The position numbers were made by a program, and so were the translations under genes. A DNA stretch of 64,000 bases from Sulfuriroseicoccus oceanibius (GTDB lineage Bacteria > Verrucomicrobiota > Verrucomicrobiia > Verrucomicrobiales > SLCJ01): assembly GCF_010681825.2 (NCBI RefSeq), contig NZ_CP066776.1, forward strand, positions 2,604,001-2,668,000, written 5' to 3'. The notes under the pieces were generated by a model. It was not told where the DNA came from and did not search any database. It saw only the letters and a program-made list of their open reading frames with translations. Numbering within the stretch: position 1 is the stretch's first letter; each line of letters begins with the position of its first letter. Of the stretch, positions 1 through 64,000 are shown piece after piece.

Positions 1-1601
1 CTAATCGAGATCCCGCGAATCTCCGCCAACTGCTCAGGACTCGCCTTACGGATCGCTGCGACCGAGCCAAACTTCTTCAACAAGGCCTCCTTGCGACGCG
101 GACTCATCCCCGGCACCTCGTCGAGCACCGACTCGCGCATCCGCTTCTTGAGCAGCAACTGGTGATAGCCATTGGCAAAGCGGTGCGCCTCGTCGCGCAA
201 ACGCTGCAACAACTTCAACGCCCCTCGATCGTGAGGGATCAAAATCGGCAAATCACGCCCGGGAACAAACACTTCCTCCCGCTGCTTCGCCAATCCGATC
301 AAGGGCACGTCATGCAGCCCGAGCTTCTGCAACTCAGCCATCGCCATGGCCAACTGCCCTTTTCCCCCATCGACCACGATCAGATCCGGCAAGCCCGCCA
401 CCTTGGATGCCGACTCTTTTTTCCGAGGACGACCATCCTCGCGGTCAAGCACACGCTTTTCGATCCTCCGCGCACGCTCCAACACATCCTCATTCGAGTC
501 CTCGGCATCATCCTCCGCTGCCAATTCGCGCAAAATCCGGGCATACCTCCGCCCGACCACCTCGGCCATACTCGCGAAATCATTCTGACCTTCCACGGTT
601 TTGATCCGATAACGACGATACGCCTGATTGTCCGGCAAGCCGCCAGAGAACCGCACCATCGACGCCACAGAATAAGTCGCCGAAATATTCGAAATATCAA
701 AGCACTCCATCACCATCGGCGGCTCCGCCATTCCCAACTCCATCTGCAGCTCCCGCACATCATCCAGCGCCGACTTCTTCGCCTCGTCACTGGTCACGCC
801 GCGCCCACTGCGGGCAAATTTGCGCGTCGGCTCGAGAATCTTCTCCATCGACACCATCACATCGCGCAACTTGGCGGCCTTCTCGAAGTCCATCGCCTCG
901 GCCGCCTCGGTCATCTCCGCCTTGATCTCCTTCAAGATCGTCCGGTTGCGCCCCTCAAGCACCTTCATCGCGGCCTCAGCGCGTTCACGATACTCCTCCG
1001 GCGTCACCCGCCCAATACATGGCGCCGAGCAGTTCCGGATCACATCCGCGTGACAATGCCGGTATTCCGCCTCACCTGGGTTCATTGGCCGACAGGTCTT
1101 CAGACCGAAGCGTCGGTTGAGCCAAGTCACCACTTCCCGCAACGCCGCATTGTGCACGTACGGACCAAAGTAGCGCGCTCCGTCTTCCTTGCGCATCCGG
1201 GTCATCCGGAACATGGGAAACTTCGCCGTCGGGTCGATCCGTACCATCGGAAAACGCTTGTCATCACGAAAACTCACGTTGTAGCGCGGTCGCACTTCCT
1301 TGATCAGCTTGGCCTCCAAAAGCAGAGCCTCCGACTCGTTGCGCACGGTGTGGAATTCAAAATCCCAGATGCTATTGATCAGCGCCCGCGTTTTCAGGTC
1401 GGCCTTCCGTTGCCGCGACGGCAGAAAGTAGCTGGTAAGGCGTTTGCGCAAATCCTTGGCCTTGCCCACATAGATCACCTGCCCAAGCCGATCCTTCATC
1501 TGGTAGATCCCAGGCTGATGCGGCACATCGCGCAAGATCACCCGGAAATCGGGCTTCTCACGTCGCGGTGTGGCAGGTTGGTCTGGGGAACGCTCACTCA
1601 T
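1..1601 (-). CDS. uvrC: Excinuclease ABC subunit C (partial, C-terminal end outside window)
   Basis: UvrC makes both incisions around a lesion held by UvrB in nucleotide excision repair. Reading from the ATG at 1601, the protein has the GIY-YIG nuclease motif (GIY at residues 31-33, YVG at 44-46), a UVR domain (AMDFEKAAKLRD), the RNase H-like C-terminal nuclease block (CFDISNIS, then DLIVVDGGKGQL) and the start of the helix-hairpin-helix region (VPGMSPRRKEALLKKFGS). 533 codons plus two bases are visible. E. coli UvrC has 610 residues, so only a short tail is missing beyond position 1. The frame is open to the edge. The apparent stop near position 1 is in another frame. Confidence 0.96.
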   Translation of the reverse strand, partial: MSERSPDQPATPRREKPDFRVILRDVPHQPGIYQMKDRLGQVIYVGKAKDLRKRLTSYFLPSRQRKADLKTRALINSIWDFEFHTVRNESEALLLEAKLIKEVRPRYNVSFRDDKRFPMVRIDPTAKFPMFRMTRMRKEDGARYFGPYVHNAALREVVTWLNRRFGLKTCRPMNPGEAEYRHCHADVIRNCSAPCIGRVTPEEYRERAEAAMKVLEGRNRTILKEIKAEMTEAAEAMDFEKAAKLRDVMVSMEKILEPTRKFARSGRGVTSDEAKKSALDDVRELQMELGMAEPPMVMECFDISNISATYSVASMVRFSGGLPDNQAYRRYRIKTVEGQNDFASMAEVVGRRYARILRELAAEDDAEDSNEDVLERARRIEKRVLDREDGRPRKKESASKVAGLPDLIVVDGGKGQLAMAMAELQKLGLHDVPLIGLAKQREEVFVPGRDLPILIPHDRGALKLLQRLRDEAHRFANGYHQLLLKKRMRESVLDEVPGMSPRRKEALLKKFGSVAAIRKASPEQLAEIRGISI

Positions 1602-1782
1602 GAAGGATGATGGGTTGTAATCCTGGCGTGTAGGCGCATCATACACCATCAGATCAAGCGCGCGCCCGGAATCCATCTGTGGGCGGAACCAAGCACAGGT
1701 TCAACCCACAGATTCATGACAGATTCGCAGCCGCTGAAACGATTACCATGCCCCGCAAGTCCAGCGAGTCCATTTTCCCACC

Positions 1783-2730
1783 ATGCATACTCACATGACC
1801 TCCCCCGCCCGAGCCATCCGCCTCGTTCTCGTGGCTCTCGTCGCATGCTTTGCCATGCCGCAGCCTGCCAGCGCCCAGCAAGCGAACGAACCCACAACCA
1901 GTGAGCGCATCGAACTCGCCACGGACCAGGCCAAGCAGAAAGACAAGGCCGCAGCAGAGGCCACCGTGGTATCATTGCGCGATATTTTGAAGAAAGGCGG
2001 ATTCATGATGTACCCGCTGGCCGCTCTCTCGTTCGTCGCGGTCTTGTTGATCATTTTCTACACCCTCACCATCCGCCAGAACGCCGTAGTCAGCGATCAC
2101 TTCATGGACGAAGCCGAATCCATGATCCGCAAGCAGGACTACCTCGGCCTCATTGCCTACTGCAACCGCTCGAACCAAGCGGTCGCCCGCGTCACCCAGA
2201 AGACCCTCGACTTCGCAACCCGCAACCCGAAAGCCCGCTTCACCGAAGTCCGCGAACTCGCTGAGGCCGAAGGCAGTCGCCAAGCCAGCCTCATGGGCCA
2301 GCGCATCTCATACCTGATGGATGTCGGATCGGTCGCCCCGATGGTCGGCCTTCTCGGCACAGTGCTGGGCATGATCAAATCCTTCAACGAGATCGGATCG
2401 AGCACCTTCGCCGGAGCCAAGCAAGTCGAGCTTGCTGGCGGCGTCTCGGAAGCCTTGATCACCACCGCATCCGGTCTGGTCATCGGCATTCCCGCTCTGA
2501 TCTTCTACTCGATCTTCAAAGGTCGCGTCGCCAAGTTCATCTCAGAACTCGAAGCCGCATCCACCCACATCGTCGCACTTCTGGCGGTGCAATACTCCGA
2601 CGCACGTGAACGCGCCGCCGAATGGGCCCCGGAAGCACGCGGCGCCGGCATCCGCTCAACCGCCACCCGCCGCTCGCGCCGTGACGACGAGTTCCCACAG
2701 GATCCTCACGACGAGCCGCGCGGTATCTAA
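1783..2730 (+). CDS. exbB: MotA/TolQ/ExbB family proton channel protein with signal peptide
   Basis: Inner-membrane proton channel subunit that uses the proton motive force to drive TonB- or Tol-type envelope work. The 315-residue protein begins with a cleavable signal peptide (cleavage likely after the ASA around residue 31), a feature of long ExbB variants. Three membrane segments follow at about 73-97, 181-205 and 223-248. The last two form the MotA_ExbB domain, with the VGLLGTVLGMIKSF block and the ITTASGLVIGIPA block. The tail is arginine-rich and charged. exbD follows after 41 bp, so the pair is an operon. No tonB or tolA gene lies nearby. An alternative start is the ATG at 1795. Confidence 0.9.
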   Translation: MHTHMTSPARAIRLVLVALVACFAMPQPASAQQANEPTTSERIELATDQAKQKDKAAAEATVVSLRDILKKGGFMMYPLAALSFVAVLLIIFYTLTIRQNAVVSDHFMDEAESMIRKQDYLGLIAYCNRSNQAVARVTQKTLDFATRNPKARFTEVRELAEAEGSRQASLMGQRISYLMDVGSVAPMVGLLGTVLGMIKSFNEIGSSTFAGAKQVELAGGVSEALITTASGLVIGIPALIFYSIFKGRVAKFISELEAASTHIVALLAVQYSDARERAAEWAPEARGAGIRSTATRRSRRDDEFPQDPHDEPRGI

Positions 2731-2771
2731 TCGCCCCCTCCCCGCCAATTCTCACCGGCTATTCCCCGCCC

Positions 2772-3188
2772 ATGAAGTTCAACCGCAGAAGCCTCGATAA
2801 CACCGGAGGAATGCAGCTGGCACCGATGATCGACATCGTGTTCCTGCTGCTGATTTTCTTCATTGTCACGTGGAGCTACGCACGCTTTGAGACCGAGCTC
2901 GACGTCCAAGTGCCCGTCGCAAAGGAAGGCGAAAGCTCAAACCGCCAAGTCGGGGAAATCATCATCAACGTGCGCAAAAACGGCGACGTCGTGCTCAATG
3001 GCAATGTCATGAGCCGCGAGGAGCTGCTGGAGCGCGTGTCAAAAATTGCAGTCGGCTACAAGGACGTCGCCGTCATCCTCCGCGGCGACGAGGACACCAA
3101 ATACAAAGACATCATCGGAGTGGTCGACACCTGCCGCAGCGTCGGCATTTGGAACGTCGCATTTGCTACCCAGCAGCCAGAGCAATAA
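2772..3188 (+). CDS. exbD: ExbD/TolR family biopolymer transport protein
   Basis: Partner of the ExbB-type channel upstream. It carries the single transmembrane helix (about residues 18-36) with the conserved membrane aspartate in the APMIDIVFLLLIFFIV motif (D21), which takes part in proton translocation. The periplasmic domain of about 100 residues has the usual ExbD fold pattern ending in a segment on unequal-strand pairing (VDTCRSVGIWNVAFAT). Length of 138 residues is normal for the family. The ATG at 2772 is the only sensible start. No terminator is obvious downstream; repeat island DNA begins directly after the stop. Confidence 0.93.
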   Translation: MKFNRRSLDNTGGMQLAPMIDIVFLLLIFFIVTWSYARFETELDVQVPVAKEGESSNRQVGEIIINVRKNGDVVLNGNVMSREELLERVSKIAVGYKDVAVILRGDEDTKYKDIIGVVDTCRSVGIWNVAFATQQPEQ

Positions 3189-3288
3189 CGCCTCGGACCG
3201 CCGGATTTTACCCGGCCAGCGCCCAGGAGCGAAGCGACCACGGACCGCCGGATTGTCCCCCCCCCGGAGCGCAGCGACCATTCTGAAG

Positions 3289-3933
3289 GATTCTCACGCA
3301 GAGACGCCACGACGCAGGGATGCCCCATGCGGCGCGATGCGCGAGAACGTCGCCACTCGTGGTGGCTTTTGGTGATCCGCAGATGTCCCAGATTGTTGTG
3401 ATTTTTACGCAAGCGTGGAGTGACGGTGTCCTCACCGTCGTCCCGCCCCCCGCGCGCAGCGCGCTGACTTCATTTCAAGTTTCCAATTTCAGCTTTCCCA
3501 TTGCGAAGAGCCCTCACGCAAAGCCGCGGAGACGCAAAGGTGGATTGTGCGGAGCCATGCTCGAGAAAATCACAAGCCGCTGTGGCTTTTGAGTTATCCG
3601 CAGATTCCACAGATTGTTACGATTTATGCGCAAGCGTGGAGTGACGGTGTCCCCACCGTCGGCGCGCTCACTTCATTTCAAATTTCCAATTTCAACTTTC
3701 CCATTGCGAAGAGTTCTCACGCAAAGCCGCGGAGACGCAAAGGTGGCTTGTGCGGAGTCATGCTCGAGAACATCACCAACCACTGTGGCTTTTGAGTTAT
3801 CCGCAGATTTCTCAGATTGTTATGATTTTTGCGCAAGCGCGGAGTGACGGTGTCCTCACCGTCTTCTCTCCCCTCCCCGCGCGCAGCGCGCTGACTTCAT
3901 TTCAAATTTCCAATTTCAGCTTTCCCATTTCGA
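3289..3933 (+). repeat. Three consecutive copies of a roughly 200-220 bp repeat unit
   Basis: Unit starts can be aligned at about 3289, 3508 and 3710, and a broken fourth copy begins near 3934. Each unit runs from CTCACGCA(A/G)AG through a TGCGGAG...ATGCTCGAGAA block, GTGGCTTTTG, the TCCGCAGATT word, GCGCAAGCGTGGAGTGACGG with its hairpin, and ends in ATTTCAAATTTCCAATTTCA. The second and third units are nearly identical over most of their length, which points to recent duplication. The first is more diverged. Confidence 0.85.
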
Positions 3934-4200
3934 AAAGTTCTCACGCAAAACCCCAAAGCCCCCGAAGGTTTCCCATGCGGTTCGGAATATTGTAATCAGT
4001 GAGCATTCTCACGCAGAGACGCAAAAGCAGGACCTGATACCCAAACAACTTCGTGCTCTCCGCGCCCTTCGTGGTTTCACCGCGTCTAACGGCTCCTCTG
4101 TGTACTCTGCGATCTCTGTGGTTCAAACACTCAAACCATCTAAATCACGGACCAAGAAAGAGTGATCTGCCATAAGTGCGATTGAGCCGACGCCGCCACT

Positions 4201-4320
4201 CAACCTCAAGAGTGAGGTTGCTCCATCTCCGGCCGTTTTCGTGGCTTTTTGTGATCTGTGTGGCCATCACTCCCGGCTACGCCTGCAATCGAAAGCAGTG
4301 AAGCTCACTGCACTCCCAAA
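4201..4320 (+). repeat. Hairpin-bearing repeat module, copy 1
   Basis: Starts with the hairpin AACCTCA-AGAG-TGAGGTT, continues with GCTCCATC, TTCGTGGCTTTTTGTGATC, and ends with CTACGCCTGCAATCGAAAGC and AGTGAAGCTCACTGCACTCC, which holds a second inverted repeat. A close copy lies at 10786-10906 in the same orientation, an inverted copy at 62601-62731, and a partial copy near 6832-6905. The similarity between the first two copies extends upstream and downstream to roughly 400 bp. Confidence 0.8.
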
Positions 4321-4475
4321 TAGGCTGCGCCGCAGACGCCTGAGCGAAATCATGTCCATCATGTAAATCCTGTCCAAAAACAATTCCTCCCCTGCGCGCA
4401 GCGCGCTGACTTCCTTTGCGTCTTCGCGTCTCTGCGTGAGCCCACAATCCAGTCTAACAGCTCACCACATCAACC

Positions 4476-4514
4476 AAAAAGGCGCGCCCGGATCACTATC
4501 CGGACGCGCCTTTT
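4476..4514 (-). terminator. Rho-independent terminator of the TPR gene
   Basis: Stem arms at 4481-4493 and 4498-4510 (GGCGCG..CCGGAT against ATCCGG..CGCGCC with one unpaired position), read on the minus strand into a T-run (AAAAA at 4476-4480 on the plus strand). It lies 27 bp behind the stop of the TPR gene. Confidence 0.85.
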
Positions 4515-4540
4515 GGCAAACTTTGAGCCCAGAGCTATGC

Positions 4541-5926
4541 CTAGCCAGCGTAGGACGACTCCACACGGTGGGCCACGTCGAGGTAGCCGTAGTCCGCTTC
4601 GTAGATCTCCTTGAGCGAGCCGAGATACTTGTCCTTGTCGCCGTTCTTCTCCGCCACCATGGCCAGCGCGTAGAGAACTTCCTTCTTGGTGTTGTCCATG
4701 GTCACGAGCTCGGAAAGAGCCTCCTCGAGCTGGCTTTGCGCCATATCGAGCATTCCCTTGGCGTCGTAGCAACGACCAAGCATCAAAATCGAGCGGGTAC
4801 GGATGTGCGGGTTGTTACGTGCACGCTGAAGATGCGGGATCGCCTCGGTGAACTCGCCGGAGTTGTACAAGTGCTGACCCAACTCAAAGCGCAGTTGCGG
4901 ATCGGTCGGGTTGCGCTCGACACGCTCGCGGGCAGCTTCGGTAAGGCGCGCGGATCGTGCCCCCACCAACTCATCGAGTTCAGCCTGCTTGGCAGCCGCC
5001 TCTTCTCCGCTAAGCTTTTCGAGCTCCGCCTGAAGCGACGCGATCATTTCATCGCTCGCACGTTCTTCCATCTGCGACGCCTTGCGCTCAAGCGCACTGT
5101 CCCCTTCGGAAAGGTGGTGAGCCCAGGCATAGAACTGATGGGCATTCTGCCACTCCTCAAGCTTTTCGTAGAACCCACCGATCTTACGCACCAACGCCAA
5201 GTCGTTCTGGTTCTCGCCGTACTCGCCGAGCCCATTGGTCAGCTGAGCGCGGATTTGCTCTTTGGTCATGCCGGCACGGGACGCATTCTCCAGAGACTTG
5301 GCTTCATCTTCGTTCTTGAGCATGTCGCGGAACCCACCCTTGGACTCCCAGTTGCCCTGACGCATCGACGCACGCGCTGTGGCATCCTTTTCGCCCTTCA
5401 CCGCGACCAAGTCGCTCGGGTCACGCTTCACGATGGCTCCGAAAATTTCCGATGCCTTGTCCGGGTTGTCTTGATCCAAGTGGAACTGAGCCAACTTGTG
5501 CAACGACTTGGTATCCTCTGGATGCCCCTCTTTGATAGTCTCCAGTGCAAACTCAGCGAGATCGTATTGCTCGTTGGCCACCGCCAGATCGAACAATGCG
5601 TTGTTGACCTTGACGTTGAATGGATCGCTGGCGAGTTCCTTTTCGACATCTGCCAGCGCATCGTGCCAGCTCTTCTTGGCGAGAGCCTTGGCATTGAACG
5701 CACCCAAGCCACCGAAGAACTTCTTCTTTCCTCCCCCAGCCTTGGCTTTCTGGATCTGGGCGCGACGCAGTGCTTTGCGACCAGTGAGGAAATCAGGCTC
5801 CTCCTTGACCAGTGCCTCAAGCAGATTGATCGCAAAATCGGCGTTACGTTGTTCCAGCGCAGCAATCGCTTTGAGCCAAAGCTTGCGGGACTTCTCGGAC
5901 AAATCGGATTCTTCGATAGTAGACAT
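4541..5926 (-). CDS. Tetratricopeptide repeat protein
   Basis: A 461-residue soluble protein without a signal peptide. The N-terminal third and the C-terminal third show degenerate TPR helices (for example FELGQHLYNSGEFTEAIPHLQRA and ALDTLFDLAVANEQYDLAEF-like pairs, in which the A/L/Y positions of the TPR pattern are kept). The middle (about residues 255-340) is a long charged helix rich in Glu, Ala and Lys, probably a coiled coil. A glycine/lysine linker GGGKKKFFGG follows the first repeat. TPR proteins serve as scaffolds; no partner can be named from context, since repeat islands isolate the gene on both sides. I recall similar unnamed proteins in Verrucomicrobiota genomes. Confidence 0.8.
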   Translation of the reverse strand: MSTIEESDLSEKSRKLWLKAIAALEQRNADFAINLLEALVKEEPDFLTGRKALRRAQIQKAKAGGGKKKFFGGLGAFNAKALAKKSWHDALADVEKELASDPFNVKVNNALFDLAVANEQYDLAEFALETIKEGHPEDTKSLHKLAQFHLDQDNPDKASEIFGAIVKRDPSDLVAVKGEKDATARASMRQGNWESKGGFRDMLKNEDEAKSLENASRAGMTKEQIRAQLTNGLGEYGENQNDLALVRKIGGFYEKLEEWQNAHQFYAWAHHLSEGDSALERKASQMEERASDEMIASLQAELEKLSGEEAAAKQAELDELVGARSARLTEAARERVERNPTDPQLRFELGQHLYNSGEFTEAIPHLQRARNNPHIRTRSILMLGRCYDAKGMLDMAQSQLEEALSELVTMDNTKKEVLYALAMVAEKNGDKDKYLGSLKEIYEADYGYLDVAHRVESSYAG

Positions 5927-6089
5927 TGAATGGGGATATTACTAAACGGTTCACAGCCTCTGCCCGCACGCCATTACCTCGAAAACAAGCCAATGCAACA
6001 CACGCCGGGGGCTGACGCGTGATGACAGTGCGTTTATTGGCATGCGGCGTCAAGCATCCAGTCGCAATCGCTCGGACATATCTGAAAAT

Positions 6090-7060
6090 CCAACGAATCC
6101 AGCGCACATCCCACGAACGCCCGGCACCCATTTCCAAAATACTCACGCAAAGGCGCAGTGACGCAGAGGTTCTTCATGCGCTGTCGCGCTCAAGTTCACC
6201 ATCTCTCGTAGCGGCTTTGAGGGATCCGCAGATTTCGCAGATTGTTATGATTTTCACGCAAGCGTGTTCGGACCTTGGAGTGACGGTGTCCCCACCGTCG
6301 TCAATCTCACGGGAGCGCAGCGACCTCATTGAACGATTCTCACGCAAAGCCCCCAAGACCCAAAGGTGACGTATGCGGAGGCTGGCGCGAGGGCAGCGCC
6401 ACTCGTAGTGACTTTTGCTTTAGACTGGATTCACATGATTGACATGATTGGTACGCAAGCGTTTCCGGACCGCCGGATTGCACACGGCCACTCACGCCGG
6501 AGCGCAGCGACCACTCCTCACCTAAAACCTAACCACTTAACAACATAAAGCCCCCCCCTGCGTCTCTGCGTGGGTTCTTACCCCCCTCCAAACACCTTCG
6601 TGGTTTTACCGCTCCACAAGACACCTCTGTGAACTCTGAGTCCTCTGTGGTTCAAAAACTCAAATCATGTCCCTCATGTAAGTTGCCTGCGGCCATCTCC
6701 GCAGGCTCCGATTCTGTCCAAAAATCCTCGCTCCCGCGCGCAGCGCGCTGAATTCCTTTGGGGGCTTTGGGGCTTTGCGTGAGCCCAAACATCAATCCGC
6801 TCTCCTGTCGTGCGGCTGCGCCGGTTCTCTCATTCAACCTCAACAGTGAGGTTGCTCCATCGCCACCCGTTTTCGTGGCTTTTTGTCTTCTCTGTGGCCA
6901 TCACCTCTGCGTCCTTGCGCGTCTGCGTGAGCCCAAGACCAATCCCGTAAATCATGTAAATCCTGTCTAAAAACTCCTCATCCCTCCCGAGCGCAGCGCG
7001 CTGACTGATTTCAAATTTCAGCTTTCCAGTTCCAGCTTTCCCTCCATCCCCTTCGCTGGA
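6090..7060. repeat. Intergenic repeat island 2 between divergent genes
   Basis: No credible gene between 5927 and 7103. Repeat modules run from about 6137 (ACTCACGCAAAGGCGCAGTG) to 7035. They include TCCGCAGATTTCGCAGATTG, the GACGGTGTCCCCACCGTC hairpin at about 6283, a second CTCACGCAAAGC unit near 6340, CTCTGTGGTTCAAA near 6645, the hairpin GCCTGCGG-CCATCT-CCGCAGGC near 6684, CAACCTCAACAGTGAGGTTG near 6838 and GCGTCTGCGTGAGCCC near 6923. The segment 5940-6090 looks unique. The promoters of both flanking genes must lie in or beside this repeat DNA. Confidence 0.82.
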
Positions 7061-7103
7061 TCCGTGATTGCATTCGCGCGCGGGAACCCGTATCTACATC
7101 GCC

Positions 7104-7625
7104 ATGCAGTTCGTCCCCTCCATCCGCTCGCTGATCGCGATCGCCGCACTGGCTTTCGCAACCGCGCCTCTCGTCCCACAAAACGCTCACGCCGGCGACA
7201 AAAAAGCCGGGGTCCGCATCTCGTTTCACGTTGAAGGCGACGAGACAGACGGCCCGAACCGAGTCCGCCCATTCCGAGTCCACGGCGAAGAGAAATTCTT
7301 CACCAACATCCCAGTCGTCACCCACGAGCACTTTGTGGCGTACTACCCATTTGCCAACGAGAACGGAACCTTCGGCGCCGCTTTCCTTCTCAACGAACGC
7401 GGTCAAACCCGCATCAAACGCGCCGCACTGGAGCACAAGGAAGGCCTCATGATCCCCGTGATCAACGCCAGCGCCGGTGAACCGATCGTCCTCGATGGTG
7501 CCACATCACCATTCATCGTCGTCTGGAACGGCCTCAGCACGGAACACTTCGCCTTCTTCGAGAAGGAGTGGAAACTCCGACCGATCAGCGGCCCAGAAGA
7601 CCTGCCACCAGGCATCGCCAACTAA
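7104..7625 (+). CDS. Secreted protein of unknown function
   Basis: A 173-residue protein that I do not recognise. The start chosen is the ATG at 7104, because it gives a standard signal peptide: charged MQFVPSIRS, a hydrophobic alanine/isoleucine core, and a likely cleavage after AHA near residue 30. The mature part is a mixed alpha/beta domain with no cysteines and a conserved-looking core (FHVEGDE, YYPFANENGTFGAAFLLNERG). An upstream in-frame ATG at 7068 would add twelve residues and spoil the signal. The M23 peptidase gene begins 42 bp downstream in the same direction, so the two are probably co-transcribed and act in the periplasm. Confidence 0.75.
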   Translation: MQFVPSIRSLIAIAALAFATAPLVPQNAHAGDKKAGVRISFHVEGDETDGPNRVRPFRVHGEEKFFTNIPVVTHEHFVAYYPFANENGTFGAAFLLNERGQTRIKRAALEHKEGLMIPVINASAGEPIVLDGATSPFIVVWNGLSTEHFAFFEKEWKLRPISGPEDLPPGIAN

Positions 7626-7667
7626 CCACACCATCCTCCGCACCCGATGATCCGCCTCCCATTCCTC

Positions 7668-8720
7668 ATGAATCCGAAACGCTTCATCTCCGGTGCCCTC
7701 GCTGTCGTCGCGCTGATCGCAGCGCTGCTCCCATGGGGCAGTGCTGCGGCAGGCAGTCCGATGAAGCTCTCGCTCCCGACCGAGAACACGGCGATCTTTT
7801 CCAAAGAGCCTTGGCGGTTCTACATGTACACCGACCGCAGCTTCGAGGGCAAAAAATCAAAGCCCTGGCAGGGCGGCACCTACGGGTTCTCGCGCAACCC
7901 GAAACGCACCGCCGAAGGCCTGCTCTACACCAAGCTGCATGAGGGCGTCGACATCTCGCCCGTGCGCCGCGATCCATCCGGCACACCAACCGACGCCGTG
8001 CGCGCCATCAGCGACGGCAAGGTCGTCCACACCAACCACCAGGCGAACCACTCGAACTACGGACGCTACATCGTGATCGAGCACCGGTGGACCGACGGCA
8101 CCTATTACTCGCTCTATGCCCACCTCCAGTCGATCCGGGTGAAACCGGGGCAAAAGGTCCAGCGAGGCACCCAAATCGGTGTACTCGGATGGACCGGCCG
8201 CGGCATCAACCTCACCCGCGCCCACCTCCACCTTGAGCTCAACCTCATGGTCCACTCGGACTTCGAGCGCTATCACGATCGCTTCCTCAGCGGCAAGAAC
8301 CACCACACGATCTACAACGGCATCAATTTGGTCGGCGTCGACGTGGCATCGCTCTTCAAATCCGCACGCGGCAACTCAAAGCTCACCATGGCAGAGTTCA
8401 TCCGTGCCGCCCACCCGCCACATTACCGCGTGGCGATCCCCGATGGCTCGAAACTCGAGATCGTCAACCGCAACCCATGGATCTCCAATGGCAAGAAAGC
8501 CCAGCCGGGACCATGGGAGCTGACTTTTTCCCGCGAAGGAGTACCGATTGCCGCCCGTCCGATCCAAGCCAATATCACCAAACCCGTGGTCACCTGGGTC
8601 AAACCGTCAAAGACCTACCACAGCTATCAGACAAAAGGGTATCTCACAGGCTCCGGCCGCACCGCCGGGCTCAGCCCCTCAGGACTCGGTTTCATTGCAC
8701 TGCTTACGGGTGATTTCTAG
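7668..8720 (+). CDS. M23 family metallopeptidase (LytM-like), secreted
   Basis: Zinc peptidase of the lysostaphin/LytM type, expected to cut peptidoglycan cross-bridges in the periplasm. The 350-residue protein starts with a signal peptide (MNPKRFISGALAVVALIAAL, then ending near SAAAG). The M23 signature is complete: HEGVDIS (H91, D95) for the first two ligands, YAHL (H152) and HLHLE (H186, H188) for the rest. An insertion between the first ligand pair and the core strand (RRDPSGTPTD) is modest. The C-terminal 120 residues do not match a domain I know. An alternative start is 7647, seven residues earlier. Confidence 0.88.
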   Translation: MNPKRFISGALAVVALIAALLPWGSAAAGSPMKLSLPTENTAIFSKEPWRFYMYTDRSFEGKKSKPWQGGTYGFSRNPKRTAEGLLYTKLHEGVDISPVRRDPSGTPTDAVRAISDGKVVHTNHQANHSNYGRYIVIEHRWTDGTYYSLYAHLQSIRVKPGQKVQRGTQIGVLGWTGRGINLTRAHLHLELNLMVHSDFERYHDRFLSGKNHHTIYNGINLVGVDVASLFKSARGNSKLTMAEFIRAAHPPHYRVAIPDGSKLEIVNRNPWISNGKKAQPGPWELTFSREGVPIAARPIQANITKPVVTWVKPSKTYHSYQTKGYLTGSGRTAGLSPSGLGFIALLTGDF

Positions 8721-8724
8721 GGAA

Positions 8725-9300
8725 CCGCTCACTTTCGTTTTGAGGGACCCGCAGATTACTCCGACTCCGCAATGCGCGAGTGCATCACCACCCGTCGTTG
8801 CTGTTTTTGTTTTCCACAGATTAGCAGGATGGATGGGATTTTTAACGCATGCGTGATCCCCACATTCAGGAGTGACGGTGTCCCCACCGTAGTCACCCCC
8901 TCCCGGAGCTCAGCGACCTCATTGAAGTATTCTCACGCAAAGTGCCCAAAGATCTCCCATGTAATGTCACTCGTGGACTCACCAGCACTGGTAGCGGCTT
9001 TTAGGGATCCGCAGATTACGCCGATTGCTATGATTTTTGCGCAAGCGTGGCACTCACGTTTCCCGCCATTCGGGTGATGGCCACAAGAACCGCAATATGC
9101 CTAGCGGCCCTCAGTCCCATCGGACCTACGGATTGCCCCCCCCGGAGCGCAGCGACCACTCCCCACCTAAAAATTCTTCTCTCCTTTGGGTCTTAGGGGC
9201 TCTGCGTGAGACATCAACATCTAAAACCCTGTCCCTCATGTGAATTACCTGCGGCCATCTCCGCAGGCTCCGACTCTGTCTAAAAAGCACCCATCCGCCC
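8725..9300. repeat. Intergenic repeat island 3 between convergent genes
   Basis: No gene seen. Modules include a diverged GGGACCCGCAGATTACTCCG at 8742, CAGATTAGCAGGATGG at 8818, the GACGGTGTCCCCACCGT hairpin at 8875, CTCACGCAAAGTGCCCAAAG at 8933, ATCCGCAGATTACGCCGATT at 9007, GCGCAAGCGTGG, CGGAGCGCAGCGACCACTCC at 9143, GGGCTCTGCGTGAGA at 9196 and CCTGCGGCCATCTCCGCAGG at 9249. A C8 tract sits at 9136-9143. The final module ends a few bases before the stop codon of the minus-strand CDF gene. Confidence 0.82.
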
Positions 9301-9302
9301 CC

Positions 9303-10184
9303 TCACTCATGCGGCTCGATGTGGATCACGACATCCTCAAGTTGCGGCATCTTCGCCAATAAATGGTCCTTCACCTCATGGCTGATGCGATGTCCTTCAT
9401 GCACAGTCAAATTTGGATCCACCTCGACGTGTAGCTCCGCGAAATAGTTCACCCCACTCTTGCGGACCACGCATTTCTCCAGCGCCTCCACTCCGCTAAC
9501 CAACGCCGCCTCCTCCACTATCTTCTCACTCACGTCCGAGTCGACCCGCCCGTCCAGGTTCTCGTGCAATGACCGCGAAATGATCCTCCCGCCATTGAGA
9601 AGAATGATCACGCAAGCCACCAGCGCGGCATAATCATCGGCCGCCGCGTATTTCTCCCCCCCGATCAACGCGATTGCAATTCCGACCGCAGCCGCTCCGG
9701 ACGTCAGAGCATCCGATCGATGATGCCAAGCGTCGCCCTCCAACGCCCGGCTATCGTTCACATCCGCCACCGACTGGATCCGCCGCGCGAGAAACTCCTT
9801 CGCTGCAACCACACAAAGCAAAACCGGCAACGTAAACCACGCCGGTCCCTCATGCGGAGTCCTGATCTCGTGCACACTCATCACTGCAATCGACACCCCG
9901 GCCACCACCAGAGCCCCACCGGAAAACATCCCCGCCAGCGACTCGATCCGACCATGCCCAAAGGGGTGGTTCCGATCCGGCGGACGCAGCGACAAATAAA
10001 AGCCCGCCCAAGTCACCAAGGACACCAAAATGTCCGACGCCGACTCCACTCCATCGGCAATCAACGCGGTCGAATGACCGATCACGCCGGCCACGATCTT
10101 CACCACCATCAACACCACGTTGAAAAGCAGCGTCAACAGCCCGAGGCCAATTAGATTTCGGTTCCCGTTCATTTGTCCAATCAT
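9303..10184 (-). CDS. Cation diffusion facilitator (CDF) family transporter
   Basis: Proton-coupled efflux of divalent cations such as zinc, cobalt, manganese or iron. The 293-residue protein has six predicted membrane helices in the first 200 residues. The metal-site pattern HSTALIADGVESASD lies in helix 2, and the NHPFGHGRIESLAGM histidine/aspartate loop follows it. A partner site is present in helix 5 (WHHRSDALTSGAAAVGI, the HxxxD motif). The cytoplasmic ferredoxin-like tail ends with the histidine-rich VVIHIEPHE. The start at 10184 is preceded by GGAG four bases upstream; 10172 is an alternative. The gene stands alone between two repeat islands. Confidence 0.92.
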   Translation of the reverse strand: MIGQMNGNRNLIGLGLLTLLFNVVLMVVKIVAGVIGHSTALIADGVESASDILVSLVTWAGFYLSLRPPDRNHPFGHGRIESLAGMFSGGALVVAGVSIAVMSVHEIRTPHEGPAWFTLPVLLCVVAAKEFLARRIQSVADVNDSRALEGDAWHHRSDALTSGAAAVGIAIALIGGEKYAAADDYAALVACVIILLNGGRIISRSLHENLDGRVDSDVSEKIVEEAALVSGVEALEKCVVRKSGVNYFAELHVEVDPNLTVHEGHRISHEVKDHLLAKMPQLEDVVIHIEPHE

Positions 10185-10254
10185 CAGGCTCCGATCATCA
10201 AAAGCCGTCCCGTGACGATAAGAACAAAGCCCCTCACACAACAGCGAAAACTAC

Positions 10255-11060
10255 ACGACCTGTAGACACTTTGAGTTATCCGCAGATTGTTATAATCTCC
10301 ACCCACCTGTATTCGGACCGCCGGATTGCACCCGGCCACCGACACCGGAGCGAAGCGACCACTCCTAAGGACCCTCACGCAAAGCCCCAAAGATCCCAAA
10401 GATTTCTCATGCCATGCCACTCGTAAACTCACCACCACTCGTAGCAGCTTTGAGGGATCCGCAGATTTCGCAGATTATTATGATTTGTACGCAAGCGTGA
10501 TCGAACCTTCTGAACACATCATCACTCCAAGGTTCAATGATGCCAATCATGTCCCTCATCTGAATCCAGTCTAAAAACAACCCAACCACCGACTCCACCT
10601 GCCGCAGCCACAGCTGCTCGAATTCTCACGCGAAGCCCTCCCCCTTCAAACAACTTCGTGCTCTTAGTATCCTTCGTGATTCTACCACATCTCACGGTCC
10701 GTCTGGGGTCGAACACTCAAATCATCTAGATCACGCCCAAGAAAGAGTGCTCCATATTAAGTGCGGCTGCGCCGGATTCCCTATTCAACCTCAAGGGTGA
10801 GGTTGCTCCATCGACGCCCGTGTTCGTGGCTTTTGTGATCTGTGCGGCCATCGCCCCCGGCTACGCCTGCAATCGAAAGCAGTGATGCTCACTGCACTCC
10901 CAAACAGGTCGCACCGCAGACGCCTGCGCAGAATCATATCCCTCATGTAAATTGCCTGCGGCCATCTCCGCAGGCTCCGATTCTGTCTGAAAAACCTCTC
11001 CATCCCTCGCGCGCAGCGCGCCGACTTCATTTCACCTTTCCAATTTCACCTTTCAGCTTT
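10255..11060. repeat. Intergenic repeat island 4 between divergent CDF and ileS genes
   Basis: No gene seen from 10185 to 11161. Modules in order: TTGAGTTATCCGCAGATTG at 10270, GACCGCCGGATTGCACCCGG at 10316, CTCACGCAAAGCCCCAAAG at 10374, GGGATCCGCAGATTTCGCAG at 10453, TACGCAAGCGTGAT at 10489, CTCACGCGAAGCC at 10627, a diverged CTCTGTGGTTCAAA near 10700, the AACCTCA hairpin module at 10786-10906, GCCTGCGGCCATCTCCGCAG at 10956 and GCGCGCAGCGCGCC at 11018, ending in TTTCCAATTTCACC. This order matches island 1 between about 4040 and 4440. Confidence 0.83.
10786..10906 (+). repeat. Hairpin-bearing repeat module, copy 2
   Basis: Same module as at 4201-4320: the AACCTCA-AGGG-TGAGGTT hairpin has a changed loop but an intact stem, and it ends with CTACGCCTGCAATCGAAAGC and AGTGATGCTCACTGCACTCC. 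The second inverted repeat (AGTGA-TGC-TCACT) is also kept. Confidence 0.8.
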
Positions 11061-11161
11061 GCCCCCCCCTCCGCACGTGACGGCTTCAAAATCAGTCGCT
11101 CGGTTGATATTGGCCAAAGCGGGTGCTAGGCTCCGCCGCACGACATTTTGCCCCGTCGACT

Positions 11162-13903
11162 ATGAGCGCTGACCAAAAAAGCTACAAAGACACGCTGACC
11201 CTTCCGCAGACCACGTTCCCAATGCGTGGCGACCTCGTCAAAAAGGAGCCAGGCCGCCTCGAAAAGTGGGAGAAAAGCAACCTGTACCAGCGCATTCAAA
11301 AGCGCCGTCAGGACCAGGGCGCACCTAAGTTCATTCTCCACGACGGGCCTCCATTCGCCAACGGCGACGTCCACATGGGCACGGCTTTGAACAAAGTCCT
11401 CAAGGACCTGGTGCTCAAGTCCAAGACCATGGCCGGTTTTGAAACCCCGTTCATTCCGGGCTGGGACTGCCACGGTCTACCAATTGAGTTCAAAGTCGTC
11501 CAGCAGGCACGCGACTTGGCACCTGCCGAAGTGCGCCGCCGCTCCGCTGAGTTCGCCAAGAAGTTCATCGACATCCAGCGTGCCTCGTTCCGCCGTCTCG
11601 GTGTGTTCGGCGATTGGGAAAACCCATACCTCACGCTCGACCCAGCCTACGAAGCCGACATCATCCGTGTGTTTGCCAAAATGGTCGAGTCCGGCATGGT
11701 CTACCAGAGCAAAAAGCCGGTCCAGTGGTCGTACGGTGCGCACACCGCATTGGCCGAAGCAGAAGTCGAGTACAAGGACAAAGTCAGCCCGTCCATTTTC
11801 GTCAAGTTCCCACTCACCACTCAGCCGCTCGACCTCGGAGTCGACGTCTCGATGGCGATCTGGACCACCACACCGTGGACACTTCCGGCCAACCTCGGAA
11901 TCGCCCTGCACCCGGAGTTCACCTACGTCGTCGGTAAGTTCGAAAACGCCGAAACCGGTGCCACAGAGAACTTCGTCATCGTTCGTGAGCTGCTTGAACA
12001 GTTTGCTGACAAGACAGGCTACAAGCTGGTGGAAACGCTCGCCGAGACCAAGGGCAAGCACTTCGAAGGCCTCGAAGCCCAGCACCCGTTCCTCGACCGC
12101 ACGTCCCGTGTGATCAACGCCAACTTCGTCACCACCGACACCGGTACCGGAGCGGTGCACATCGCACCAGGCCACGGTGCGGACGACTACGTCGCCGGCC
12201 AGCAGAACCAACTCGGCCTCGTCTCGCCAGTCAACGACGACGGTGAGTTCACCGAGGAAGTCGGCCTCGACGAACTCGTCGGACAACACGTTTTCAAGAG
12301 CAACAAGCGCATCATCGAGATCCTCGAAGAACGTGGCGTGCTCCTCGGTCAGGAAGAGTACCAGCACTCGTACCCACACTGCTGGCGCTCGAAAACCCCG
12401 ATCATCTTCCGCTCTGTCGAGCAGTTCTTCATCTCGCTCGACACGCTTCGCGAAAAAGCACTCAGCGAGATCGACGAAGTGAAGTGGCTCCCAGCCTGGG
12501 GACGCAACCGCATCTACGGCACCGTCGAAGCACGTCCTGACTGGTGCATCAGCCGCCAGCGCACGTGGGGTGTGCCGCTTCCTGTGTTCTTCGACGCTGA
12601 CGACAAAGCCATTCTCGACGCCGAGCTCGTGCGCAAGATCGCCGACTACGCGGAGAAGGAAGGCACCAACTTCTGGTTCGAAATGTCCGACGAGGAACTG
12701 GCCGAGCTTTTCGGCCTTCCAGCAGGCAGCAAGCGTTGCCGCGACACACTCGACGTGTGGATCGACTCGGGCTGCAGCCACGTTGCCGTTGTCGACCGTC
12801 GTCCGGAGCTTCACGGCCCGGCCGACCTCTACCTCGAGGCCACCGACCAACACCGCGGATGGTTCCAGAGCTCGCTCATGCTCTCGGTTGCATACCGTGG
12901 CAGCGCTCCTTACAAGACCGTGCTCACCCATGGCTTCGTCGTCGACAAAGACAAGAAGAAGCTCTCGAAGTCGGAAGCCGAGAAAGCCGGCAAGCCAATC
13001 GATGCCGCCCACTTCTACAACAAGTACGGCGCCGACATCGTGCGCCTCTGGGTGTCGTCGGTGAACTGGCAGACCGAAGTGCCATTCGGCGAAGATCTCT
13101 TCAAACAAGTCACCGAGCCATACCGCCGCTTGCGTAACACATTGCGCATTCTCCTCGGTAACCTCGACGGCTTCAATCCGGAAACCGATCGCGTGGCCGC
13201 AGCTGACATGCCATTGGTCGACCGCTGGATCCTCGAGCGCCTCAACGAAGTGATCAGCGAGTGCCGCAAGGCTTACGAGCAACTGGAATTCAACAAAGTC
13301 TTCACCAAGATCAATGAGTTCTGCGCCGCGGACCTCTCGTCGATCTACGTCGACATGCTCAAGGACCGCATGTACTGCGACGCCTCATCAGGCGTGCGCC
13401 GTCGTGCCAGCCAGACCGCGATGTTCGACGTCTTCTCGGCTGTCTCCCGCCTGCTTGCACCAATTCTGGTCTACACCGCGGACGAAGCATGGGAACACGC
13501 CGGTTTCGAGGGCTCGATCCACGAACTGGACTTCCCAGAGGTAAACCCGGACTTCACAGATGGCAGCGCGACCACCAAGGTCGACCGCTTGCTCGAACTG
13601 CGCCACACCGTCCAAACCGCAATCGAAGCCCAGGTCCAGGCCAAGACGTTCAACAAGAACAACGAAGCCGCTGTGACACTCACCGTTCCAGCCGACGAAC
13701 CTGTGCTCGACCTGCTCAACGACCGCGAATTCGCCACCGAGTTCTTCATCGTGGCCGACGTCCATGTCACCACCGGCGACGAAGTCAGCGCAACCGCAGC
13801 CATGACCGAGCACCCAATGTGCCCACGCTGCCGCCGCTATGAGCCAGTAGCTAACGAAGCAGAGGGCCTCTGCGAACGCTGCGACTCCGTCGTGAGCGCA
13901 TAA
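11162..13903 (+). CDS. ileS: Isoleucyl-tRNA synthetase
   Basis: Charges tRNA-Ile with isoleucine. The 913-residue class I enzyme shows the HIGH-type signature as HMGT (in PFANGDVHMGTALNKVLKD), the editing (CP1) domain with TTPWTLPANLGIALHP and GTGAVHIAPGHGADDY, the KMSKS motif as KLSKS (KDKKKLSKSEAEKAG) and a C-terminal zinc site (CPRC...CERC). This architecture is the bacterial type with the C-terminal zinc finger. The start at 11162 is chosen because the family begins shortly before YKDTLTLPQTTFPMRG; the upstream in-frame codons at 11123 lie in poorly conserved leader. lspA follows 156 bp downstream after a terminator. Confidence 0.97.
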   Translation: MSADQKSYKDTLTLPQTTFPMRGDLVKKEPGRLEKWEKSNLYQRIQKRRQDQGAPKFILHDGPPFANGDVHMGTALNKVLKDLVLKSKTMAGFETPFIPGWDCHGLPIEFKVVQQARDLAPAEVRRRSAEFAKKFIDIQRASFRRLGVFGDWENPYLTLDPAYEADIIRVFAKMVESGMVYQSKKPVQWSYGAHTALAEAEVEYKDKVSPSIFVKFPLTTQPLDLGVDVSMAIWTTTPWTLPANLGIALHPEFTYVVGKFENAETGATENFVIVRELLEQFADKTGYKLVETLAETKGKHFEGLEAQHPFLDRTSRVINANFVTTDTGTGAVHIAPGHGADDYVAGQQNQLGLVSPVNDDGEFTEEVGLDELVGQHVFKSNKRIIEILEERGVLLGQEEYQHSYPHCWRSKTPIIFRSVEQFFISLDTLREKALSEIDEVKWLPAWGRNRIYGTVEARPDWCISRQRTWGVPLPVFFDADDKAILDAELVRKIADYAEKEGTNFWFEMSDEELAELFGLPAGSKRCRDTLDVWIDSGCSHVAVVDRRPELHGPADLYLEATDQHRGWFQSSLMLSVAYRGSAPYKTVLTHGFVVDKDKKKLSKSEAEKAGKPIDAAHFYNKYGADIVRLWVSSVNWQTEVPFGEDLFKQVTEPYRRLRNTLRILLGNLDGFNPETDRVAAADMPLVDRWILERLNEVISECRKAYEQLEFNKVFTKINEFCAADLSSIYVDMLKDRMYCDASSGVRRRASQTAMFDVFSAVSRLLAPILVYTADEAWEHAGFEGSIHELDFPEVNPDFTDGSATTKVDRLLELRHTVQTAIEAQVQAKTFNKNNEAAVTLTVPADEPVLDLLNDREFATEFFIVADVHVTTGDEVSATAAMTEHPMCPRCRRYEPVANEAEGLCERCDSVVSA

Positions 13904-13923
13904 CGATAGAAAGATCCGACAAA

Positions 13924-13951
13924 ACGGGGACGGAAACGTCCCCGTTTTTTT
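13924..13951 (+). terminator. Rho-independent terminator of ileS
   Basis: Perfect stem ACGGGGACG / CGTCCCCGT with a GAAA tetraloop (13924-13945), followed by seven Ts. It lies 20 bp behind the ileS stop. Confidence 0.93.
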
Positions 13952-14059
13952 GTTTCGACATCACGCCGGATCTACTGGATTAGTCCACCGCTGACGCCTC
14001 CCCCGCAGCCGCGCCTATCATTCCAGCTCTCCCAATTTCAACTTTCAGATTTGCCTCCC

Positions 14060-14635
14060 ATGTCCGCCAAATCACTGATTCTCTTCATCACCCTGCCGCT
14101 CTATATCATCGACCAGATCAGCAAATGGTGGATCGTGATGAACTTCGCGCCGCCCCCCTCGATGCCGGCTCCCAGCAACGTCGCAGACCTGGAGTACCAC
14201 ATCACGGTCATCGACGGGTTCCTCAACATCATCCGCGTTCACAATACCGGCGTCGCCTTCGGCATGGGCAATGGCACCACCTGGGCTCCCTTTGTGTTCC
14301 TTGCTGTCCCCCTGATCGCACTCACCATCATCACCATCGCTTGGAAGAAAAAGTTCTTCATTGGATGGACCGGAAAAGCTGCGTTCGCCCTGCTGCTCGC
14401 CGGCATCTTCGGCAACCTGACCGACCGACTGACCCAGGGTTTCGCACTCGAACACCTCAAAGACGAGTCGTTCTGGACCCGACTGATGAACGGCTACGTC
14501 GTCGATTTCATCGATGTCATCCTCCCATTCTACGGCAACTGGCCGACCTTCAACGTCGCCGACTCCTGCATCTGCGTCGCCGCCGTGCTCATGGTCATCT
14601 GCTCGTGGAACGAAGAGCACAATAAGAAGGCCTAG
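14060..14635 (+). CDS. lspA: Lipoprotein signal peptidase (signal peptidase II)
   Basis: Membrane aspartyl protease that removes the signal peptide from prolipoproteins. The 191-residue protein has four predicted membrane helices. The conserved blocks are present: NTGVAFG (residues near 72), GNLTDRL with the first catalytic aspartate, and VVDFIDV...FNVADSCI with the second. The extracytoplasmic stretch between helices is longer than in E. coli LspA (164 residues), with insertions near APPPSMPAPSNVADLEY and ALEHLKDESFW. The ATG at 14060 is preferred over the TTG at 14051. Confidence 0.95.
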   Translation: MSAKSLILFITLPLYIIDQISKWWIVMNFAPPPSMPAPSNVADLEYHITVIDGFLNIIRVHNTGVAFGMGNGTTWAPFVFLAVPLIALTIITIAWKKKFFIGWTGKAAFALLLAGIFGNLTDRLTQGFALEHLKDESFWTRLMNGYVVDFIDVILPFYGNWPTFNVADSCICVAAVLMVICSWNEEHNKKA

Positions 14636-14644
14636 CCCGGCTCG

Positions 14645-15240
14645 ACGCGCGGGGAGCCTGGAGTGACGGTGTCCCCACCGTCGTCGATCACACAGGAGCG
14701 CAGCGACCACTCTCGGAGATTCCCACGCAGAGCCGCAGAGCCGCAGAGGGACCGTATGCGGAGCCTGCCGCGAGGCCGACGCCGCTCGTGTTGGCTTTTT
14801 GTTTTTCCACAGATGAAGAGGATTGGTGGGATTTGTACGCAAGCGTTTTCGGACCGCCGGATTGCACCCGGCCACTAACAGCGGAGCGCAGCGACCACTC
14901 TCGAAGATTCTCACGCAGAGCCGCAGAGGTTCCTCATGCGGGGTCATCACCTCCCGTGGTGGCTGTGAGCTATCCGCGGATTACTATAATTTTACGCGGG
15001 CGTGTGCGGAGCCTGGAGTGACGGTGTCCCACCGTCGTCGATCACACAGGAGCGCAGCGACCACTCCCCACCAAAAACCTAACCACGTAACCACCTAAAA
15101 CTCTTCTCCCCCTTTGCGTCTCTGCGTGAGCCATGAACATTCAAAATCACGTAAATCATGTAAATCCTGTCTTAAAAACTCCTCCTCCCCGCCGGCTCGC
15201 GCGCCCCCTTCTTTCCAACTTTCCGCTTCCAACTTTTCGC
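14645..15240. repeat. Intergenic repeat island 5 between lspA and the NYN gene
   Basis: No gene seen. It opens with the hairpin GACGGTGTCCCCACCGTC at about 14664, then GGAGCGCAGCGACCACTC at 14695, CCCACGCAGAGCCGCAGAGC at 14724, ACGCAAGCG at 14837, GGACCGCCGGATTGCACCCG at 14851, CTCACGCAGAGCCGCAGAGG at 14911, a second GACGGTG hairpin near 15020, GCGTCTCTGCGTGAGCC at 15117 and CATGTAAATCCTGTC at 15157. It ends in CTTTCCAACTTTCCGCTTCC-like pyrimidine-rich words some 20 bp before the NYN start. Confidence 0.82.
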
Positions 15241-15261
15241 TTTGCCGATCACCCTGCGAGC

Positions 15262-16014
15262 ATGCCTCAAAACCCATCCGCAGATAACGATCAGATCGCT
15301 CTGTTAATTGATGCCGACAACGCACCCGCGGCGAAGATCGACTTCATCATCTCCGAGCTCGCCAGCCACGGCGTGGCAAACATTCGCAAAGCCTACGGCA
15401 ACTGGACCAAACGCTCGCTCAAAGGCTGGGAAAACGTACTACACGAGTACGCCATCCAACCCGTCCAGCAATACGACGTCTCCAAGGGGAAAAACGCCGC
15501 CGACATGGCCTTGCTCATCGACGCGCTCGATATCCTCTACACCAAGGACGTCCAAACCTTCTGCCTCGTCTCATCCGACAGCGACTTCACCCCGCTCGTC
15601 TTCCGCCTCCGCGCCGATGGCAAACAAGTCATCGGGTTCGGCCGCAGCAACACGCCCGAACCATTCGTCAATAGCTGCACCCGCTTCATCTACCTGGACG
15701 ACGAACCATCCAGCGACAAGGAATCATCGAGAACCAGCAGCCAAAAGGCCGCCAATAGCGCCAACCAGCTGAAGCAAAACACCAAGCTGATGAACACCCT
15801 GCGCAACGCCGTCCGCGCCACCGCCGATGACGATGGCTGGGCACCTCTTGGCCCGGTCGGTTCACACATCAGCAACCAGGGCCCGTTCGACCACCGTACC
15901 TACGGATTCTCCAAGCTCAGCGACCTCTTCCGCTCGATCGATCTGTTCGAAGTGAAAACGCTCAAAACCTCCAACAGCCACCAGGTCCGCGTACGGTTGA
16001 AGAAGGGGAAATAA
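15262..16014 (+). CDS. NYN-domain ribonuclease-like protein with C-terminal OST-HTH/LOTUS domain
   Basis: A 250-residue protein. Residues of roughly 10-135 form a NYN (PIN-like) domain: LLIDADNAP gives the first acidic residues, KNAADMALLIDALD the second set, and LVSSDSDFTPLV the last acidic pair, so the metal site looks intact and nuclease activity on RNA is plausible. A Ser/Lys/Asn-rich linker leads to a LOTUS (OST-HTH) domain at about 165-245, seen from FDHRTYGFSKLSDLFRSIDL. That domain is thought to bind RNA or RNA-related partners. Bacterial members of this architecture are usually annotated as NYN or DUF88 proteins, and their biological role is not settled. An orphan gene follows 18 bp downstream. 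The start at 15262 removes a repeat-derived leader. Confidence 0.9.
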   Translation: MPQNPSADNDQIALLIDADNAPAAKIDFIISELASHGVANIRKAYGNWTKRSLKGWENVLHEYAIQPVQQYDVSKGKNAADMALLIDALDILYTKDVQTFCLVSSDSDFTPLVFRLRADGKQVIGFGRSNTPEPFVNSCTRFIYLDDEPSSDKESSRTSSQKAANSANQLKQNTKLMNTLRNAVRATADDDGWAPLGPVGSHISNQGPFDHRTYGFSKLSDLFRSIDLFEVKTLKTSNSHQVRVRLKKGK

Positions 16015-16032
16015 CATAGCGCCACCTCTAGT

Positions 16033-16773
16033 ATGCGTCTTAAGAAAACCTACGTCATCAACTGCGGCCTTAGTGAGATCCAGCTCACTAACACAGGCAC
16101 GAACACTTCTACCAGCTACCCACTCGACACAACATCAGGCTACGAAGCTGCGATCCATCGTTTCTTTCTTCGATTTCCAAAACGCCACCTCATTGCGCCA
16201 ATCGGAGTTGTCACGTGGCATCCATTGGTTGAGCCTCCAAAAGGCGCGATAATCTCGGCTATGGAGAAAAAGAGCTCTCTAAGCGAGGTCTATTTCTTCG
16301 ATCCAATGGGCACCTTGGCTTTGAAGCTCCTACAAAGTAAAGCCAAGGAAACCATCACCCCACGGCAAATCATCATCGCTCAGTTCGATCAGCAGATAGT
16401 GAGCTGCATCTTCTTCGCAGGATCCATTTATCACACCACCATCTACGACTATCAGCGATCACCCGACTCGTTGCTGGACCATATCGTTGCGGACCTTCAA
16501 GCGAGACACTATCCTCCGCAGCCTCCCAATAGCGCAGCCCTCCTCAAGACACTCACAGCCGATGAGGGAATTGCAATGCTCAAACAATGGAAAGCTCCCA
16601 TCGGACGGGAGATCGCATGGTTCAACGGACTGAGCACATCCGGCCACATTCCAACATCAACATCCAACGGTGAGTTCACCGTCAAGCATTACGGGAGCTT
16701 CGCCGAAGCCATTCAAACAGGATCTAGCAGCGTGGCTATAGATACAGCTTTGCAGAAACTTGTGCGAAGCTAG
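16033..16773 (+). CDS. Hypothetical protein, possibly co-transcribed with the NYN gene
   Basis: I do not recognise this 246-residue protein. It has no signal peptide and no membrane helix. The N-terminal region (about 1-130) looks like a beta-rich domain (KTYVINCGLSEIQLTN, IAPIGVVTWHPLV, VYFFDPMGTLALKLLQSK, CIFFAGSIYHTTIYDY); the C-terminal part is more helical and Ser/Thr-rich. Codon use differs from its surroundings: by hand count 27 of the first 50 codons end in G or C, against 35 of 50 in the adjacent NYN gene and more in most housekeeping genes here. It starts only 18 bp after the NYN stop and no terminator is seen between them. Recent acquisition is possible. Confidence 0.72.
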   Translation: MRLKKTYVINCGLSEIQLTNTGTNTSTSYPLDTTSGYEAAIHRFFLRFPKRHLIAPIGVVTWHPLVEPPKGAIISAMEKKSSLSEVYFFDPMGTLALKLLQSKAKETITPRQIIIAQFDQQIVSCIFFAGSIYHTTIYDYQRSPDSLLDHIVADLQARHYPPQPPNSAALLKTLTADEGIAMLKQWKAPIGREIAWFNGLSTSGHIPTSTSNGEFTVKHYGSFAEAIQTGSSSVAIDTALQKLVRS

Positions 16774-16870
16774 CTCCCTCAGCCAAAGCCTCCTCATGAC
16801 GGTGGAGACACCGTCACCCCAAGCTCCACCACGCTTTCTTCACATCGGAAAAGACCCTCTCTCCGACCAC

Positions 16871-16914
16871 AAAAAATGCCCACCAGCAAGGTCTCCCCTG
16901 CCGGTGGGCATTTT
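16871..16914 (-). terminator. Rho-independent terminator of gpmI
   Basis: Stem AATGCCCACC at 16875-16884 pairs with GGTGGGCATT at 16903-16912. On the minus strand it runs into a T-tract (AAAAAA at 16871-16876 on the plus strand). It lies behind the gpmI stop. Just upstream, near 16798-16820, an isolated copy of the GACGGTG...CACCGTC hairpin occurs. Confidence 0.85.
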
Positions 16915-16931
16915 GAATTCAGCAGCTGCGC

Positions 16932-18479
16932 TTACTTGGCAGCGCGCAAGGTGTGACCGGTCATTTCGGCCGGTTTGTCCACGCCGAGCAGGTCGAGCAA
17001 GGTCGGCGCGATGTCGGCCAGAATACCATCCTTCATGGTGTACTGGTCGTGATCGGCAGCAACGTACAGGCAGTGCACCAGGTTGGTGGTGTGTGCGGTG
17101 TGCGGCGAGCCGTCCGGGTTGATCATCTTCTCGCAGTTGCCGTGGTCGGCGGTGATGATGAGCTTGCCACCGAGCTCGAGCGTGCGCTCGACCACTTGGC
17201 GGACTCCTTCATCAATGGTCTCCACCGCCTTGATACCCGCTTCGACGATGCCGGTGTGACCGACCATGTCCGGGTTGGCAAAGTTGAGGATCACGAGATC
17301 GAAGTTTTCCAGCTCCTTGACCACAGTGGCGGTCACGGCCGGTGCGCTCATCTCAGGCTGGAGGTCGTAGGTCGCAACCTTTGGCGATGGCTCCACCTTG
17401 TGCACTTCACCGGCGAGCGGCTCTTCCACACCACCATTGAAGAAGTACGTCACGTGCGGATACTTCTCGGTCTCGGCGATGCGCAGCTGGGTCTTGCCTG
17501 CGGCCGAAACCACAGGTCCAAGCACGTTGGTGAGCTCAATCGTTGGGAACGCCACATCACAGTCGAAAGTCTGGTCGTACTCGGTCATCGTCACGTAGTG
17601 CACCTTCGGCACACCGTTGGTCTCAAACTTATCGAAACCATCAACGAGGAACGCCTGCGACAACTGACGCGCACGGTCGGAACGGAAGTTGAAGAACAAC
17701 ACGACGTCACCGTCACGAACGCGACGCTGATTTGCCTCTTCGAACACAAGCGCCGGCATGAACTCGTCGGTCTTCTGCTCGTTCTTGTAAACCTCGGCCA
17801 CTGCCTCGGATGGCAGCACCTGGGTCTCTGTGCCCACGCCGTCGACAATCGCATCCCAGCCAAGCTTGGTGCGCTCCCAACGGTTGTCGCGGTCCATGGC
17901 GTAATAGCGGCCCACCACGGTTGCGATGCGCGCTCCCGATGTCTTGAGTCCTTCTTCCACGGTGCGGAGGTATTCAGCACCGCCGGTTGGCGACGTGTCG
18001 CGGCCGTCGGTGATCGCGTGGACCATGATGTCGTTCACGCCGGCATCCTTGGCTGCAGCAGCGAGGGCGACCAAGTGGTCCTGATGACTGTGCACACCAC
18101 CGTCGGACACGAGACCGACCAAGTGAAGTCGGCTGTCACCGGTTGCCTTGGCGAATGCGTTCTTGAGTACTTCGTTGTCGGCAAGCTCGCCGTCAGCGAT
18201 GGTCTTGTTGATGCGGGTGAGGTCCTGATAAACGATGCGGCCCGCGCCCAAGTTGAGGTGCCCCACTTCCGAGTTGCCCATCTGTCCTTCAGGGAGGCCA
18301 ACGTCATTGCCGCTGGCGCTCACCTTACTCATTGGATAGGTCGCGTACAGATGATCGTGGAATGGAGTGTTGGCGAGAAGCGTGGTGTTGCCTTCTGCCT
18401 CTGCTGCGGCCTGACCGTTGGGCGCGATGCCCCAACCGTCACGGATGATCAAAACGACTGGACTATTTTTTGTGCTCAT
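16932..18479 (-). CDS. gpmI: 2,3-bisphosphoglycerate-independent phosphoglycerate mutase
   Basis: Converts 3-phosphoglycerate to 2-phosphoglycerate in glycolysis with two manganese ions. The 515-residue alkaline-phosphatase-superfamily protein opens with IRDGWGIAPNG (metal aspartate), carries the catalytic serine in GQMGNSEVGHLNLGAG, the substrate block HAITDGRDTSPTGG, and the late metal ligands in NFANPDMVGHTG and ITADHGNCEKM. All are intact. Length is normal for the family. The gene stands apart from the gapA-pgk-tpiA cluster at 50-53 kb. Confidence 0.97.
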   Translation of the reverse strand: MSTKNSPVVLIIRDGWGIAPNGQAAAEAEGNTTLLANTPFHDHLYATYPMSKVSASGNDVGLPEGQMGNSEVGHLNLGAGRIVYQDLTRINKTIADGELADNEVLKNAFAKATGDSRLHLVGLVSDGGVHSHQDHLVALAAAAKDAGVNDIMVHAITDGRDTSPTGGAEYLRTVEEGLKTSGARIATVVGRYYAMDRDNRWERTKLGWDAIVDGVGTETQVLPSEAVAEVYKNEQKTDEFMPALVFEEANQRRVRDGDVVLFFNFRSDRARQLSQAFLVDGFDKFETNGVPKVHYVTMTEYDQTFDCDVAFPTIELTNVLGPVVSAAGKTQLRIAETEKYPHVTYFFNGGVEEPLAGEVHKVEPSPKVATYDLQPEMSAPAVTATVVKELENFDLVILNFANPDMVGHTGIVEAGIKAVETIDEGVRQVVERTLELGGKLIITADHGNCEKMINPDGSPHTAHTTNLVHCLYVAADHDQYTMKDGILADIAPTLLDLLGVDKPAEMTGHTLRAAK

Positions 18480-18689
18480 AAATTGGGTTGGTAAATCTGG
18501 ATACCACCGCAGCCCATGGCCCCGGAGGTTTGGAATGTTCCCCTACACCAATTGACCAAGCTCCCCGTCGTGCAAGTGAAAGCCGTGCCAAGCGGCCAAA
18601 CTTGTACGGTTTGAACGGGAAATCCGGGAGAACCGCCGAGTTCCCTTCCAAATTCCGTGGCGATCACGTCCGAATGCGGCATGATGCGC

Positions 18690-19225
18690 CCGCCTCACCG
18701 CTTCTCACGCAAAGGCGCGGTGGGTTCTGATGCGGAGCCGAGCGCGAGAATTACATCAAACGTAGTGGCTTTGAGGAATCCGCAGATTTCGCAGATTGTT
18801 GTGATTTTTGCGCAAGCGTGGAGTGACGGTGTCCCCACCGTCGTCTATCGCCCCGGAGCACCGCGACCTCTTTCTTTAATTGTCACGCAAAGACGCAGAG
18901 GCGCAAAGACTTCTCATGCAATGTCGCGGGCTGGAGCATCATCTCACCTAGTGGCTTTGGGGGATCCGCAGATTGCGCAGATTGTTATGATTTTGCGCAA
19001 GCGTGGAGTGACGGTGTCCCCACCGTCGGCAACTCACCTGCGAGCAGCGCGCGCTTTCATTTCAGCTCTCCAATTTCAGCTTTCAAATTTCCCCTGCACA
19101 AGCGCCCTCCGACCGCCGGATTTCACCCGGCCACCAACGACGGAGCGAAGCGACCACTTCGGACCAGAGTTCCGAGCTATGCCTCTGTGACCTCTGAGTC
19201 CTCTATGGTTCAACCTCAGAAAGCG
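18690..19225. repeat. Intergenic repeat island 6 between gpmI and the cobA-hemD gene
   Basis: No gene seen. Two complete composite units in tandem, at about 18705-18865 and 18878-19085. Each has CTCACGCAAAG (TGTCACGCAAAGACGCAGAG in the second), ATCCGCAGATT..GCAGATTGTT, GCGCAAGCGTGGAGTGACGG with the GACGGTGTCCCCACCGTC hairpin, and in the second also CATTTCAGCTCTCCAATTTC. GACCGCCGGATTTCACCCGG at 19109, GGAGCGAAGCGACCACT at 19140 and a CTCTGTGACC...CTCTATGGTTCAA pair follow. The stretch 18490-18690 looks unique and holds the promoter region of gpmI. Confidence 0.83.
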
Positions 19226-19231
19226 CACCCA

Positions 19232-19267
19232 TAAAAGAACCCGCGGCTCCAGGCGCACGCGGGTTCT
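19232..19267 (-). terminator. Terminator of the tetrapyrrole operon
   Basis: Stem AGAACCCGCG at 19236-19245 pairs with CGCGGGTTCT at 19258-19267. The minus strand continues into TTTTAT. It lies 45 bp behind the cobA-hemD stop. Confidence 0.8.
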
Positions 19268-19311
19268 GAAATATGAAGCTTGTAAGGAGCTGCGAAAAGC
19301 GCCCCCTACCG

Positions 19312-20850
19312 CTAGGCGGACTGTCCCGCGTAGTATTCTTCGATTGCCGCGACAAGCCCTGAAATGCTGCTGTCGGTGGCTTCGATATCCACTTTGTGAC
19401 CGTGCTTGCGGACGGTCTCCGAAGTGATCGGCCCGATGCTGGCAATGAGGCATCCTTCTGGCACTGGAATACCGAGCGCGAAGAAGTTCTCAACCGTCGA
19501 GGAACTGGTGAACGTGATCACGTCCGCACCTTCCTCGCGCAGGCGTTCCTGGCCACCGCAGATATCCTTGGTTTCCGGAACCGTGTGGTAAGCAATCGCT
19601 TCGTCAACGATTGCTCCCATCTTACTCAGACCTTCCGACACCACAGGGCGGGCGTCTTCACCACGCACCCAAAGAACGGTCAGGTTCTCCAGATCACCGT
19701 GTTTGTCTTTATTGCCGAACTCCTCGACCAAGCCCTCCGCCACGTGACGCTCCGGCAGCAGATCGGTCTTCAAGTGGAAATCCTTGAGACGCTTCGCCGT
19801 TCCCGGTCCGACCGCAGCGAAACGCGCACCGCCAATGCTGCGTGCGTCGTCGAAGATCTTGTAGAACATATCAAAGAAGCGCTCGACCCCGTTCGGGCTG
19901 GTGAAAATGATCCAGTCGTACTTGTGGGCGTCGAGCACCAAGTGCCCGAACTCTTCCAAGTTTGGTGCGCCTTCGATCCGAATCGTCGGCAACTCGTAAG
20001 CATCGGCACCCAGCACTTCGAGCTGGCGGCTCAGCTCACCCGCCTGTTGGCGCGTGCGCGTCACGACGATGCGCTTGCCAAACAACGGGCGGTTGTCGAA
20101 CCAATTGATCTTTTCACGCATGGTCACGACGTCGCCGATCACCGCCACAGCCGGCGCTTTGAAGCCCGTCTTCTCAACGAGATCCGCGATTGTCCCGAGC
20201 GTCCCCATCAGGGTCTCCTGCTTCGGAGTGGTCGCCCAGCGCACCAGAGCCATCGGTGTCTCTGGATCAGCGCCGTGCTCGATCAGTTTGTTCGTAATCT
20301 GGCGCATGCGGCTCACTCCCATGAGGAAAACCTTGGTCCCCTTGGCATTGGCGAGACGGTCGTAATCCAGTGACGTCTCCGCTTTGTCTGGGTCCTCGTG
20401 ACCGGTGAAAATGGTGAGCTCCGAGTTGAAGTCGCGGTGGGTCACCGGAATCCCGGCAAACGCAGGACCACCAATGGTCGAGCTGATGCCCGGCACAATC
20501 TCAAAGTCCACGCCGGCCTGGCGCAGTTCGTCGGCTTCCTCACCTCCACGGCCGAAAATCATCGGGTCGCCCCCCTTGAGGCGCAGCACTTTCTGCCCGG
20601 CCTGGGTTCGCTCGACCAACAATGCGTTGATCTCATGCTGCTTGAGCGTGTGATCGCCCGCTTTTTTCCCGACGTAGATGATCTCGGCATCCTCGCGGGC
20701 CCAGCGCAGAATCTGCGCGTTGCTCAGGTAATCGTAAAGAATGACGTCAGCTTGTTCGACGCACTCACGGGCGCGCACGGTGACGAGTCCAAGGTTTCCC
20801 GGTCCAGCTCCGACGAGCCAGCAGACACCGCGTTCAGATGAGGTTGACAT
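19312..20850 (-). CDS. cobA-hemD: Fused uroporphyrinogen-III C-methyltransferase / uroporphyrinogen-III synthase
   Basis: A 512-residue bifunctional protein. Residues of about 8-245 are the SAM-dependent methyltransferase (SUMT, CobA): VGAGPGNLGLVTVRA, then VLRLKGGDPMIFGRGGEE, VPGISS and GIPVTHRD. Residues of about 255-512 are uroporphyrinogen-III synthase (HemD): GKRIVVTRTRQQAGELS, FTSPNGVERFF and ITFTSSSTVENFF. The first module diverts uroporphyrinogen III to siroheme or cobalamin; the second closes hydroxymethylbilane made by HemC next door. Such fusions are known in several phyla. It is the last gene of the hem operon, 42 bp after hemC. Confidence 0.95.
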   Translation of the reverse strand: MSTSSERGVCWLVGAGPGNLGLVTVRARECVEQADVILYDYLSNAQILRWAREDAEIIYVGKKAGDHTLKQHEINALLVERTQAGQKVLRLKGGDPMIFGRGGEEADELRQAGVDFEIVPGISSTIGGPAFAGIPVTHRDFNSELTIFTGHEDPDKAETSLDYDRLANAKGTKVFLMGVSRMRQITNKLIEHGADPETPMALVRWATTPKQETLMGTLGTIADLVEKTGFKAPAVAVIGDVVTMREKINWFDNRPLFGKRIVVTRTRQQAGELSRQLEVLGADAYELPTIRIEGAPNLEEFGHLVLDAHKYDWIIFTSPNGVERFFDMFYKIFDDARSIGGARFAAVGPGTAKRLKDFHLKTDLLPERHVAEGLVEEFGNKDKHGDLENLTVLWVRGEDARPVVSEGLSKMGAIVDEAIAYHTVPETKDICGGQERLREEGADVITFTSSSTVENFFALGIPVPEGCLIASIGPITSETVRKHGHKVDIEATDSSISGLVAAIEEYYAGQSA

Positions 20851-20892
20851 GATAGATAGTTGTTAAGAGTCAGTAATTCGTCCTGCCAGCCA

Positions 20893-21843
20893 TCAGGCCA
20901 GCTCATTGAAAAGCAGTGCTGCCAGTGCTTCGGGATCGCTCACAGCACCATCGCCACGGGATTGGCGCAGCGTTCCATCGTCGTCAAACACGACCGCAGA
21001 CGCGCGCATCGCAGAGCCCTCAAGTTCGGTGCGAACCCCGATTGGCGTTTCACAGCCCGCGTCGAGCAAGCGCAAGAACTCACGCTCACAGCGCACCCTC
21101 GCCCAGGTTTCGTCATGATTGATCCCAGCGATCAACTCGGCCGCGTCGGCATCGTCTTTGCGGATCTCAAAGCCCACGGCGCCCTGTCCGGCAGCAGGCA
21201 GCATCTCGCTCTCGTCGAGCACACGCGCGTGCACAGAGCCACCTTCCACCTCGAGCACTCCTTGGCTCAGATCAAAGCCCAAGCGCACTAGTCCCGCCTT
21301 GGCGAGCAAGGTCGCATCGTAGTCCCCTACCGCGACTTTGCGCAAGCGGGTCGGCACATTGCCGCGAATGTCCTTCACCTCAAGCCCCGGCAGCAAACGC
21401 AGGATCTGCTTGGCACGACGCACACTACTCGTCCCCAACACAGCCCCGTCCGCCAAGTCGCCCGCCGCACGAGTAATCAACACATCCTCGATAGGAGCGC
21501 GCTCGAGCACACCGGTAATCGCAAACGCATCCGCAACCTGAGTCGGCACGTCTTTCAAGCTGTGCACCGCCACGTCGATCTCGCCCTGCATCAATGCGAT
21601 CTCGAGTTCTTTGGTGAAAACGCCTTTGTCGATGATCTCGCCATCAGGACCCACCGTGCCGGAAAGCTCGGACAAGCTCACGTTCTGGCATAGGTCGCCG
21701 GTGGTCTTGATTACCACGCGCTCCAGTTGGATACCCGGATACGCCGCACGCAGCGCAGTTTCCGTCATTTCCGCCTGAGCCAACGCCAACGCACTGCCAC
21801 GGGTTCCGATCTTCCAAATTTTATCCGTCATCTGCTGGGTCAT
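20893..21843 (-). CDS. hemC: Porphobilinogen deaminase (hydroxymethylbilane synthase)
   Basis: Polymerises four porphobilinogens into hydroxymethylbilane. The protein (316 residues from 21843) begins with IGTRGSALALAQ, contains VHSLKDVPTQV and the substrate arginines near SSVRRAKQIL, and has the cofactor cysteine in LLDAGCETPIGV, to which the dipyrromethane is attached. The first ATG overlaps the hemA stop by four bases (ATGA), which indicates translational coupling. A second ATG four codons downstream is an alternative. Confidence 0.95.
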   Translation of the reverse strand: MTQQMTDKIWKIGTRGSALALAQAEMTETALRAAYPGIQLERVVIKTTGDLCQNVSLSELSGTVGPDGEIIDKGVFTKELEIALMQGEIDVAVHSLKDVPTQVADAFAITGVLERAPIEDVLITRAAGDLADGAVLGTSSVRRAKQILRLLPGLEVKDIRGNVPTRLRKVAVGDYDATLLAKAGLVRLGFDLSQGVLEVEGGSVHARVLDESEMLPAAGQGAVGFEIRKDDADAAELIAGINHDETWARVRCEREFLRLLDAGCETPIGVRTELEGSAMRASAVVFDDDGTLRQSRGDGAVSDPEALAALLFNELA

Positions 21844-22877
21844 GCGTTGTTGGTTTCTGAAAAATTGATCACGCCATCGAGTCGGCTTTCCAGCTCACCG
21901 TTGATCAACAATCGGCACTCCTGGATCTGCGCCTCCCGTTGGTCTCTGGCCTCGGATGCCAAGCCTTCCAGCGCATCGATGTCGTAAAGATAGATCTCGT
22001 CCAGGTCGTTCACATCCGCGGCGATGTCACGCGGCACGGCGATGTCGATCAAGAACAATGGACGTCCGGCCCGCTGACGTCGGATCGCGACCATGTCTTC
22101 TTTGGTAATGATCGGGTTCCGCGCAGCGGTGGAAGAAATCAAAATATCGAAACCGTTCACTCGGGATTTCCATTCGTCGAAGCGAATGGCTTCACCACCG
22201 ATCGCGTTCGCGAGCTCCACCGCCTTATCGTACGAGCGGTTGGAAACAATCACACTCTGAGCTCCACGCGAAACCAGGCTCTGGGTGGTCACCCGGCTCA
22301 TCTCGCCGGCACCGAGCACCATGACATTGCACGAGCGCAGGTCACCGAAGATGCGCTCGGCGAGCTCCACCGCGACCGATCCCACCGAGGTCGCACCCCG
22401 CTGGATCCCGGTGTGGTTGCGCACCTTTTTCCCCACGGCAAAGCTCGACTGGAAGATTTTGTTCAAGCGCTTGCCAGTCGCCGACTGCTCGAGCGCATGC
22501 TGGTAGGCCGATTTCACCTGACCAAAAATCTCCGTCTCACCCAGCACCATGGAGTCCAATCCTGCCACCACTTCAAACAAATGCTGCACCGCCTCGCGGT
22601 CGTGCAAGGTGTAGAGATGCTCGCGCACTTCGTCACCCACCTCACGCAGTGATTGGATGCAATCAATCACTTCATCCTGTGCGGCGCCGGCAGATGTATT
22701 GAGCCCGGCATACAACTCCACACGGTTGCACGTGGAGACCAATACCGCCTCACTGACCGCCGGTAGTTCACGCAAAGCCGACAACGCCTCGGTAACGCCC
22801 ACCGGACTAAACGCCAAGCGCTCCCGCAACTCCACCGGCGCGGTTCGGTGATTCATTCCCAAACAGAGAAAAGACAT
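21840..22877 (-). CDS. hemA: Glutamyl-tRNA reductase, short form
   Basis: Reduces glutamyl-tRNA to glutamate-1-semialdehyde, the first step of tetrapyrrole synthesis by the C5 pathway. Catalytic cysteine in STCNRVELYA, the GLDSMVLGETEIFGQVK block and the NADPH-binding VLGAGEMSRV are intact. At 345 residues it is shorter than E. coli HemA (418): the sequence stops just after the start of the long C-terminal helix (INGELESRL), so most of the dimerisation domain is absent. The stop codon overlaps the start of hemC, so the end is genuine in this sequence unless a frameshift exists. Confidence 0.93.
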   Translation of the reverse strand: MSFLCLGMNHRTAPVELRERLAFSPVGVTEALSALRELPAVSEAVLVSTCNRVELYAGLNTSAGAAQDEVIDCIQSLREVGDEVREHLYTLHDREAVQHLFEVVAGLDSMVLGETEIFGQVKSAYQHALEQSATGKRLNKIFQSSFAVGKKVRNHTGIQRGATSVGSVAVELAERIFGDLRSCNVMVLGAGEMSRVTTQSLVSRGAQSVIVSNRSYDKAVELANAIGGEAIRFDEWKSRVNGFDILISSTAARNPIITKEDMVAIRRQRAGRPLFLIDIAVPRDIAADVNDLDEIYLYDIDALEGLASEARDQREAQIQECRLLINGELESRLDGVINFSETNNA

Positions 22878-22899
22878 AGCAATCGCAAGTCGACCCGCC

Positions 22900-23682
22900 T
22901 CAGGAGGTCATAAATCCAATCGTTCCCGCTGCCAGCGAGAACACCAGCAGCACCACCCAAGCCACATTCTTCTGCGACAGGTGAAACACCTTGCGCAGCA
23001 CCAACAAAATCGCAAACGCCCCCAACACCAGCCAGCCAATCGCCGCCTTCACTCCACCCGCTTGCTCCATCGCCAACAACGAAACCGACAACGATGCCCC
23101 GAGCAAAACCACGCCAATCGTCACCAAGCGGATCAAAGCATCAAACAACCGCGTGATCGGAGGCAGTGCAAACACCGCCTTGCTCGTCCGCCGACGCTTG
23201 AGATGCCAGTTCTGAAACACGAACATCCCAGACGCCACAGCAGCCAACCCAAACGCTCCATAACCCAGAATCGCCGTGGCGGCATGTAACTCGACCACCG
23301 CATTGACCGTCTCCACACGTTCCTCAGGCAATGGCTGGTAAACCCCGGGAACCAAAGCCACTCCCTGCAGCAATACCACCAGCGGCATCGTGCACATCCC
23401 CAGCAGCGACAAACGGTACGACGAACCAAACAACAGGTACCAAACCACCATCGACCACGCCAAAAAGACCAACACCTCACCACTGTTGGTGATCGGGCAA
23501 CGGCCGTGCGCTTCGCCGCGGTACCACAGAAGCAGCAGTTGCACCGCGCAGCCGATGCCAACCACGAGCAACCCACGTTTCGTGTCCCACGGGCGGTCCG
23601 CCCTGACCGTGCGCAAAACCACCATGAAATGCCCTGCGAACAGAACGGTGGATGCGAGTAGGATAATTTGGTCGAGTGTCAT
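22900..23682 (-). CDS. CcsA/HemX-like cytochrome c assembly membrane protein
   Basis: An integral membrane protein of 260 residues with about eight predicted helices. The pattern CPITNSGEVLVFLAWSMVVWYLL resembles the start of the CcsA/HemX core, and VVELHAATAILGYGAFGLAA supplies the conserved histidine of that family. The tryptophan-rich WWD haem-handling motif of true CcsA is not visible, so HemX (the regulator-like protein found beside hemA in many bacteria) fits better. It is the first gene of the hem operon, 22 bp before hemA. Role inferred from family and position. Confidence 0.8.
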   Translation of the reverse strand: MTLDQIILLASTVLFAGHFMVVLRTVRADRPWDTKRGLLVVGIGCAVQLLLLWYRGEAHGRCPITNSGEVLVFLAWSMVVWYLLFGSSYRLSLLGMCTMPLVVLLQGVALVPGVYQPLPEERVETVNAVVELHAATAILGYGAFGLAAVASGMFVFQNWHLKRRRTSKAVFALPPITRLFDALIRLVTIGVVLLGASLSVSLLAMEQAGGVKAAIGWLVLGAFAILLVLRKVFHLSQKNVAWVVLLVFSLAAGTIGFMTS

Positions 23683-23785
23683 GAAAAAATCAGCCGCTGA
23701 TGTCCGCCTTGGCGGCGGGCTGACACCATAGATTCCCCTAATCGGGATTGCAACCTGCCCTTCACCGCACCTAGAGTCCTAAATC

Positions 23786-24322
23786 ATGACCCATTCCACG
23801 CCCGAGCTTGCCGCATTGTCCGCCGCGATCCGCGACGTCCCCGATTTCCCAAAACCAGGTATCCTTTTCAAGGACATCACCCCGATTCTCAACGACGGCG
23901 CGCTCTTCCAGCAGACCATCGACACACTAACCGCCGCAGCCGCCAACCACATGCCGAACAAAATCGTCGGCATTGATGCGCGCGGCTTCATCTTTGGCGC
24001 AGCCGTCGCAGACCGTCTGGGCGTGGGCTTCGTCCCGATGCGCAAGAAAGGCAAGCTCCCCTGGCAGACCCTCAGCCAGTCGTACGCGCTCGAATACGGG
24101 GAAGCCATCCTCGAAGTGCATGAGGACGCCATCCTGCCCGGTGAGCGCGTAGTCATCGTCGACGACCTGCTGGCCACCGGTGGCACCGCGGCAGCCGCCG
24201 CCCAACTCATCAGCCAACTCAATGCGGACCTGGCCTCATTCATCTTCCTGATCGAACTCGAAGCACTCCAAGGCCGCGACCTTCTCGGTGAAACCACCAT
24301 CACCTCGCTGCTCCGCTATTAG
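23786..24322 (+). CDS. apt: Adenine phosphoribosyltransferase
   Basis: Salvages adenine to AMP using PRPP. The 178-residue protein has the family start IRDVPDFPKPGILFKDITP, the GIDARGFIFGAAVADRLG loop and the PRPP-binding motif VVIVDDLLATGGTAAAA. Length is typical. It is divergent from the hem operon with about 100 bp between starts. Confidence 0.96.
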   Translation: MTHSTPELAALSAAIRDVPDFPKPGILFKDITPILNDGALFQQTIDTLTAAAANHMPNKIVGIDARGFIFGAAVADRLGVGFVPMRKKGKLPWQTLSQSYALEYGEAILEVHEDAILPGERVVIVDDLLATGGTAAAAAQLISQLNADLASFIFLIELEALQGRDLLGETTITSLLRY

Positions 24323-24422
24323 CCGAATCCGGCACGTTTCCCTCACTCCCGGTCAACAAATGCTCGCGCCGAATGCGATCTCGTACTAACGATCGCACCG
24401 CTAAGCTTGTACCATTTCCCCA

Positions 24423-25976
24423 GTGTCTGATTCACCTCCCCCAAACCCCACCAAATCCTCTTCGTCATCACGCAGCAAACGCTCGCGGCGCAAGTTGATC
24501 ATCCCTGAAGCCGACCGCCCGCGACCAATCGCTGAAACCGCCATCATCCTGGTGCTCATCGCCTTGGTGATCGGCCCTTTGGTGCTCGGCTCCTACTACG
24601 AACCCTACCGCTGGCCTCTGCTGATCGTGTCAGCGCTGGCCACCGTCGTCGCCTGGTTCGACAAAGGAACATGGCGCAAACCTCCTTGGCTGCTTTGGGT
24701 ATTGATCACCGGACTCATCGCCCACGCCGGGTGGATGACATACAACGCATGGGGCAACTACCTCACCGATCCGTTCGATTGGGACAAACAGATCGTCCAG
24801 CGAGCCGACCAGCCTCACCCCGACCTCCCCGGCGCCATGGCGCTAAATGAAAGCCTCGACCGCATCACTTATATCATCCCCTGCCTCCTGTTGGTGTGGA
24901 TCGTGCGTTCACTGTGCATTACCCGACCGAACTTCCTGCGCAGGGTTCTGACCACCCTCTTCTGGTCTGGCACCGCCATTGGCATCCTCGGACTGCTACA
25001 ACAGTTCACAGAAGCCAAAGGCATCTTTTGGAGCGAAGAGCTCAGCTGGAAATACCTAAGCCTCTTCTTCGCCACCTTCCGCAGCCCCGGCATCGCCTCC
25101 ACCTACCTCAATGTCTGCCTCGCCGCAGGTCTGGGCTTGGCGCTCCATCACCCAGGTGGCAGATTGCGCCCTGGCAAAGCCGTACTCTATGCTATCGGCA
25201 GCGTGATTCTCGCCTCCGCCGTGGTCGCCGCCGGATCCAAAGCGGGCATCGTCCTCGCCGGCGTTACACTCTTGCTATTCCTGGCAATGAACCTGCGCAC
25301 CATGAGCTCGCTCTTCTTCAAGAAGCGCGATGCCGTCGGCCCAAAGCGCATCGAGCGCCTCACTCTCACTGTAGCGCTCCTCGCCATCCTGTCACTCGGA
25401 GCACTCTCGCTGGCTGAACTTCAAGTCAAACGCTGGGAGAAAGCAATCGACACCGACTTCGGCTCGTGGCAAGCACGGGTCAAAATGAACGAGGTCCAGA
25501 TCCACATGATGACGGACAAAGCGTGGAGCCCACTCCTGGGCTACGGCGTGGGATCGTTCCACCCGCTGTTCCCAGTCTTCAAGAACCAGGTCGACGAAAA
25601 GATCTACGGCGAGGTCTACTACTCTCACAACGACTACCTTCAAACATTGGTAGAGTGGGGATGGGGCGGCACCGGCGCCTTCATCCTCCTCATTGGTGGT
25701 GGTGTCGGTCTGCTGTTCGTCGAGATCATCTTCCGCTCACGCCATCACCGACGCAGCCAACTGGTACTTCTGCGCTCGGTATTCATCGGCATGTTCACCT
25801 TCCTGCTGCACGCCAATGTCGACTTCCCATTCCAGATCGAATCCCTGGCCGTGATTTTCGCGGTGCTGCTGGGCATCGGCTGGGCCAGCCCCCATTTGCG
25901 CAACCAAAAGCCACGCAAAAAGAAGTCCAAGTCCCGCCGCGAACCAAAACCTGAGGGTGCAACTCAGAATGGGTAA
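24423..25976 (+). CDS. O-antigen ligase/polymerase family membrane protein
   Basis: A 517-residue protein with ten or more predicted membrane helices and the Wzy_C-type core. A long periplasmic loop after about residue 320 carries ARVKMNEVQIHMMTDKAWSP, GYGVGSFHPLFP and YYSHNDYLQTLVEWG. The HNDYLQ segment is typical of O-antigen ligase (WaaL) and related polymerases that handle lipid-linked glycans. The N-terminus is Ser/Lys-rich (KSSSSSRSKRSRRK) and cytoplasmic; the C-terminus ends in a basic tail. The start is a GTG at 24423. No other polysaccharide genes flank it, so ligase and polymerase roles cannot be separated. Confidence 0.87.
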   Translation: MSDSPPPNPTKSSSSSRSKRSRRKLIIPEADRPRPIAETAIILVLIALVIGPLVLGSYYEPYRWPLLIVSALATVVAWFDKGTWRKPPWLLWVLITGLIAHAGWMTYNAWGNYLTDPFDWDKQIVQRADQPHPDLPGAMALNESLDRITYIIPCLLLVWIVRSLCITRPNFLRRVLTTLFWSGTAIGILGLLQQFTEAKGIFWSEELSWKYLSLFFATFRSPGIASTYLNVCLAAGLGLALHHPGGRLRPGKAVLYAIGSVILASAVVAAGSKAGIVLAGVTLLLFLAMNLRTMSSLFFKKRDAVGPKRIERLTLTVALLAILSLGALSLAELQVKRWEKAIDTDFGSWQARVKMNEVQIHMMTDKAWSPLLGYGVGSFHPLFPVFKNQVDEKIYGEVYYSHNDYLQTLVEWGWGGTGAFILLIGGGVGLLFVEIIFRSRHHRRSQLVLLRSVFIGMFTFLLHANVDFPFQIESLAVIFAVLLGIGWASPHLRNQKPRKKKSKSRREPKPEGATQNG

Positions 25977-26089
25977 CCCGAACCCGCTCGAGGCCTGATA
26001 CAACAAACTTTCATAAGGCAGCTCGTCCGCATTACGAGCCGACCGGTGAACGCGTGCCCCAAGGATTCAACGGCGGAAAGACCCTACAA

Positions 26090-26173
26090 GTCGCGGAGCG
26101 ACGGATTACCGGTTAGCCGGAGGTTTTCAACCTCCGGGTACAACACCGCAGAGCAACGCGTCCCAACGGGACG
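26090..26173 (+). repeat. Multi-hairpin repeat element, copy 1 (three hairpins)
   Basis: Three stem-loops in a row: GTCGC-GGA-GCGAC at 26090-26102; CCGGAGG at 26117-26123 pairing with CCTCCGG at 26131-26137; CGTCCC-AAC-GGGACG at 26159-26173. The linker between the first two is GGATTACCGGTTAG. Related copies are at 56720-56801 and 62895-62941. It lies between the stop of the O-antigen ligase gene and the gcvH terminator. Confidence 0.85.
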
Positions 26174-26201
26174 AATTACCCTAACTTCCCGCCTCCCCAA
26201 C

Positions 26202-26248
26202 AAAAAAATCTCCCGCTGCCACGAGCCTGGGCTCGGACAGCGGGAGAT
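26202..26248 (-). terminator. Terminator of the gcvT-gcvH operon
   Basis: Stem ATCTCCCGCTG at 26209-26219 pairs with CAGCGGGAGAT at 26238-26248, with an inner hairpin CGAGC-CTGG-GCTCG in the loop. On the minus strand it is followed by a run of seven Ts. Confidence 0.88.
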
Positions 26249-26275
26249 CAAAATTCGCGGAGATCCGCTCTGGAA

Positions 26276-26653
26276 TTATCCCAGAAGCTCGCGGTACTGG
26301 TCGGCGGAAAGCATTCCGTCGAGGTCTGCCACGTCGTTCACTTTGAGGCGGTAGATCCAGCCTTCACCGTATGGGTCGGTGTTGACCAGGTCTGGCTCGT
26401 CTGCGAGGCCTTCGTTACCCTCGACAATCACACCATCAACCGGTGCGTAAATGTCGCTGGCTGCCTTCACCGACTCCACCACTGCAGCAGGGTCGCCGGC
26501 TTCAAGCGCCTCATCAGCATCAGGCACCTCGACAAACACAACGTCGGTCAATTCTTCCTGTGCGTGGTCGGTGATACCAACAGTGATGGTGTCGCCTTCG
26601 ATACGAATCCATTCGTGGGATTCGGTGTATTTCAAATCATCTGGAACGTTCAT
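26276..26653 (-). CDS. gcvH: Glycine cleavage system H protein
   Basis: Lipoyl carrier that shuttles the aminomethyl group between the P, T and L proteins. The 125-residue protein reads NVPDDLKYTESHEWIRIEG at the start, has the lipoylation lysine in VVESVKAASD, and ends with SADQYRELLG. The start at 26653 matches the family; the longer upstream frame is leader. It follows gcvT by 47 bp. gcvP lies 9 kb away in the same orientation, with other genes between. Confidence 0.97.
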   Translation of the reverse strand: MNVPDDLKYTESHEWIRIEGDTITVGITDHAQEELTDVVFVEVPDADEALEAGDPAAVVESVKAASDIYAPVDGVIVEGNEGLADEPDLVNTDPYGEGWIYRLKVNDVADLDGMLSADQYRELLG

Positions 26654-26700
26654 AATTCTGGTGATGGTTGGACAGGTTCGCTGCTTCCAAAGCAACCGAT

Positions 26701-27810
26701 TCAGCCCTTTTTGTAAAACGGTTTTTTGACGATCTCTGCATTAAATCGTCGGCCGCGAATGTCAATCTCGATCTGCGTACCAATCTTCGCCAATTCAGTC
26801 GGCAAGTAAGTCATACCAATGCCCTCGTTGAGCGATGGCGACAAGCCGGCACTGCAGGCTTCGGAAATGATCTCGCCATTGACTGCCACTGGGTAGTGAG
26901 GACGTGGTGGCGGCGACTTGCCCACCATCTTGAACGCTACGAGGCGCTCACCGAGACCTTCTTCCAATTGCTTGGCCAACACAGAACGACCGGTGAACTC
27001 GCCCTTGTCCATTGCCACGGCAAACTTCAGACCAGCCTGCAACGGTGTGCGTGTCGGGCTCAAGTCCGAGCCATTCAACGGATAGCAAACCTCCAGACGG
27101 AGCGAGTCACGGGCACCCAATCCACATGGCAGGCAGCCGAACTCTTCACCTTCAGTCACGAAGCGCTCGAACCACTTCGGCCCTTGCTCCGACGCACAGA
27201 AGAACTCGTAACCATCTTCACCGGTGTATCCGGTGCGGCATACCACGATGGTCTCGCCGTCCACCTCGGCGGTGGCGATCCCATTGCGCGGAGGCAGCGC
27301 CAACGCATCGCCGATCAGCTTGGAGTAAAGGTCGCTGCTCTTTGGTCCCTGCACCGCAAGCCCCGCCCACGCATCACTGTGGTTCTCCAAGGTCACGCCA
27401 TCTTCCAACTTACCAGCAAGCCAAGCGTAGTCCTCGTCGATCATCGAAGCATTCACCACCATGAAGTACGAGTCCGCCGCGGTGCGGTAAATGATCAGGT
27501 CGTCGATCACACCACCCTGCTCATTGAGCATGAACGTGTACTGCCCCTGTCCGTCACCGAGCTTGTTGATGTCCGCGGTCAGCTGACGGTTGAGCCAAGC
27601 TCCGGCATTCTCACCCGAAACGATGAACTGCCCCATGTGGGAAATGTCGAACACACCGACGTCGTTGCGCACTGCCAGGTGCTCCGCCTTGATCCCCGAA
27701 TACTGCACCGGCATGTTCCAGCCAGCGAACGGCACCATACGTGCCCCGAACTTCTCATGAACCTCGCGAAGCGGGGTCTGTTTAATGTCTGCGTCAGAAG
27801 AGTTTGCCAT
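26701..27810 (-). CDS. gcvT: Glycine cleavage system T protein (aminomethyltransferase)
   Basis: Transfers the methylene group from the H-protein-bound intermediate to tetrahydrofolate and releases ammonia. The 369-residue protein shows FAGWNMPVQYSGIKAEHLAVR, VGVFDISHMGQF with the conserved catalytic-site aspartate, and GYTGEDGYEFF. The C-terminal barrel has GEIISEACSAGLSPSLNEGIGM. The start at 27810 is chosen for agreement with the family. It heads an operon with gcvH. I looked for a glycine riboswitch in the 97-bp divergent spacer and saw none. Confidence 0.96.
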   Translation of the reverse strand: MANSSDADIKQTPLREVHEKFGARMVPFAGWNMPVQYSGIKAEHLAVRNDVGVFDISHMGQFIVSGENAGAWLNRQLTADINKLGDGQGQYTFMLNEQGGVIDDLIIYRTAADSYFMVVNASMIDEDYAWLAGKLEDGVTLENHSDAWAGLAVQGPKSSDLYSKLIGDALALPPRNGIATAEVDGETIVVCRTGYTGEDGYEFFCASEQGPKWFERFVTEGEEFGCLPCGLGARDSLRLEVCYPLNGSDLSPTRTPLQAGLKFAVAMDKGEFTGRSVLAKQLEEGLGERLVAFKMVGKSPPPRPHYPVAVNGEIISEACSAGLSPSLNEGIGMTYLPTELAKIGTQIEIDIRGRRFNAEIVKKPFYKKG

Positions 27811-27907
27811 GCCGCAACCTGTTCCCCGCAAAACCAATTGTCAATCGCAACACACCCCGCACACACCAACGATTGATTTTTCCCCGATCCTCTTGTCTGT
27901 TGGCGCC

Positions 27908-28750
27908 ATGACCCGCCGTCCAGCCCCCCTTTCAGACCGACTTGTCATCCCCGGCCTGCAGCGCATCCTCGCAGGATTCAACGTACTCGTCTACATCCTG
28001 GTCATCATCAACCCGCACTATGGGCAATGGCTGGAGCTCGCACCGGACAAGGTACTCCAAGGACAAATCTGGCGCCCCCTCACCGGCTTCCTGCTCCCAA
28101 CCGTAGGTGACGCCAACGCTGCCGACCTACTTTCACCACTGTCCCTTTTGTTCCTCTTCATCAAATGCCAGTTGCTGATCATGATGGGCAACGCACTGGA
28201 GGCGATCTGGGGCGCCAAGAAGTTCAACCTCCTGGTCTTGGGAACTGCCGCATCAGTGACCATCGCCACACTACTCACCTATTGGATCAACCCGGACATC
28301 GGCCGCCTCCTCGGACCGACCACCAGCTTCAACCTTTATCTGGTGATCTTCTTCAGCTTCGCCTCCGTACTCCCCAACACGGAGTTCCGACTCTTCTTCG
28401 TGCTTCCGGTCAAAGTGAAGTACCTCGCAATGATCACCGGCGCATTCGTCCTCATGACATTCACCGGCCACTGGTTGGTTCTGGTCCACGGCCTGCTCAG
28501 CTACAGCATCCTTCTTTACCTCCTGCTTCCGGAGTTGGCGGCATCCGTCAAAGCACGCCACCGCCGATCAACATTCGAGCGACGTGTCGTTGAGTCCGCC
28601 CGCAACGCCCAATTAACCCAAGGACGCACCTGCTCGGTCTGTGGCACCACCGAAGCCAACTCACCCCAGCGCGAATTCCGCGTCCTCGACAACGGCGACG
28701 ACATCTGCATGCCCTGCATCGAGCAACAACGCGATTCAGAACAGAACTGA
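27908..28750 (+). CDS. Rhomboid-like membrane protein with C-terminal zinc ribbon
   Basis: A 280-residue protein with five or six predicted membrane helices. The N-terminal helix and loop GQIWRPLTGFLLP and the FIKCQLLIMMGNALEAIWGA segment follow the Der1/rhomboid pattern (WR-type L1 loop, then the EAxWG turn). The catalytic GxSG serine motif expected in helix 4 is not visible; the matching position reads GPTTSFN. It may therefore be a pseudoprotease of the derlin or TMEM115 type. After a basic stretch, a treble-clef or zinc-ribbon pair CSVCG...CMPCIE lies near residues 245-275. The start at 27908 is the first ATG compatible with a membrane N-terminus. Confidence 0.72.
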   Translation: MTRRPAPLSDRLVIPGLQRILAGFNVLVYILVIINPHYGQWLELAPDKVLQGQIWRPLTGFLLPTVGDANAADLLSPLSLLFLFIKCQLLIMMGNALEAIWGAKKFNLLVLGTAASVTIATLLTYWINPDIGRLLGPTTSFNLYLVIFFSFASVLPNTEFRLFFVLPVKVKYLAMITGAFVLMTFTGHWLVLVHGLLSYSILLYLLLPELAASVKARHRRSTFERRVVESARNAQLTQGRTCSVCGTTEANSPQREFRVLDNGDDICMPCIEQQRDSEQN

Positions 28751-28759
28751 CGCCAATCG

Positions 28760-29095
28760 CCATAGCCCGGCATCGCGTGATGCCCTCCCTCCGACGGTGA
28801 GGGTACCCTCACGCCATCCCGACCAAATGGAGGCTCGATCTCTACAACCGTGGGATCGACACCTTCGAAAAGGAGCGCAGCGACCTCTCTCCCCCCTTTG
28901 CGTCTCTGCGTCTTTGCGTGAGCATTCACCCAAAGCGCCGAATGACGGAGCGGCCCCGTCAACGGCGAGGACAACGTCACCCCCCCCATAGAGGCTCGAT
29001 ACAGCACCCACGAAATCGACACCTCCCAACAGGACCGCAGCGACCGCTCTCCACCTTTGCGTCTTCGCGTCTCTGCGTGAGTACCCCCTACTCCC
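28760..29095. repeat. Intergenic repeat island 7 between convergent genes
   Basis: Two tandem partial units without a gene. Each has the pattern of a GACGG..TGAGG..CCTCA region, GGAGGCTCGAT(C/A), a short GAAATCGACAC or GGGATCGACAC word, GGA(G/C)CGCAGCGACC and the terminal CTTTGCGTC(T/_)...TCTGCGTGAG, at about 28790-28925 and 28955-29085. A C8 tract lies at about 28979-28987. The unit starts found in islands 1-6 (CTCACGCAAAG) are missing here, so this island is made of right-hand modules only. Confidence 0.75.
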
Positions 29096-29110
29096 TCACT
29101 CGCCATTCGC

Positions 29111-29875
29111 TCAACCGAGCAAGGTCACAACAAAGGCCAGCAACCCGATTCCCGTGATCATGCGGCGCACCATCAGACGCGGAATCCGCTGGGAAAAATG
29201 CGCACCTAGATAGTACCCGGTCACCGCACCCACGGTCATCACCCCCACCCGCGCCCAATCAACGAGGCCTTCGCCTGCGGTGATGAACACAATAGCCGCG
29301 ACAACGTTGATCAAACATCCCAACACGTTCTTCAGCGCGTTCATCTCGTGGATGTCACGCATCCCCATGAAACCGAGCGACGCCAGCATCAAAATCCCGA
29401 TCCCCGCGCCAAAATAACCGCCGTAGAGAGCGACGAAAAATTGAAACACTACCGAAGGCAGAACCTTCATCGGCCGCTCATCCCCCTCCGCACCAGCGGC
29501 CGCATACTTCCCCACCGCCCCCTGCACCAGGAACAGCAAAGTCGCAAAGAGGATCAAATACGGCACGAAGCGAGCGAATGCATCATTGCTCGTGCGGGTC
29601 AGCAACTCGCTCCCCAGCCATCCTCCAGCCAGACTCACCGGTACAAACCGCCACAGCCACTGCTTGATCACAGGCAGCAACTTGCGAAAACCTACGACAC
29701 TGCCGCCGGTGCCAATCACCAATGCCACCGTACTGGTCGCATTCGCCACCACGGCAGGCACGCCAAACGACAACAGAACCGGAAACGTAAGCAGAGTGCC
29801 ACCGCCAGCCACTGCATTGACCGCACCGGCAATCATGCCCGCCACGATCAACACGCAAACTTCAGTGACACCCAT
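29111..29875 (-). CDS. TauE/SafE family sulfite exporter-like membrane protein
   Basis: A 254-residue membrane protein with seven or eight predicted helices and the duplicated TSUP core: GMIAGAVNAVAGGGTLLTFP near the N-terminus and FFVALYGGYFGAGIGILMLA in the second half. The family is linked to export of sulfite, sulfoacetate or other organic anions; substrate unknown here. It lies 46 bp downstream of lysC and could share its transcript. Function for amino acid metabolism is not implied. Confidence 0.9.
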   Translation of the reverse strand: MGVTEVCVLIVAGMIAGAVNAVAGGGTLLTFPVLLSFGVPAVVANATSTVALVIGTGGSVVGFRKLLPVIKQWLWRFVPVSLAGGWLGSELLTRTSNDAFARFVPYLILFATLLFLVQGAVGKYAAAGAEGDERPMKVLPSVVFQFFVALYGGYFGAGIGILMLASLGFMGMRDIHEMNALKNVLGCLINVVAAIVFITAGEGLVDWARVGVMTVGAVTGYYLGAHFSQRIPRLMVRRMITGIGLLAFVVTLLG

Positions 29876-29921
29876 CGGCCCGATATGTTCGCTCCGACCG
29901 TCTCAGTCGGAGCGCGACTGC

Positions 29922-31151
29922 CTAAGCTTCCGACGGAGAAGCATCCAGACCAAACACAGCGTGCACCACACGTGCCGCCTCATCCGCTTCCGCTTCGCTA
30001 ATGGTCACCGCAATCTTGATCTCAGACGTCGAGATCATCTGAATGCTGATACCCGCAGTCGCAAGCGCGTCGAACATCGTACCCGCCACACCGGAATGCG
30101 ATCGCATACCGATGCCCACCGCACTGAGCTTGGCGACGCCAGTCAACGACTCAACAGGACCAGAGCCAATACGCTCAGTCACCGACTTGAGTGCATTCTG
30201 AGCGGCGGCCAACTGATCTTCAGGCACGGTGAAGGAAATCTTGGCAAAGCCTTCCTTCGACACGTTCTGCACGATCATGTCGACGTTCACATCCGCTTCA
30301 CCCAGTGCTTGGAAAATCGCCGAGGCAGAGCCCGGTGTATCTGGCACGTCGAGGATCGTTACCTTGGCTTGGTTGCGCTCGAGGCTGACGCCACGGATCA
30401 CGACGGACTCCATATTGGGATGTTCTTCTGTCACGAGAGTTCCTGGGTTGTTGTTCATGCTGCAGCGCACCTCAAACGGCACGCCAAACTTCTTGGCAAA
30501 TTCGACCGACCGCGACTGCATCACTTTCGAGCCGCTGCTCGCCATCTCGAGCATTTCATCGTACGAAATTTCCGGGATTCTGCGAGCCTTTGGCACCACG
30601 CGCGGGTCGCAGGTATAGACGCCATCAACGTCTGTGAAAATCTGGCAAAGGTCCGCCTTCACCGCGGCCGCCATGGCAATTGCGGTCAAATCGGATCCAC
30701 CACGCCCCAGCGTTGTGATACGCCCCGCATCACTGACACCTTGGAATCCGGCAAGAATCACAATCTCACCACCATCAAGACGCTCCTTCACGCTCTCCGC
30801 ATCGATGTCCTGAATACGCGCCTGGGTGTGCGCACTGTTGGTTCGGATCCCCGCCTGACCGCCGGTAAACGAAACCGCACGCCCACCCATCTGGTTGATC
30901 GCCATCGACACCAGCGCAATCGTCGTCTGCTCGCCAGTGGCAAGCAACACATCCATCTCGCGCCGCGTCGGCTTATCAGACACAGCCGCTGCCAGATCGA
31001 TCAGTTTGTTGGTCACGCCCGACATCGCCGAAACCACGGCGATCACCTGGTTTCCTTGTCTCTGTGATTCAAGAATGCGCTTGGCCACATTCTTGATGCG
31101 ATCGGTAGTGCCGACGGACGTGCCGCCATATTTTTGAACGATGAGTGCCAC
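29922..31151 (-). CDS. lysC: Aspartate kinase
   Basis: Phosphorylates aspartate at the head of the lysine, threonine and methionine pathway. The 409-residue protein begins IVQKYGGTSVGTTDRIKNVA, has the FTDVDGVYTCDPR substrate motif, and ends in two ACT domains (VTILDVPDTPGSAS... and LSAVGIGMRSHSGVAGTMFD) used for feedback inhibition. Length and layout match the monofunctional bacterial kinases. It is third in a cluster with hom and thrC, 52 bp after thrC. Confidence 0.97.
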   Translation of the reverse strand: MALIVQKYGGTSVGTTDRIKNVAKRILESQRQGNQVIAVVSAMSGVTNKLIDLAAAVSDKPTRREMDVLLATGEQTTIALVSMAINQMGGRAVSFTGGQAGIRTNSAHTQARIQDIDAESVKERLDGGEIVILAGFQGVSDAGRITTLGRGGSDLTAIAMAAAVKADLCQIFTDVDGVYTCDPRVVPKARRIPEISYDEMLEMASSGSKVMQSRSVEFAKKFGVPFEVRCSMNNNPGTLVTEEHPNMESVVIRGVSLERNQAKVTILDVPDTPGSASAIFQALGEADVNVDMIVQNVSKEGFAKISFTVPEDQLAAAQNALKSVTERIGSGPVESLTGVAKLSAVGIGMRSHSGVAGTMFDALATAGISIQMISTSEIKIAVTISEAEADEAARVVHAVFGLDASPSEA

Positions 31152-31203
31152 TGGCTGAGGAAGATGCTATCTGGTTCGTAATGCCGCCGGGGCTTGCGGG
31201 ACT

Positions 31204-32301
31204 CTACATCCCCAGCACGCCCAGCACGGAATCCGCGGATGCCCCGGCCTCGAGAATTTTTCCACCACCAGCAAATTCCATCGGCGTGTCAATATCCTTG
31301 AGTCCGTGACCAGTCACGGTGCAAACGACGGTAGCGGTGTCAGGCAACTTTGCAACCAGACCTTCATCAATCGCTGCCAGCAAACAGCCTACAGACGCCG
31401 CACTGGCAGGCTCCACGAAGATCCCTTCGTTGGCGGCCAACCACGCCTGCGCCTCAAGCAACTTGTCGTCGCTCAGCGCGCGGATCATTCCACCCGACTG
31501 CTCGATTGCTTCGTTCGCGCCCTTCCAACTCGCCGGATTACCGATCCGAATCGCGGTGGCTACCGTCTCCGGGTTGGTCACAACCTCACCACGCACAATT
31601 GGCGCAGCCCCCTCAGCCTGAGCACCCCACACCATCGGCAACGCACTCGACTTCCCAGCCAGATGGTACTCCCGATAGCCTTTCCAATAGGCAGTGATAT
31701 TACCCGCATTGCCAACTGGAAGACAGTGCACGGTCGGAGCATCCCCCAACTCATCGATCACTTCAAACGATGCGGTCTTCTGCCCTTCGATACGGAATGG
31801 GTTGATCGAGTTGACCACCGCAATGCCATCGCGCTGCCCCAACTCGCGCACCAATTCGAGCGCATCATCAAAATTTCCATCGATCGCTACGACATCGGCA
31901 CCGTAAACCACCGCCTGCGCAAGCTTGCCCATCGAGATCTTGCCCGCAGGCAAAAGCACGACACAACGCATCCCGGCACGCACCGCGTACGCCGCCGCCG
32001 CCGCCGAAGTGTTGCCAGTCGAGGCACAGATCACCATCTTGGCACCTTCCTCGGCCGCTTTGCTAATCGCCAACGTCATCCCGCGGTCCTTGAACGAACA
32101 CGTCGGGTTCAAGCCCTCATACTTGATGAAGACCTGACGCTGAGCTCCAGCCAGAGCCGACAACTTCGGCACGTGGATGAGTGGCGTCGAGCCCTCGTTC
32201 AACGACACCACCGGTGTGGCGTCGCTCACAGGCAAAAACTCGCGGTAGCGGGAAATCACGCCGCGGTCGTGAAGAATCTTGGGGACGGAGGTCTGACTCA
32301 T
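31204..32301 (-). CDS. thrC: Threonine synthase
   Basis: PLP enzyme making threonine from O-phosphohomoserine. The 365-residue protein has the PLP lysine in NPTCSFKDRGMTLA, the phosphate loop ASTGNTSAAAAAYA and the late VCTVTGHGLKD. It is of the shorter class (about 350 residues) common in Gram-positive and many other bacteria. The ATG at 32301 is directly preceded by a run of nine Cs on the coding strand (32302-32310). The upstream TTG at 32349 is less likely, since it overlaps the end of hom. hom ends 34 bp upstream. Confidence 0.95.
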   Translation of the reverse strand: MSQTSVPKILHDRGVISRYREFLPVSDATPVVSLNEGSTPLIHVPKLSALAGAQRQVFIKYEGLNPTCSFKDRGMTLAISKAAEEGAKMVICASTGNTSAAAAAYAVRAGMRCVVLLPAGKISMGKLAQAVVYGADVVAIDGNFDDALELVRELGQRDGIAVVNSINPFRIEGQKTASFEVIDELGDAPTVHCLPVGNAGNITAYWKGYREYHLAGKSSALPMVWGAQAEGAAPIVRGEVVTNPETVATAIRIGNPASWKGANEAIEQSGGMIRALSDDKLLEAQAWLAANEGIFVEPASAASVGCLLAAIDEGLVAKLPDTATVVCTVTGHGLKDIDTPMEFAGGGKILEAGASADSVLGVLGM

Positions 32302-32335
32302 GGGGGGGGGTATTGTTTGAGGTTGAATCCTTGCC

Positions 32336-33643
32336 TTACAACTGCTCAACCCGCAGGTGCACCACCGGCGCGGTCACATAATCAAAGGCTTCAATCTCCT
32401 TAAGAGCAGCAAGCAGCGTGCCGTAACGGGACGCATGCAACACGAAGATCACTTCGTCGAACCCAGCTTCTTTCATCTCACCAGGCTTCAACGACGACGT
32501 GGCACGGATCCCGATACCATGCGCTGCCAAAGCAGTGGAAATCCCAGCAATCACGCCTGGCTGGTCGGTCACCGTGATGCGCAAATAATACTCACTCACC
32601 GTGTCCTCGATCGGCTTCACCTCGCCGTAATGACCGTGCGGGACAAAGCCCGGCCCGCGCTGGTGCGTGTCCACCGCGTACGCAGCATCCACCACATCCG
32701 CCAGCACGGAGCTGGACGTTGGGTCCTGCCCCGCGCCGCTGCCATAGTACAAACTCTCGCCGGAAGAATCGCCGTGCACCGCCACCGCGTTGAACACACC
32801 ACTCACCGATGCCAAAATATGCTCGTTCGGGATCAATGACGGCTGGGTGCGCACTTCGATACGCCCCTCATCGTCCGCCTTCACTACCGACAACAACTTG
32901 ATCGCGTAGCCCAAACGCTCGGCATAATGCACGTCGGAAAGAGACAATCCGTCGATCCCCTCAACGTGCAGGTCCTCGATCGACACCCAGCTACCATAGG
33001 CAATCGATGCCAAAATCGCCGCCTTGTGCGCAGCATCCCACCCGGAAATATCCAGATACGGATCCGCTTCGGCATAGCCCAGGTCACTGGCCTCTTTGAG
33101 AGCATCGGCGAAACTCAACCCGGCATCCGTCATGCGTGTCAGGATATAGTTAGACGTCCCATTGATAATGCCGTAAATCCCCGTCACATGGTTGCCGATC
33201 AGCGACTCACGCAACGCCTTGATGATAGGAATACCACCAGCGACTGCAGCCTCATAGAAAACCGGCACTCCTTTTTCGCCGGCACGCTTGAATATCTCCG
33301 CACCGCGCTCTGCAAGCAACGCCTTGTTGCCGGTAACCACAACCTTCCCCTGGTCGATCGCGTCCATCACCAGGTCGTACGCAGTATCCACGCCACCGAT
33401 CAACTCAACGACGATGTCCACATCCTCCGAGCGGGTAACATCCTGCCAGTTGGTGGTCAGCGAGTCAGCAGGTACTCCGAAGGCTTTTGCTTTGGCCATA
33501 TCGCGCACCGCCACCATCGGGATCGTCAACCGGATACCGCTCCGGCTTTCAATCAGGTCACGGTTGCGTTCAAGGTTACTCCAGAGTCCGCCACCCACGG
33601 TACCAAGTCCCGCGAGTCCGATTTTGATATGTTTGCCTGCCAT
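32336..33643 (-). CDS. hom: Homoserine dehydrogenase
   Basis: Reduces aspartate semialdehyde to homoserine. The 435-residue protein starts IGLAGLGTVGGGLWSNL (Rossmann glycine motif), contains VTGNKALLAERG and GIINGTSNYILTRM, the catalytic-lysine-type YAEADPYLDISGWDAAHKAA block, and a C-terminal ACT domain (RITVTDQPGVIAGISTALAA). It is the first gene of the hom-thrC-lysC cluster, all on the minus strand with short gaps. Confidence 0.97.
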   Translation of the reverse strand: MAGKHIKIGLAGLGTVGGGLWSNLERNRDLIESRSGIRLTIPMVAVRDMAKAKAFGVPADSLTTNWQDVTRSEDVDIVVELIGGVDTAYDLVMDAIDQGKVVVTGNKALLAERGAEIFKRAGEKGVPVFYEAAVAGGIPIIKALRESLIGNHVTGIYGIINGTSNYILTRMTDAGLSFADALKEASDLGYAEADPYLDISGWDAAHKAAILASIAYGSWVSIEDLHVEGIDGLSLSDVHYAERLGYAIKLLSVVKADDEGRIEVRTQPSLIPNEHILASVSGVFNAVAVHGDSSGESLYYGSGAGQDPTSSSVLADVVDAAYAVDTHQRGPGFVPHGHYGEVKPIEDTVSEYYLRITVTDQPGVIAGISTALAAHGIGIRATSSLKPGEMKEAGFDEVIFVLHASRYGTLLAALKEIEAFDYVTAPVVHLRVEQL

Positions 33644-33905
33644 GGTGGCGAACTATTGACCGCGCTCCCTGCGCACGCAAGCCCAGTCTGGTTTCGTGGA
33701 ATACCAATTGAATGGTCAAATCGGCGGAATGGCGAAGAGCTTTTTCGGGTGAGGCAAGACGCGAACCGCGATGCTAGCGGGCTACCTGAGCGGTGAGCAA
33801 CACAGCCTCAGTCAAAAAGATCCCGCCAAGATCACCCTCTTCACCCCACCTTCCTGCACTCCAACACCCATCGGCTCCGGCTAGGTGACCATCCATTTGG
33901 TATAA

Positions 33906-34349
33906 TTAGCGTAAGCGCGAGTCCAACGCATAACGGCCGCCTCCTGTGATCGCCAACACGACAAACGCGAACATGTAAATGAGGGCTGGCTCTTTGGATG
34001 CGGTTACGCCCGGCCCGAGGAACAACGGATCGCCCGCATGCACGACAAATGCCGCCACCCCCATGGTAAACGCCAACACCAATGCCGAGAAACGCGTAGC
34101 CACTCCCAACACTAATAACAACGCGAATAGAGACTCTGCCGCGACTGCCCCCACCGCACTCACCTGTGAGTTCACCACCACCGCAGGAAACTTTGAAGTC
34201 ATCCCGGACCAGTTGGTAATCAGCCCGCTAAGTTTCCCCATTCCATGCCCTAAAAACATCGCACCACCAAAGGCCACCCGCATCACCAGCAAACCAAAAT
34301 AGACCGCAGAGTCACCACTGCCCGACGAGAAAAGAAATCGCATTGCCAT
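33906..34349 (-). CDS. DoxX family membrane protein
   Basis: A 147-residue protein with four predicted membrane helices. The DoxX signature is present: LLVMRVAFGGAMFLGHGMGKL near the N-terminus, then AAESLFALLLVLGVATRF in the second pair. The family is widespread, and some members take part in thiosulfate oxidation or redox stress, but no specific role follows from sequence or context. It is a single gene between hom (gap 262 bp, nothing recognised) and a parvulin-type isomerase gene. Confidence 0.88.
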   Translation of the reverse strand: MAMRFLFSSGSGDSAVYFGLLVMRVAFGGAMFLGHGMGKLSGLITNWSGMTSKFPAVVVNSQVSAVGAVAAESLFALLLVLGVATRFSALVLAFTMGVAAFVVHAGDPLFLGPGVTASKEPALIYMFAFVVLAITGGGRYALDSRLR

Positions 34350-34429
34350 AACACCCCTACCCTACGTCACACCTCAGGATCTAGCATAGGGAAAATCACC
34401 ACAGCCCGCTCCGGACGCGCCCCCCACCG

Positions 34430-35515
34430 TCACTCCTTCACCGGAAAAGAATACGGCTCACGCATCATTTCGTAATCAATGGCCGACTCAGCCTCCCCTT
34501 CCATCACCCGCTTCACCGCGGCAATGTACTTCCGGTACTGTTGATAGGTCAGGTATTTGCGGATCTTGGATTCGACCTCGGCAAACTCCAACTGCCTCGC
34601 CGGGCGCATGTCCACCATGTCCACAATGTGCCAACCAATCCTGGATTGAACCGGAGCCGACATCTGCCCCGGCTGCAAAGACGCAAACAAGTCAGCTCCC
34701 AACCCCGTCGGCAAACGATCGGTCGCCACCCACCCTAGGTCACCGCCCGCCTCGCGGCTTGCCGGATCCTCGGAGACCTCAGCGGCAATCTCAGCAAACG
34801 CCACCTGCCCCGAGGATATCTTCGTATGCACATCGGCAATCTGCTCCTCCACCACTTTCGGATCCTTCCCCAGAGTCGTCAGGAAAATGTGCCGGACATG
34901 GTAACGCTCGGGCAACACGAACTCCTCCTTATGACTCTCGTAGTACGACAAAATATGCTCCTCAAGCGGCATCCGCTCCTGCCCACCTTTGATCAACTTG
35001 TCGACATACGCCACCTGCTGCATCCATTGGTCATAATGCGCACGCAACTTCTCCTCGTCCATTCCTGCAGCATCCAGAGCCGCCCGATACGCTGCATCAT
35101 CCGGGTACTGATCGCGCACCTCGGCGATCTGCGAGTCAAGGGCATCCGGCGCCACCTCATACTCCGAGCGCACTCGCAGTTTACCTTCCAAAACCCGCTC
35201 CAATATCAGCTCCTGAACAATCAAAAGACGCATCTCGTACAACCGCTCCGGCGTCAGTTTCCCAGGATCCATCCCCTTGCGCCGCAGATGCCGGGCCAGA
35301 TGCAGGTCCAACTCCGCTAGCGTCACCCCTTCTCCATAAACCACCGCAACCACCTTGGCATTGCGCGCCTTCTCCATCGCTGTCTCGGACTGAGGATTCA
35401 GTGCATCCAGCGTCCGCCGCAACGGCCCGTTGAACAGATAAAGATCGGCACCAATGTAGAGCAAACAAGTCAGATAGACTCCAAAGCGGACGGCCAGGTT
35501 GCGGTTGCTACTCAT
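34430..35515 (-). CDS. PpiC/SurA-type peptidyl-prolyl cis-trans isomerase
   Basis: A 361-residue periplasmic or membrane-anchored protein. The N-terminus (about residues 8-27) is a membrane anchor or signal segment. A SurA-like helical domain spans about 50-190 (LDLHLARHLRRKG, LIVQELILERVLEGKL). The parvulin domain at about 210-310 has YHVRHIFLTT, EIAAEVSEDPASREAGGDLG and VQSRIGWHIVDMVD, which match the family closely. Such proteins help fold outer-membrane proteins. The start at 35515 avoids an arginine-rich leader. It stands next to gcvP but is separated from it by the gcvP terminator. Confidence 0.9.
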   Translation of the reverse strand: MSSNRNLAVRFGVYLTCLLYIGADLYLFNGPLRRTLDALNPQSETAMEKARNAKVVAVVYGEGVTLAELDLHLARHLRRKGMDPGKLTPERLYEMRLLIVQELILERVLEGKLRVRSEYEVAPDALDSQIAEVRDQYPDDAAYRAALDAAGMDEEKLRAHYDQWMQQVAYVDKLIKGGQERMPLEEHILSYYESHKEEFVLPERYHVRHIFLTTLGKDPKVVEEQIADVHTKISSGQVAFAEIAAEVSEDPASREAGGDLGWVATDRLPTGLGADLFASLQPGQMSAPVQSRIGWHIVDMVDMRPARQLEFAEVESKIRKYLTYQQYRKYIAAVKRVMEGEAESAIDYEMMREPYSFPVKE

Positions 35516-35575
35516 AATCGCTGCCAGCATGCGCGCGCCGCGCCAGCCACGCAAGCGGAACCCACAACCCGCAAA

Positions 35576-35620
35576 AAAGAAAAGCCGCGGGAGACCGATT
35601 GTCGATCTCCCGCGGCTATT
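35576..35620 (-). terminator. Rho-independent terminator of gcvP
   Basis: Stem AGCCGCGGGAGA at 35583-35594 pairs with TCTCCCGCGGCT at 35606-35617. On the minus strand it leads into a T-rich tract (AAAAAAGAAA on the plus strand). It lies 25 bp behind the gcvP stop. Confidence 0.9.
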
Positions 35621-35642
35621 AGGAACTTCTCAGGAAGCCCGC

Positions 35643-38507
35643 TTACTCAGCGTAGTCTTCCATCGGGGCGCAGGTGCAAACCAGGTTGCGGTCACCGAAC
35701 ACGTTGTCGATTCGGCTCACTGCAGGCCAGAACTTGTGGTTCTGCGTGTAGCTGTCTGGGAACACAGCGGTCTGACGGGAGTATGGATGATTCCACTCGT
35801 CAGCGGTCACCATGGCCGAGGTATGTGGTGCGTTCACCAGCGGGTTGTCCTCGCGGGAGAACTCACCAGCCTCGATCTGCTTGATCTCGTTGTGGATCGA
35901 AATCATTGCATCACAGAAACGGTCCAACTCCGCCTTCGACTCAGACTCGGTAGGCTCGATCATGAGCGTTCCCGCCACAGGCCACGACATGGTCGGCGAG
36001 TGGTAACCGTAGTCCATCAGACGCTTGGCGATGTCTTCCACGCCGACACCCGCGGTGTCTTGGAATCCACGCACATCCACGATGCACTCGTGAGCGATCA
36101 AATCGTTCAAGCCACGGTACACAATCGGGAACACAGTCTCCAATCGCTTGGCCACATAGTTCGCGTTCACGATCGCCAACTTGGTAGCTTCCTCAAGACC
36201 TTCAGCACCCATCATCGCGATGTACATCCAGCTGATGACGTCGATGCTCGAACTTCCCCATGGTGCGGCGCTCACAGCGGACTGCTCGCTTTCGCCCAGG
36301 AAACTGTGCCCCGGAAGGAATGGCACCAAGTGTTCAGCCACACCAATTGGGCCCACACCAGGACCACCACCACCGTGAGGAATGCAGAAGGTCTTGTGCA
36401 GATTCAAGTGGCACACGTCCGCTCCGATGAAGCCCGGGCTGGTCAGACCAACCTGTGCGTTCATGTTGGCACCGTCCATGTAGACCTGTCCGCCATTCGC
36501 GTGGATGGTTTCGCAGATCTTGATGATACCTTCCTCGAACACACCGTGGGTCGATGGGTAGGTGATCATCAACGCGGCAAGGGTGTCGGCGTACTTCTCG
36601 GACTTCGCGGTGAGGTCGTCGATGTCGATGTTGCCGTTCTCGTCACATGCCACAGGCACCACCTTGAAGCCAACCATCACTGCGGTCGCTGGGTTGGTTC
36701 CGTGAGCAGAGGTTGGAATGAGGCAGATCTTACGCTGATCGTCGCCATTCTTCTGATGGTACTTGCGGATTGCCAGCAATCCTGCGTACTCACCCTGCGA
36801 TCCTGCGTTCGGCTGCAACGAAACCGCAGCAAAGCCAGTGATCTCCGACAACCAGTCGCTGAGCTGGGTGAACATTTCGATGTACCCCTTGGCTTGGTCC
36901 AGCGGAGCAAATGGATGCAATCCATTCACCTCAGGCCAGCTCACAGGGATCATTTCCGCGGTCGCATTGAGCTTCATGGTGCACGATCCGAGCGCGATCA
37001 TCGACTCGTTCAATGCCAAGTCTTTGGTTTCGAGACGGCGGAGGTAACGCAGCATCTCAGTCTCGCTGTGGTAGCTGTTGAAGACAGGATGTGTGAGCAC
37101 TTCGTCGCTGCGGAGCAACTCGGCAGGAAGGCTCAATGGAGCGTCGTCAGCAACATCTTCGCCAGCTCCCACAACGGCACGCTCGAGGCCGAACGCACTG
37201 ATCAGCAAATCGATTTCGTGAGCGCTGGTCTTCTCATCAAGCGAGATACCAACAAGATCTTCGTCGATCTGACGCAGGTTGATACCGCGGTCGCAGGCTT
37301 CCTCAACGATCAACGCAGCTTTGCCACCGGTCTTGACGGTCAGGGTGTCGAACCACGTGTCATTCTGCAGTTCGAAACCACCGGCACGAAGACGCTCGGC
37401 CAGCTGGGTGGCGAATCCGTGGACGCGATGTGCAATCGCACGCAATCCGTCCGGACCGTGGTACACAGCGTACATCGACGCCATCACCGCCAGAAGCACC
37501 TGAGCGGTACAAATGTTGGACGTCGCCTTGTCACGGCGGATGTGCTGCTCACGGGTCTGAAGAGACAAACGGTAAGCAGGCTTGCCAGTGGTGTCGTGGC
37601 TGATGCCGATCACGCGGCCTGGCATCTTACGCACAAGCTTTTCGGTGCACGCCATGAAGGCAGCGTGTGGACCACCGAAGCCAAGCGGCACACCGAAGCG
37701 CTGGGTGTTACCCACCACGATGTCGGCACCCATTTCACCAGGAGCCTTGAGCACCATCAACGAAAGTACATCGGCAGCGACCACGGCCATGGCCTTCACC
37801 GCCTTCGCCTTGGCGAGGAACTCGGTGTAGTCCGCCACGGAACCGGTGGTATCCGGGTACTGAACCACCACTGCGAACAAGTTCTCAACCGACTCAGGAT
37901 CGAATGTCTTCCAGTCCGCCACATGCACGTTCACGCCCAGTGGCTCGGCACGGGTTTGAATCACCTCGATGGTTTGTGGGTGGCAGCTATCCGCCACGAA
38001 AATGGTCTTCCCTTTACGGTTGGTCGCCAATGCCATGCTCATCGCCTCGGCAGCTGCGGTACCTTCGTCGAGCAACGACGCGTTGGCTGCTGGCAGACCA
38101 GTGAGATCGGTGATCATGGTCTGGAAGTTGATCAGCGCCTCGAGACGGCCCTGGGCGATCTCCGCCTGGTATGGCGTGTAAGCGGTGTACCAACCTGGAT
38201 TCTCCAGAATGTTGCGAAGAATCACCGGTGGAGTCACGGTATCGTTGTAACCCATACCGATGTTGCTGCGCAGCACCAGGTTCTGGTTCATGATCCCGCG
38301 CAGGTCAGCCAACGCTTCCTGCTCGGTTCGGGCTGCTGGCAGGTTGAGCGGCTTGTCGAGACGGATACCCGGAGGCACGGCCGCATCGATCAAATCGCGC
38401 ACGGATTCAAACCCAAGAAGGTCCAGCATTTGCTGGCGGGTATCGTCGACGGAACCCAGGTGACGGCGCGCGAATGCCCGCTGCGGAAACGAGATGTATG
38501 GCTGCAT
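35643..38507 (-). CDS. gcvP: Glycine dehydrogenase (decarboxylating), P protein
   Basis: PLP enzyme that decarboxylates glycine and loads the aminomethyl group onto GcvH. The 954-residue chain is the full-length homodimeric form, with both halves fused ([18 protein letters not shown] at the start). The PLP lysine lies in [19 protein letters not shown], and [17 protein letters not shown] is intact. The same strand holds gcvT and gcvH 8-10 kb away, so the system is split into two transcription units. An open frame of 1007 codons runs antisense through the whole gene and is a composition effect. Confidence 0.97.
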
Positions 38508-38616
38508 GGTATGGTTGCTTAAGTGAGAGAGGTTCAGTCAGAGGGAAAGCCCCCCGGCTGCCGGACTATCGGGGCAAATTCGCGATCCGCAACCTCTGAT
38601 GGCACATCCCGACCAG

Positions 38617-38634
38617 CGGCTGATTCATCAGCCG
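38617..38634. promoter_or_regulatory. 18-bp palindrome in the leader region of gcvP
   Basis: CGGCTGAT-TC-ATCAGCCG, a perfect inverted repeat of eight base pairs, sits about 110 bp upstream of the gcvP start. It could be an operator or a leader hairpin. The remaining 38508-38740 segment holds nothing else that I recognise, and no glycine riboswitch core was found. Low confidence in function. Confidence 0.3.
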
Positions 38635-38736
38635 AATCCACACCTACGCTGCATGACAGATCGACACTAAACCACTTGCTAGATACAGCCTCAAAGCCCC
38701 CACCCAATCCACACCCTGCGCGCCCACTCCAGACAC

Positions 38737-38778
38737 AAAAAAAGCGCGCCAGCACGGAACCGATCCGCACTGGCGCGC
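38737..38778 (-). terminator. Rho-independent terminator of nuoA
   Basis: Stem GCGCGCCAG at 38744-38752 pairs with CTGGCGCGC at 38770-38778. On the minus strand it continues into seven Ts. It lies 35 bp behind the nuoA stop and isolates that gene from gcvP. Confidence 0.88.
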
Positions 38779-38813
38779 CTGAGTAAAATCTTCGAATTCT
38801 CCGCTCCGGCTAA

Positions 38814-39188
38814 TTACGCCTCGTTCCAATCGAGCGCCTTCTTGCGCAAAACGTAAACGTAGGCCACTGCCAGAATTCCCACGAAACTCAGCGCACTCCA
38901 GAATGGAACACTGCTCTCCTGGATCAACGAATTGAACTGAATCGCCCATGGGTAGAGGAACACCACCTCAATATCGAACAGCACAAACAACATCGCGATC
39001 AGGTAGAACTTCACGCTGAAACGTGGCTGACCATCCCCTACTGGCAACATGCCGCACTCGTACGCGCTGTCCTTCATCTTGTTGGACTTGGCGGAACGAC
39101 CAGCCAAAACACTCACCACCAAAACCACGGCGGCGAAGCCAAAAGCGATCAACACTTGGAACAAAACGGGAAGGTAATCAGACAACAT
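38814..39188 (-). CDS. nuoA: NADH-quinone oxidoreductase subunit A
   Basis: Small membrane subunit of complex I near the quinone site. The 124-residue protein has three predicted helices and the family hallmarks YECGMLPVGDGQPRFSVKFY and LFDIEVVFLYPWA. Length and motifs are normal, so it should be functional. It is followed by its own terminator, and the gene upstream is on the other strand. No other nuo gene is in the window, whereas in most bacteria nuoA starts an operon with nuoB. Confidence 0.94.
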   Translation of the reverse strand: MLSDYLPVLFQVLIAFGFAAVVLVVSVLAGRSAKSNKMKDSAYECGMLPVGDGQPRFSVKFYLIAMLFVLFDIEVVFLYPWAIQFNSLIQESSVPFWSALSFVGILAVAYVYVLRKKALDWNEA

Positions 39189-39398
39189 GACCGAGTAGAA
39201 AATATTGGTTCAGCCGCAGCATGCCCCTCGTCTAGCGTCCGGTCAAATCCGGAATCACCACAAATTCGGGCAACAGACTGCGGCTTCATTTTTCCACAGA
39301 TTGCAAGGATTGACAGGATTTGCCCGCGGCAGCCTGGCACCACAGATCACCGCATGAACGGATACTACCTTCCCCGCCTAGAAACCGTTGCGTGCCCC

Positions 39399-39604
39399 GA
39401 ACGGCACTAACTTAGGCCTCAGCGTCGTCAATTCCGCGCTGAAAGCGCGTCTCATACCAGACTGGGGTCAGCGAGCCTCAGGCGAGCCCCCCCCAGGTAA
39501 ATACGCCCATCAATCTCCGGCCGACCGCGCGATACAGCCATGGCGCAGCAGCCTCCCCGATGACCGCTCCCGACACGACCAGACACCTTAAGTCAGCGAC
39601 ATTC
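39399..39604 (-). mobile_element. MITE-like element, copy A (206 bp)
   Basis: Left end GAACGGCACTAACTTAGG and right end CTTAAGTCAGCGACATTC are diverged versions of the 17-bp terminal inverted repeats seen in the copy at 56426-56628. The interior aligns with that copy when the latter is reverse-complemented: CGTCGTCAATTCCGC, CTGGGGTCAGCGAGCCTCAG, then a CCCCAGGT arm, AATACGCCC and CCGGCCGA. No coding capacity. A C8 tract (39487-39494) disrupts one hairpin arm. The segment 39189-39398 holds only a single TGCAAGGATTGACAGGATTT word besides the nuoA upstream region. Confidence 0.8.
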
Positions 39605-39747
39605 TTGCGTGACCTAAACACGATCCAATAGCAGCGTTTGCTCATAGCCCACACGCAAAGAGCCCTTTTCCTTTTTGTGGCATTTCGTGATTTTTGTGGC
39701 CAACTCCCCCACACACCTGCCCAACATCCCGTCACTCTTCGAAATCC

Positions 39748-40839
39748 GTGGAAAAAGATTCCCCACCGTCCACCCCACCTCGCAAAATCATCCATATCGA
39801 CATGGATTGCTTTTACGCGGCGATCGAAGAACGCGACCACCCCGAATACCGAGGCAAACCAATCGCCGTCGGCGGGTCGTCCCGGCGCGGCGTGCTTACC
39901 ACAGCGAACTACGAGGCCCGTAAGTACGGCTGCCGCTCGGCGATGCCGGTTTTCAAAGCGAAGGAGCTCTGTCCCGAACTCATCATCACCCCGATCCGCT
40001 TCGACGTGTACCGCGAGGTCTCCGCTCAGGTCCGGGAAATCTTCTCCCGCTTCACGCCCCTCATCGAACCGCTCTCACTCGACGAAGCCTACCTCGACGT
40101 CTCCCACCGCCCGGAATCGGCCATCCAGATCGCAGCCACCATCCGTCGACTCATCCATCAGGAAACCAGACTCACCGCATCCGCCGGGATCTCCTACAAC
40201 AAATTACTCGCCAAAATCGCCAGCGATTGGCGCAAACCCAATGGCCAATACGAAGTCACTCCCAGAGCCACCGCCGACTTCATGCACGCCCTCCCCGTCA
40301 AACGCCTGTGGGGTGTGGGCAAGGTCACCGCGGAAAAACTCCACGCTCTCGGACTCGAAACCTGCGCCGACGTCCTCAACCTGGACCCCATCACGCTCGC
40401 CCGCGAACTGGGACGCTTCGGCATGGAACTGCGCGAACAATGCCAGGGCATCGACACCCGCCCCGTCACCCCACACCGCGAACGCAAATCCCACAGCATC
40501 GAACGCACGTTTGAGCACAACATCGACAAGCTCGAACCCGCCGCCGCTACTCTCCAGAATTTGATCGACGACCTCTATCAGGAATTGCACGCAGCCGACC
40601 GCATCGAGCGCATCGCAGGCCTCGTCGTGAAGCTCAAGTTCGACGACTTCACCACCACCACCGCCGAACAAGCCGGAACCCAGTTCCTCCCTGACACCTT
40701 TCTCGCCCTGCTCGACGAAGCCTGGAACCGACGCGAATCCCCATCCGTCCGCCTCCTGGGCGTCGGCGTGCGCCTCGCGGCGGAAAAGGAAACCAATCAC
40801 CCATCGCAACAACTCTCACTGGAGCTCCCACCCGCATAA
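39748..40839 (+). CDS. dinB: DNA polymerase IV (Y-family)
   Basis: Error-prone translesion polymerase. The 363-residue protein has the catalytic IIHIDMDCFYAAIEERDH block, GVLTTANYEARKYG, the second catalytic motif PLSLDEAYLDVS, the helix-hairpin-helix thumb (KRLWGVGKVTAEKLHALG) and the little-finger domain. A C-terminal QQLSLEL is a clear beta-clamp binding motif of the QxxLxL type. The GTG at 39748 places the start about 14 residues before IIHIDMD; a TTG at 39694 would add a non-conserved leader. The stop codon lies inside a nine-base tandem repeat. Confidence 0.93.
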   Translation: MEKDSPPSTPPRKIIHIDMDCFYAAIEERDHPEYRGKPIAVGGSSRRGVLTTANYEARKYGCRSAMPVFKAKELCPELIITPIRFDVYREVSAQVREIFSRFTPLIEPLSLDEAYLDVSHRPESAIQIAATIRRLIHQETRLTASAGISYNKLLAKIASDWRKPNGQYEVTPRATADFMHALPVKRLWGVGKVTAEKLHALGLETCADVLNLDPITLARELGRFGMELREQCQGIDTRPVTPHRERKSHSIERTFEHNIDKLEPAAATLQNLIDDLYQELHAADRIERIAGLVVKLKFDDFTTTTAEQAGTQFLPDTFLALLDEAWNRRESPSVRLLGVGVRLAAEKETNHPSQQLSLELPPA

Positions 40840-40863
40840 CCCGCATAACCCGCATAACCCGCG
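40832..40863 (+). repeat. Nine-base tandem repeat over the dinB stop codon
   Basis: CCGCATAAC is present about three and a half times without a mismatch, and the dinB stop (TAA, 40837-40839) is in the first copy. Slippage by whole units would not change the protein, since the stop precedes the later copies. The 40864-41096 stretch after it has nothing recognisable apart from the next gene's upstream region. Confidence 0.85.
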
Positions 40864-41096
40864 GAAATCCTCAGAAAATCCGCACAAACCAATGGTTCCA
40901 AGATGAATCCTCGGCTAATCCTCAACTTCAGGATTGACCCATTCTTCGAATCCCGCCAACTTTTCCCAACGTGCTGCGCTGGCGTGGGATCGATGCTTCT
41001 CGCTCGTTGCACAATTTTGTAGAATTCCCCAATACCTTCCGCAGCTGGCGCGTTTCACCCGCGAAACCAGCGTCTAGAACCCCAAACCCATACCGC

Positions 41097-42197
41097 GTGA
41101 AAGCCTACTTTCTCTCTACCGCTCTCGTCGCCGCCGGCATCGCCACTCTGATCCCGGACGCATCCGCAGCAACCACGGACCCTGTCGGATACAACACCGT
41201 CGAATGCCTGCCTAACTCCGACACCATCGTTGGCGTCCCTCTCCGCCAGTCCGGCAGCGTCGTCGGCACCGTCGACTCCATCGGCACCCCTGCCGCTGAC
41301 GCTGTGACCATCACGCTCACCTCGGCCCCAAGCACCACGGACGACGCATTCGCTTTCTCGCACTACCTCCAGTTCACCTCTGGAACACTCAGCGGCCAGT
41401 ACTTCACCATCGGTGCCAACAGCGGAACCACCGTCACCATCGACCTTAATGGCGGCGACGTTTCCACCGTCGCACAAAACGATACCGTCCGAATCGTCAA
41501 ATATTGGACATTGGAAGAACTCTTCCCCGCCGCTCAAGCCACAACTGCGTTCGGCGAGGCCCCTGACTACGAACCCAACGGACACGCAATCTTCGCCAGC
41601 TCATCAACGAGCCCTCGCGGCCGCATGACCCAGCTCTTCCTTCTTGGATCTGACCTCGGAGTCAACAAGTCAGCGTCACAAATCTTCTACATCGCGAATG
41701 GACAATGGCAGACAGCAACCGGGTCTCCTACTACTGGAGACACCATCCTGCTACCAGACTCCTACTTCGTCATTCGTCATCCTGCAGCAGTCACACAGAG
41801 CACGAAGTTCACCTGCACGGGCGAGGTGGAACTTGGGACATTCTCGATCCCGCTCGTGACATCGTCATCCAGCACCAACGATATCGTAGTCGCCCTCCCT
41901 CGCCCAGTTGACGTAAAACTTAGCGAACTCAATCTTTTTGAATCCGGTGCATTCACTGCAAGTGCCGGAACTTCACCACGAGGTCGCAAGGACCTTCTCA
42001 TCGTCTTCGACAACTCCACAGCAGGCTTGAACAAGACTGGTAGGATCTTCTATCACGACGGCACCAACTGGCTCGAAGCCACAAACAGCAACGCCATCTC
42101 GAACGATTTCGTAATCTCCGCAGGAACCGGCTTCGTCATCCGCAAAGTAGCGTCGACCGACGGATCCGTGGAATGGCTGAACACTCCATCTTACTAA
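41097..42197 (+). CDS. Secreted TIGR02597 family protein
   Basis: A 366-residue protein from a GTG start, with a signal peptide (hydrophobic LSTALVAAGIATLIPDASA, cleavage after ASA near residue 22). The body holds two repeats of a beta-rich domain, visible as the paired blocks SPRGRMTQLFLLGSDLGVNK and SPRGRKDLLIVFDNSTAGLN, each followed by an aromatic stretch (IFY...GQW, IFY...NWLEA) and a segment like DSYFVIR or GTGFVIRK. I recall this pattern from the TIGR02597 family, known from Verrucomicrobiota, whose function is not established. A PEP-CTERM gene follows 32 bp downstream, so both are likely exported envelope proteins of one operon. Confidence 0.82.
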   Translation: MKAYFLSTALVAAGIATLIPDASAATTDPVGYNTVECLPNSDTIVGVPLRQSGSVVGTVDSIGTPAADAVTITLTSAPSTTDDAFAFSHYLQFTSGTLSGQYFTIGANSGTTVTIDLNGGDVSTVAQNDTVRIVKYWTLEELFPAAQATTAFGEAPDYEPNGHAIFASSSTSPRGRMTQLFLLGSDLGVNKSASQIFYIANGQWQTATGSPTTGDTILLPDSYFVIRHPAAVTQSTKFTCTGEVELGTFSIPLVTSSSSTNDIVVALPRPVDVKLSELNLFESGAFTASAGTSPRGRKDLLIVFDNSTAGLNKTGRIFYHDGTNWLEATNSNAISNDFVISAGTGFVIRKVASTDGSVEWLNTPSY

Positions 42198-42229
42198 GCC
42201 CTCAACACACCCCAACCAACCACCGAGTA

Positions 42230-42880
42230 ATGAACCTCCATAAATCAGTCGCCGCAGCAGCTGCTCTCCTGACCACAGGAACCTCGTTCGCAGCCGTGAC
42301 CATCACCTACGACATCCAGGCCCTTCGCGATCAGAATGGCATCGCCCAAAACGGATTGGTCTACGCCCTGATCGCTTCGGACTCAACCAACTCCCTCGCA
42401 AGCTCCACTGATCTTGCAGGAGCGACCCTCAGCGAAGGGGAAATCATTGGCGGAAAGTTTCAAATTTTCGAAGTTGGCACCACCGCTGAGGCATTGGGCA
42501 ACCCAGGGAATGCCACTGGCACCGTAGCAGGTCTCACCTTAGGCAGTGGGGACGGCGCACTGATCCAAGGCAATTCATGGGGCATCTACTGGTTTGAGGG
42601 ACTCTCCCAAGGAGGCCAGATCTTGAATGGAACTCGCTATGGAATGTTCACATCGACAGCGCTGGACCCAAGCTCCGGCGGCGAGATTGGAACTATCTTC
42701 CCTACCGACGGCACGTTGAACGCAAACGTATTCTACTTTGACACCGACAACTTCGGCGGAGTTTCACCGAGCGACTTTACTGCAAGCCTCACCGTAAACG
42801 CTGTGCCTGAGCCATCGACCGCACTGCTTGCATTCGCCGGCCTGGCAATCCCAGTGATGCGTCGCCGTCGTCGCGACTAA
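42230..42880 (+). CDS. PEP-CTERM sorting domain-containing secreted protein
   Basis: A 216-residue protein with a signal peptide (MNLHKSVAAAAALLTTGTSFA) and a classical C-terminal sorting signal: VPEPSTALLAFAGLAIPVM followed by RRRRRD. That signal is a PEP motif, one hydrophobic helix and a basic tail, recognised by the exosortase (EpsH/XrtA) system. The mature region is a beta-rich, Gly/Ser/Thr-rich domain of unknown type, with few lysines and no cysteine. No exosortase gene lies in the window. Sorting to the outer envelope or biofilm matrix is expected. Confidence 0.9.
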   Translation: MNLHKSVAAAAALLTTGTSFAAVTITYDIQALRDQNGIAQNGLVYALIASDSTNSLASSTDLAGATLSEGEIIGGKFQIFEVGTTAEALGNPGNATGTVAGLTLGSGDGALIQGNSWGIYWFEGLSQGGQILNGTRYGMFTSTALDPSSGGEIGTIFPTDGTLNANVFYFDTDNFGGVSPSDFTASLTVNAVPEPSTALLAFAGLAIPVMRRRRRD

Positions 42881-42911
42881 TCCCAAGCGGATCAGCTAAG
42901 AACTACACAAA

Positions 42912-42944
42912 AATCCCCGCTCCTCGATTCGAGGAGCGGGGATT
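42912..42944. terminator. Bidirectional terminator between convergent genes
   Basis: A nearly perfect 33-bp palindrome: arm AATCCCCGCTCCTCGA at 42912-42927, one central base, and arm TCGAGGAGCGGGGATT at 42929-42944, flanked by A-runs on the left and T-runs on the right. It can end both the PEP-CTERM transcript and the opposing MYG1-like transcript. Confidence 0.9.
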
Positions 42945-42978
42945 TTGCGTTCTAGATGAAACCTCTCGAGCGATGGCG

Positions 42979-43851
42979 TCAGGCGCCACGCAAGGCGAGT
43001 GTCAGCAACTCTTGCAGCCGCGCATGATCGGTGGACGAGGTCTTGGCAACAAACCCACGCACGTGCGCGAAGTGCACATCGTCACAGGCCTCGACCTGGG
43101 TGAAGTCCATCAACGGATGGTCATTGAAGCGCGACAACCCGTAGCCGCTGCCACGCCGGTCAGGGTAGACCATGGCGATCGTCGTCTGCTCCTTACCTGA
43201 CTCCGCAATGAAGCGCTCAAGCCCGCCAGACGGCTCGCTCGGCATCGGTTCGGTGCGCGGTAGGAAAAGCACGTCGCGCTCGCCCTCAGGCGTCGGCAAC
43301 TGCCACCACGAGGCATTGTCTGCGATAAACTGCAGCCGCTCGCGCTGACCACGCACAAACGTGACCAGGTCCTCGCCGATCATCTGCATCACATTCCACA
43401 GCGAATCTCCTGGACGATGAATATCCGAAGCCGCGAAGCGACGCGTCAACGTCACATCCACTGGCGAATGAAGACGGTGCAACGCATCGCGATCAACACC
43501 AAGATGCTTGGCTGTATCAACCGGACCGCGGCAGTCAAACCACTCAACCGCTTCCAGCCAACTGCAAAAGCGCTTGGCATCCTCGTACAGCCCGAAATGC
43601 TCGAGCACGAGACTCAAGGCACAGCGAGGCTCGGAGTCAGCGGGAAATTGATGGTGGTCGAAGTTCCCCCAGTTCGGCTCATGCGCACCACCCACATCCA
43701 CCACCATCACCCGAGGGTCGTCGAGATCATCAGGCGTCGGCTCGGCACGCACAATTTCCACCGGATGGAAATGCGTCATCACAGCACACGCCAGGAACTC
43801 ATCCATGTGAGCTCCGCCCGGGTGCGTCAAAATTCTAACAGGATCCCCCAT
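42979..43851 (-). CDS. MYG1 family (UPF0160) DHH-type hydrolase/exonuclease
   Basis: A 290-residue protein of the MYG1 family, related to DHH phosphoesterases. Motifs are ILTHPGGAHMDEFLACAVM (the expected position of a metal-binding histidine and aspartate) and VVDVGGAHEPNWGNFDHHQ. The eukaryotic member is reported to act on RNA, while the bacterial role is unknown. Downstream of the start the protein is acidic and soluble. The ATG at 43851 matches the family start just before the ILTHPGG block; an earlier start at 43899 would add a hydrophobic leader not found in the family. Confidence 0.82.
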   Translation of the reverse strand: MGDPVRILTHPGGAHMDEFLACAVMTHFHPVEIVRAEPTPDDLDDPRVMVVDVGGAHEPNWGNFDHHQFPADSEPRCALSLVLEHFGLYEDAKRFCSWLEAVEWFDCRGPVDTAKHLGVDRDALHRLHSPVDVTLTRRFAASDIHRPGDSLWNVMQMIGEDLVTFVRGQRERLQFIADNASWWQLPTPEGERDVLFLPRTEPMPSEPSGGLERFIAESGKEQTTIAMVYPDRRGSGYGLSRFNDHPLMDFTQVEACDDVHFAHVRGFVAKTSSTDHARLQELLTLALRGA

Positions 43852-43969
43852 ACTCAGAAAAAAGTAAGCGAGCAGGAGCGGGAATGAATGAGGCGCCATG
43901 CATCCGGCAATCCTCGCCGGACTCTCACGACTCCCCTTCCCTGCTTCCTACTCGCTGCTAGCTATCCGC

Positions 43970-44581
43970 TTAGTCCACCTTCTTGGTGCCCGGGCGGACG
44001 GCTGGGATCGCCGCAAGTTCCGCAGGCACCTCGTCCGGAGCGTACGTTGGGAACACGATGTCCATGCAGCTCACCATCGGGTGGCCGAGGATCTCGTCGC
44101 GGCCGCTGCGGTTGACCACCACAAACACACCAGCAACTTCACCACCGAACTTACCGACGAACTGCTCAAGCTCTTCCAAGGTACCACCGGTGGTGATCAC
44201 GTCTTCCACCATCAGCACGCGCTCGCCCGGCTCGATCGAGAAGCCACGCTTGAGCTCGAGCTCGTTGTCAGCGCCACGCTCGGCGTAGATGGTACGAGCA
44301 TTCAATGCCAGGCCCACTTGCTGACCAACCGGGATGCCGCCAACAGCCGGCGACAGCACCACGTCGATCTGACCGAGCTCACGCATCGCGTCGACGCGCT
44401 GGTTGATCATCTCCTGCAGCTGCGCAGGATACTGGATCAGCTGGCCCTTCTTGACGTAGTGACCGCTGTGGCGGCCACTGGCGAGCTGGAAGTGGCCCTC
44501 GACGAGCGCACCGTAGGCTTTGAGCAGTTCTGCGGTCTCTTCCGCGTTAGTTGGCAAATTGGTTGGCAATGAGTTCTGCAT
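43970..44581 (-). CDS. pyrE: Orotate phosphoribosyltransferase
   Basis: Makes orotidine monophosphate from orotate and PRPP in pyrimidine synthesis. The 203-residue protein has LLKAYGALVEGHFQLASGRHS, a VVLSPAVGGIPVGQQVG loop and the PRPP motif VLMVEDVITTGGT. The start at 44581 lies inside the end of pyrF, giving a 35-bp overlap in a different frame. That arrangement suggests coupled translation. A start further downstream within the pyrE frame cannot be excluded, but it would remove residues before the first family block. Confidence 0.95.
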   Translation of the reverse strand: MQNSLPTNLPTNAEETAELLKAYGALVEGHFQLASGRHSGHYVKKGQLIQYPAQLQEMINQRVDAMRELGQIDVVLSPAVGGIPVGQQVGLALNARTIYAERGADNELELKRGFSIEPGERVLMVEDVITTGGTLEELEQFVGKFGGEVAGVFVVVNRSGRDEILGHPMVSCMDIVFPTYAPDEVPAELAAIPAVRPGTKKVD

Positions 44582-45329
44582 AATACTTCGCTTGATCTGA
44601 AAATGAGTTTCCTTCTTCCGGGAACATGATCCCACGGGACACGTTGATCACAGTCGGCGCGTCGCGTTTCTCCGCCGCCAATCCTGCAAGATCCCCGCCC
44701 TGTGCACCGAGACCTGGAACGAGCAATGGCACGTCCGCCACGCGCTCCATCACCTCAGGCGCCACATTGGTCAATCCGACCACCAAACCGACCGAACCCG
44801 GAAGCCCTTCGTCGATACCACGCTGGCGGAACTCCTGAACCAACTCGAACACATAACGCCCGTCCGCCAACTTCTGGCGCTGGATGTCCTGCGAGCCAGG
44901 GTTCGATGTCACACCGAGCAGGTACACACCTTTACCCTCGTGGTGAAGAAACGGCTCGATGCTGTCGAAGCCCATGAACGGGCTCAGGGTCACGGCATCG
45001 ACGTTCCAGTTTTCAAAGTAAGCCTTGGCGTAGTAGCGCTGAGTCTCGCCGATGTCGCCACGCTTGGCATCGAGAATCACCGGCAGATCTTCAGGCACCT
45101 CGCTAAGCAGCTCTTCAAGCAGCTCCACGCCCTTGATCCCCATAGCTTCGAAGTACGCCATGTTCGGCTTCAATGCGGCGGCATACGGTGCGGTCTCGGC
45201 AATCAGCCTGCGCAACACATCCTCTACCTTGCCGTCCATCAAGTCAGGACGCGGGTCAATCCCAACACACAAACGCGATCCGGTCTTGGCGATCCGGCGA
45301 GCCAGTTTTTGTTCGTAGTTCTCGGTCAT
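44547..45329 (-). CDS. pyrF: Orotidine 5'-phosphate decarboxylase
   Basis: Decarboxylates OMP to UMP, the last step of de novo pyrimidine synthesis. The 260-residue protein belongs to the second bacterial OMP decarboxylase group (about 260-280 residues). It has LCVGIDPRPDLMD, ALKPNMAYFEAMG, the catalytic ILDAKRGDIGETQRYYAKAY and the VLVPGLGAQGGD phosphate-loop region. The start at 45329 (MTENYEQKLARRI) is preferred over the long upstream leader, which overlaps unrelated repeat-type DNA. Confidence 0.95.
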   Translation of the reverse strand: MTENYEQKLARRIAKTGSRLCVGIDPRPDLMDGKVEDVLRRLIAETAPYAAALKPNMAYFEAMGIKGVELLEELLSEVPEDLPVILDAKRGDIGETQRYYAKAYFENWNVDAVTLSPFMGFDSIEPFLHHEGKGVYLLGVTSNPGSQDIQRQKLADGRYVFELVQEFRQRGIDEGLPGSVGLVVGLTNVAPEVMERVADVPLLVPGLGAQGGDLAGLAAEKRDAPTVINVSRGIMFPEEGNSFSDQAKYYAELIANQFAN

Positions 45330-45402
45330 GGTGAAACACGCACTGATAGCGCGAAATCCCCCGCCACGCTGCCGAAAAATCGTGAAAAAACAGGACAACA
45401 CC

Positions 45403-45607
45403 AAATGCACCAACTTAACCCTCAGCGGCGTCAATTCCTCGCTGAAAGCGAGTCTCATACCAGCCTGGGGTCAGCGAGCCTCAGGCGAGTGCCACCCCAG
45501 GTAAATACGCCCACCAATCCCCGGCCGAGCGTGCGACTCCGCCAAGGCGCATCACCCACCCGCCGGCCGCTCCCTACACTGCGAGACACCCTGTCTTCGT
45601 GCCATTC
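45403..45607 (-). mobile_element. MITE-like element, copy B (205 bp)
   Basis: A diverged copy of the same element as at 39399-39604 and 56426-56628. The left end retains GCACCAACTTAA..CCTCAGCG and the right end GTGCCATTC. Inside, CCTGGGGTCAGCGAGCC pairs with CACCCCAGG, so the central hairpin is intact here, unlike in copy A. It fills the gap between phoH and pyrF; the rest of the gap (45330-45402, 45608-45685) holds nothing else. Confidence 0.78.
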
Positions 45608-45685
45608 AGAACAATACCAAATGACCGGTCACCTTGGCAGATCCACACCCGACCTACTCCCTACTGGCTACCCGCTACTCGAAAA

Positions 45686-46690
45686 CTACTTCGAGCCATT
45701 CGGATCCACGGTAGACCCCTCTTTGCCCTCGCCGCCCGGGCGATGGCGCTCGTAGGCATCGATGATGCGCTGCACCACCGGGTGGCGCACCACATCCTGC
45801 CGCTCGAACTCGACAAAACCGATCCCTTCCACCCCCTTCAAAATACGGCGAGCTTCCACCAAGCCACTGCCCTGCTTGCCTTTGAGGTCGATCTGCGACG
45901 GATCCCCCGTCACCACACAGCGGCTCTCTTCGCCCATCCGGGTCAGGAACATCAGCATCTGCTCACGCGTCGTGTTCTGCGCTTCATCGAGAATCACAAA
46001 CGAATCGTTCAGCGTGCGCCCACGCATGTACGCCAAGGGGGCCACCTCGATCTGACCTCGCTCGACAAACTTCTCAATCTCCTCGGCACCGCCCATATCG
46101 TACAGCGCGTCGTACAACGGACGCAGGTACGGGTAAATCTTTTCTTTCAGGTCCCCGGGAAGGAAGCCGAGCGCCTCGCCAGCCTCCACCGCAGGACGCG
46201 TCAACACCAACCGTCGGTAGTTGCCCTGGCGGATCTCATCCAGCGCCTTGGCCACCGCGAGGTAGGTCTTGCCGGTTCCCGCCGCACCCAAACCAAACAC
46301 CACATGATGCTCGTCCATGGCCTGCAGATACTCGAGCTGCTTGCGCGTGCGTGCCCGCACCGCCGGCTTCCCTTGACCACCGACCAACTGCATCCGCGTG
46401 ACCACTGTGGCGTCATCGGCGCTCCCTTGGCCCTCGCTCATCGCAGCAACCGCCATGCGAAAGCCCTCCGCCGTCACCTCACCACCCTGGCGCATCGACT
46501 TCTCAAGCGAAGCAAACAATGCAATCACGCGCTCGACACCGGCTTCAGGCCCGTGAAGCACAAGATCACTTCCGCGCGCTGCCGCCTTCACCCCGAATGC
46601 GTCCTGCAACCGACGCAACTCGTTGCTCGAGTTGCCAAAAAGCGCATGCAAAAACGCCGAACTCTCAAAACTTACTGTCTCTTTCACCAT
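45686..46690 (-). CDS. phoH: PhoH family ATPase
   Basis: A 334-residue P-loop ATPase. Walker A is GLGAAGTGKTYLAVAKAL, and Walker B is FVILDEAQNTTREQMLMFLTRM. The N-terminal domain (about 1-105) resembles the KH-like region found before the ATPase in PhoH-like proteins, and it begins with a short basic-acidic segment. PhoH proteins are linked to RNA metabolism and ribosome maturation in several bacteria. An ATG at 46702 is four codons upstream; the ATG at 46690 is chosen because a GGGGG tract precedes it. Confidence 0.9.
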   Translation of the reverse strand: MVKETVSFESSAFLHALFGNSSNELRRLQDAFGVKAAARGSDLVLHGPEAGVERVIALFASLEKSMRQGGEVTAEGFRMAVAAMSEGQGSADDATVVTRMQLVGGQGKPAVRARTRKQLEYLQAMDEHHVVFGLGAAGTGKTYLAVAKALDEIRQGNYRRLVLTRPAVEAGEALGFLPGDLKEKIYPYLRPLYDALYDMGGAEEIEKFVERGQIEVAPLAYMRGRTLNDSFVILDEAQNTTREQMLMFLTRMGEESRCVVTGDPSQIDLKGKQGSGLVEARRILKGVEGIGFVEFERQDVVRHPVVQRIIDAYERHRPGGEGKEGSTVDPNGSK

Positions 46691-46821
46691 CACCCCCATC
46701 ACGCAACTATATCAAAAAACAAAAAAATTGGCCGGCCTGGGCGGAAATCCTATCCGCCCACGGCGCGACCAACCAAATCGAAATCCCCCACCAAAGCAAG
46801 CCCAAGCGACCAGACCACACA

Positions 46822-47541
46822 TCACGGCCGCGTGACGGTCACTCCGTCGCCGCCATTGCCACCATTTTCCGGCTCCGGCTCGTCGTCAGCTACCGTCTCA
46901 TCCTTGTAACCCTGACCTCTCAGCTGGTTGGTCAATTCATCAACGATCTCATCGATCGTCAGGTTGCGGTGGTTCGCATCATCAGTGCGGCCTTCCTCGA
47001 ACTTGAGGAAAAAGTCGAACACACCGGCAAATCCCAGATGGCGGGGAATCTCAGCTCCCTCGGCGCGCTCCTCCGCCCAAGCAACGGTACCGCCATTCAG
47101 CTTCGGTGCGACCCGAGTGCGAAAATCGGACAACGCAGTCTTGAATCCTTTACTCTTGGTCGCCTCGCCAAAACACACAAACGACGCACTCGAAGAGGTC
47201 ACCAAATCCTCATCGTCGCCATCGGTCGGCACCGAGGGATCCTCACTGCGGGTGACCGCCGAAGCCTCGACCACCGAGTAGATGTCATCGTTCTTGCGCG
47301 CGAAGTACAGACGCCCGCCCTCTTCGACCACATTGTAGCTGCGCACGCCATTGTTGCGGTAGGCAAAGATGAACGTCCCCTCGCCTCCGACCACCGGGCA
47401 CACGAAGTAGCCTTCGTTGTAGAAGTGCAGGTTCATCGTACGGATCGGCTCGATCTTGATCCGATAAATCAAGTTTTGAGCAGAAGCCGGCAACACACCA
47501 GCCACCAACCACACGAACGCCACAGCAAATAAAGATTTCAT
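46822..47541 (-). CDS. Secreted protein of unknown function
   Basis: A 239-residue protein with a signal peptide (KSLFAVAFVWLVAGVLPASA, cleavage after ASA near 21). I do not recognise the mature domain. Its first half is aromatic and beta-rich (NLIYRIKIEPIRTMNLHFYN, EGYFVCPVVGGEGTFIFAYR, RLYFARKNDDIYSVVEA), with two cysteines (FVCPV and SFVCFGEA) that may pair. The C-terminus is acidic and Gly-rich and ends in low-complexity (PEPENGGNGGDGV). A short domain including residues DVTDEIVDELTNQLRGQ-like helix precedes it. Neighbours are phoH and argC-pabC; no function follows. Confidence 0.75.
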   Translation of the reverse strand: MKSLFAVAFVWLVAGVLPASAQNLIYRIKIEPIRTMNLHFYNEGYFVCPVVGGEGTFIFAYRNNGVRSYNVVEEGGRLYFARKNDDIYSVVEASAVTRSEDPSVPTDGDDEDLVTSSSASFVCFGEATKSKGFKTALSDFRTRVAPKLNGGTVAWAEERAEGAEIPRHLGFAGVFDFFLKFEEGRTDDANHRNLTIDEIVDELTNQLRGQGYKDETVADDEPEPENGGNGGDGVTVTRP

Positions 47542-47780
47542 ACGCACAAAGAACAGAATCAGAACCTAGCTCCCTATCGAAGCCTAAAGCCCATCGAATT
47601 GCAACGCCCGACCAAGCGCCTGGCGACAAGTATACTGTTTGAACAATTGGCCGCGACTACGCAATTCCAATCGACCAGCCAGGACGGCGCAGAGCTTTCT
47701 CGCGTGAGCCCCCACCCTTTGCCTGCGGGCTACCAGAGCTGTGAGCCACACCGCATCACCGCCCCCTTCAGGGCCACCGA

Positions 47781-48590
47781 TCATTTGGCATCACAGCGCC
47801 AGGCGGCAACCGCCTGCACCACAGGCTCCACCAGCGCCGGATCTAATGCCCGCTCACCGAGCACACTTACCGGCTGCACACCCCGCAGCGACGACGTGAG
47901 AAACACAGCAGGCGCGCTCAGCACGTCCTCACGGGTAATCACCCGTTCATCACAAGCCAGCCCCGCATCTCGCAAGCGATCGATTACGACCTCCCGCATC
48001 ACGCCAGGCAAACAACCCGATGCCAACTCAGGGGTCGCCACCGCCCCATCCGAGCCCACGACGAACACATTACTCGTCGCGCCCTCGGCGAGTTCGCCGC
48101 GGTGGTTGAAAAACAAAGTCTCGTCAAAACCTTCCGCCCTAGCCTCGCGGAGCGCCAATAGATTCTGCGCATAGGACGTGCACTTCACGCCAGCAAGCGC
48201 CGAGGACTCGTTCAGCACGTGGCCCATCAGCGCCACCTTCGCAGCAGCCGCTGGCTCGGGGGTGCTTTCCGCCGCCACCGTCACCACCGGCACACTGGCC
48301 GATTCATAGACTGAGATGCGCACGCGGGCACGTCCGGTGACCAGTCCATTGCGCTCCAACACAAGCCGACACCAACGCGTCAGCGTGCTCGCAGGCGGCA
48401 CGTCTAATCCCAACGCCACAGCATTCGATGCAAGGCGCTCGTAGTGCCGCACAGCATGGTGCAGCCGCCCGTCCACCGCCAGCATGGTGGTGAACACGCC
48501 CATCCCCGTGGTGAGACCGGGTGCCGACGCAGCAATCGCCGGCGCCGAGCGTGGCACCGCCTCTCCATCTACGATGACAAAATCAGCCAT
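47781..48590 (-). CDS. pabC: Aminotransferase class IV, probably aminodeoxychorismate lyase
   Basis: A 269-residue fold-type IV PLP enzyme. The first domain has GLTTGMGVFTTMLAVDGRLHH, a usual beginning for the family. The PLP lysine lies in GVKCTSYAQNLLALREAR, and FFNHRGELAEGATSNVFVV and GCLPGVMREVVIDRL are the two cofactor-phosphate blocks. 4-amino-4-deoxychorismate lyase, which releases pyruvate to give p-aminobenzoate for folate, is the best guess. D-amino acid or branched-chain aminotransferases share these blocks. It follows argC by 28 bp. Confidence 0.8.
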   Translation of the reverse strand: MADFVIVDGEAVPRSAPAIAASAPGLTTGMGVFTTMLAVDGRLHHAVRHYERLASNAVALGLDVPPASTLTRWCRLVLERNGLVTGRARVRISVYESASVPVVTVAAESTPEPAAAAKVALMGHVLNESSALAGVKCTSYAQNLLALREARAEGFDETLFFNHRGELAEGATSNVFVVGSDGAVATPELASGCLPGVMREVVIDRLRDAGLACDERVITREDVLSAPAVFLTSSLRGVQPVSVLGERALDPALVEPVVQAVAAWRCDAK

Positions 48591-48618
48591 ACCCGTTTCA
48601 AAGGCTCGAAGCCAAGTC

Positions 48619-49671
48619 CTAGAGCAAGCCGGTGGTCTCGTCGATCCGGCGCATCAGGTTGAAGCTTTGCACCGATTGAGCTGCCGCCCCTTTCCACAGG
48701 TTGTCCTCGGCTGAGGTCAGCACCAGGCGCTTGGTGCGCGGGTCGTGATGCCAGCCGATGTCGACAAAGTTGGTCTGGCGCACGTGACGCGTGTCCGGGA
48801 ATCCACCGTTGCCGAGCAAGCGCACGAATGGAGCGTTGCGGTAGACCGCTTCAAGCACGGCCTCCACCTGCGACATGCTGGTGCAGCGCGGTGCCAGCTC
48901 AGCCACAATTGTCGTGCAAATCCCCTGAGTGATCGGCACCAGATGCGGGATAAAGGTAATCTTCACCGGCTTGCGCGCGGCAATGGTCAGCTCCTGCTCG
49001 ACCTCGCTCAAGTGACGGTGACGCGGCAATCCGTATGGGCGCACCGACTCGTTGCATTCAGCAAAAAGAAGCGGAATCGCCGCACTACGCCCGGCACCGG
49101 ACACACCACTCATGGAGTTTACCACGATAGTATTCGACTCAATCAAACCGGAGCGGACCAGTGGGATCAATGGCAGCAACATGCTGGTTGGGTAGCATCC
49201 AGGCGATGCCACGATGCGCGCGTTGGCGATCTCCTTGGCACGAATCTCAGGCAATCCGTAGACTGCTTCTTTGAGCAAGGCCGGAGCCGGGTGCACTTTG
49301 TCGTAGAACTCGCGGTACACGGACGCCTCGTTCAAACGGAAGTCAGCACTGAGATCAATCACTTTCACGCCCGCTTCAAACAAAGGCACCGCATACTCGG
49401 CGGCCACGCCATGTGGCAATGCCAGGAACGCGAACTCGATGCCGGATTTCGCCAACTCATGAACCGACGGCGAGGTGAACTTCAATCCATCCGCACCAGG
49501 GTACGCCTTGAACTGCGGCAACACTTCCACCAACGATTTCCCCGCATTCTGACGCGACGTCACAGTCGTCAAATCCACGCCAGGGTGCTTCAACAAGATC
49601 CGCAATAACTCGATCCCGGAATACCCGCTGGCACCCACCACTGCTACTTTGGCTTTTTCGACGTCGCTCAT
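48619..49671 (-). CDS. argC: N-acetyl-gamma-glutamyl-phosphate reductase
   Basis: Third step of arginine synthesis. The 350-residue protein begins VAVVGASGYSGIELLRILLK (NADPH fold), has the catalytic cysteine in VASPGCYPTSMLLPLIPL, and SGVSGAGRSAAIP plus RHRHLSEVEQELT downstream. The start at 49671 removes three codons from the ORF and is the usual family start. It may be co-transcribed with pabC. Confidence 0.96.
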   Translation of the reverse strand: MSDVEKAKVAVVGASGYSGIELLRILLKHPGVDLTTVTSRQNAGKSLVEVLPQFKAYPGADGLKFTSPSVHELAKSGIEFAFLALPHGVAAEYAVPLFEAGVKVIDLSADFRLNEASVYREFYDKVHPAPALLKEAVYGLPEIRAKEIANARIVASPGCYPTSMLLPLIPLVRSGLIESNTIVVNSMSGVSGAGRSAAIPLLFAECNESVRPYGLPRHRHLSEVEQELTIAARKPVKITFIPHLVPITQGICTTIVAELAPRCTSMSQVEAVLEAVYRNAPFVRLLGNGGFPDTRHVRQTNFVDIGWHHDPRTKRLVLTSAEDNLWKGAAAQSVQSFNLMRRIDETTGLL

Positions 49672-49739
49672 AGTAATCACAAATTGGTTCGCTCACCCGT
49701 CCGCGCAAGTACTTCCTACGCCCAAAATCACCGATCCGT

Positions 49740-49763
49740 CCGATACCGATACCGATACCGATA
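49740..49763. repeat. Six-base tandem repeat
   Basis: CCGATA occurs four times in a row, followed directly by AGGATAAGGA. A similar short AAGGATAAGGATAACG run occurs at about 62548. The region 49672-49850 between argC and the tpiA terminator has nothing else. Confidence 0.8.
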
Positions 49764-49850
49764 AGGATAAGGACGGAGACCGAATCCACAATCAACCGCC
49801 GCAAACGAGACGACCTCTGAAAACTGCCAACTGAAAACTAGCAAACTTAT

Positions 49851-49887
49851 AAAAAAAAAACGCGGGACGGCAGCCTGCCGTCCCGCG
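49851..49887 (-). terminator. Rho-independent terminator of tpiA
   Basis: A perfect 13-bp stem (CGCGGGACGGCAG at 49861-49873, CTGCCGTCCCGCG at 49875-49887) with one central base. On the minus strand ten Ts follow. It lies 28 bp behind tpiA. Confidence 0.93.
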
Positions 49888-49915
49888 TTCCTTTGAAGTC
49901 TGGAATCCGATAGGA

Positions 49916-50707
49916 TTAGCCATTGTTCTCGATCACCTCAACCACGTTGCGGATGATCTCGTAGAACGATGCTGGCTCAAGGCTGGCACCACCGACGAGT
50001 GCACCGTCGATGTCCGGCTGCGAGAGCAGCTCGGCTGCGTTGCCGCCTTTGACACTACCGCCGTACTGGATGCGGATCTTCTGAGCGGTGTCTTCACCGT
50101 AGAGTTCGGTGAGCACGCTGCGGATGAATGCGTGTGCCTCCTGCGCCTGGGCAGCGCTGGCGGTACGACCGGTTCCGATCGCCCAAACCGGCTCGTAAGC
50201 GATCACGACGTCGGTTGCACGACGTGGACCGATGCTGTCGAGACCTTTGACGATCTGACGCTTAAGCACCTCTTCGAGTTGACCACCGTCGCGCTCTTCG
50301 AGGGTTTCACCGACGCAGAAGATTGGCTTGAAGCGCACTTCCAAAGCGGTAAGCAGCTTCTTGTTGATGATTTCGTCGGTCTCACCGTAGATCGAGCGGC
50401 GCTCGCTGTGGCCGATGATCACGTATTCCACCGAAAGCTCCTTGAGCATCTTGGCGCTGATTTCACCGGTGAACGCACCAGCTGGCTCCGACGACATGTT
50501 CTGGGCACCGAGCGACACGCCATTGGTTGCGCTGAGACCTTCTGCCACCGCAGGGATGGTCACGAATGGCGGGCAGATCACGGCTTCCACTGGAAGCTCG
50601 CGGGTAAAGTTGCGCAGGAACGGACGCAGGAACTCACCCGACTCAGCAGGTGTCATGTGCATCTTCCAGTTCGCGGCGATGATCGGTTTACGATGTGATG
50701 GTTTCAT
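49916..50707 (-). CDS. tpiA: Triosephosphate isomerase
   Basis: Interconverts dihydroxyacetone phosphate and glyceraldehyde 3-phosphate. The 263-residue protein starts KPIIAANWKMHMTPAE (catalytic lysine), has the histidine in YVIIGHSERRSIYGE and the glutamate in VIAYEPVWAIGTGRTA, and the phosphate-loop IQYGGSVKGGN. The start at 50707 fits the family. It is third in the gapA-pgk-tpiA cluster. Confidence 0.97.
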   Translation of the reverse strand: MKPSHRKPIIAANWKMHMTPAESGEFLRPFLRNFTRELPVEAVICPPFVTIPAVAEGLSATNGVSLGAQNMSSEPAGAFTGEISAKMLKELSVEYVIIGHSERRSIYGETDEIINKKLLTALEVRFKPIFCVGETLEERDGGQLEEVLKRQIVKGLDSIGPRRATDVVIAYEPVWAIGTGRTASAAQAQEAHAFIRSVLTELYGEDTAQKIRIQYGGSVKGGNAAELLSQPDIDGALVGGASLEPASFYEIIRNVVEVIENNG

Positions 50708-50842
50708 TGAGTAATTAAACGCTTGGAGAGAATTGAAAATTCGCCACCGGACGGCTAGCTGCAATTGGCAGGAAAAGCAAGCCAGCGGCGCAAACAACCC
50801 GGCGAATGAAGGTCCCCCTCCATCCGCCGGGCCATTTTAGAA

Positions 50843-52042
50843 TTAGGCATCGGTCAAAGCAGCCACACCTGGCAGCTCTTTTCCTTCGAGCAACTCGAGG
50901 GACGCACCGCCACCGGTCGAGATGAAGGTCACTTCGTCGGCAAGACCGAACTTGTTCACGGCGGTCACCGAGTCACCACCACCGATGATGCTCACTGCGT
51001 CGGACTTGGCCACGGCCTCTGCCACCGCCTTGGTTCCCTTGGCAAACGCATCGATCTCGAACACACCCATTGGTCCGTTCCAAACGATGGTCTTGGCGTC
51101 GAGAAGCACCTTGGTAAAGTCTTCGATCGCTTTGTCGCCGATGTCGATACCTTCCCACTCAGGGTCGATCGCTGGACCTTCGGTCACGCGGGTCTCGGCG
51201 CCTTCTTTGAACTCCTGGGTCATGCGGGTATCCGCAGGGAGGTGGAATGCCACGCCCTTGGCTTCGGCCTTGGCGAGAATGTCGCGGGCGAGGTCCAGCT
51301 TGTCGTCTTCGACCAAGCTCTTACCGATTTCGTAGCCCTGCGCCTTGCGGAAGGTGTAGGTCATTGCGCCACCGATGATGAACGCATCCGCCTTCTCAAG
51401 GAGCGCGGTGATCACTTCGATCTTATCGGAAACTTTCTTACCACCCATGATCACCACGAATGGACGCTCAGCCGACTCAAGCTCGTCCTTGAGGTACTTG
51501 AGCTCGCGCTGAAGCAGGTAACCGGCAGCCGCCTGATCGACGTACGATGCCACACCAGCGGTCGATGCGTGGGCGCGGTGCGCGGTACCGAATGCATCGT
51601 TGACGTACACGTCAGCCAACTTGGCAAGAGCAGCGGAGAAATCCGCATCGTTCTTCTCTTCCTCGCTGTGGAAACGCAGGTTCTCGAGCAAAAGCACATC
51701 GCCCGCAGCCAGACCAGCGGCAGCAGCTTCCACGGACTCACCCACGCAATCATCAGCGAAGGTCACGTCCTTACCAAGGAACTCACCGAGCTTGGCAGCA
51801 ACCGGAGCCAGCGAGTACTTCGCCACGCGCTCGCCCTTCGGACGACCGAGGTGCGACATAAGGATCACTTTGGCACCACCGTCGATCAGGTGCTTGATGG
51901 TTGGAAGGGCACCTTCGATGCGGGTGGTGTCGGTGATCACTCGGGTTCCGTCTTCCTGCTCCTTGAGAGGAACATTGAAATCGACGCGAACGAGGACGCG
52001 CTTACCAGCAACGTCGAGGTCTTGAACATTCAGCTTAGCCAT
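50843..52042 (-). CDS. pgk: Phosphoglycerate kinase
   Basis: Transfers phosphate from 1,3-bisphosphoglycerate to ADP. The 399-residue protein has [34 protein letters not shown], the [17 protein letters not shown] block, [18 protein letters not shown] and the nucleotide loop [11 protein letters not shown]. Length is normal. It begins 267 bp after gapA. That gap contains the gapA terminator. Confidence 0.97.
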
Positions 52043-52230
52043 GATGATAGATTGCGGTGATGCGGATGGGAGTCGGTCAATAAGAAGAAGTGCTGTCATC
52101 CGAACCAGCCACCTCTTCGGAAAATCGTTCGGCAAGTCGAGCCCGCTACGCGCGGCGACCGCCATGGGATGTGCTCAAGATTCAAAAAAAGCCCATCGGC
52201 AAGTGCTCATCCATGACTCGCGATAGGCCT

Positions 52231-52287
52231 AAAAAAACCGGGCGTGGCGCGGGAGAACAACGGAATGTTCGTCGCAGCCACGCCCGG
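52231..52287 (-). terminator. Terminator of gapA
   Basis: Stem CCGGGCGTGGC at 52238-52248 pairs with GCCACGCCCGG at 52277-52287, with a long loop of about 28 bases. Seven As at 52231-52237 give the U-run on the minus strand. The loop makes it less certain than the others. Confidence 0.75.
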
Positions 52288-52308
52288 CAAAAGTTAGGTC
52301 AACTCGGA

Positions 52309-53322
<1,014 letters not shown>

Positions 53323-53584
53323 TTAAGGTACTCCGGATGCCTTCTCCGAAGGATTTCCGCGGGCGATGGATTTATTAATTAGCCGCCCGTAGGATAAAGC
53401 CAAGGTAGACGCCTCACGCACCCCGTCAACCGACAGATGGTTAAGAAAGGTTGCATTTGCCCCGATTCCTGAACGCAGGGTGCAAATCCCCACCCACCAC
53501 GCCGGAATCCGCCTGCTTTTCGCTGTGCCGATTCCTTGATCCGTCAATCTTGCGTTCCCCTAAGACCTCACCTACGGTGCGCGC

Positions 53585-54331
53585 ATGCAGTGTTTGAAAG
53601 ACCGTATCGCAGTCGTTACCGGTGCCGGACGTGGCATCGGTGAAACCATCGCCCGCACCCTCGCAGCCGCTGGCGCCAAAGTCGCCGTGGTAAGCCGTAC
53701 CGAAGCCAACTCCGCCAAAGTGGCAGATGCCATCAACGCCGAGTTCCCGGGCGCAGCCAAGCCCTATGCAGTAGACGTCGCTGACTTCGCAGCCACTCAG
53801 GAAGCCGGCAAGCAGATCCTCGCCGACTTCGGTGGCATCGACATCATCGTCAACAACGCAGGCATCACCCGCGATGGTCTCTTCCTGCGCATGAAGGAAG
53901 ACGACTGGGACACCGTGCTCGACGTCAACCTCAAGGGCGCATTCAACACCGTCAAAGCATTCTCCAAGCAGATCCTGCGCTCGAAGGCCGGCCGTATCAT
54001 CAACATCTCGTCGGTCATCGGCCTCATGGGCAACGCCGGCCAGACCAACTACGCCGCATCGAAGGCCGGCCTCATCGGTATGAACAAATCCCTCGCCCGT
54101 GAGTTCGCATCCCGCGGCGTCACCGCCAACACCATCTGCCCAGGCTTCATCGTCACCGACATGACCGATGAACTCACCGAGGACATGCAGAACCAGATCA
54201 AATCCGGCATCCCTCTCGCCTCGTTCGGCCAAACCGAGGACATCGCCAACACCGTGCGCTTCCTCGCCAGCGACGAAGCACGCTACATCACCGGCCAGAC
54301 CATCGCTGTCGATGGCGGCATGACGATGTAG
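53585..54331 (+). CDS. fabG: 3-oxoacyl-[acyl-carrier-protein] reductase
   Basis: Reduces 3-oxoacyl-ACP in fatty acid elongation. The 248-residue SDR protein has the NADPH motif TGAGRGIGETIAR, NNAGITRDGLFLRMKEDDWD, the catalytic serine in IINISSVIGLMGNAGQ and the Tyr/Lys pair in TNYAASKAGLIGM. The closing GQTIAVDGGMTM is typical. It stands alone, not in a fab cluster, so another SDR activity is not fully excluded. Confidence 0.95.
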   Translation: MQCLKDRIAVVTGAGRGIGETIARTLAAAGAKVAVVSRTEANSAKVADAINAEFPGAAKPYAVDVADFAATQEAGKQILADFGGIDIIVNNAGITRDGLFLRMKEDDWDTVLDVNLKGAFNTVKAFSKQILRSKAGRIINISSVIGLMGNAGQTNYAASKAGLIGMNKSLAREFASRGVTANTICPGFIVTDMTDELTEDMQNQIKSGIPLASFGQTEDIANTVRFLASDEARYITGQTIAVDGGMTM

Positions 54332-54344
54332 TGCCCGGTTATTT

Positions 54345-54462
54345 GGAATTAGGTATCAGGGCTTGGGGATGATCAGCGCGCTGGTGCGCGGAGAATCCAA
54401 ACAACCTCGCTCACCAGAGCGACACTTCTCCCACCAATCCCTAGTCCCGAATACCTAATACC
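54345..54462. repeat. 118-bp element bounded by an imperfect inverted repeat
   Basis: The 25-base ends (54345-54369 and, inverted, 54438-54462) agree at 19 of 25 positions, sharing ATTAGGTAT and GGGA. The centre contains GCGCGCTGGTGCGCG. There is no open frame. It lies just after fabG, before its terminator, so it would be within the fabG transcript. Confidence 0.6.
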
Positions 54463-54475
54463 CAGCCACCATTTT

Positions 54476-54515
54476 CCACCCGCGCTGCATCTTGTGGCGC
54501 GGGTGGTTTTGTTTT
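54476..54515 (+). terminator. Rho-independent terminator of fabG
   Basis: Stem CCACCCGCGC at 54476-54485 pairs with GCGCGGGTGG at 54497-54506, followed by TTTTGTTTT. Confidence 0.88.
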
Positions 54516-54570
54516 CACCCGCCCAAATCAAAACCTTTTAGCCGGAAGCCAAGTCGCCTATAACCAAGAG

Positions 54571-56421
54571 ATGGGCCAGATCAAAGCGCAGCTAACCGAT
54601 GCTTGGGAGTTTCTCACCAAGCGCGGCGCATGGCGCCCGATGCTCACAGTGCATATCGCGGTCCTGCTGCTCTCGGCATTGCTGTTCACCCCGATCACCG
54701 CGGCCACCGTCCGCACCTTGGTCTCCCTCTCCGGCCGCGCCGCGCTTAGCGACACGGAGATCGCATCGTTCCTGCTCAACCCGGCAGGCGCCATCGCCGC
54801 TCTAGCGATCACATCCATCGCTCTGACCATCGCGATCCTGGACTACGCGGCGCTAATGACCACGGCCTGGGCCTTGCATCGGGGTGAACCCGCCACCCTC
54901 ATGGCAACCGCCGCCAGAATCCGAGGCACCGCCCCCGCTCTGGTCAAACTCGCGCTGCGCCTCATCCTGCGTTGCCTCGCCGCCGCACTTCCATTCATCG
55001 CCGGCATTGGAGCCACCTACTGGGGTTTGCTGCGCCACAACGACATCAACTACTACCTCGCCGAGCAGCCGCCGGAGTTCATCACTGCGGTCATTATTGC
55101 CACCTTGTTACTCATCGCACTTGGTGTCGTGTTGATTCAAATCACGGTCTCTTGGTTTTATGCGCTGCCGCTGGTGCTCTTCCGCCACGAGTCATCCAAA
55201 CAAGCCAAAGCCCACAGCGAAGAGACGACCAAAGGGCAGCGCAAAGCCATCGCAATGTGGCTCGGGCTCTGGATCTTCGGCACCCCCATTCTCATCTCAC
55301 TTCTCAACAGCCCACTCACCTTTGGCGCTCGCTGGCTGATCCCACACCTTCGCGATCACCTGCCGGCATTGTCACTCGCCCTAGGGTCGGCATTAGTCCT
55401 CACCACGACCTTGTCGTTTCTAACCGGCTTCGCAACTCTGTCTCTCCTCGCCTACCGCAACGTGCGAATGTTCGCAGCCGCAGGCCTGGACCTCCCCACC
55501 ACCGACAGCCCAAAGCCCGAAGCCAAACCTCACGTCCCACTCGGCGAAAAGTCACTCCTCGCTTTAGCCGCATTGGTTTTGCTCTTCTCCGGCGCCCTCA
55601 CCTACCGATGGCTCGGTCAAATCCAGATGCGCGACGAGACTCTGATCATCGCCCACCGCGGCGCATCCGCCACCGCCCCGGAGAATACAATGGCGGCCAT
55701 CTACCAAGCACTTGAGGATGGCGCTCATTGGGTGGAAATCGACGTCCAGGAGACCGCCGACGGCGAGATCGTACTCTTCCACGACAGCGACTTCAAGCGC
55801 GTCGGGCGCACCGCTCTGAACATATGGGACGCCCAATCGTCCGATCTGGACCAAATCGAAATCGGCTCGTGGTTCGCCCCTGAATTTGCAAGCGAGACCA
55901 CCCCCACCCTTCGCCAAGCTCTGGAAGCCTGTCGCAACCGCGCCGGCGTTCTTATCGAACTCAAATATTACGGTCACGATGAAATGCTAGAGCAACGAGT
56001 GATCAACATCGTCGAAGACCTGCAGATGGTCGACCAAGTCATGATTATGTCCCTCCAACGCCCGGGCATCGAGAAAGTTCGCCAATTGCGCCCGGATTGG
56101 AAAATCGGGCTTCTCTCGTCCGTCGCAGTCGGCGATCTCACCCGTCTCGACGTCGACTTCCTCGGCCTCAACGCACGCGCCGCAACCAAGCCGCTGATTG
56201 AACGCGCCCACCGCGCGGGTATCGACGTCTTCGTCTGGACCGTCAACGACCCAATTTCAATGTCGTCACTCACCTCGCGCGGCGCCGACGGATTAATCAC
56301 CGACAAGCCAGCACTCGCCCGCGACGTGCTGCAACAACGCAAGGACCTCAACCCAGGCGAACGCCTGCTACTCGAACTCGCCCACATCTTCGGCAGCCCC
56401 AGCCGCCAGCTGGAACAGTAA
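54571..56421 (+). CDS. Membrane-anchored glycerophosphodiester phosphodiesterase
   Basis: A 616-residue protein of two parts. Residues of about 20-350 form a membrane domain with six or more predicted helices, resembling the 'glycerophosphoryl diester phosphodiesterase membrane domain'. Residues of about 355-600 are the GDPD barrel: LIIAHRGASATAPENTMAAI (catalytic HR...E), VEIDVQETADGEIVLFHDSD (metal and catalytic residues), LIELKYYGHDEM and the late FVWTVNDPI. Hydrolysis of glycerophosphodiesters to glycerol-3-phosphate is expected. A MITE copy begins four bases after its stop. Confidence 0.93.
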   Translation: MGQIKAQLTDAWEFLTKRGAWRPMLTVHIAVLLLSALLFTPITAATVRTLVSLSGRAALSDTEIASFLLNPAGAIAALAITSIALTIAILDYAALMTTAWALHRGEPATLMATAARIRGTAPALVKLALRLILRCLAAALPFIAGIGATYWGLLRHNDINYYLAEQPPEFITAVIIATLLLIALGVVLIQITVSWFYALPLVLFRHESSKQAKAHSEETTKGQRKAIAMWLGLWIFGTPILISLLNSPLTFGARWLIPHLRDHLPALSLALGSALVLTTTLSFLTGFATLSLLAYRNVRMFAAAGLDLPTTDSPKPEAKPHVPLGEKSLLALAALVLLFSGALTYRWLGQIQMRDETLIIAHRGASATAPENTMAAIYQALEDGAHWVEIDVQETADGEIVLFHDSDFKRVGRTALNIWDAQSSDLDQIEIGSWFAPEFASETTPTLRQALEACRNRAGVLIELKYYGHDEMLEQRVINIVEDLQMVDQVMIMSLQRPGIEKVRQLRPDWKIGLLSSVAVGDLTRLDVDFLGLNARAATKPLIERAHRAGIDVFVWTVNDPISMSSLTSRGADGLITDKPALARDVLQQRKDLNPGERLLLELAHIFGSPSRQLEQ

Positions 56422-56425
56422 TCAC

Positions 56426-56628
56426 GAATGGCACTAACTTAGGGCATCTCGTCGTATCGTGAGCGGCCTGCGAGCGGGCGCAGCGGTTTGGCTGAATCGA
56501 ACGCTTGGCCGGATCGGGGCGTCGATTAACCCAGGGTGTGGTCGCCTGTGGCTCCCGTCACCCTGGGCTGGTTTGCGTCTCCCTTGCAGGGCGGGATTGA
56601 CGACGATGGGGCTAAGTTAGTGCCATTC
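56426..56628 (+). mobile_element. MITE-like element, copy C (203 bp) with perfect 17-bp inverted termini
   Basis: Left end GAATGGCACTAACTTAG (56426-56442) and right end CTAAGTTAGTGCCATTC (56612-56628) are exact reverse complements. The interior has further inverted segments, among them ACCCAGGGTG against CACCCTGGGC. No open frame of note. No clear target-site duplication is seen at the borders. This is the best preserved copy of the three. Confidence 0.88.
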
Positions 56629-56719
56629 CAGTAGTCACATTTCAATGATCTCCTCGGCGCGCCCGGCGGAGATCACCCCAGTAACAAAGACTTCGGTCGC
56701 CAAGAGTCCTCTCCAAGTC

Positions 56720-56801
56720 GTCGCGAAGCGACAGCTTACCGGTTAGCCGGAGGTTTCAACCTCCGGATAGGAGCGCACGCATAAGGCGTCCCGCAGGGAC
56801 G
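56720..56801 (+). repeat. Multi-hairpin repeat element, copy 2 (three hairpins)
   Basis: GTCGC-GAA-GCGAC at 56720-56732; CCGGAGG at 56747-56753 pairs with CCTCCGG at 56760-56766; CGTCCC-GCA-GGGACG at 56787-56801. The linker between the first two is AGCTTACCGGTTAG. The first and third loops differ from copy 1 while all stems pair. It lies behind the minus-strand glycosyltransferase genes and could act as their terminator region, though there is no T-run. Confidence 0.85.
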
Positions 56802-56831
56802 GTTTACACTGAGAGACGGTTGATCCTGCAA

Positions 56832-58067
56832 CTACCCTTCCACAGGCCGCGCCAGCTGCACCGCCTCGTCGTAGCAATCCTCGAGCACCGCCACCTGCGA
56901 CTCGAGCCCGAAGTTCTTTCGTACGGACTCCGCAGCGCCGCGGGACAAGTCGGCAAGCAACGCAGGATCACCCAGCACACGCATTCCGGCCGCAGCCAGT
57001 TCACCAGGTGACTTCTCAGGCACCAACAAACCATCCTTACCGTCGGTCACCGCTTCCGGGATCCCGCCATGCAAAGTCGCCACCACCGGCAGCCCGGCAG
57101 CCATCGCTTCCAGCATCGCATTCGGCACCCCTTCCTGGTCCTCGGTCTCGGTGAGCTCACTCGGATGCCAAAACACATGCCCACGGCGGAATTCATCGCG
57201 CAACTGCTCCTGGTTCAACCAGCCGAGCAACTCCACATTTTCCTGCAGCCCTGCCTCGGCAACCGCTGCCTCAAAGGCTTCACGTGACGGACCATCGCCG
57301 CACAGCACAAACTTCAAGCGTGGCCACTCAGTGACCATGACCTTCAACGCCTCAAGCGTAGTGAAAAGCCCCTTCTTGGGAATCAATCGCGACGCCTGGA
57401 CAATCCGCCACTGACCGTCTTCGGGAGCCTCGCGCACAAATGTCTGCGAGTCATCAAATGGGATCGGCGTGTTGTTCAAACGCAGCTTCTCCCGCGGGCA
57501 CCCGAGCTCCTCGAGCTTGTCGAGCAACGATCGGCTGCGAGCCAACACCAGCTGGGCATCGCGGAAAACCGCCTTCATCTTGTCGGCATAGCCCTCCTGG
57601 TCGAAAAACTTCACCACGTCCACACCGTGGAACGAAACAATCCACGGACCACCCCACGCGTGCAGCATCTCGTGGTACTTCACCGCCTTGTGCCCGTAGT
57701 AAACATGCACCAACGCAGGGTCATGTTTCGCCAATAAATCCGGCATATCATACGGATAGTACGGCTTCACCTCGCGGTTGATCGGGCGCGGCGGCGGCCA
57801 CTGCTTGATCACATGCTTATACCAGAAGCGCAGGAGGAAGTTCCCCTTCAACCGTGGGCGCACCTGCTTGGTCATCACTTCGAGTGCATCCACGGGAAAC
57901 ATCTCCGCGTTCTGATGCTGCTCGGTGAAAACCACCGTGCGGTAACGCTGTAAATTGTCGATCTGACGGTAGACACTCTGCATCTCCGGCTTGAGGAATG
58001 TACCACAAGCCGACACCACTACCGGACGCTCATCCGCCTCAGAGGCCGGATCAACCTTCGCCGCCAT
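56832..58067 (-). CDS. Glycosyltransferase, family 4 type
   Basis: A 411-residue GT-B glycosyltransferase. The acceptor half starts VVVSACGTFLKPEMQSVYRQ and contains LVHVYYGHKAVKYHEML and SFHGVDVVKF. The donor half has RLIPKKGLFTTLEALK, CGDGPSREAFEAAV and the signature EGVPNAMLEAMAAGLPVVAT, with the donor-binding glutamate. It resembles colanic-acid-type transferases (WcaL-like). It overlaps its upstream neighbour by one base (TAATG). The two are paralogues, both with the start pattern SYCTTFLKPEM or SACGTFLKPEM. Substrate unknown. Confidence 0.9.
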   Translation of the reverse strand: MAAKVDPASEADERPVVVSACGTFLKPEMQSVYRQIDNLQRYRTVVFTEQHQNAEMFPVDALEVMTKQVRPRLKGNFLLRFWYKHVIKQWPPPRPINREVKPYYPYDMPDLLAKHDPALVHVYYGHKAVKYHEMLHAWGGPWIVSFHGVDVVKFFDQEGYADKMKAVFRDAQLVLARSRSLLDKLEELGCPREKLRLNNTPIPFDDSQTFVREAPEDGQWRIVQASRLIPKKGLFTTLEALKVMVTEWPRLKFVLCGDGPSREAFEAAVAEAGLQENVELLGWLNQEQLRDEFRRGHVFWHPSELTETEDQEGVPNAMLEAMAAGLPVVATLHGGIPEAVTDGKDGLLVPEKSPGELAAAGMRVLGDPALLADLSRGAAESVRKNFGLESQVAVLEDCYDEAVQLARPVEG

Positions 58068-59242
58068 TACTTCCGACCTCCCAGGTTCATCGGCCCAAGC
58101 GCTACGGCTTCATCGTAAATTGCTTCCAGTGCCGCAATTTGACGCTTCTGCTCAAAGCGTTCGCGCACCGAAACCGCAGCCTGTTCACCCATGCGCTGCC
58201 ACAATTCGCGATCGCTGGTCAGACGGCGCACCTGCTCAAGCAGGCCCACATCGTCGCGCTCTTCTACCAAAAGCCCGGTCGACTCGTGGTCCACCGCTTC
58301 TGGAATCCCTCCGTGATAGGTTGCCAGCACCGGCAGTCCGGTCGCCATGCCCTCGAGCATCGCATTTGGCACACCTTCCTGGTTCTTGTCCGCAGTGATC
58401 TGACTCGGATGCATAAACACATGCGACTCCGCATACAACGCGTTCAATTCCGAAGGCGACAAGAACCCTGCGAAAATCACCTTATCCGCCAAGCCCAGCT
58501 TGTCGACAATGCCGCGGACTTCCTCTTCCATCGGTCCCTCACCGGCAATCGTAAACGTTGCCTTCGGGTGGTCTTTGACAAATTCAGAGAACGCCTTGAG
58601 CGCTACCGGCAAGCCCTTCTTCTCCACCAATCGGCAGGCCTGGATGAACTTCCACGCACCGTCCTCTGGATACTCACGCTTCACCGCTGGGAACACATCC
58701 ATCGGAATCCCCGTCCGGTTGATCCTGATCCGGTCTTCCGGCGCACCCAACTCAATCAAACGGTCGCGCAGGGAAAACGAACGCGCCATCAACAACGGCA
58801 CCGATTGCAGCAATTCCTGCAACCGCTCGATGTACCCCGGCTGGTCGTGACGCGGCTGCACATCCATTCCATGGAATGAAACCACCACCGGCAACGGGCT
58901 GCGCTGGATGATCGGCAACAAATGCACCCCGGTATGACCGAAATAAACGTGCATCAAATCCGCGTGACGACGGGTGAGTATTTTCTCCATTACACCGTAC
59001 TCACCGCGATAGACGATTGGCGGCTCTTTCTTGATGTACTTCAGCCAAAAGCGGCGCAAAAAGTTACTGCGCACCTTGGGCTTCACCTCGACATCGTCGA
59101 ATGGAAAGCGGTCTTCGCTGCGGCGCTCTTTGCAGATGACAAAAGTATCGTACCGATCGAGCCCGCTGACCTGACGGTAGATATGAAGCATCTCGGGCTT
59201 CAGGAAAGTAGTGCAATAACTGGCGACAACGGGCTTGCTCAT
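58067..59242 (-). CDS. Glycosyltransferase, family 4 type (paralogue of the next gene)
   Basis: A 391-residue GT-B glycosyltransferase. It starts VVASYCTTFLKPEMLHIYRQ, has LMHVYFGHTGVHLLPII, SFHGMDVQPRH, RLVEKKGLPVALKAF, IAGEGPMEEEVRGIV and EGVPNAMLEGMATGLPVLAT. The motifs run in the same order as in its downstream neighbour, so the pair arose by tandem duplication. Both probably add sugars to one surface glycan. No polysaccharide export genes are close by. Confidence 0.9.
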   Translation of the reverse strand: MSKPVVASYCTTFLKPEMLHIYRQVSGLDRYDTFVICKERRSEDRFPFDDVEVKPKVRSNFLRRFWLKYIKKEPPIVYRGEYGVMEKILTRRHADLMHVYFGHTGVHLLPIIQRSPLPVVVSFHGMDVQPRHDQPGYIERLQELLQSVPLLMARSFSLRDRLIELGAPEDRIRINRTGIPMDVFPAVKREYPEDGAWKFIQACRLVEKKGLPVALKAFSEFVKDHPKATFTIAGEGPMEEEVRGIVDKLGLADKVIFAGFLSPSELNALYAESHVFMHPSQITADKNQEGVPNAMLEGMATGLPVLATYHGGIPEAVDHESTGLLVEERDDVGLLEQVRRLTSDRELWQRMGEQAAVSVRERFEQKRQIAALEAIYDEAVALGPMNLGGRK

Positions 59243-59323
59243 GGATTCCAGTTACTTAGCTGACAATACGGACGCTGCAAGCACCATCCGCATCAACGAC
59301 GGATCTCGCGTCGGCAGCGGATT

Positions 59324-59812
59324 CTATTCTTCGCCCTTGGACGCGTAGCGGCGCTCGATCTGCTCGATCTTGCGGATGTATCGGCTCAAAGGAGCGAGTT
59401 GATATTCCATCTCGGCCACCTTCTTGCCCTCCGGGGTCGTGACCACCAAAACAGGCACGTTGATGACTTTGTACTTCTTCATCAACTTCTGAGTGGTCTC
59501 GTCGATATCCTTCGGGTTCACCGCAACCGGCAACTCTACCAATACAAACGAATCATAGGTAGCACGGAAAAATTCCCACTTGGTCAACACGTCACGCACA
59601 AAAGCATCGCTCGGCTCATTCCACCCATGCCCGATAAAGGCGTACACAATCAGCTTGTCCTTGCGCTTGGCGACCAATTGCGCGAGCTCCACCTTCTGAC
59701 GCCAGCCGTCCATAGCCTGTGCCGAAGGAGTCATGAAACCGGCGACCAATGCGCACATCAGTGCCAAGCATGCGCTTGCCATCATCCGGTTCCGTTTGAA
59801 TACTCTGATCAT
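59324..59812 (-). CDS. Secreted thioredoxin-like protein without the CXXC motif
   Basis: A 162-residue protein with a signal peptide (RMMASACLALMCALVAGFMT, then ending near SAQA). The mature part follows the thioredoxin-like fold: a strand LIVYAFIGHGWNEPSD where WCxxC would be expected, a helix, then a strand FVLVELPVAVNP, KKYKVINVPVLVVTTPEGKKV including the cis-proline-type segment VPVLVV, and a C-terminal helix. The active-site cysteines are absent, so a redox role is unlikely; binding or chaperone roles are possible. The family assignment is by pattern only. It is 81 bp upstream of the glycosyltransferases on the same strand in reverse order (its stop precedes their start). Confidence 0.7.
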   Translation of the reverse strand: MIRVFKRNRMMASACLALMCALVAGFMTPSAQAMDGWRQKVELAQLVAKRKDKLIVYAFIGHGWNEPSDAFVRDVLTKWEFFRATYDSFVLVELPVAVNPKDIDETTQKLMKKYKVINVPVLVVTTPEGKKVAEMEYQLAPLSRYIRKIEQIERRYASKGEE

Positions 59813-59883
59813 TACCGGTCACTGATAGCCCTATTTTCGAATCGTTTCCAGACCTTAAACACCGTCAATTTTTATTACAACTC

Positions 59884-60504
59884 ATGTCCGACTTGTTACT
59901 TCCCACTCTGTTGATCGCCACCCGCAACGCCCACAAGACCGAAGAATTCGCCGAAATGTTGGCGCCATTCGCTGAAGTCGTGGACCTCACCGACCCCGAT
60001 TTCGAAAACCTTCCAGAGATCGACGAAACCGGTACCACCTTCGACGAAAACTCACTCCTCAAGTCAGCATCCATTTCCAAGATCACCGGCGGCATCACTC
60101 TAGCCGATGACTCTGGGTTGGAGGTCGATGCCCTCGACGGCGCCCCAGGAATCTACTCGGCCCGCTACTCGGGAGACAACGCAACCGACGCCACCAACCG
60201 CGAAAAACTCCTGAGCGAACTCAAAGACGCCCCCGCTCCACGCACCGCACGTTTCCGCTGCGTTCTCGCCTTGACCAAAAATGGCCAGACACTCGGCACC
60301 TGGTCCGGCGCTCTGGAGGGCACCATCGGCTTCGAAGAAGCCGGCGACGCCGGCTTCGGCTACGACCCTGTCTTCATTCCGGAAGGCGACACCCGCACGC
60401 TCGCCGAATACACCGCCGATGAGAAAAACGCCATCAGCCACCGCGGCCGCGCAGTCGAGAAACTCGTCGCCGCACTCCGTAACGGCGAAGTCGCACTCGG
60501 ATAA
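59884..60504 (+). CDS. rdgB: XTP/dITP diphosphatase (RdgB/HAM1 family)
   Basis: House-cleaning enzyme that hydrolyses non-canonical purine triphosphates such as dITP and XTP. The 206-residue protein has [53 protein letters not shown], and [20 protein letters not shown], then [11 protein letters not shown], all family hallmarks. selB follows 33 bp downstream. Confidence 0.95.
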
Positions 60505-60537
60505 CTCGCTCCCCATTTGCTCCCAATCCCCCACTCC

Positions 60538-62502
60538 ATGTCCCGTCGCTTCATCCTCGGAACCGCAGGCCACATCGACCACGGCAAATCCAGCCTGGTT
60601 CGCGCCCTCACCAATGTCGATCCCGACCGCCTGCCCGAAGAAAAACGCCGCGGCATGACGATCGAGCTCGGGTTCGCGCACCTCACTCTCGATGACTCGG
60701 CAGGCGATCAAATCGAAGTCGGTATCGTCGACGTCCCAGGCCACGCCGACTTCATCAAAAACATGGTCGCAGGCGCGGCGGCCATTGACGGCGTGCTACT
60801 CGTGGTCGCTGCTGATGACGGATGGATGCCTCAGTCGGAAGAACACCTCCAGATTCTCGAATACCTCGGCGTGCGCCGCGCCGTGATCGCGCTCACCAAG
60901 GCCGACCTCTCGGAGGACCCTGAATTCGCCGTCGAGATGCTGCGCGATGACTTGCAAGACAGTCACTTCGCCGAATCTCCCATCATTCCGGTCAGCAGCA
61001 CCACGGGCGCAGGGATCGCCACGTTGCGCGACGAGTTGGTCCGGATGATTGAGTCCGCTCCGCTCCCTCGCGACACCGGAAAGCCCCGCCTGCCCATCGA
61101 CCGCGCATTCTCACCCACCGGCGTCGGCACGGTAGTCACCGGCACGCTGACGCGCGGTACTCTCTCAGTTGGCGATCCTGTCATTCTTACCCCAGCCGGC
61201 ACGGAAGGCAGCATCCGGGGTATCCAAAACCACAACGCAAGTGTCCCAGCGGCCGAGGCATCAATGCGCACTGCCATCAACCTCTCGGACATCGCTCTCG
61301 CATCCTCGGTTGGAAAGCGGGGCGCAGCCCGCGGACAAACCCTCACCACACCGCGCTTTGCCACCACGACGGACACACTGGATGTCGTCATCTCCCGCAC
61401 GGCCCGCCACCACATCTCCGCATCCGACCGCGAGGTGAAATTGGGGCACCTCGGCCACGTTCACATCCACCACGCCGGCTCGCTCCACCGCGCTCGGCTC
61501 GTTCTCGACGTTTCTGTGCAACGTCAGATCGAACCCGGTCAATCGGCCATCGCCCAGCTCCGGTTCAACGAACCAATCCATGCATTCGCCGGTGACCGCT
61601 TCCTCGTCCGCGACGGCAGCCAACAACACACCATCGCAGGCGGTGAGGTGCTCCACCCATTTGGCAACCGCAGATGGTTCCACAAGGAGGAATACCAGCA
61701 TTTCCTCGCCCAGCGCGTCGAAAACCGGGACGACCACGGAGTCACCGCCGAAACACTCGTCGAAACACTGGTCCACCACGACAAGATCATCAGCGACCCC
61801 TCGGTTCTCGATTACACGGACCGCTCGGATGCCGAACTCAATGCCGCCATCGACGCATTGGAGTCAAATGGAATCGCCCTGCGTACCCCGAACGGCATCG
61901 TCGACCAACAATGGTGGCAGAAAGTCGCCGCAAAAGCCGAGGCGGAAGTAGATGCATTCCACGAAGCCAAACCGGAACTCCCAGGCATCCCGGTGCTCAA
62001 ACTTCAGAAAGCGCTCGGACGCGCCGCCGGTGACGACCGCATCTTCCACAGCCTCCTGCGCCACCTCTCGACTGCCGGCATCGAACGCACCGGCGTCAAC
62101 GTCCACCGCGCCGGCTACACGCCGCAGCTCCCGCCCGCTATCCAACCGATCGCGGAGAAAATCCTCCAGCAACTCGACACCGATCCGATCAACCCACCGA
62201 CCAAAAAGGAGCTCGCAACAGCCCCTAACGAGATCAAAGCTCTCAGCTTCCTCATCCGTCAGGGCAACGTGATCGAACTGGACGACAAATGCGTCATCTC
62301 CACCGCAGGCTACGCACAGATCAAACAAGCTGTCGTTGCATTTATCGAAGCCCAGGGCCCGGCCCGTGCCGCCGACTTAAAAACCGCCGCCGGCACCACC
62401 CGCAAGATCATGATGCCCGCCCTCGAACGCCTCGACGCCGACGGCATCACCGCCCGCGACGGCGACTTCCGCCACCTCAAAGCCCCACAGCCCACGGCCT
62501 AA
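60538..62502 (+). CDS. selB: Selenocysteine-specific translation elongation factor
   Basis: Brings Sec-tRNA to UGA codons marked by a SECIS element. The 654-residue GTPase has G1 [15 protein letters not shown]3 [13 protein letters not shown]4 TKADL, then three beta-barrel domains ([19 protein letters not shown]) and a C-terminal region of winged-helix repeats (about 430-654) for mRNA binding. The last domain ([26 protein letters not shown]) resembles the SECIS-binding helix. Its length fits SelB (E. coli 614). The start at 60538 gives [17 protein letters not shown]. The gene sits just after rdgB. selA and tRNA-Sec are not in the window. Confidence 0.95.
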
Positions 62503-62600
62503 ACACCGCTCCGTTGTTATCGCGATCGCCCAGACCGGAATAGAGAAAAGGATAAGGATAACGAATCACGCCCACTCATCGCACCGACGCCCCCTCCCCC

Positions 62601-62855
62601 GGCGCGGCCCGTTTGGGAGCGCAGTGAGCATCACTGCTTTCGATTACAGACGCAGTCGGGAGTAATGGCAAACAAGACCACAAAAAGCCACGAAAACCAA
62701 CGGCGATGGAGCAACCTCACTCTTGAGGTTGACCGTGCGGTGTCCCCCCCCCTAGATAAAGATAAGGAATTCTGCCCACACACCACGGCATCCCCTTCCC
62801 ACGAACGGCGATGGACCAACCTCACTCTTGAGGTTGACCGTGCAGCACCCGCACA
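62601..62855 (-). repeat. Inverted copy of the hairpin-bearing repeat module, plus a partial copy
   Basis: Reading on the minus strand, 62731-62601 gives the module of 4201-4320: the AACCTCA-AGAG-TGAGGTT hairpin, GTTGCTCCATCGC, TTCGTGGCTTTTTGTG, CTGTAATCGAAAGCAGTGAT and GCTCACTGCGCTCCC. A second AACCTCACTCTTGAGGTTGA with the CGGCGATGGA word lies at about 62805-62840. A C9 tract separates them (62744-62752). The stretch 62503-62600 shows only the short AAGGATAAGGATAACG run. No gene is seen between selB and the HTH gene. Confidence 0.8.
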
Positions 62856-62894
62856 CCATCAACGAACCGATGTACCTACCACCCCGCCCCCCCC

Positions 62895-62941
62895 ATCGCA
62901 GAGCGATGACTTACCGGTTAACCTGCGGTTTCAACCGCAGG
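62895..62941 (+). repeat. Multi-hairpin repeat element, copy 3 (two hairpins)
   Basis: ATCGC-AGA-GCGAT at 62895-62907; CCTGCGG at 62922-62928 pairs with CCGCAGG at 62935-62941. The linker is GACTTACCGGTTAA. In both stems bases differ from copies 1 and 2 on both sides at once (G-C to A-T in the first; two pairs in the second), so pairing is preserved. The third hairpin is missing. Confidence 0.85.
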
Positions 62942-62964
62942 AACCATCACAACCACTGCACAAA

Positions 62965-63000
62965 AAAGCCGGCTGCCGTGATCTCGCACAACAACCGGCT
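62965..63000 (-). terminator. Probable terminator of the HTH gene
   Basis: AGCCGG at 62967-62972 pairs with CCGGCT at 62995-63000, with A-run at 62962-62967 for the minus-strand U-tract. The stem is short and the loop long, so confidence is moderate. Confidence 0.6.
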
Positions 63001-63023
63001 CAAAAATGTATTCCAACTAATGC

Positions 63024-63476
63024 TTACTTAAGAAGCTTGGCGAAATCGGAAAGCTTGAGGGTCACCTGGGCTTCTTGACCACGCTCGATGTAGATTGGCA
63101 CTTCGGTACCTTCCTTCACAATCTTAGCAGGAGCAGCGCCCTCATTGATCTCAAATCCTTCGAGACCGATCCACTCAAAGCGCACTTTGAAGTTGTCATC
63201 GAACGAAGGCTTAAACTGCACATTCAATCCATTCGCATTGAGAATATTCTGCAACTTACGACCTGCAGCAATCTGCTCGTCGACGGTCAGTGGACCACCA
63301 GTGCTGGAAGCAGCACCGCCGCCTGCACTGTTACGGGTCAAACCCAACTTGCGCTTGGTGGTTGCTACGGTAGCAATCGAAACACCGTGACGTTCAGCAA
63401 TTTCAGCACCGGTTCCATTGCCTGCTTTCAAGTCAGCAACCAATGCTTCTTTTTGTTCTGGAGTAAGTCTAGCCAT
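63024..63476 (-). CDS. Small protein with N-terminal helix-turn-helix
   Basis: A 150-residue protein. Residues of about 5-48 form a helix-turn-helix (PEQKEALVADLKAGNGTGAE, RHGVSIATVATTKRKLGL) of the transposase/resolvase-like type. A Gly/Ser/Ala-rich linker (about 50-65) follows. The C-terminal part (about 66-150) has a small beta-rich domain (VQFKPSFDDNFKVRFEWIG, VPIYIERGQEAQVTL) that I do not recognise. A DNA-binding role is likely, the rest is open. It lies upstream of sucB on the same strand in reverse gene order, with sucB's terminator between. Confidence 0.7.
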   Translation of the reverse strand: MARLTPEQKEALVADLKAGNGTGAEIAERHGVSIATVATTKRKLGLTRNSAGGGAASSTGGPLTVDEQIAAGRKLQNILNANGLNVQFKPSFDDNFKVRFEWIGLEGFEINEGAAPAKIVKEGTEVPIYIERGQEAQVTLKLSDFAKLLK

Positions 63477-63558
63477 GCCGCACGAATAGCCATAGCACGT
63501 TTAGAGTCAAGCAAAACAAACCATATCAACGTATAAAAACACCAACCCAAGACTACAA

Positions 63559-63593
63559 AAAAGCCGTGTAACAATATCTGTCACACGGCTTTT
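63559..63593 (-). terminator. Rho-independent terminator of sucB
   Basis: Stem AAAAGCCGTGT at 63559-63569 pairs with ACACGGCTTTT at 63583-63593. On the minus strand the T-run is part of the stem base. It lies 26 bp behind the sucB stop. Confidence 0.88.
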
Positions 63594-63618
63594 GTTTTAG
63601 ATTAAACTCAATCGACTA

Positions 63619-64000
63619 TTAAACACCCACCAACAAACGGGTCGGCTGCTCGATACATTCTTTGATTCGGATCAAGAATGTCACAGCTTCCTTGCCGTCG
63701 ATCAGACGGTGATCGTAGCTCATTGCGAGGTACATCATTGGACGGATCTCTACTTTTCCATCCACAGCAACCGGGCGCTGCTGGATGGTGTGCATCCCGA
63801 GAATTCCGCTCTGTGGTGGGTTCAAGATCGGAGTCGAAAGCAACGATCCATAGGTTCCGCCATTCGAAACGGTAAACACACCGCCCTGAAGATCCGACAT
63901 CTGCAAAGCACCACTTTGTGCTTTCTGTGCGTAGTCGATAATATCGCGCTCGATCTCTGCGAAGCTCTTCTTATCACAATCGCGCAACACAGGAACGACC
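63619..64000 (-). CDS. sucB: Dihydrolipoyllysine succinyltransferase, E2 of 2-oxoglutarate dehydrogenase (partial)
   Basis: The last 126 codons are visible; the N-terminal part (lipoyl and E3-binding domains) lies beyond 64000. The catalytic core is recognised by [35 protein letters not shown] and the active-site histidine in [14 protein letters not shown], which is the pattern of E. coli SucB. The final residues [13 protein letters not shown] are standard for the family. The frame is open to the window edge. Confidence 0.95.

Follow-up and report, generated by a model that had tools for sequence, protein, structure and literature searches.

The Y1 transposases of IS608, ISDra2 and TnpA-REP bind to hairpins of DNA and are guided by the bases at the 5' foot of the hairpin to a cleavage tetranucleotide on single-stranded DNA (PMC6006769). 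The TnpA-REP enzymes, or RAYTs, are of class 2; in REPtrons, each family of REP/REPIN repeats brackets its own Y1 transposase gene and is dispersed in the genome. In TIRtrons, a tyrosine transposase gene lies between longer inverted repeats that are found again as dimers in the genome, and the enzymes (TIRYTs) are class 2 proteins, most of them with HTH tails (Di Nocera et al. 2013, PMC3733652). The known elements of the IS200/IS605 family (subclass 1.1) are without terminal inverted repeats (PMC2817692). TnpA-Y1 subclass 1.2 is related to IS200 and lacks IS properties; its signature is Y...Q..HH, it was reported mostly from Cyanobacteria and Bacteroidetes, and no REP partner is listed for it (Quentin et al. 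2018, PMC6006769). Finally, Acido-Lenti-1 (RF01687) entered the literature as a probable, and probably not cis-regulatory, RNA found in Acidobacteria and Lentisphaerae (Weinberg et al. 2010, PMC2864571); in a paper of June 2026 it is described as little known, and regulation of nearby protease genes is proposed (PMC13298647).

We have analysed a hairpin repeat of Sulfuriroseicoccus oceanibius which can be compared with all of these. Like the repeats of REPtrons, it is palindromic, intergenic and dispersed, it has an (N)TAG foot and forms inverted doublets, and each family brackets a Y1 transposase gene of its own. Unlike them, it goes with a putative subclass 1.2 enzyme instead of a class 2 one, its unit is a three-hairpin structure of about 90 nt where a REP is one hairpin of 20-40 nt, and its foot is TTAG, CTAG, ATAG or CAG where that of REPs is mostly GTAG. 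With TIRtrons it shares the longer inverted repeats around the gene and their recurrence as dimers, but its enzyme is of class 1, and the TIRtron motif GGGGWSAS is found in 1 of 106 units. By the features tested, the system is neither RAYT/REP, nor a normal IS200/IS605 element, nor a TIRtron. We consider it likely that this motif represents a non-autonomous DNA element of the REP/REPIN kind, and that the three-hairpin class to which it belongs comprises the cognate partners of subclass 1.2 IS200-like HUH transposases.

Results

Three copies in the window

The unit observed here (about 90 nt) consists, in this order, of hairpin H1, about 12 nt ending in TTAG or CTAG, hairpin H2, about 25 nt, hairpin H3 and the tail GTTTAC. 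The initial annotation had described three copies in the window (i.e. the whole stretch of 64,000 nt that was analysed), at 26090-26173, 56720-56801 and 62895-62941; all are present there, with the stems, loops and linker that it gave. The full unit extends further, to the GTTTAC-like tail, and ends at 26179 in copy 1 and at 56807 in copy 2; these two copies are complete, and the third hairpin is absent in copy 3.

Copy 1 (26088..26179, +; covariance-model match at G000:C1:2630088-2630179, 78.6 bits) is a type A-like unit (see below) with H1, linker, H2, spacer, H3 and tail, all on the + strand. Its H1, GTCGC-GGA-GCGAC, lies at 26090..26102 (stem pairs 3:15 to 7:11 in the alignment), and the conserved linker TTACCGGTTA at 26106..26115 makes, together with the next G, the TTAG foot of H2. 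The latter, CCGGAGG-TTTTCAA-CCTCCGG (26117..26137), has covarying pairs; H3, CGTCCC-AAC-GGGACG (26159..26173), is followed by AATTAC (consensus GTTTAC). Copy 2 (56718..56807, +; G000:C1:2660718-2660807, 99.3 bits) is a complete type A unit with H1 at 56720..56732 (+), H2 at 56747..56766 (+) preceded by TTAG, and H3 at 56787..56801 (+) followed by GTTTAC. Copy 3 (62893..62941, +) is shortened to H1-linker-H2 and gave a weak model match (G000:C1:2666893-2666976, 55.3 bits): its H1, ATCGC-AGA-GCGAT (62895..62907, +), carries the type B base pair, and its H2 is CCTGCGG-TTTCAA-CCGCAGG (62922..62941, +). The linker motif TTACCGGTTA has 3 exact matches in the window and 4 when one mismatch is allowed, for 0.79 expected; none of 100 shuffles reached 4.

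Convergent gene pairs flank all three copies: an O-antigen ligase-like (Wzy_C) gene (24423..25976, +) and the gene for the glycine cleavage H protein (26276..26695, -) around copy 1, a glycerophosphodiester phosphodiesterase gene (54571..56421, +) and a group 1 glycosyltransferase gene (56832..58067, -) around copy 2, a SelB-like elongation factor gene (60517..62502, +) and a gene without Pfam match (63024..63476, -) around copy 3.

Other intergenic repeat families, some of them with many copies, are densely packed at 3200-19200 and 28870-29090 of the window (GGAGCGCAGCGACC, TTTGCGTCTTCGCGTCTCTGCGTGAG, AGGATTCTCACGCAGAGACGC and others). A repeat with the AACCTCACTCTTGAGGTT palindrome occurs at 4200-4332, 6834-6904 and 10785-10916 and, in inverted orientation and up to 58 kb away, at 62600-62837, where it is found twice immediately upstream of copy 3.

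A dispersed family with covarying stems

When the 3.50-Mb genome was searched with a covariance model, as the initial annotation had proposed, 106 copies were obtained at E <= 1e-3, three of them in the window. Genome-wide, TTACCGGTTA has 36 matches against 5 for a reversed control pattern. Two subtypes were seen on reading all exact matches. Type A is GTCGC-NNN-GCGAC, NNN, TTACCGGTTAG, CCGGAGG-TTTCAA-CCTCCGG, about 25 nt, CGTCCC-NNN-GGGACG, GTTTAC; type B is ATCGC-NNN-GCGAT, NNN, TTACCGGTTAG, CCAGCGG-ATTCAT-CCGCTGG, about 25 nt, CGCGCC-NNN-GGTGCG, GTTTAC. The foot of H2 is TTAG in 54 and CTAG in 37 of the 106 units (91 together).

The compensatory stem changes that had been inferred from the three window copies hold genome-wide. 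In an alignment of 43 of the 106 copies, 96.6% of the stem cells were paired (versus a shuffled mean of 85.1%), 103 cells were changed on both sides (versus 38), and the covariation score was 0.321 (versus 0.119); double-sided changes affected 8 pairs, and sliding the partners by 1-3 columns brought pairing down to 31-46%. The base pair that distinguishes the subtypes in H1 is A-U in 18 and G-C in 25 of the 43 copies. Unpaired changes as common in the stems as in the loops would have refuted the structural interpretation; this was checked on the same 43 copies and was not the case. These data showed that the hairpin structure is under selection. The initial proposal, of either selection on a structure or a hairpin element that replicates, is thereby supported, the copies forming a dispersed hairpin repeat family, of which replication or mobility has not been demonstrated.

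Fifteen A units face a B unit, with a spacing of 16-28 nt and always as a convergent A-B heterodimer. Single units favour one replication strand (52:24, p 0.0018; 45:24, p 0.015 with neighbours collapsed): if the origin and the terminus are near 0.47 and 2.25 Mb, an approximate placement based on the sign change of sampled GC skew, the lagging-strand template more often carries the complement of the sense in which the unit is written here. The skew itself is strong (about 0.1 to 0.3 absolute) in most sampled stretches of G000:C1. The spread of the elements is uneven, with about 9 of the 106 between 1.0 and 2.0 Mb of that contig. Two local features were also noted: short tandem arrays of 7-9-base units (e.g. 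CACGTCCCA or GTTGTCGAG) adjoin the outer H1 side of several units (L033:780-1310, L034:2005-2210 and the flanks at G000:C1 71337, 239459 and 1676302), and at G000:C1:3178417-3179882 (L039) a segment of about 400 bp, with one A and one degenerate B unit, is present three times in tandem.

Flanks and context were analysed on stretches around all 106 copies. Joining the flanks revealed no clean empty site within these stretches of genome DNA: the strong junction-spanning matches were the element's own locus or other copies, and the rest were weak. In the nearest relative, a genome of the same genus (G001), the unit family had no match. There, gcvH is followed by a terminator-like hairpin without unit, and this locus does not provide a clean empty site because its left neighbour is not syntenic. 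An exact 31-base pattern found no match in the collection of genome contigs, hence the unit family itself is narrow. Of the eight NF033573 matches in the G001 genome, one is a classical subclass 1.1 IS200.

Transposase genes bracketed by units

The genome contains seven PF01797 matches. At one of its loci, L033, an A unit (L033:1310-1400, +) and a B unit (L033:1901-1991, -) enclose an IS200-like tnpA gene of 151 aa (G000:C1:3195947-3196402), the stop codon of which is a few bases from the A unit; no tnpB was seen beside it. The initial annotation had proposed to look for a RAYT-type transposase, and one A/B pair does enclose a Y1 (HUH) transposase gene, but the enzyme cannot be counted among the RAYTs proper: it has the catalytic motif Y...Q..HH, it passed the NCBIfam IS200 model NF033573 (79 bits for a cut-off of 55) and failed the NCBIfam model REP_Tyr_transpos (25 bits for a cut-off of 80). 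A profile search against PDB returned IS200/IS605-type transposases, including the ISHp608 TnpA (solved IS608-type structures).

By its motifs (DHVH, WQ and YIETQREHH), the L033 TnpA is provisionally placed in subclass 1.2, with which it agrees in DH[IV]H, WQ, Y...Q..HH, size (about 148-151 aa, the criterion for the subclass being about 148 aa), low copy number and low identity between copies. The published trait of having no REP or typical terminal structure nearby is not met, inverted three-hairpin units flanking the gene; this trait is a negative description and not a diagnostic motif. In the open literature, to which the search was limited (subscription papers and supplements being outside its scope), no description of repeats beside subclass 1.2 genes came up.

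Altogether, three IS200-like tnpA genes were found (at L032, L033 and L034; 150-162 aa), which have the DHVH motif in common and are about 37% identical, and there are no near-identical full tnpA-bearing copies in the genome. Those of L032 and L034 are also bracketed by units, of the same layout and of other sequence. These units have 34 (L032) and 5 (L034) matches in the genome, and each tnpA therefore has its own repeat family. Two more Y1 proteins (L035:1228-1818, 196 aa; L036:1432-2115, 227 aa) resemble RAYTs, i.e. are class 2-like.

Recurrence at tnpA loci of other bacteria

A sample of 113 tnpA loci was assembled from the NF033573 matches in 57 genomes of the order and from 80 named loci of many phyla; it numbers 111 loci (222 flanks) without the two subclass 1.1 loci. 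The Y...Q..HH motif is present in 78 of the 80 named loci, and 108 of 110 tnpA loci are subclass 1.2-like. To find inverted repeats, the upstream flank of each gene was matched against its own reverse-complemented downstream flank, cross-locus comparisons serving as controls. For the 110 usable loci, the two of subclass 1.1 included, the best inverted repeat across the gene was above the 95% control level in 84 and above the 99% level in 62; 26 did not exceed the 95% level. Only 9 of 87 distal flanks (600-900 nt) exceeded the control level. Direct repeats are also raised near tnpA, which is consistent with clusters of units.

The layout itself recurs. With no foot requirement, H1, H2 and H3 were found at the expected spacing in 101 of the 222 flanks; the three bases before H2 were TAG in 50 of them, CAG in 20 and AAG in 8 (NAG in 78), and H2 started with CC in 73. 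When the foot was required, both outer hairpins were present in 84 flanks; dinucleotide shuffles gave 0.3, and 4 were obtained among 196 distal flanks. The gaps cluster at 10-13 nt between H1 and H2 and at 18-28 nt between H2 and H3; the antisense strand gave 19 layouts, as expected of palindromes. Example loci come from Verrucomicrobiota, Planctomycetota, Acidobacteriota, Bacteroidota, a Chlamydiae MAG, a Nitrotoga and deltaproteobacteria. Compared with subclass 1.2 as published, flanking repeats are here the rule, and the range takes in Verrucomicrobiota, Planctomycetota, Acidobacteriota and a Chlamydiae MAG, among others. Dispersal varies: in Granulicella mallensis there are 58 matches to the unit, many of them in convergent doublets with 11-14 nt between the partners, and in Kaistella copies were found only around the tnpA gene, none of them dispersed.

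Could the units simply be MITEs of the IS200/IS605 family, i.e. deletion derivatives of a normal mobile IS? The enzyme is above the IS200 family cut-off and is homologous to the HUH/Y1 transposases of IS200/IS605, whose class is known for its recognition of DNA hairpins; in addition, taking the gene out of the tnpA-bearing locus would leave what looks like an A-B doublet. We nevertheless regard this as unlikely. The ends are here inverted repeats, which known IS200/IS605 elements do not have; no tnpB was seen beside the L033 gene; the low identity of the three tnpA genes and the want of near-identical full copies do not fit a multicopy IS; and long inverted repeats and the three-hairpin layout are both absent from the two classical subclass 1.1 loci that were tested.

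Acido-Lenti-1 and the RNA hypothesis

At gathering thresholds, no Rfam family matched in the window. The RF01687 model matches the complement of H1-linker-H2 in many units, at several loci on both sides of tnpA: its two hairpins and 12-nt linker correspond to H2, linker and H1 of the units on the other strand. It differs from the unit in that it ends before H3 and handles the motif as an RNA. Where tested, the window family is below the cut-off of 37, with 34.4 bits for the L033 unit and 28.6 bits for a sub-threshold match over H2-linker-H1 of copy 2 (56719..56766, -; E 7.8e-5 for 301 bases searched), and the sister family beside the L032 tnpA passes it (45 bits). The window family is a divergent relative.

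A third hairpin is present at the expected H3 place in 17 of 22 well-placed RF01687 loci, versus 21% of random 60-nt windows; two loci with the match off the assumed position were left out of this count. Over 57 genomes, the numbers of RF01687 matches and of strong tnpA matches are correlated (Spearman 0.71; 0.53 if family f2, where both are missing, is left out); presence or absence is also associated (p 2e-7), an effect that is not significant without f2 (p 0.13). Of 40 tnpA loci that had been taken without regard to similarity, no more than 2 pass the RF01687 cut-off. That RF01687 covers all such units can thus be rejected, and it therefore covers one branch of a wider class. Taken together, these results suggest that the Acido-Lenti-1 'RNA' family is part of a transposon-like DNA repeat.

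The converse, that the unit acts as an RNA (a small RNA, a bidirectional terminator or a stabiliser of mRNA 3' ends) and that the transposase link is incidental or ancestral, seems quite improbable to us, in spite of the curation of RF01687 as an sRNA, of its match to the H2-linker-H1 half of many units and of the tolerance of G-U pairs in H3. Gene context can be read in its favour: of 65 independent element regions, 33 were between convergent genes, 21 between codirectional ones and none between divergent ones (the other 11 being at the edge of a stretch or overlapping a called gene, with genes called simply from codon usage). The elements, which were not found in divergent gaps although these make up 18% of the intergenic bases in the window, thus lie downstream of genes. 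Orientation relative to codirectional genes, however, is random (20 same, 16 opposite). No T-run was seen after H3, and downstream of copies 1 and 3 there are terminator-like hairpins that are separate from the unit. A terminator as the main function was rejected because of this lack of T-run and of the random orientation. Nor would fixed convergent doublets and the bracketing of tnpA be expected of an RNA.

Discussion

The proposal that the units are classical GTAG REPs of a RAYT (class 2 TnpA-REP) has very little left to support it: the (N)TAG-foot hairpin, the dispersed inverted doublets and the two class 2-like proteins of the genome agree with it, but RAYT membership is rejected by the Y...Q..HH motif of the bracketed enzyme, in place of Y...NP, and by the failed RAYT model, the unit has 90 nt and three hairpins, and the GT[AG]G foot criterion of class 2 REPs is not met, this foot being rare in the window family.

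We thus retain the reading of the units as non-autonomous partners of subclass 1.2 transposases. By analogy, there is a good chance that the system works like a REPtron with its REPINs. In the absence of biochemical data, the recognition and the mobilisation of the units, the place of cleavage and the use of single-stranded DNA are all inferred, and the following scheme is a proposal. H1, H2 and H3 would fold when their strand is single-stranded, most likely as lagging-strand template during replication. A TnpA dimer would recognise H2 and its (N)TAG foot, in the geometry of GTAG and hairpin in classical REPs. Its sites of cutting and rejoining would lie at or close to the TTAC of the conserved linker and the GTTTAC tail behind H3. 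In an autonomous locus, the order would be A-unit, tnpA, B-unit, the two units pointing towards each other; dispersed copies would be A-B doublets that lack the gene, besides solitary units and degenerate remnants, to which the three window copies belong. TnpA would copy or move the A-B doublets.

In its broader form, the model is that subclass 1.2 TnpA and three-hairpin units make up a cross-phylum REPtron-like system, parallel to RAYT/REP, whose enzyme spreads the three-hairpin composite as A-B doublets, and that Acido-Lenti-1 is a fragment of its DNA substrate and not primarily an RNA. We lean towards this model without holding it as settled. Several points speak against the explanation as a whole: no clean empty site was found in the stretches around the copies or in the nearest relative, a single tnpA would have to serve 106 copies, 26 of 110 loci do not exceed the 95% control level, the Kaistella units are not dispersed, some layouts are also given by the antisense strand (as palindromes would lead one to expect), the presence/absence association of RF01687 is not significant without f2, and the foot in the window family is not GT[AG]G.

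The substrate of subclass 1.2 transposases has so far been unknown, and the flanking three-hairpin units are a concrete candidate for it. If Acido-Lenti-1 is a transposase-associated repeat, annotations such as the regulation of protease genes need rereading. Finally, the (N)TAG foot with its hairpin, common to class 1 and class 2, bears on the origin of REPs and of their transposases.
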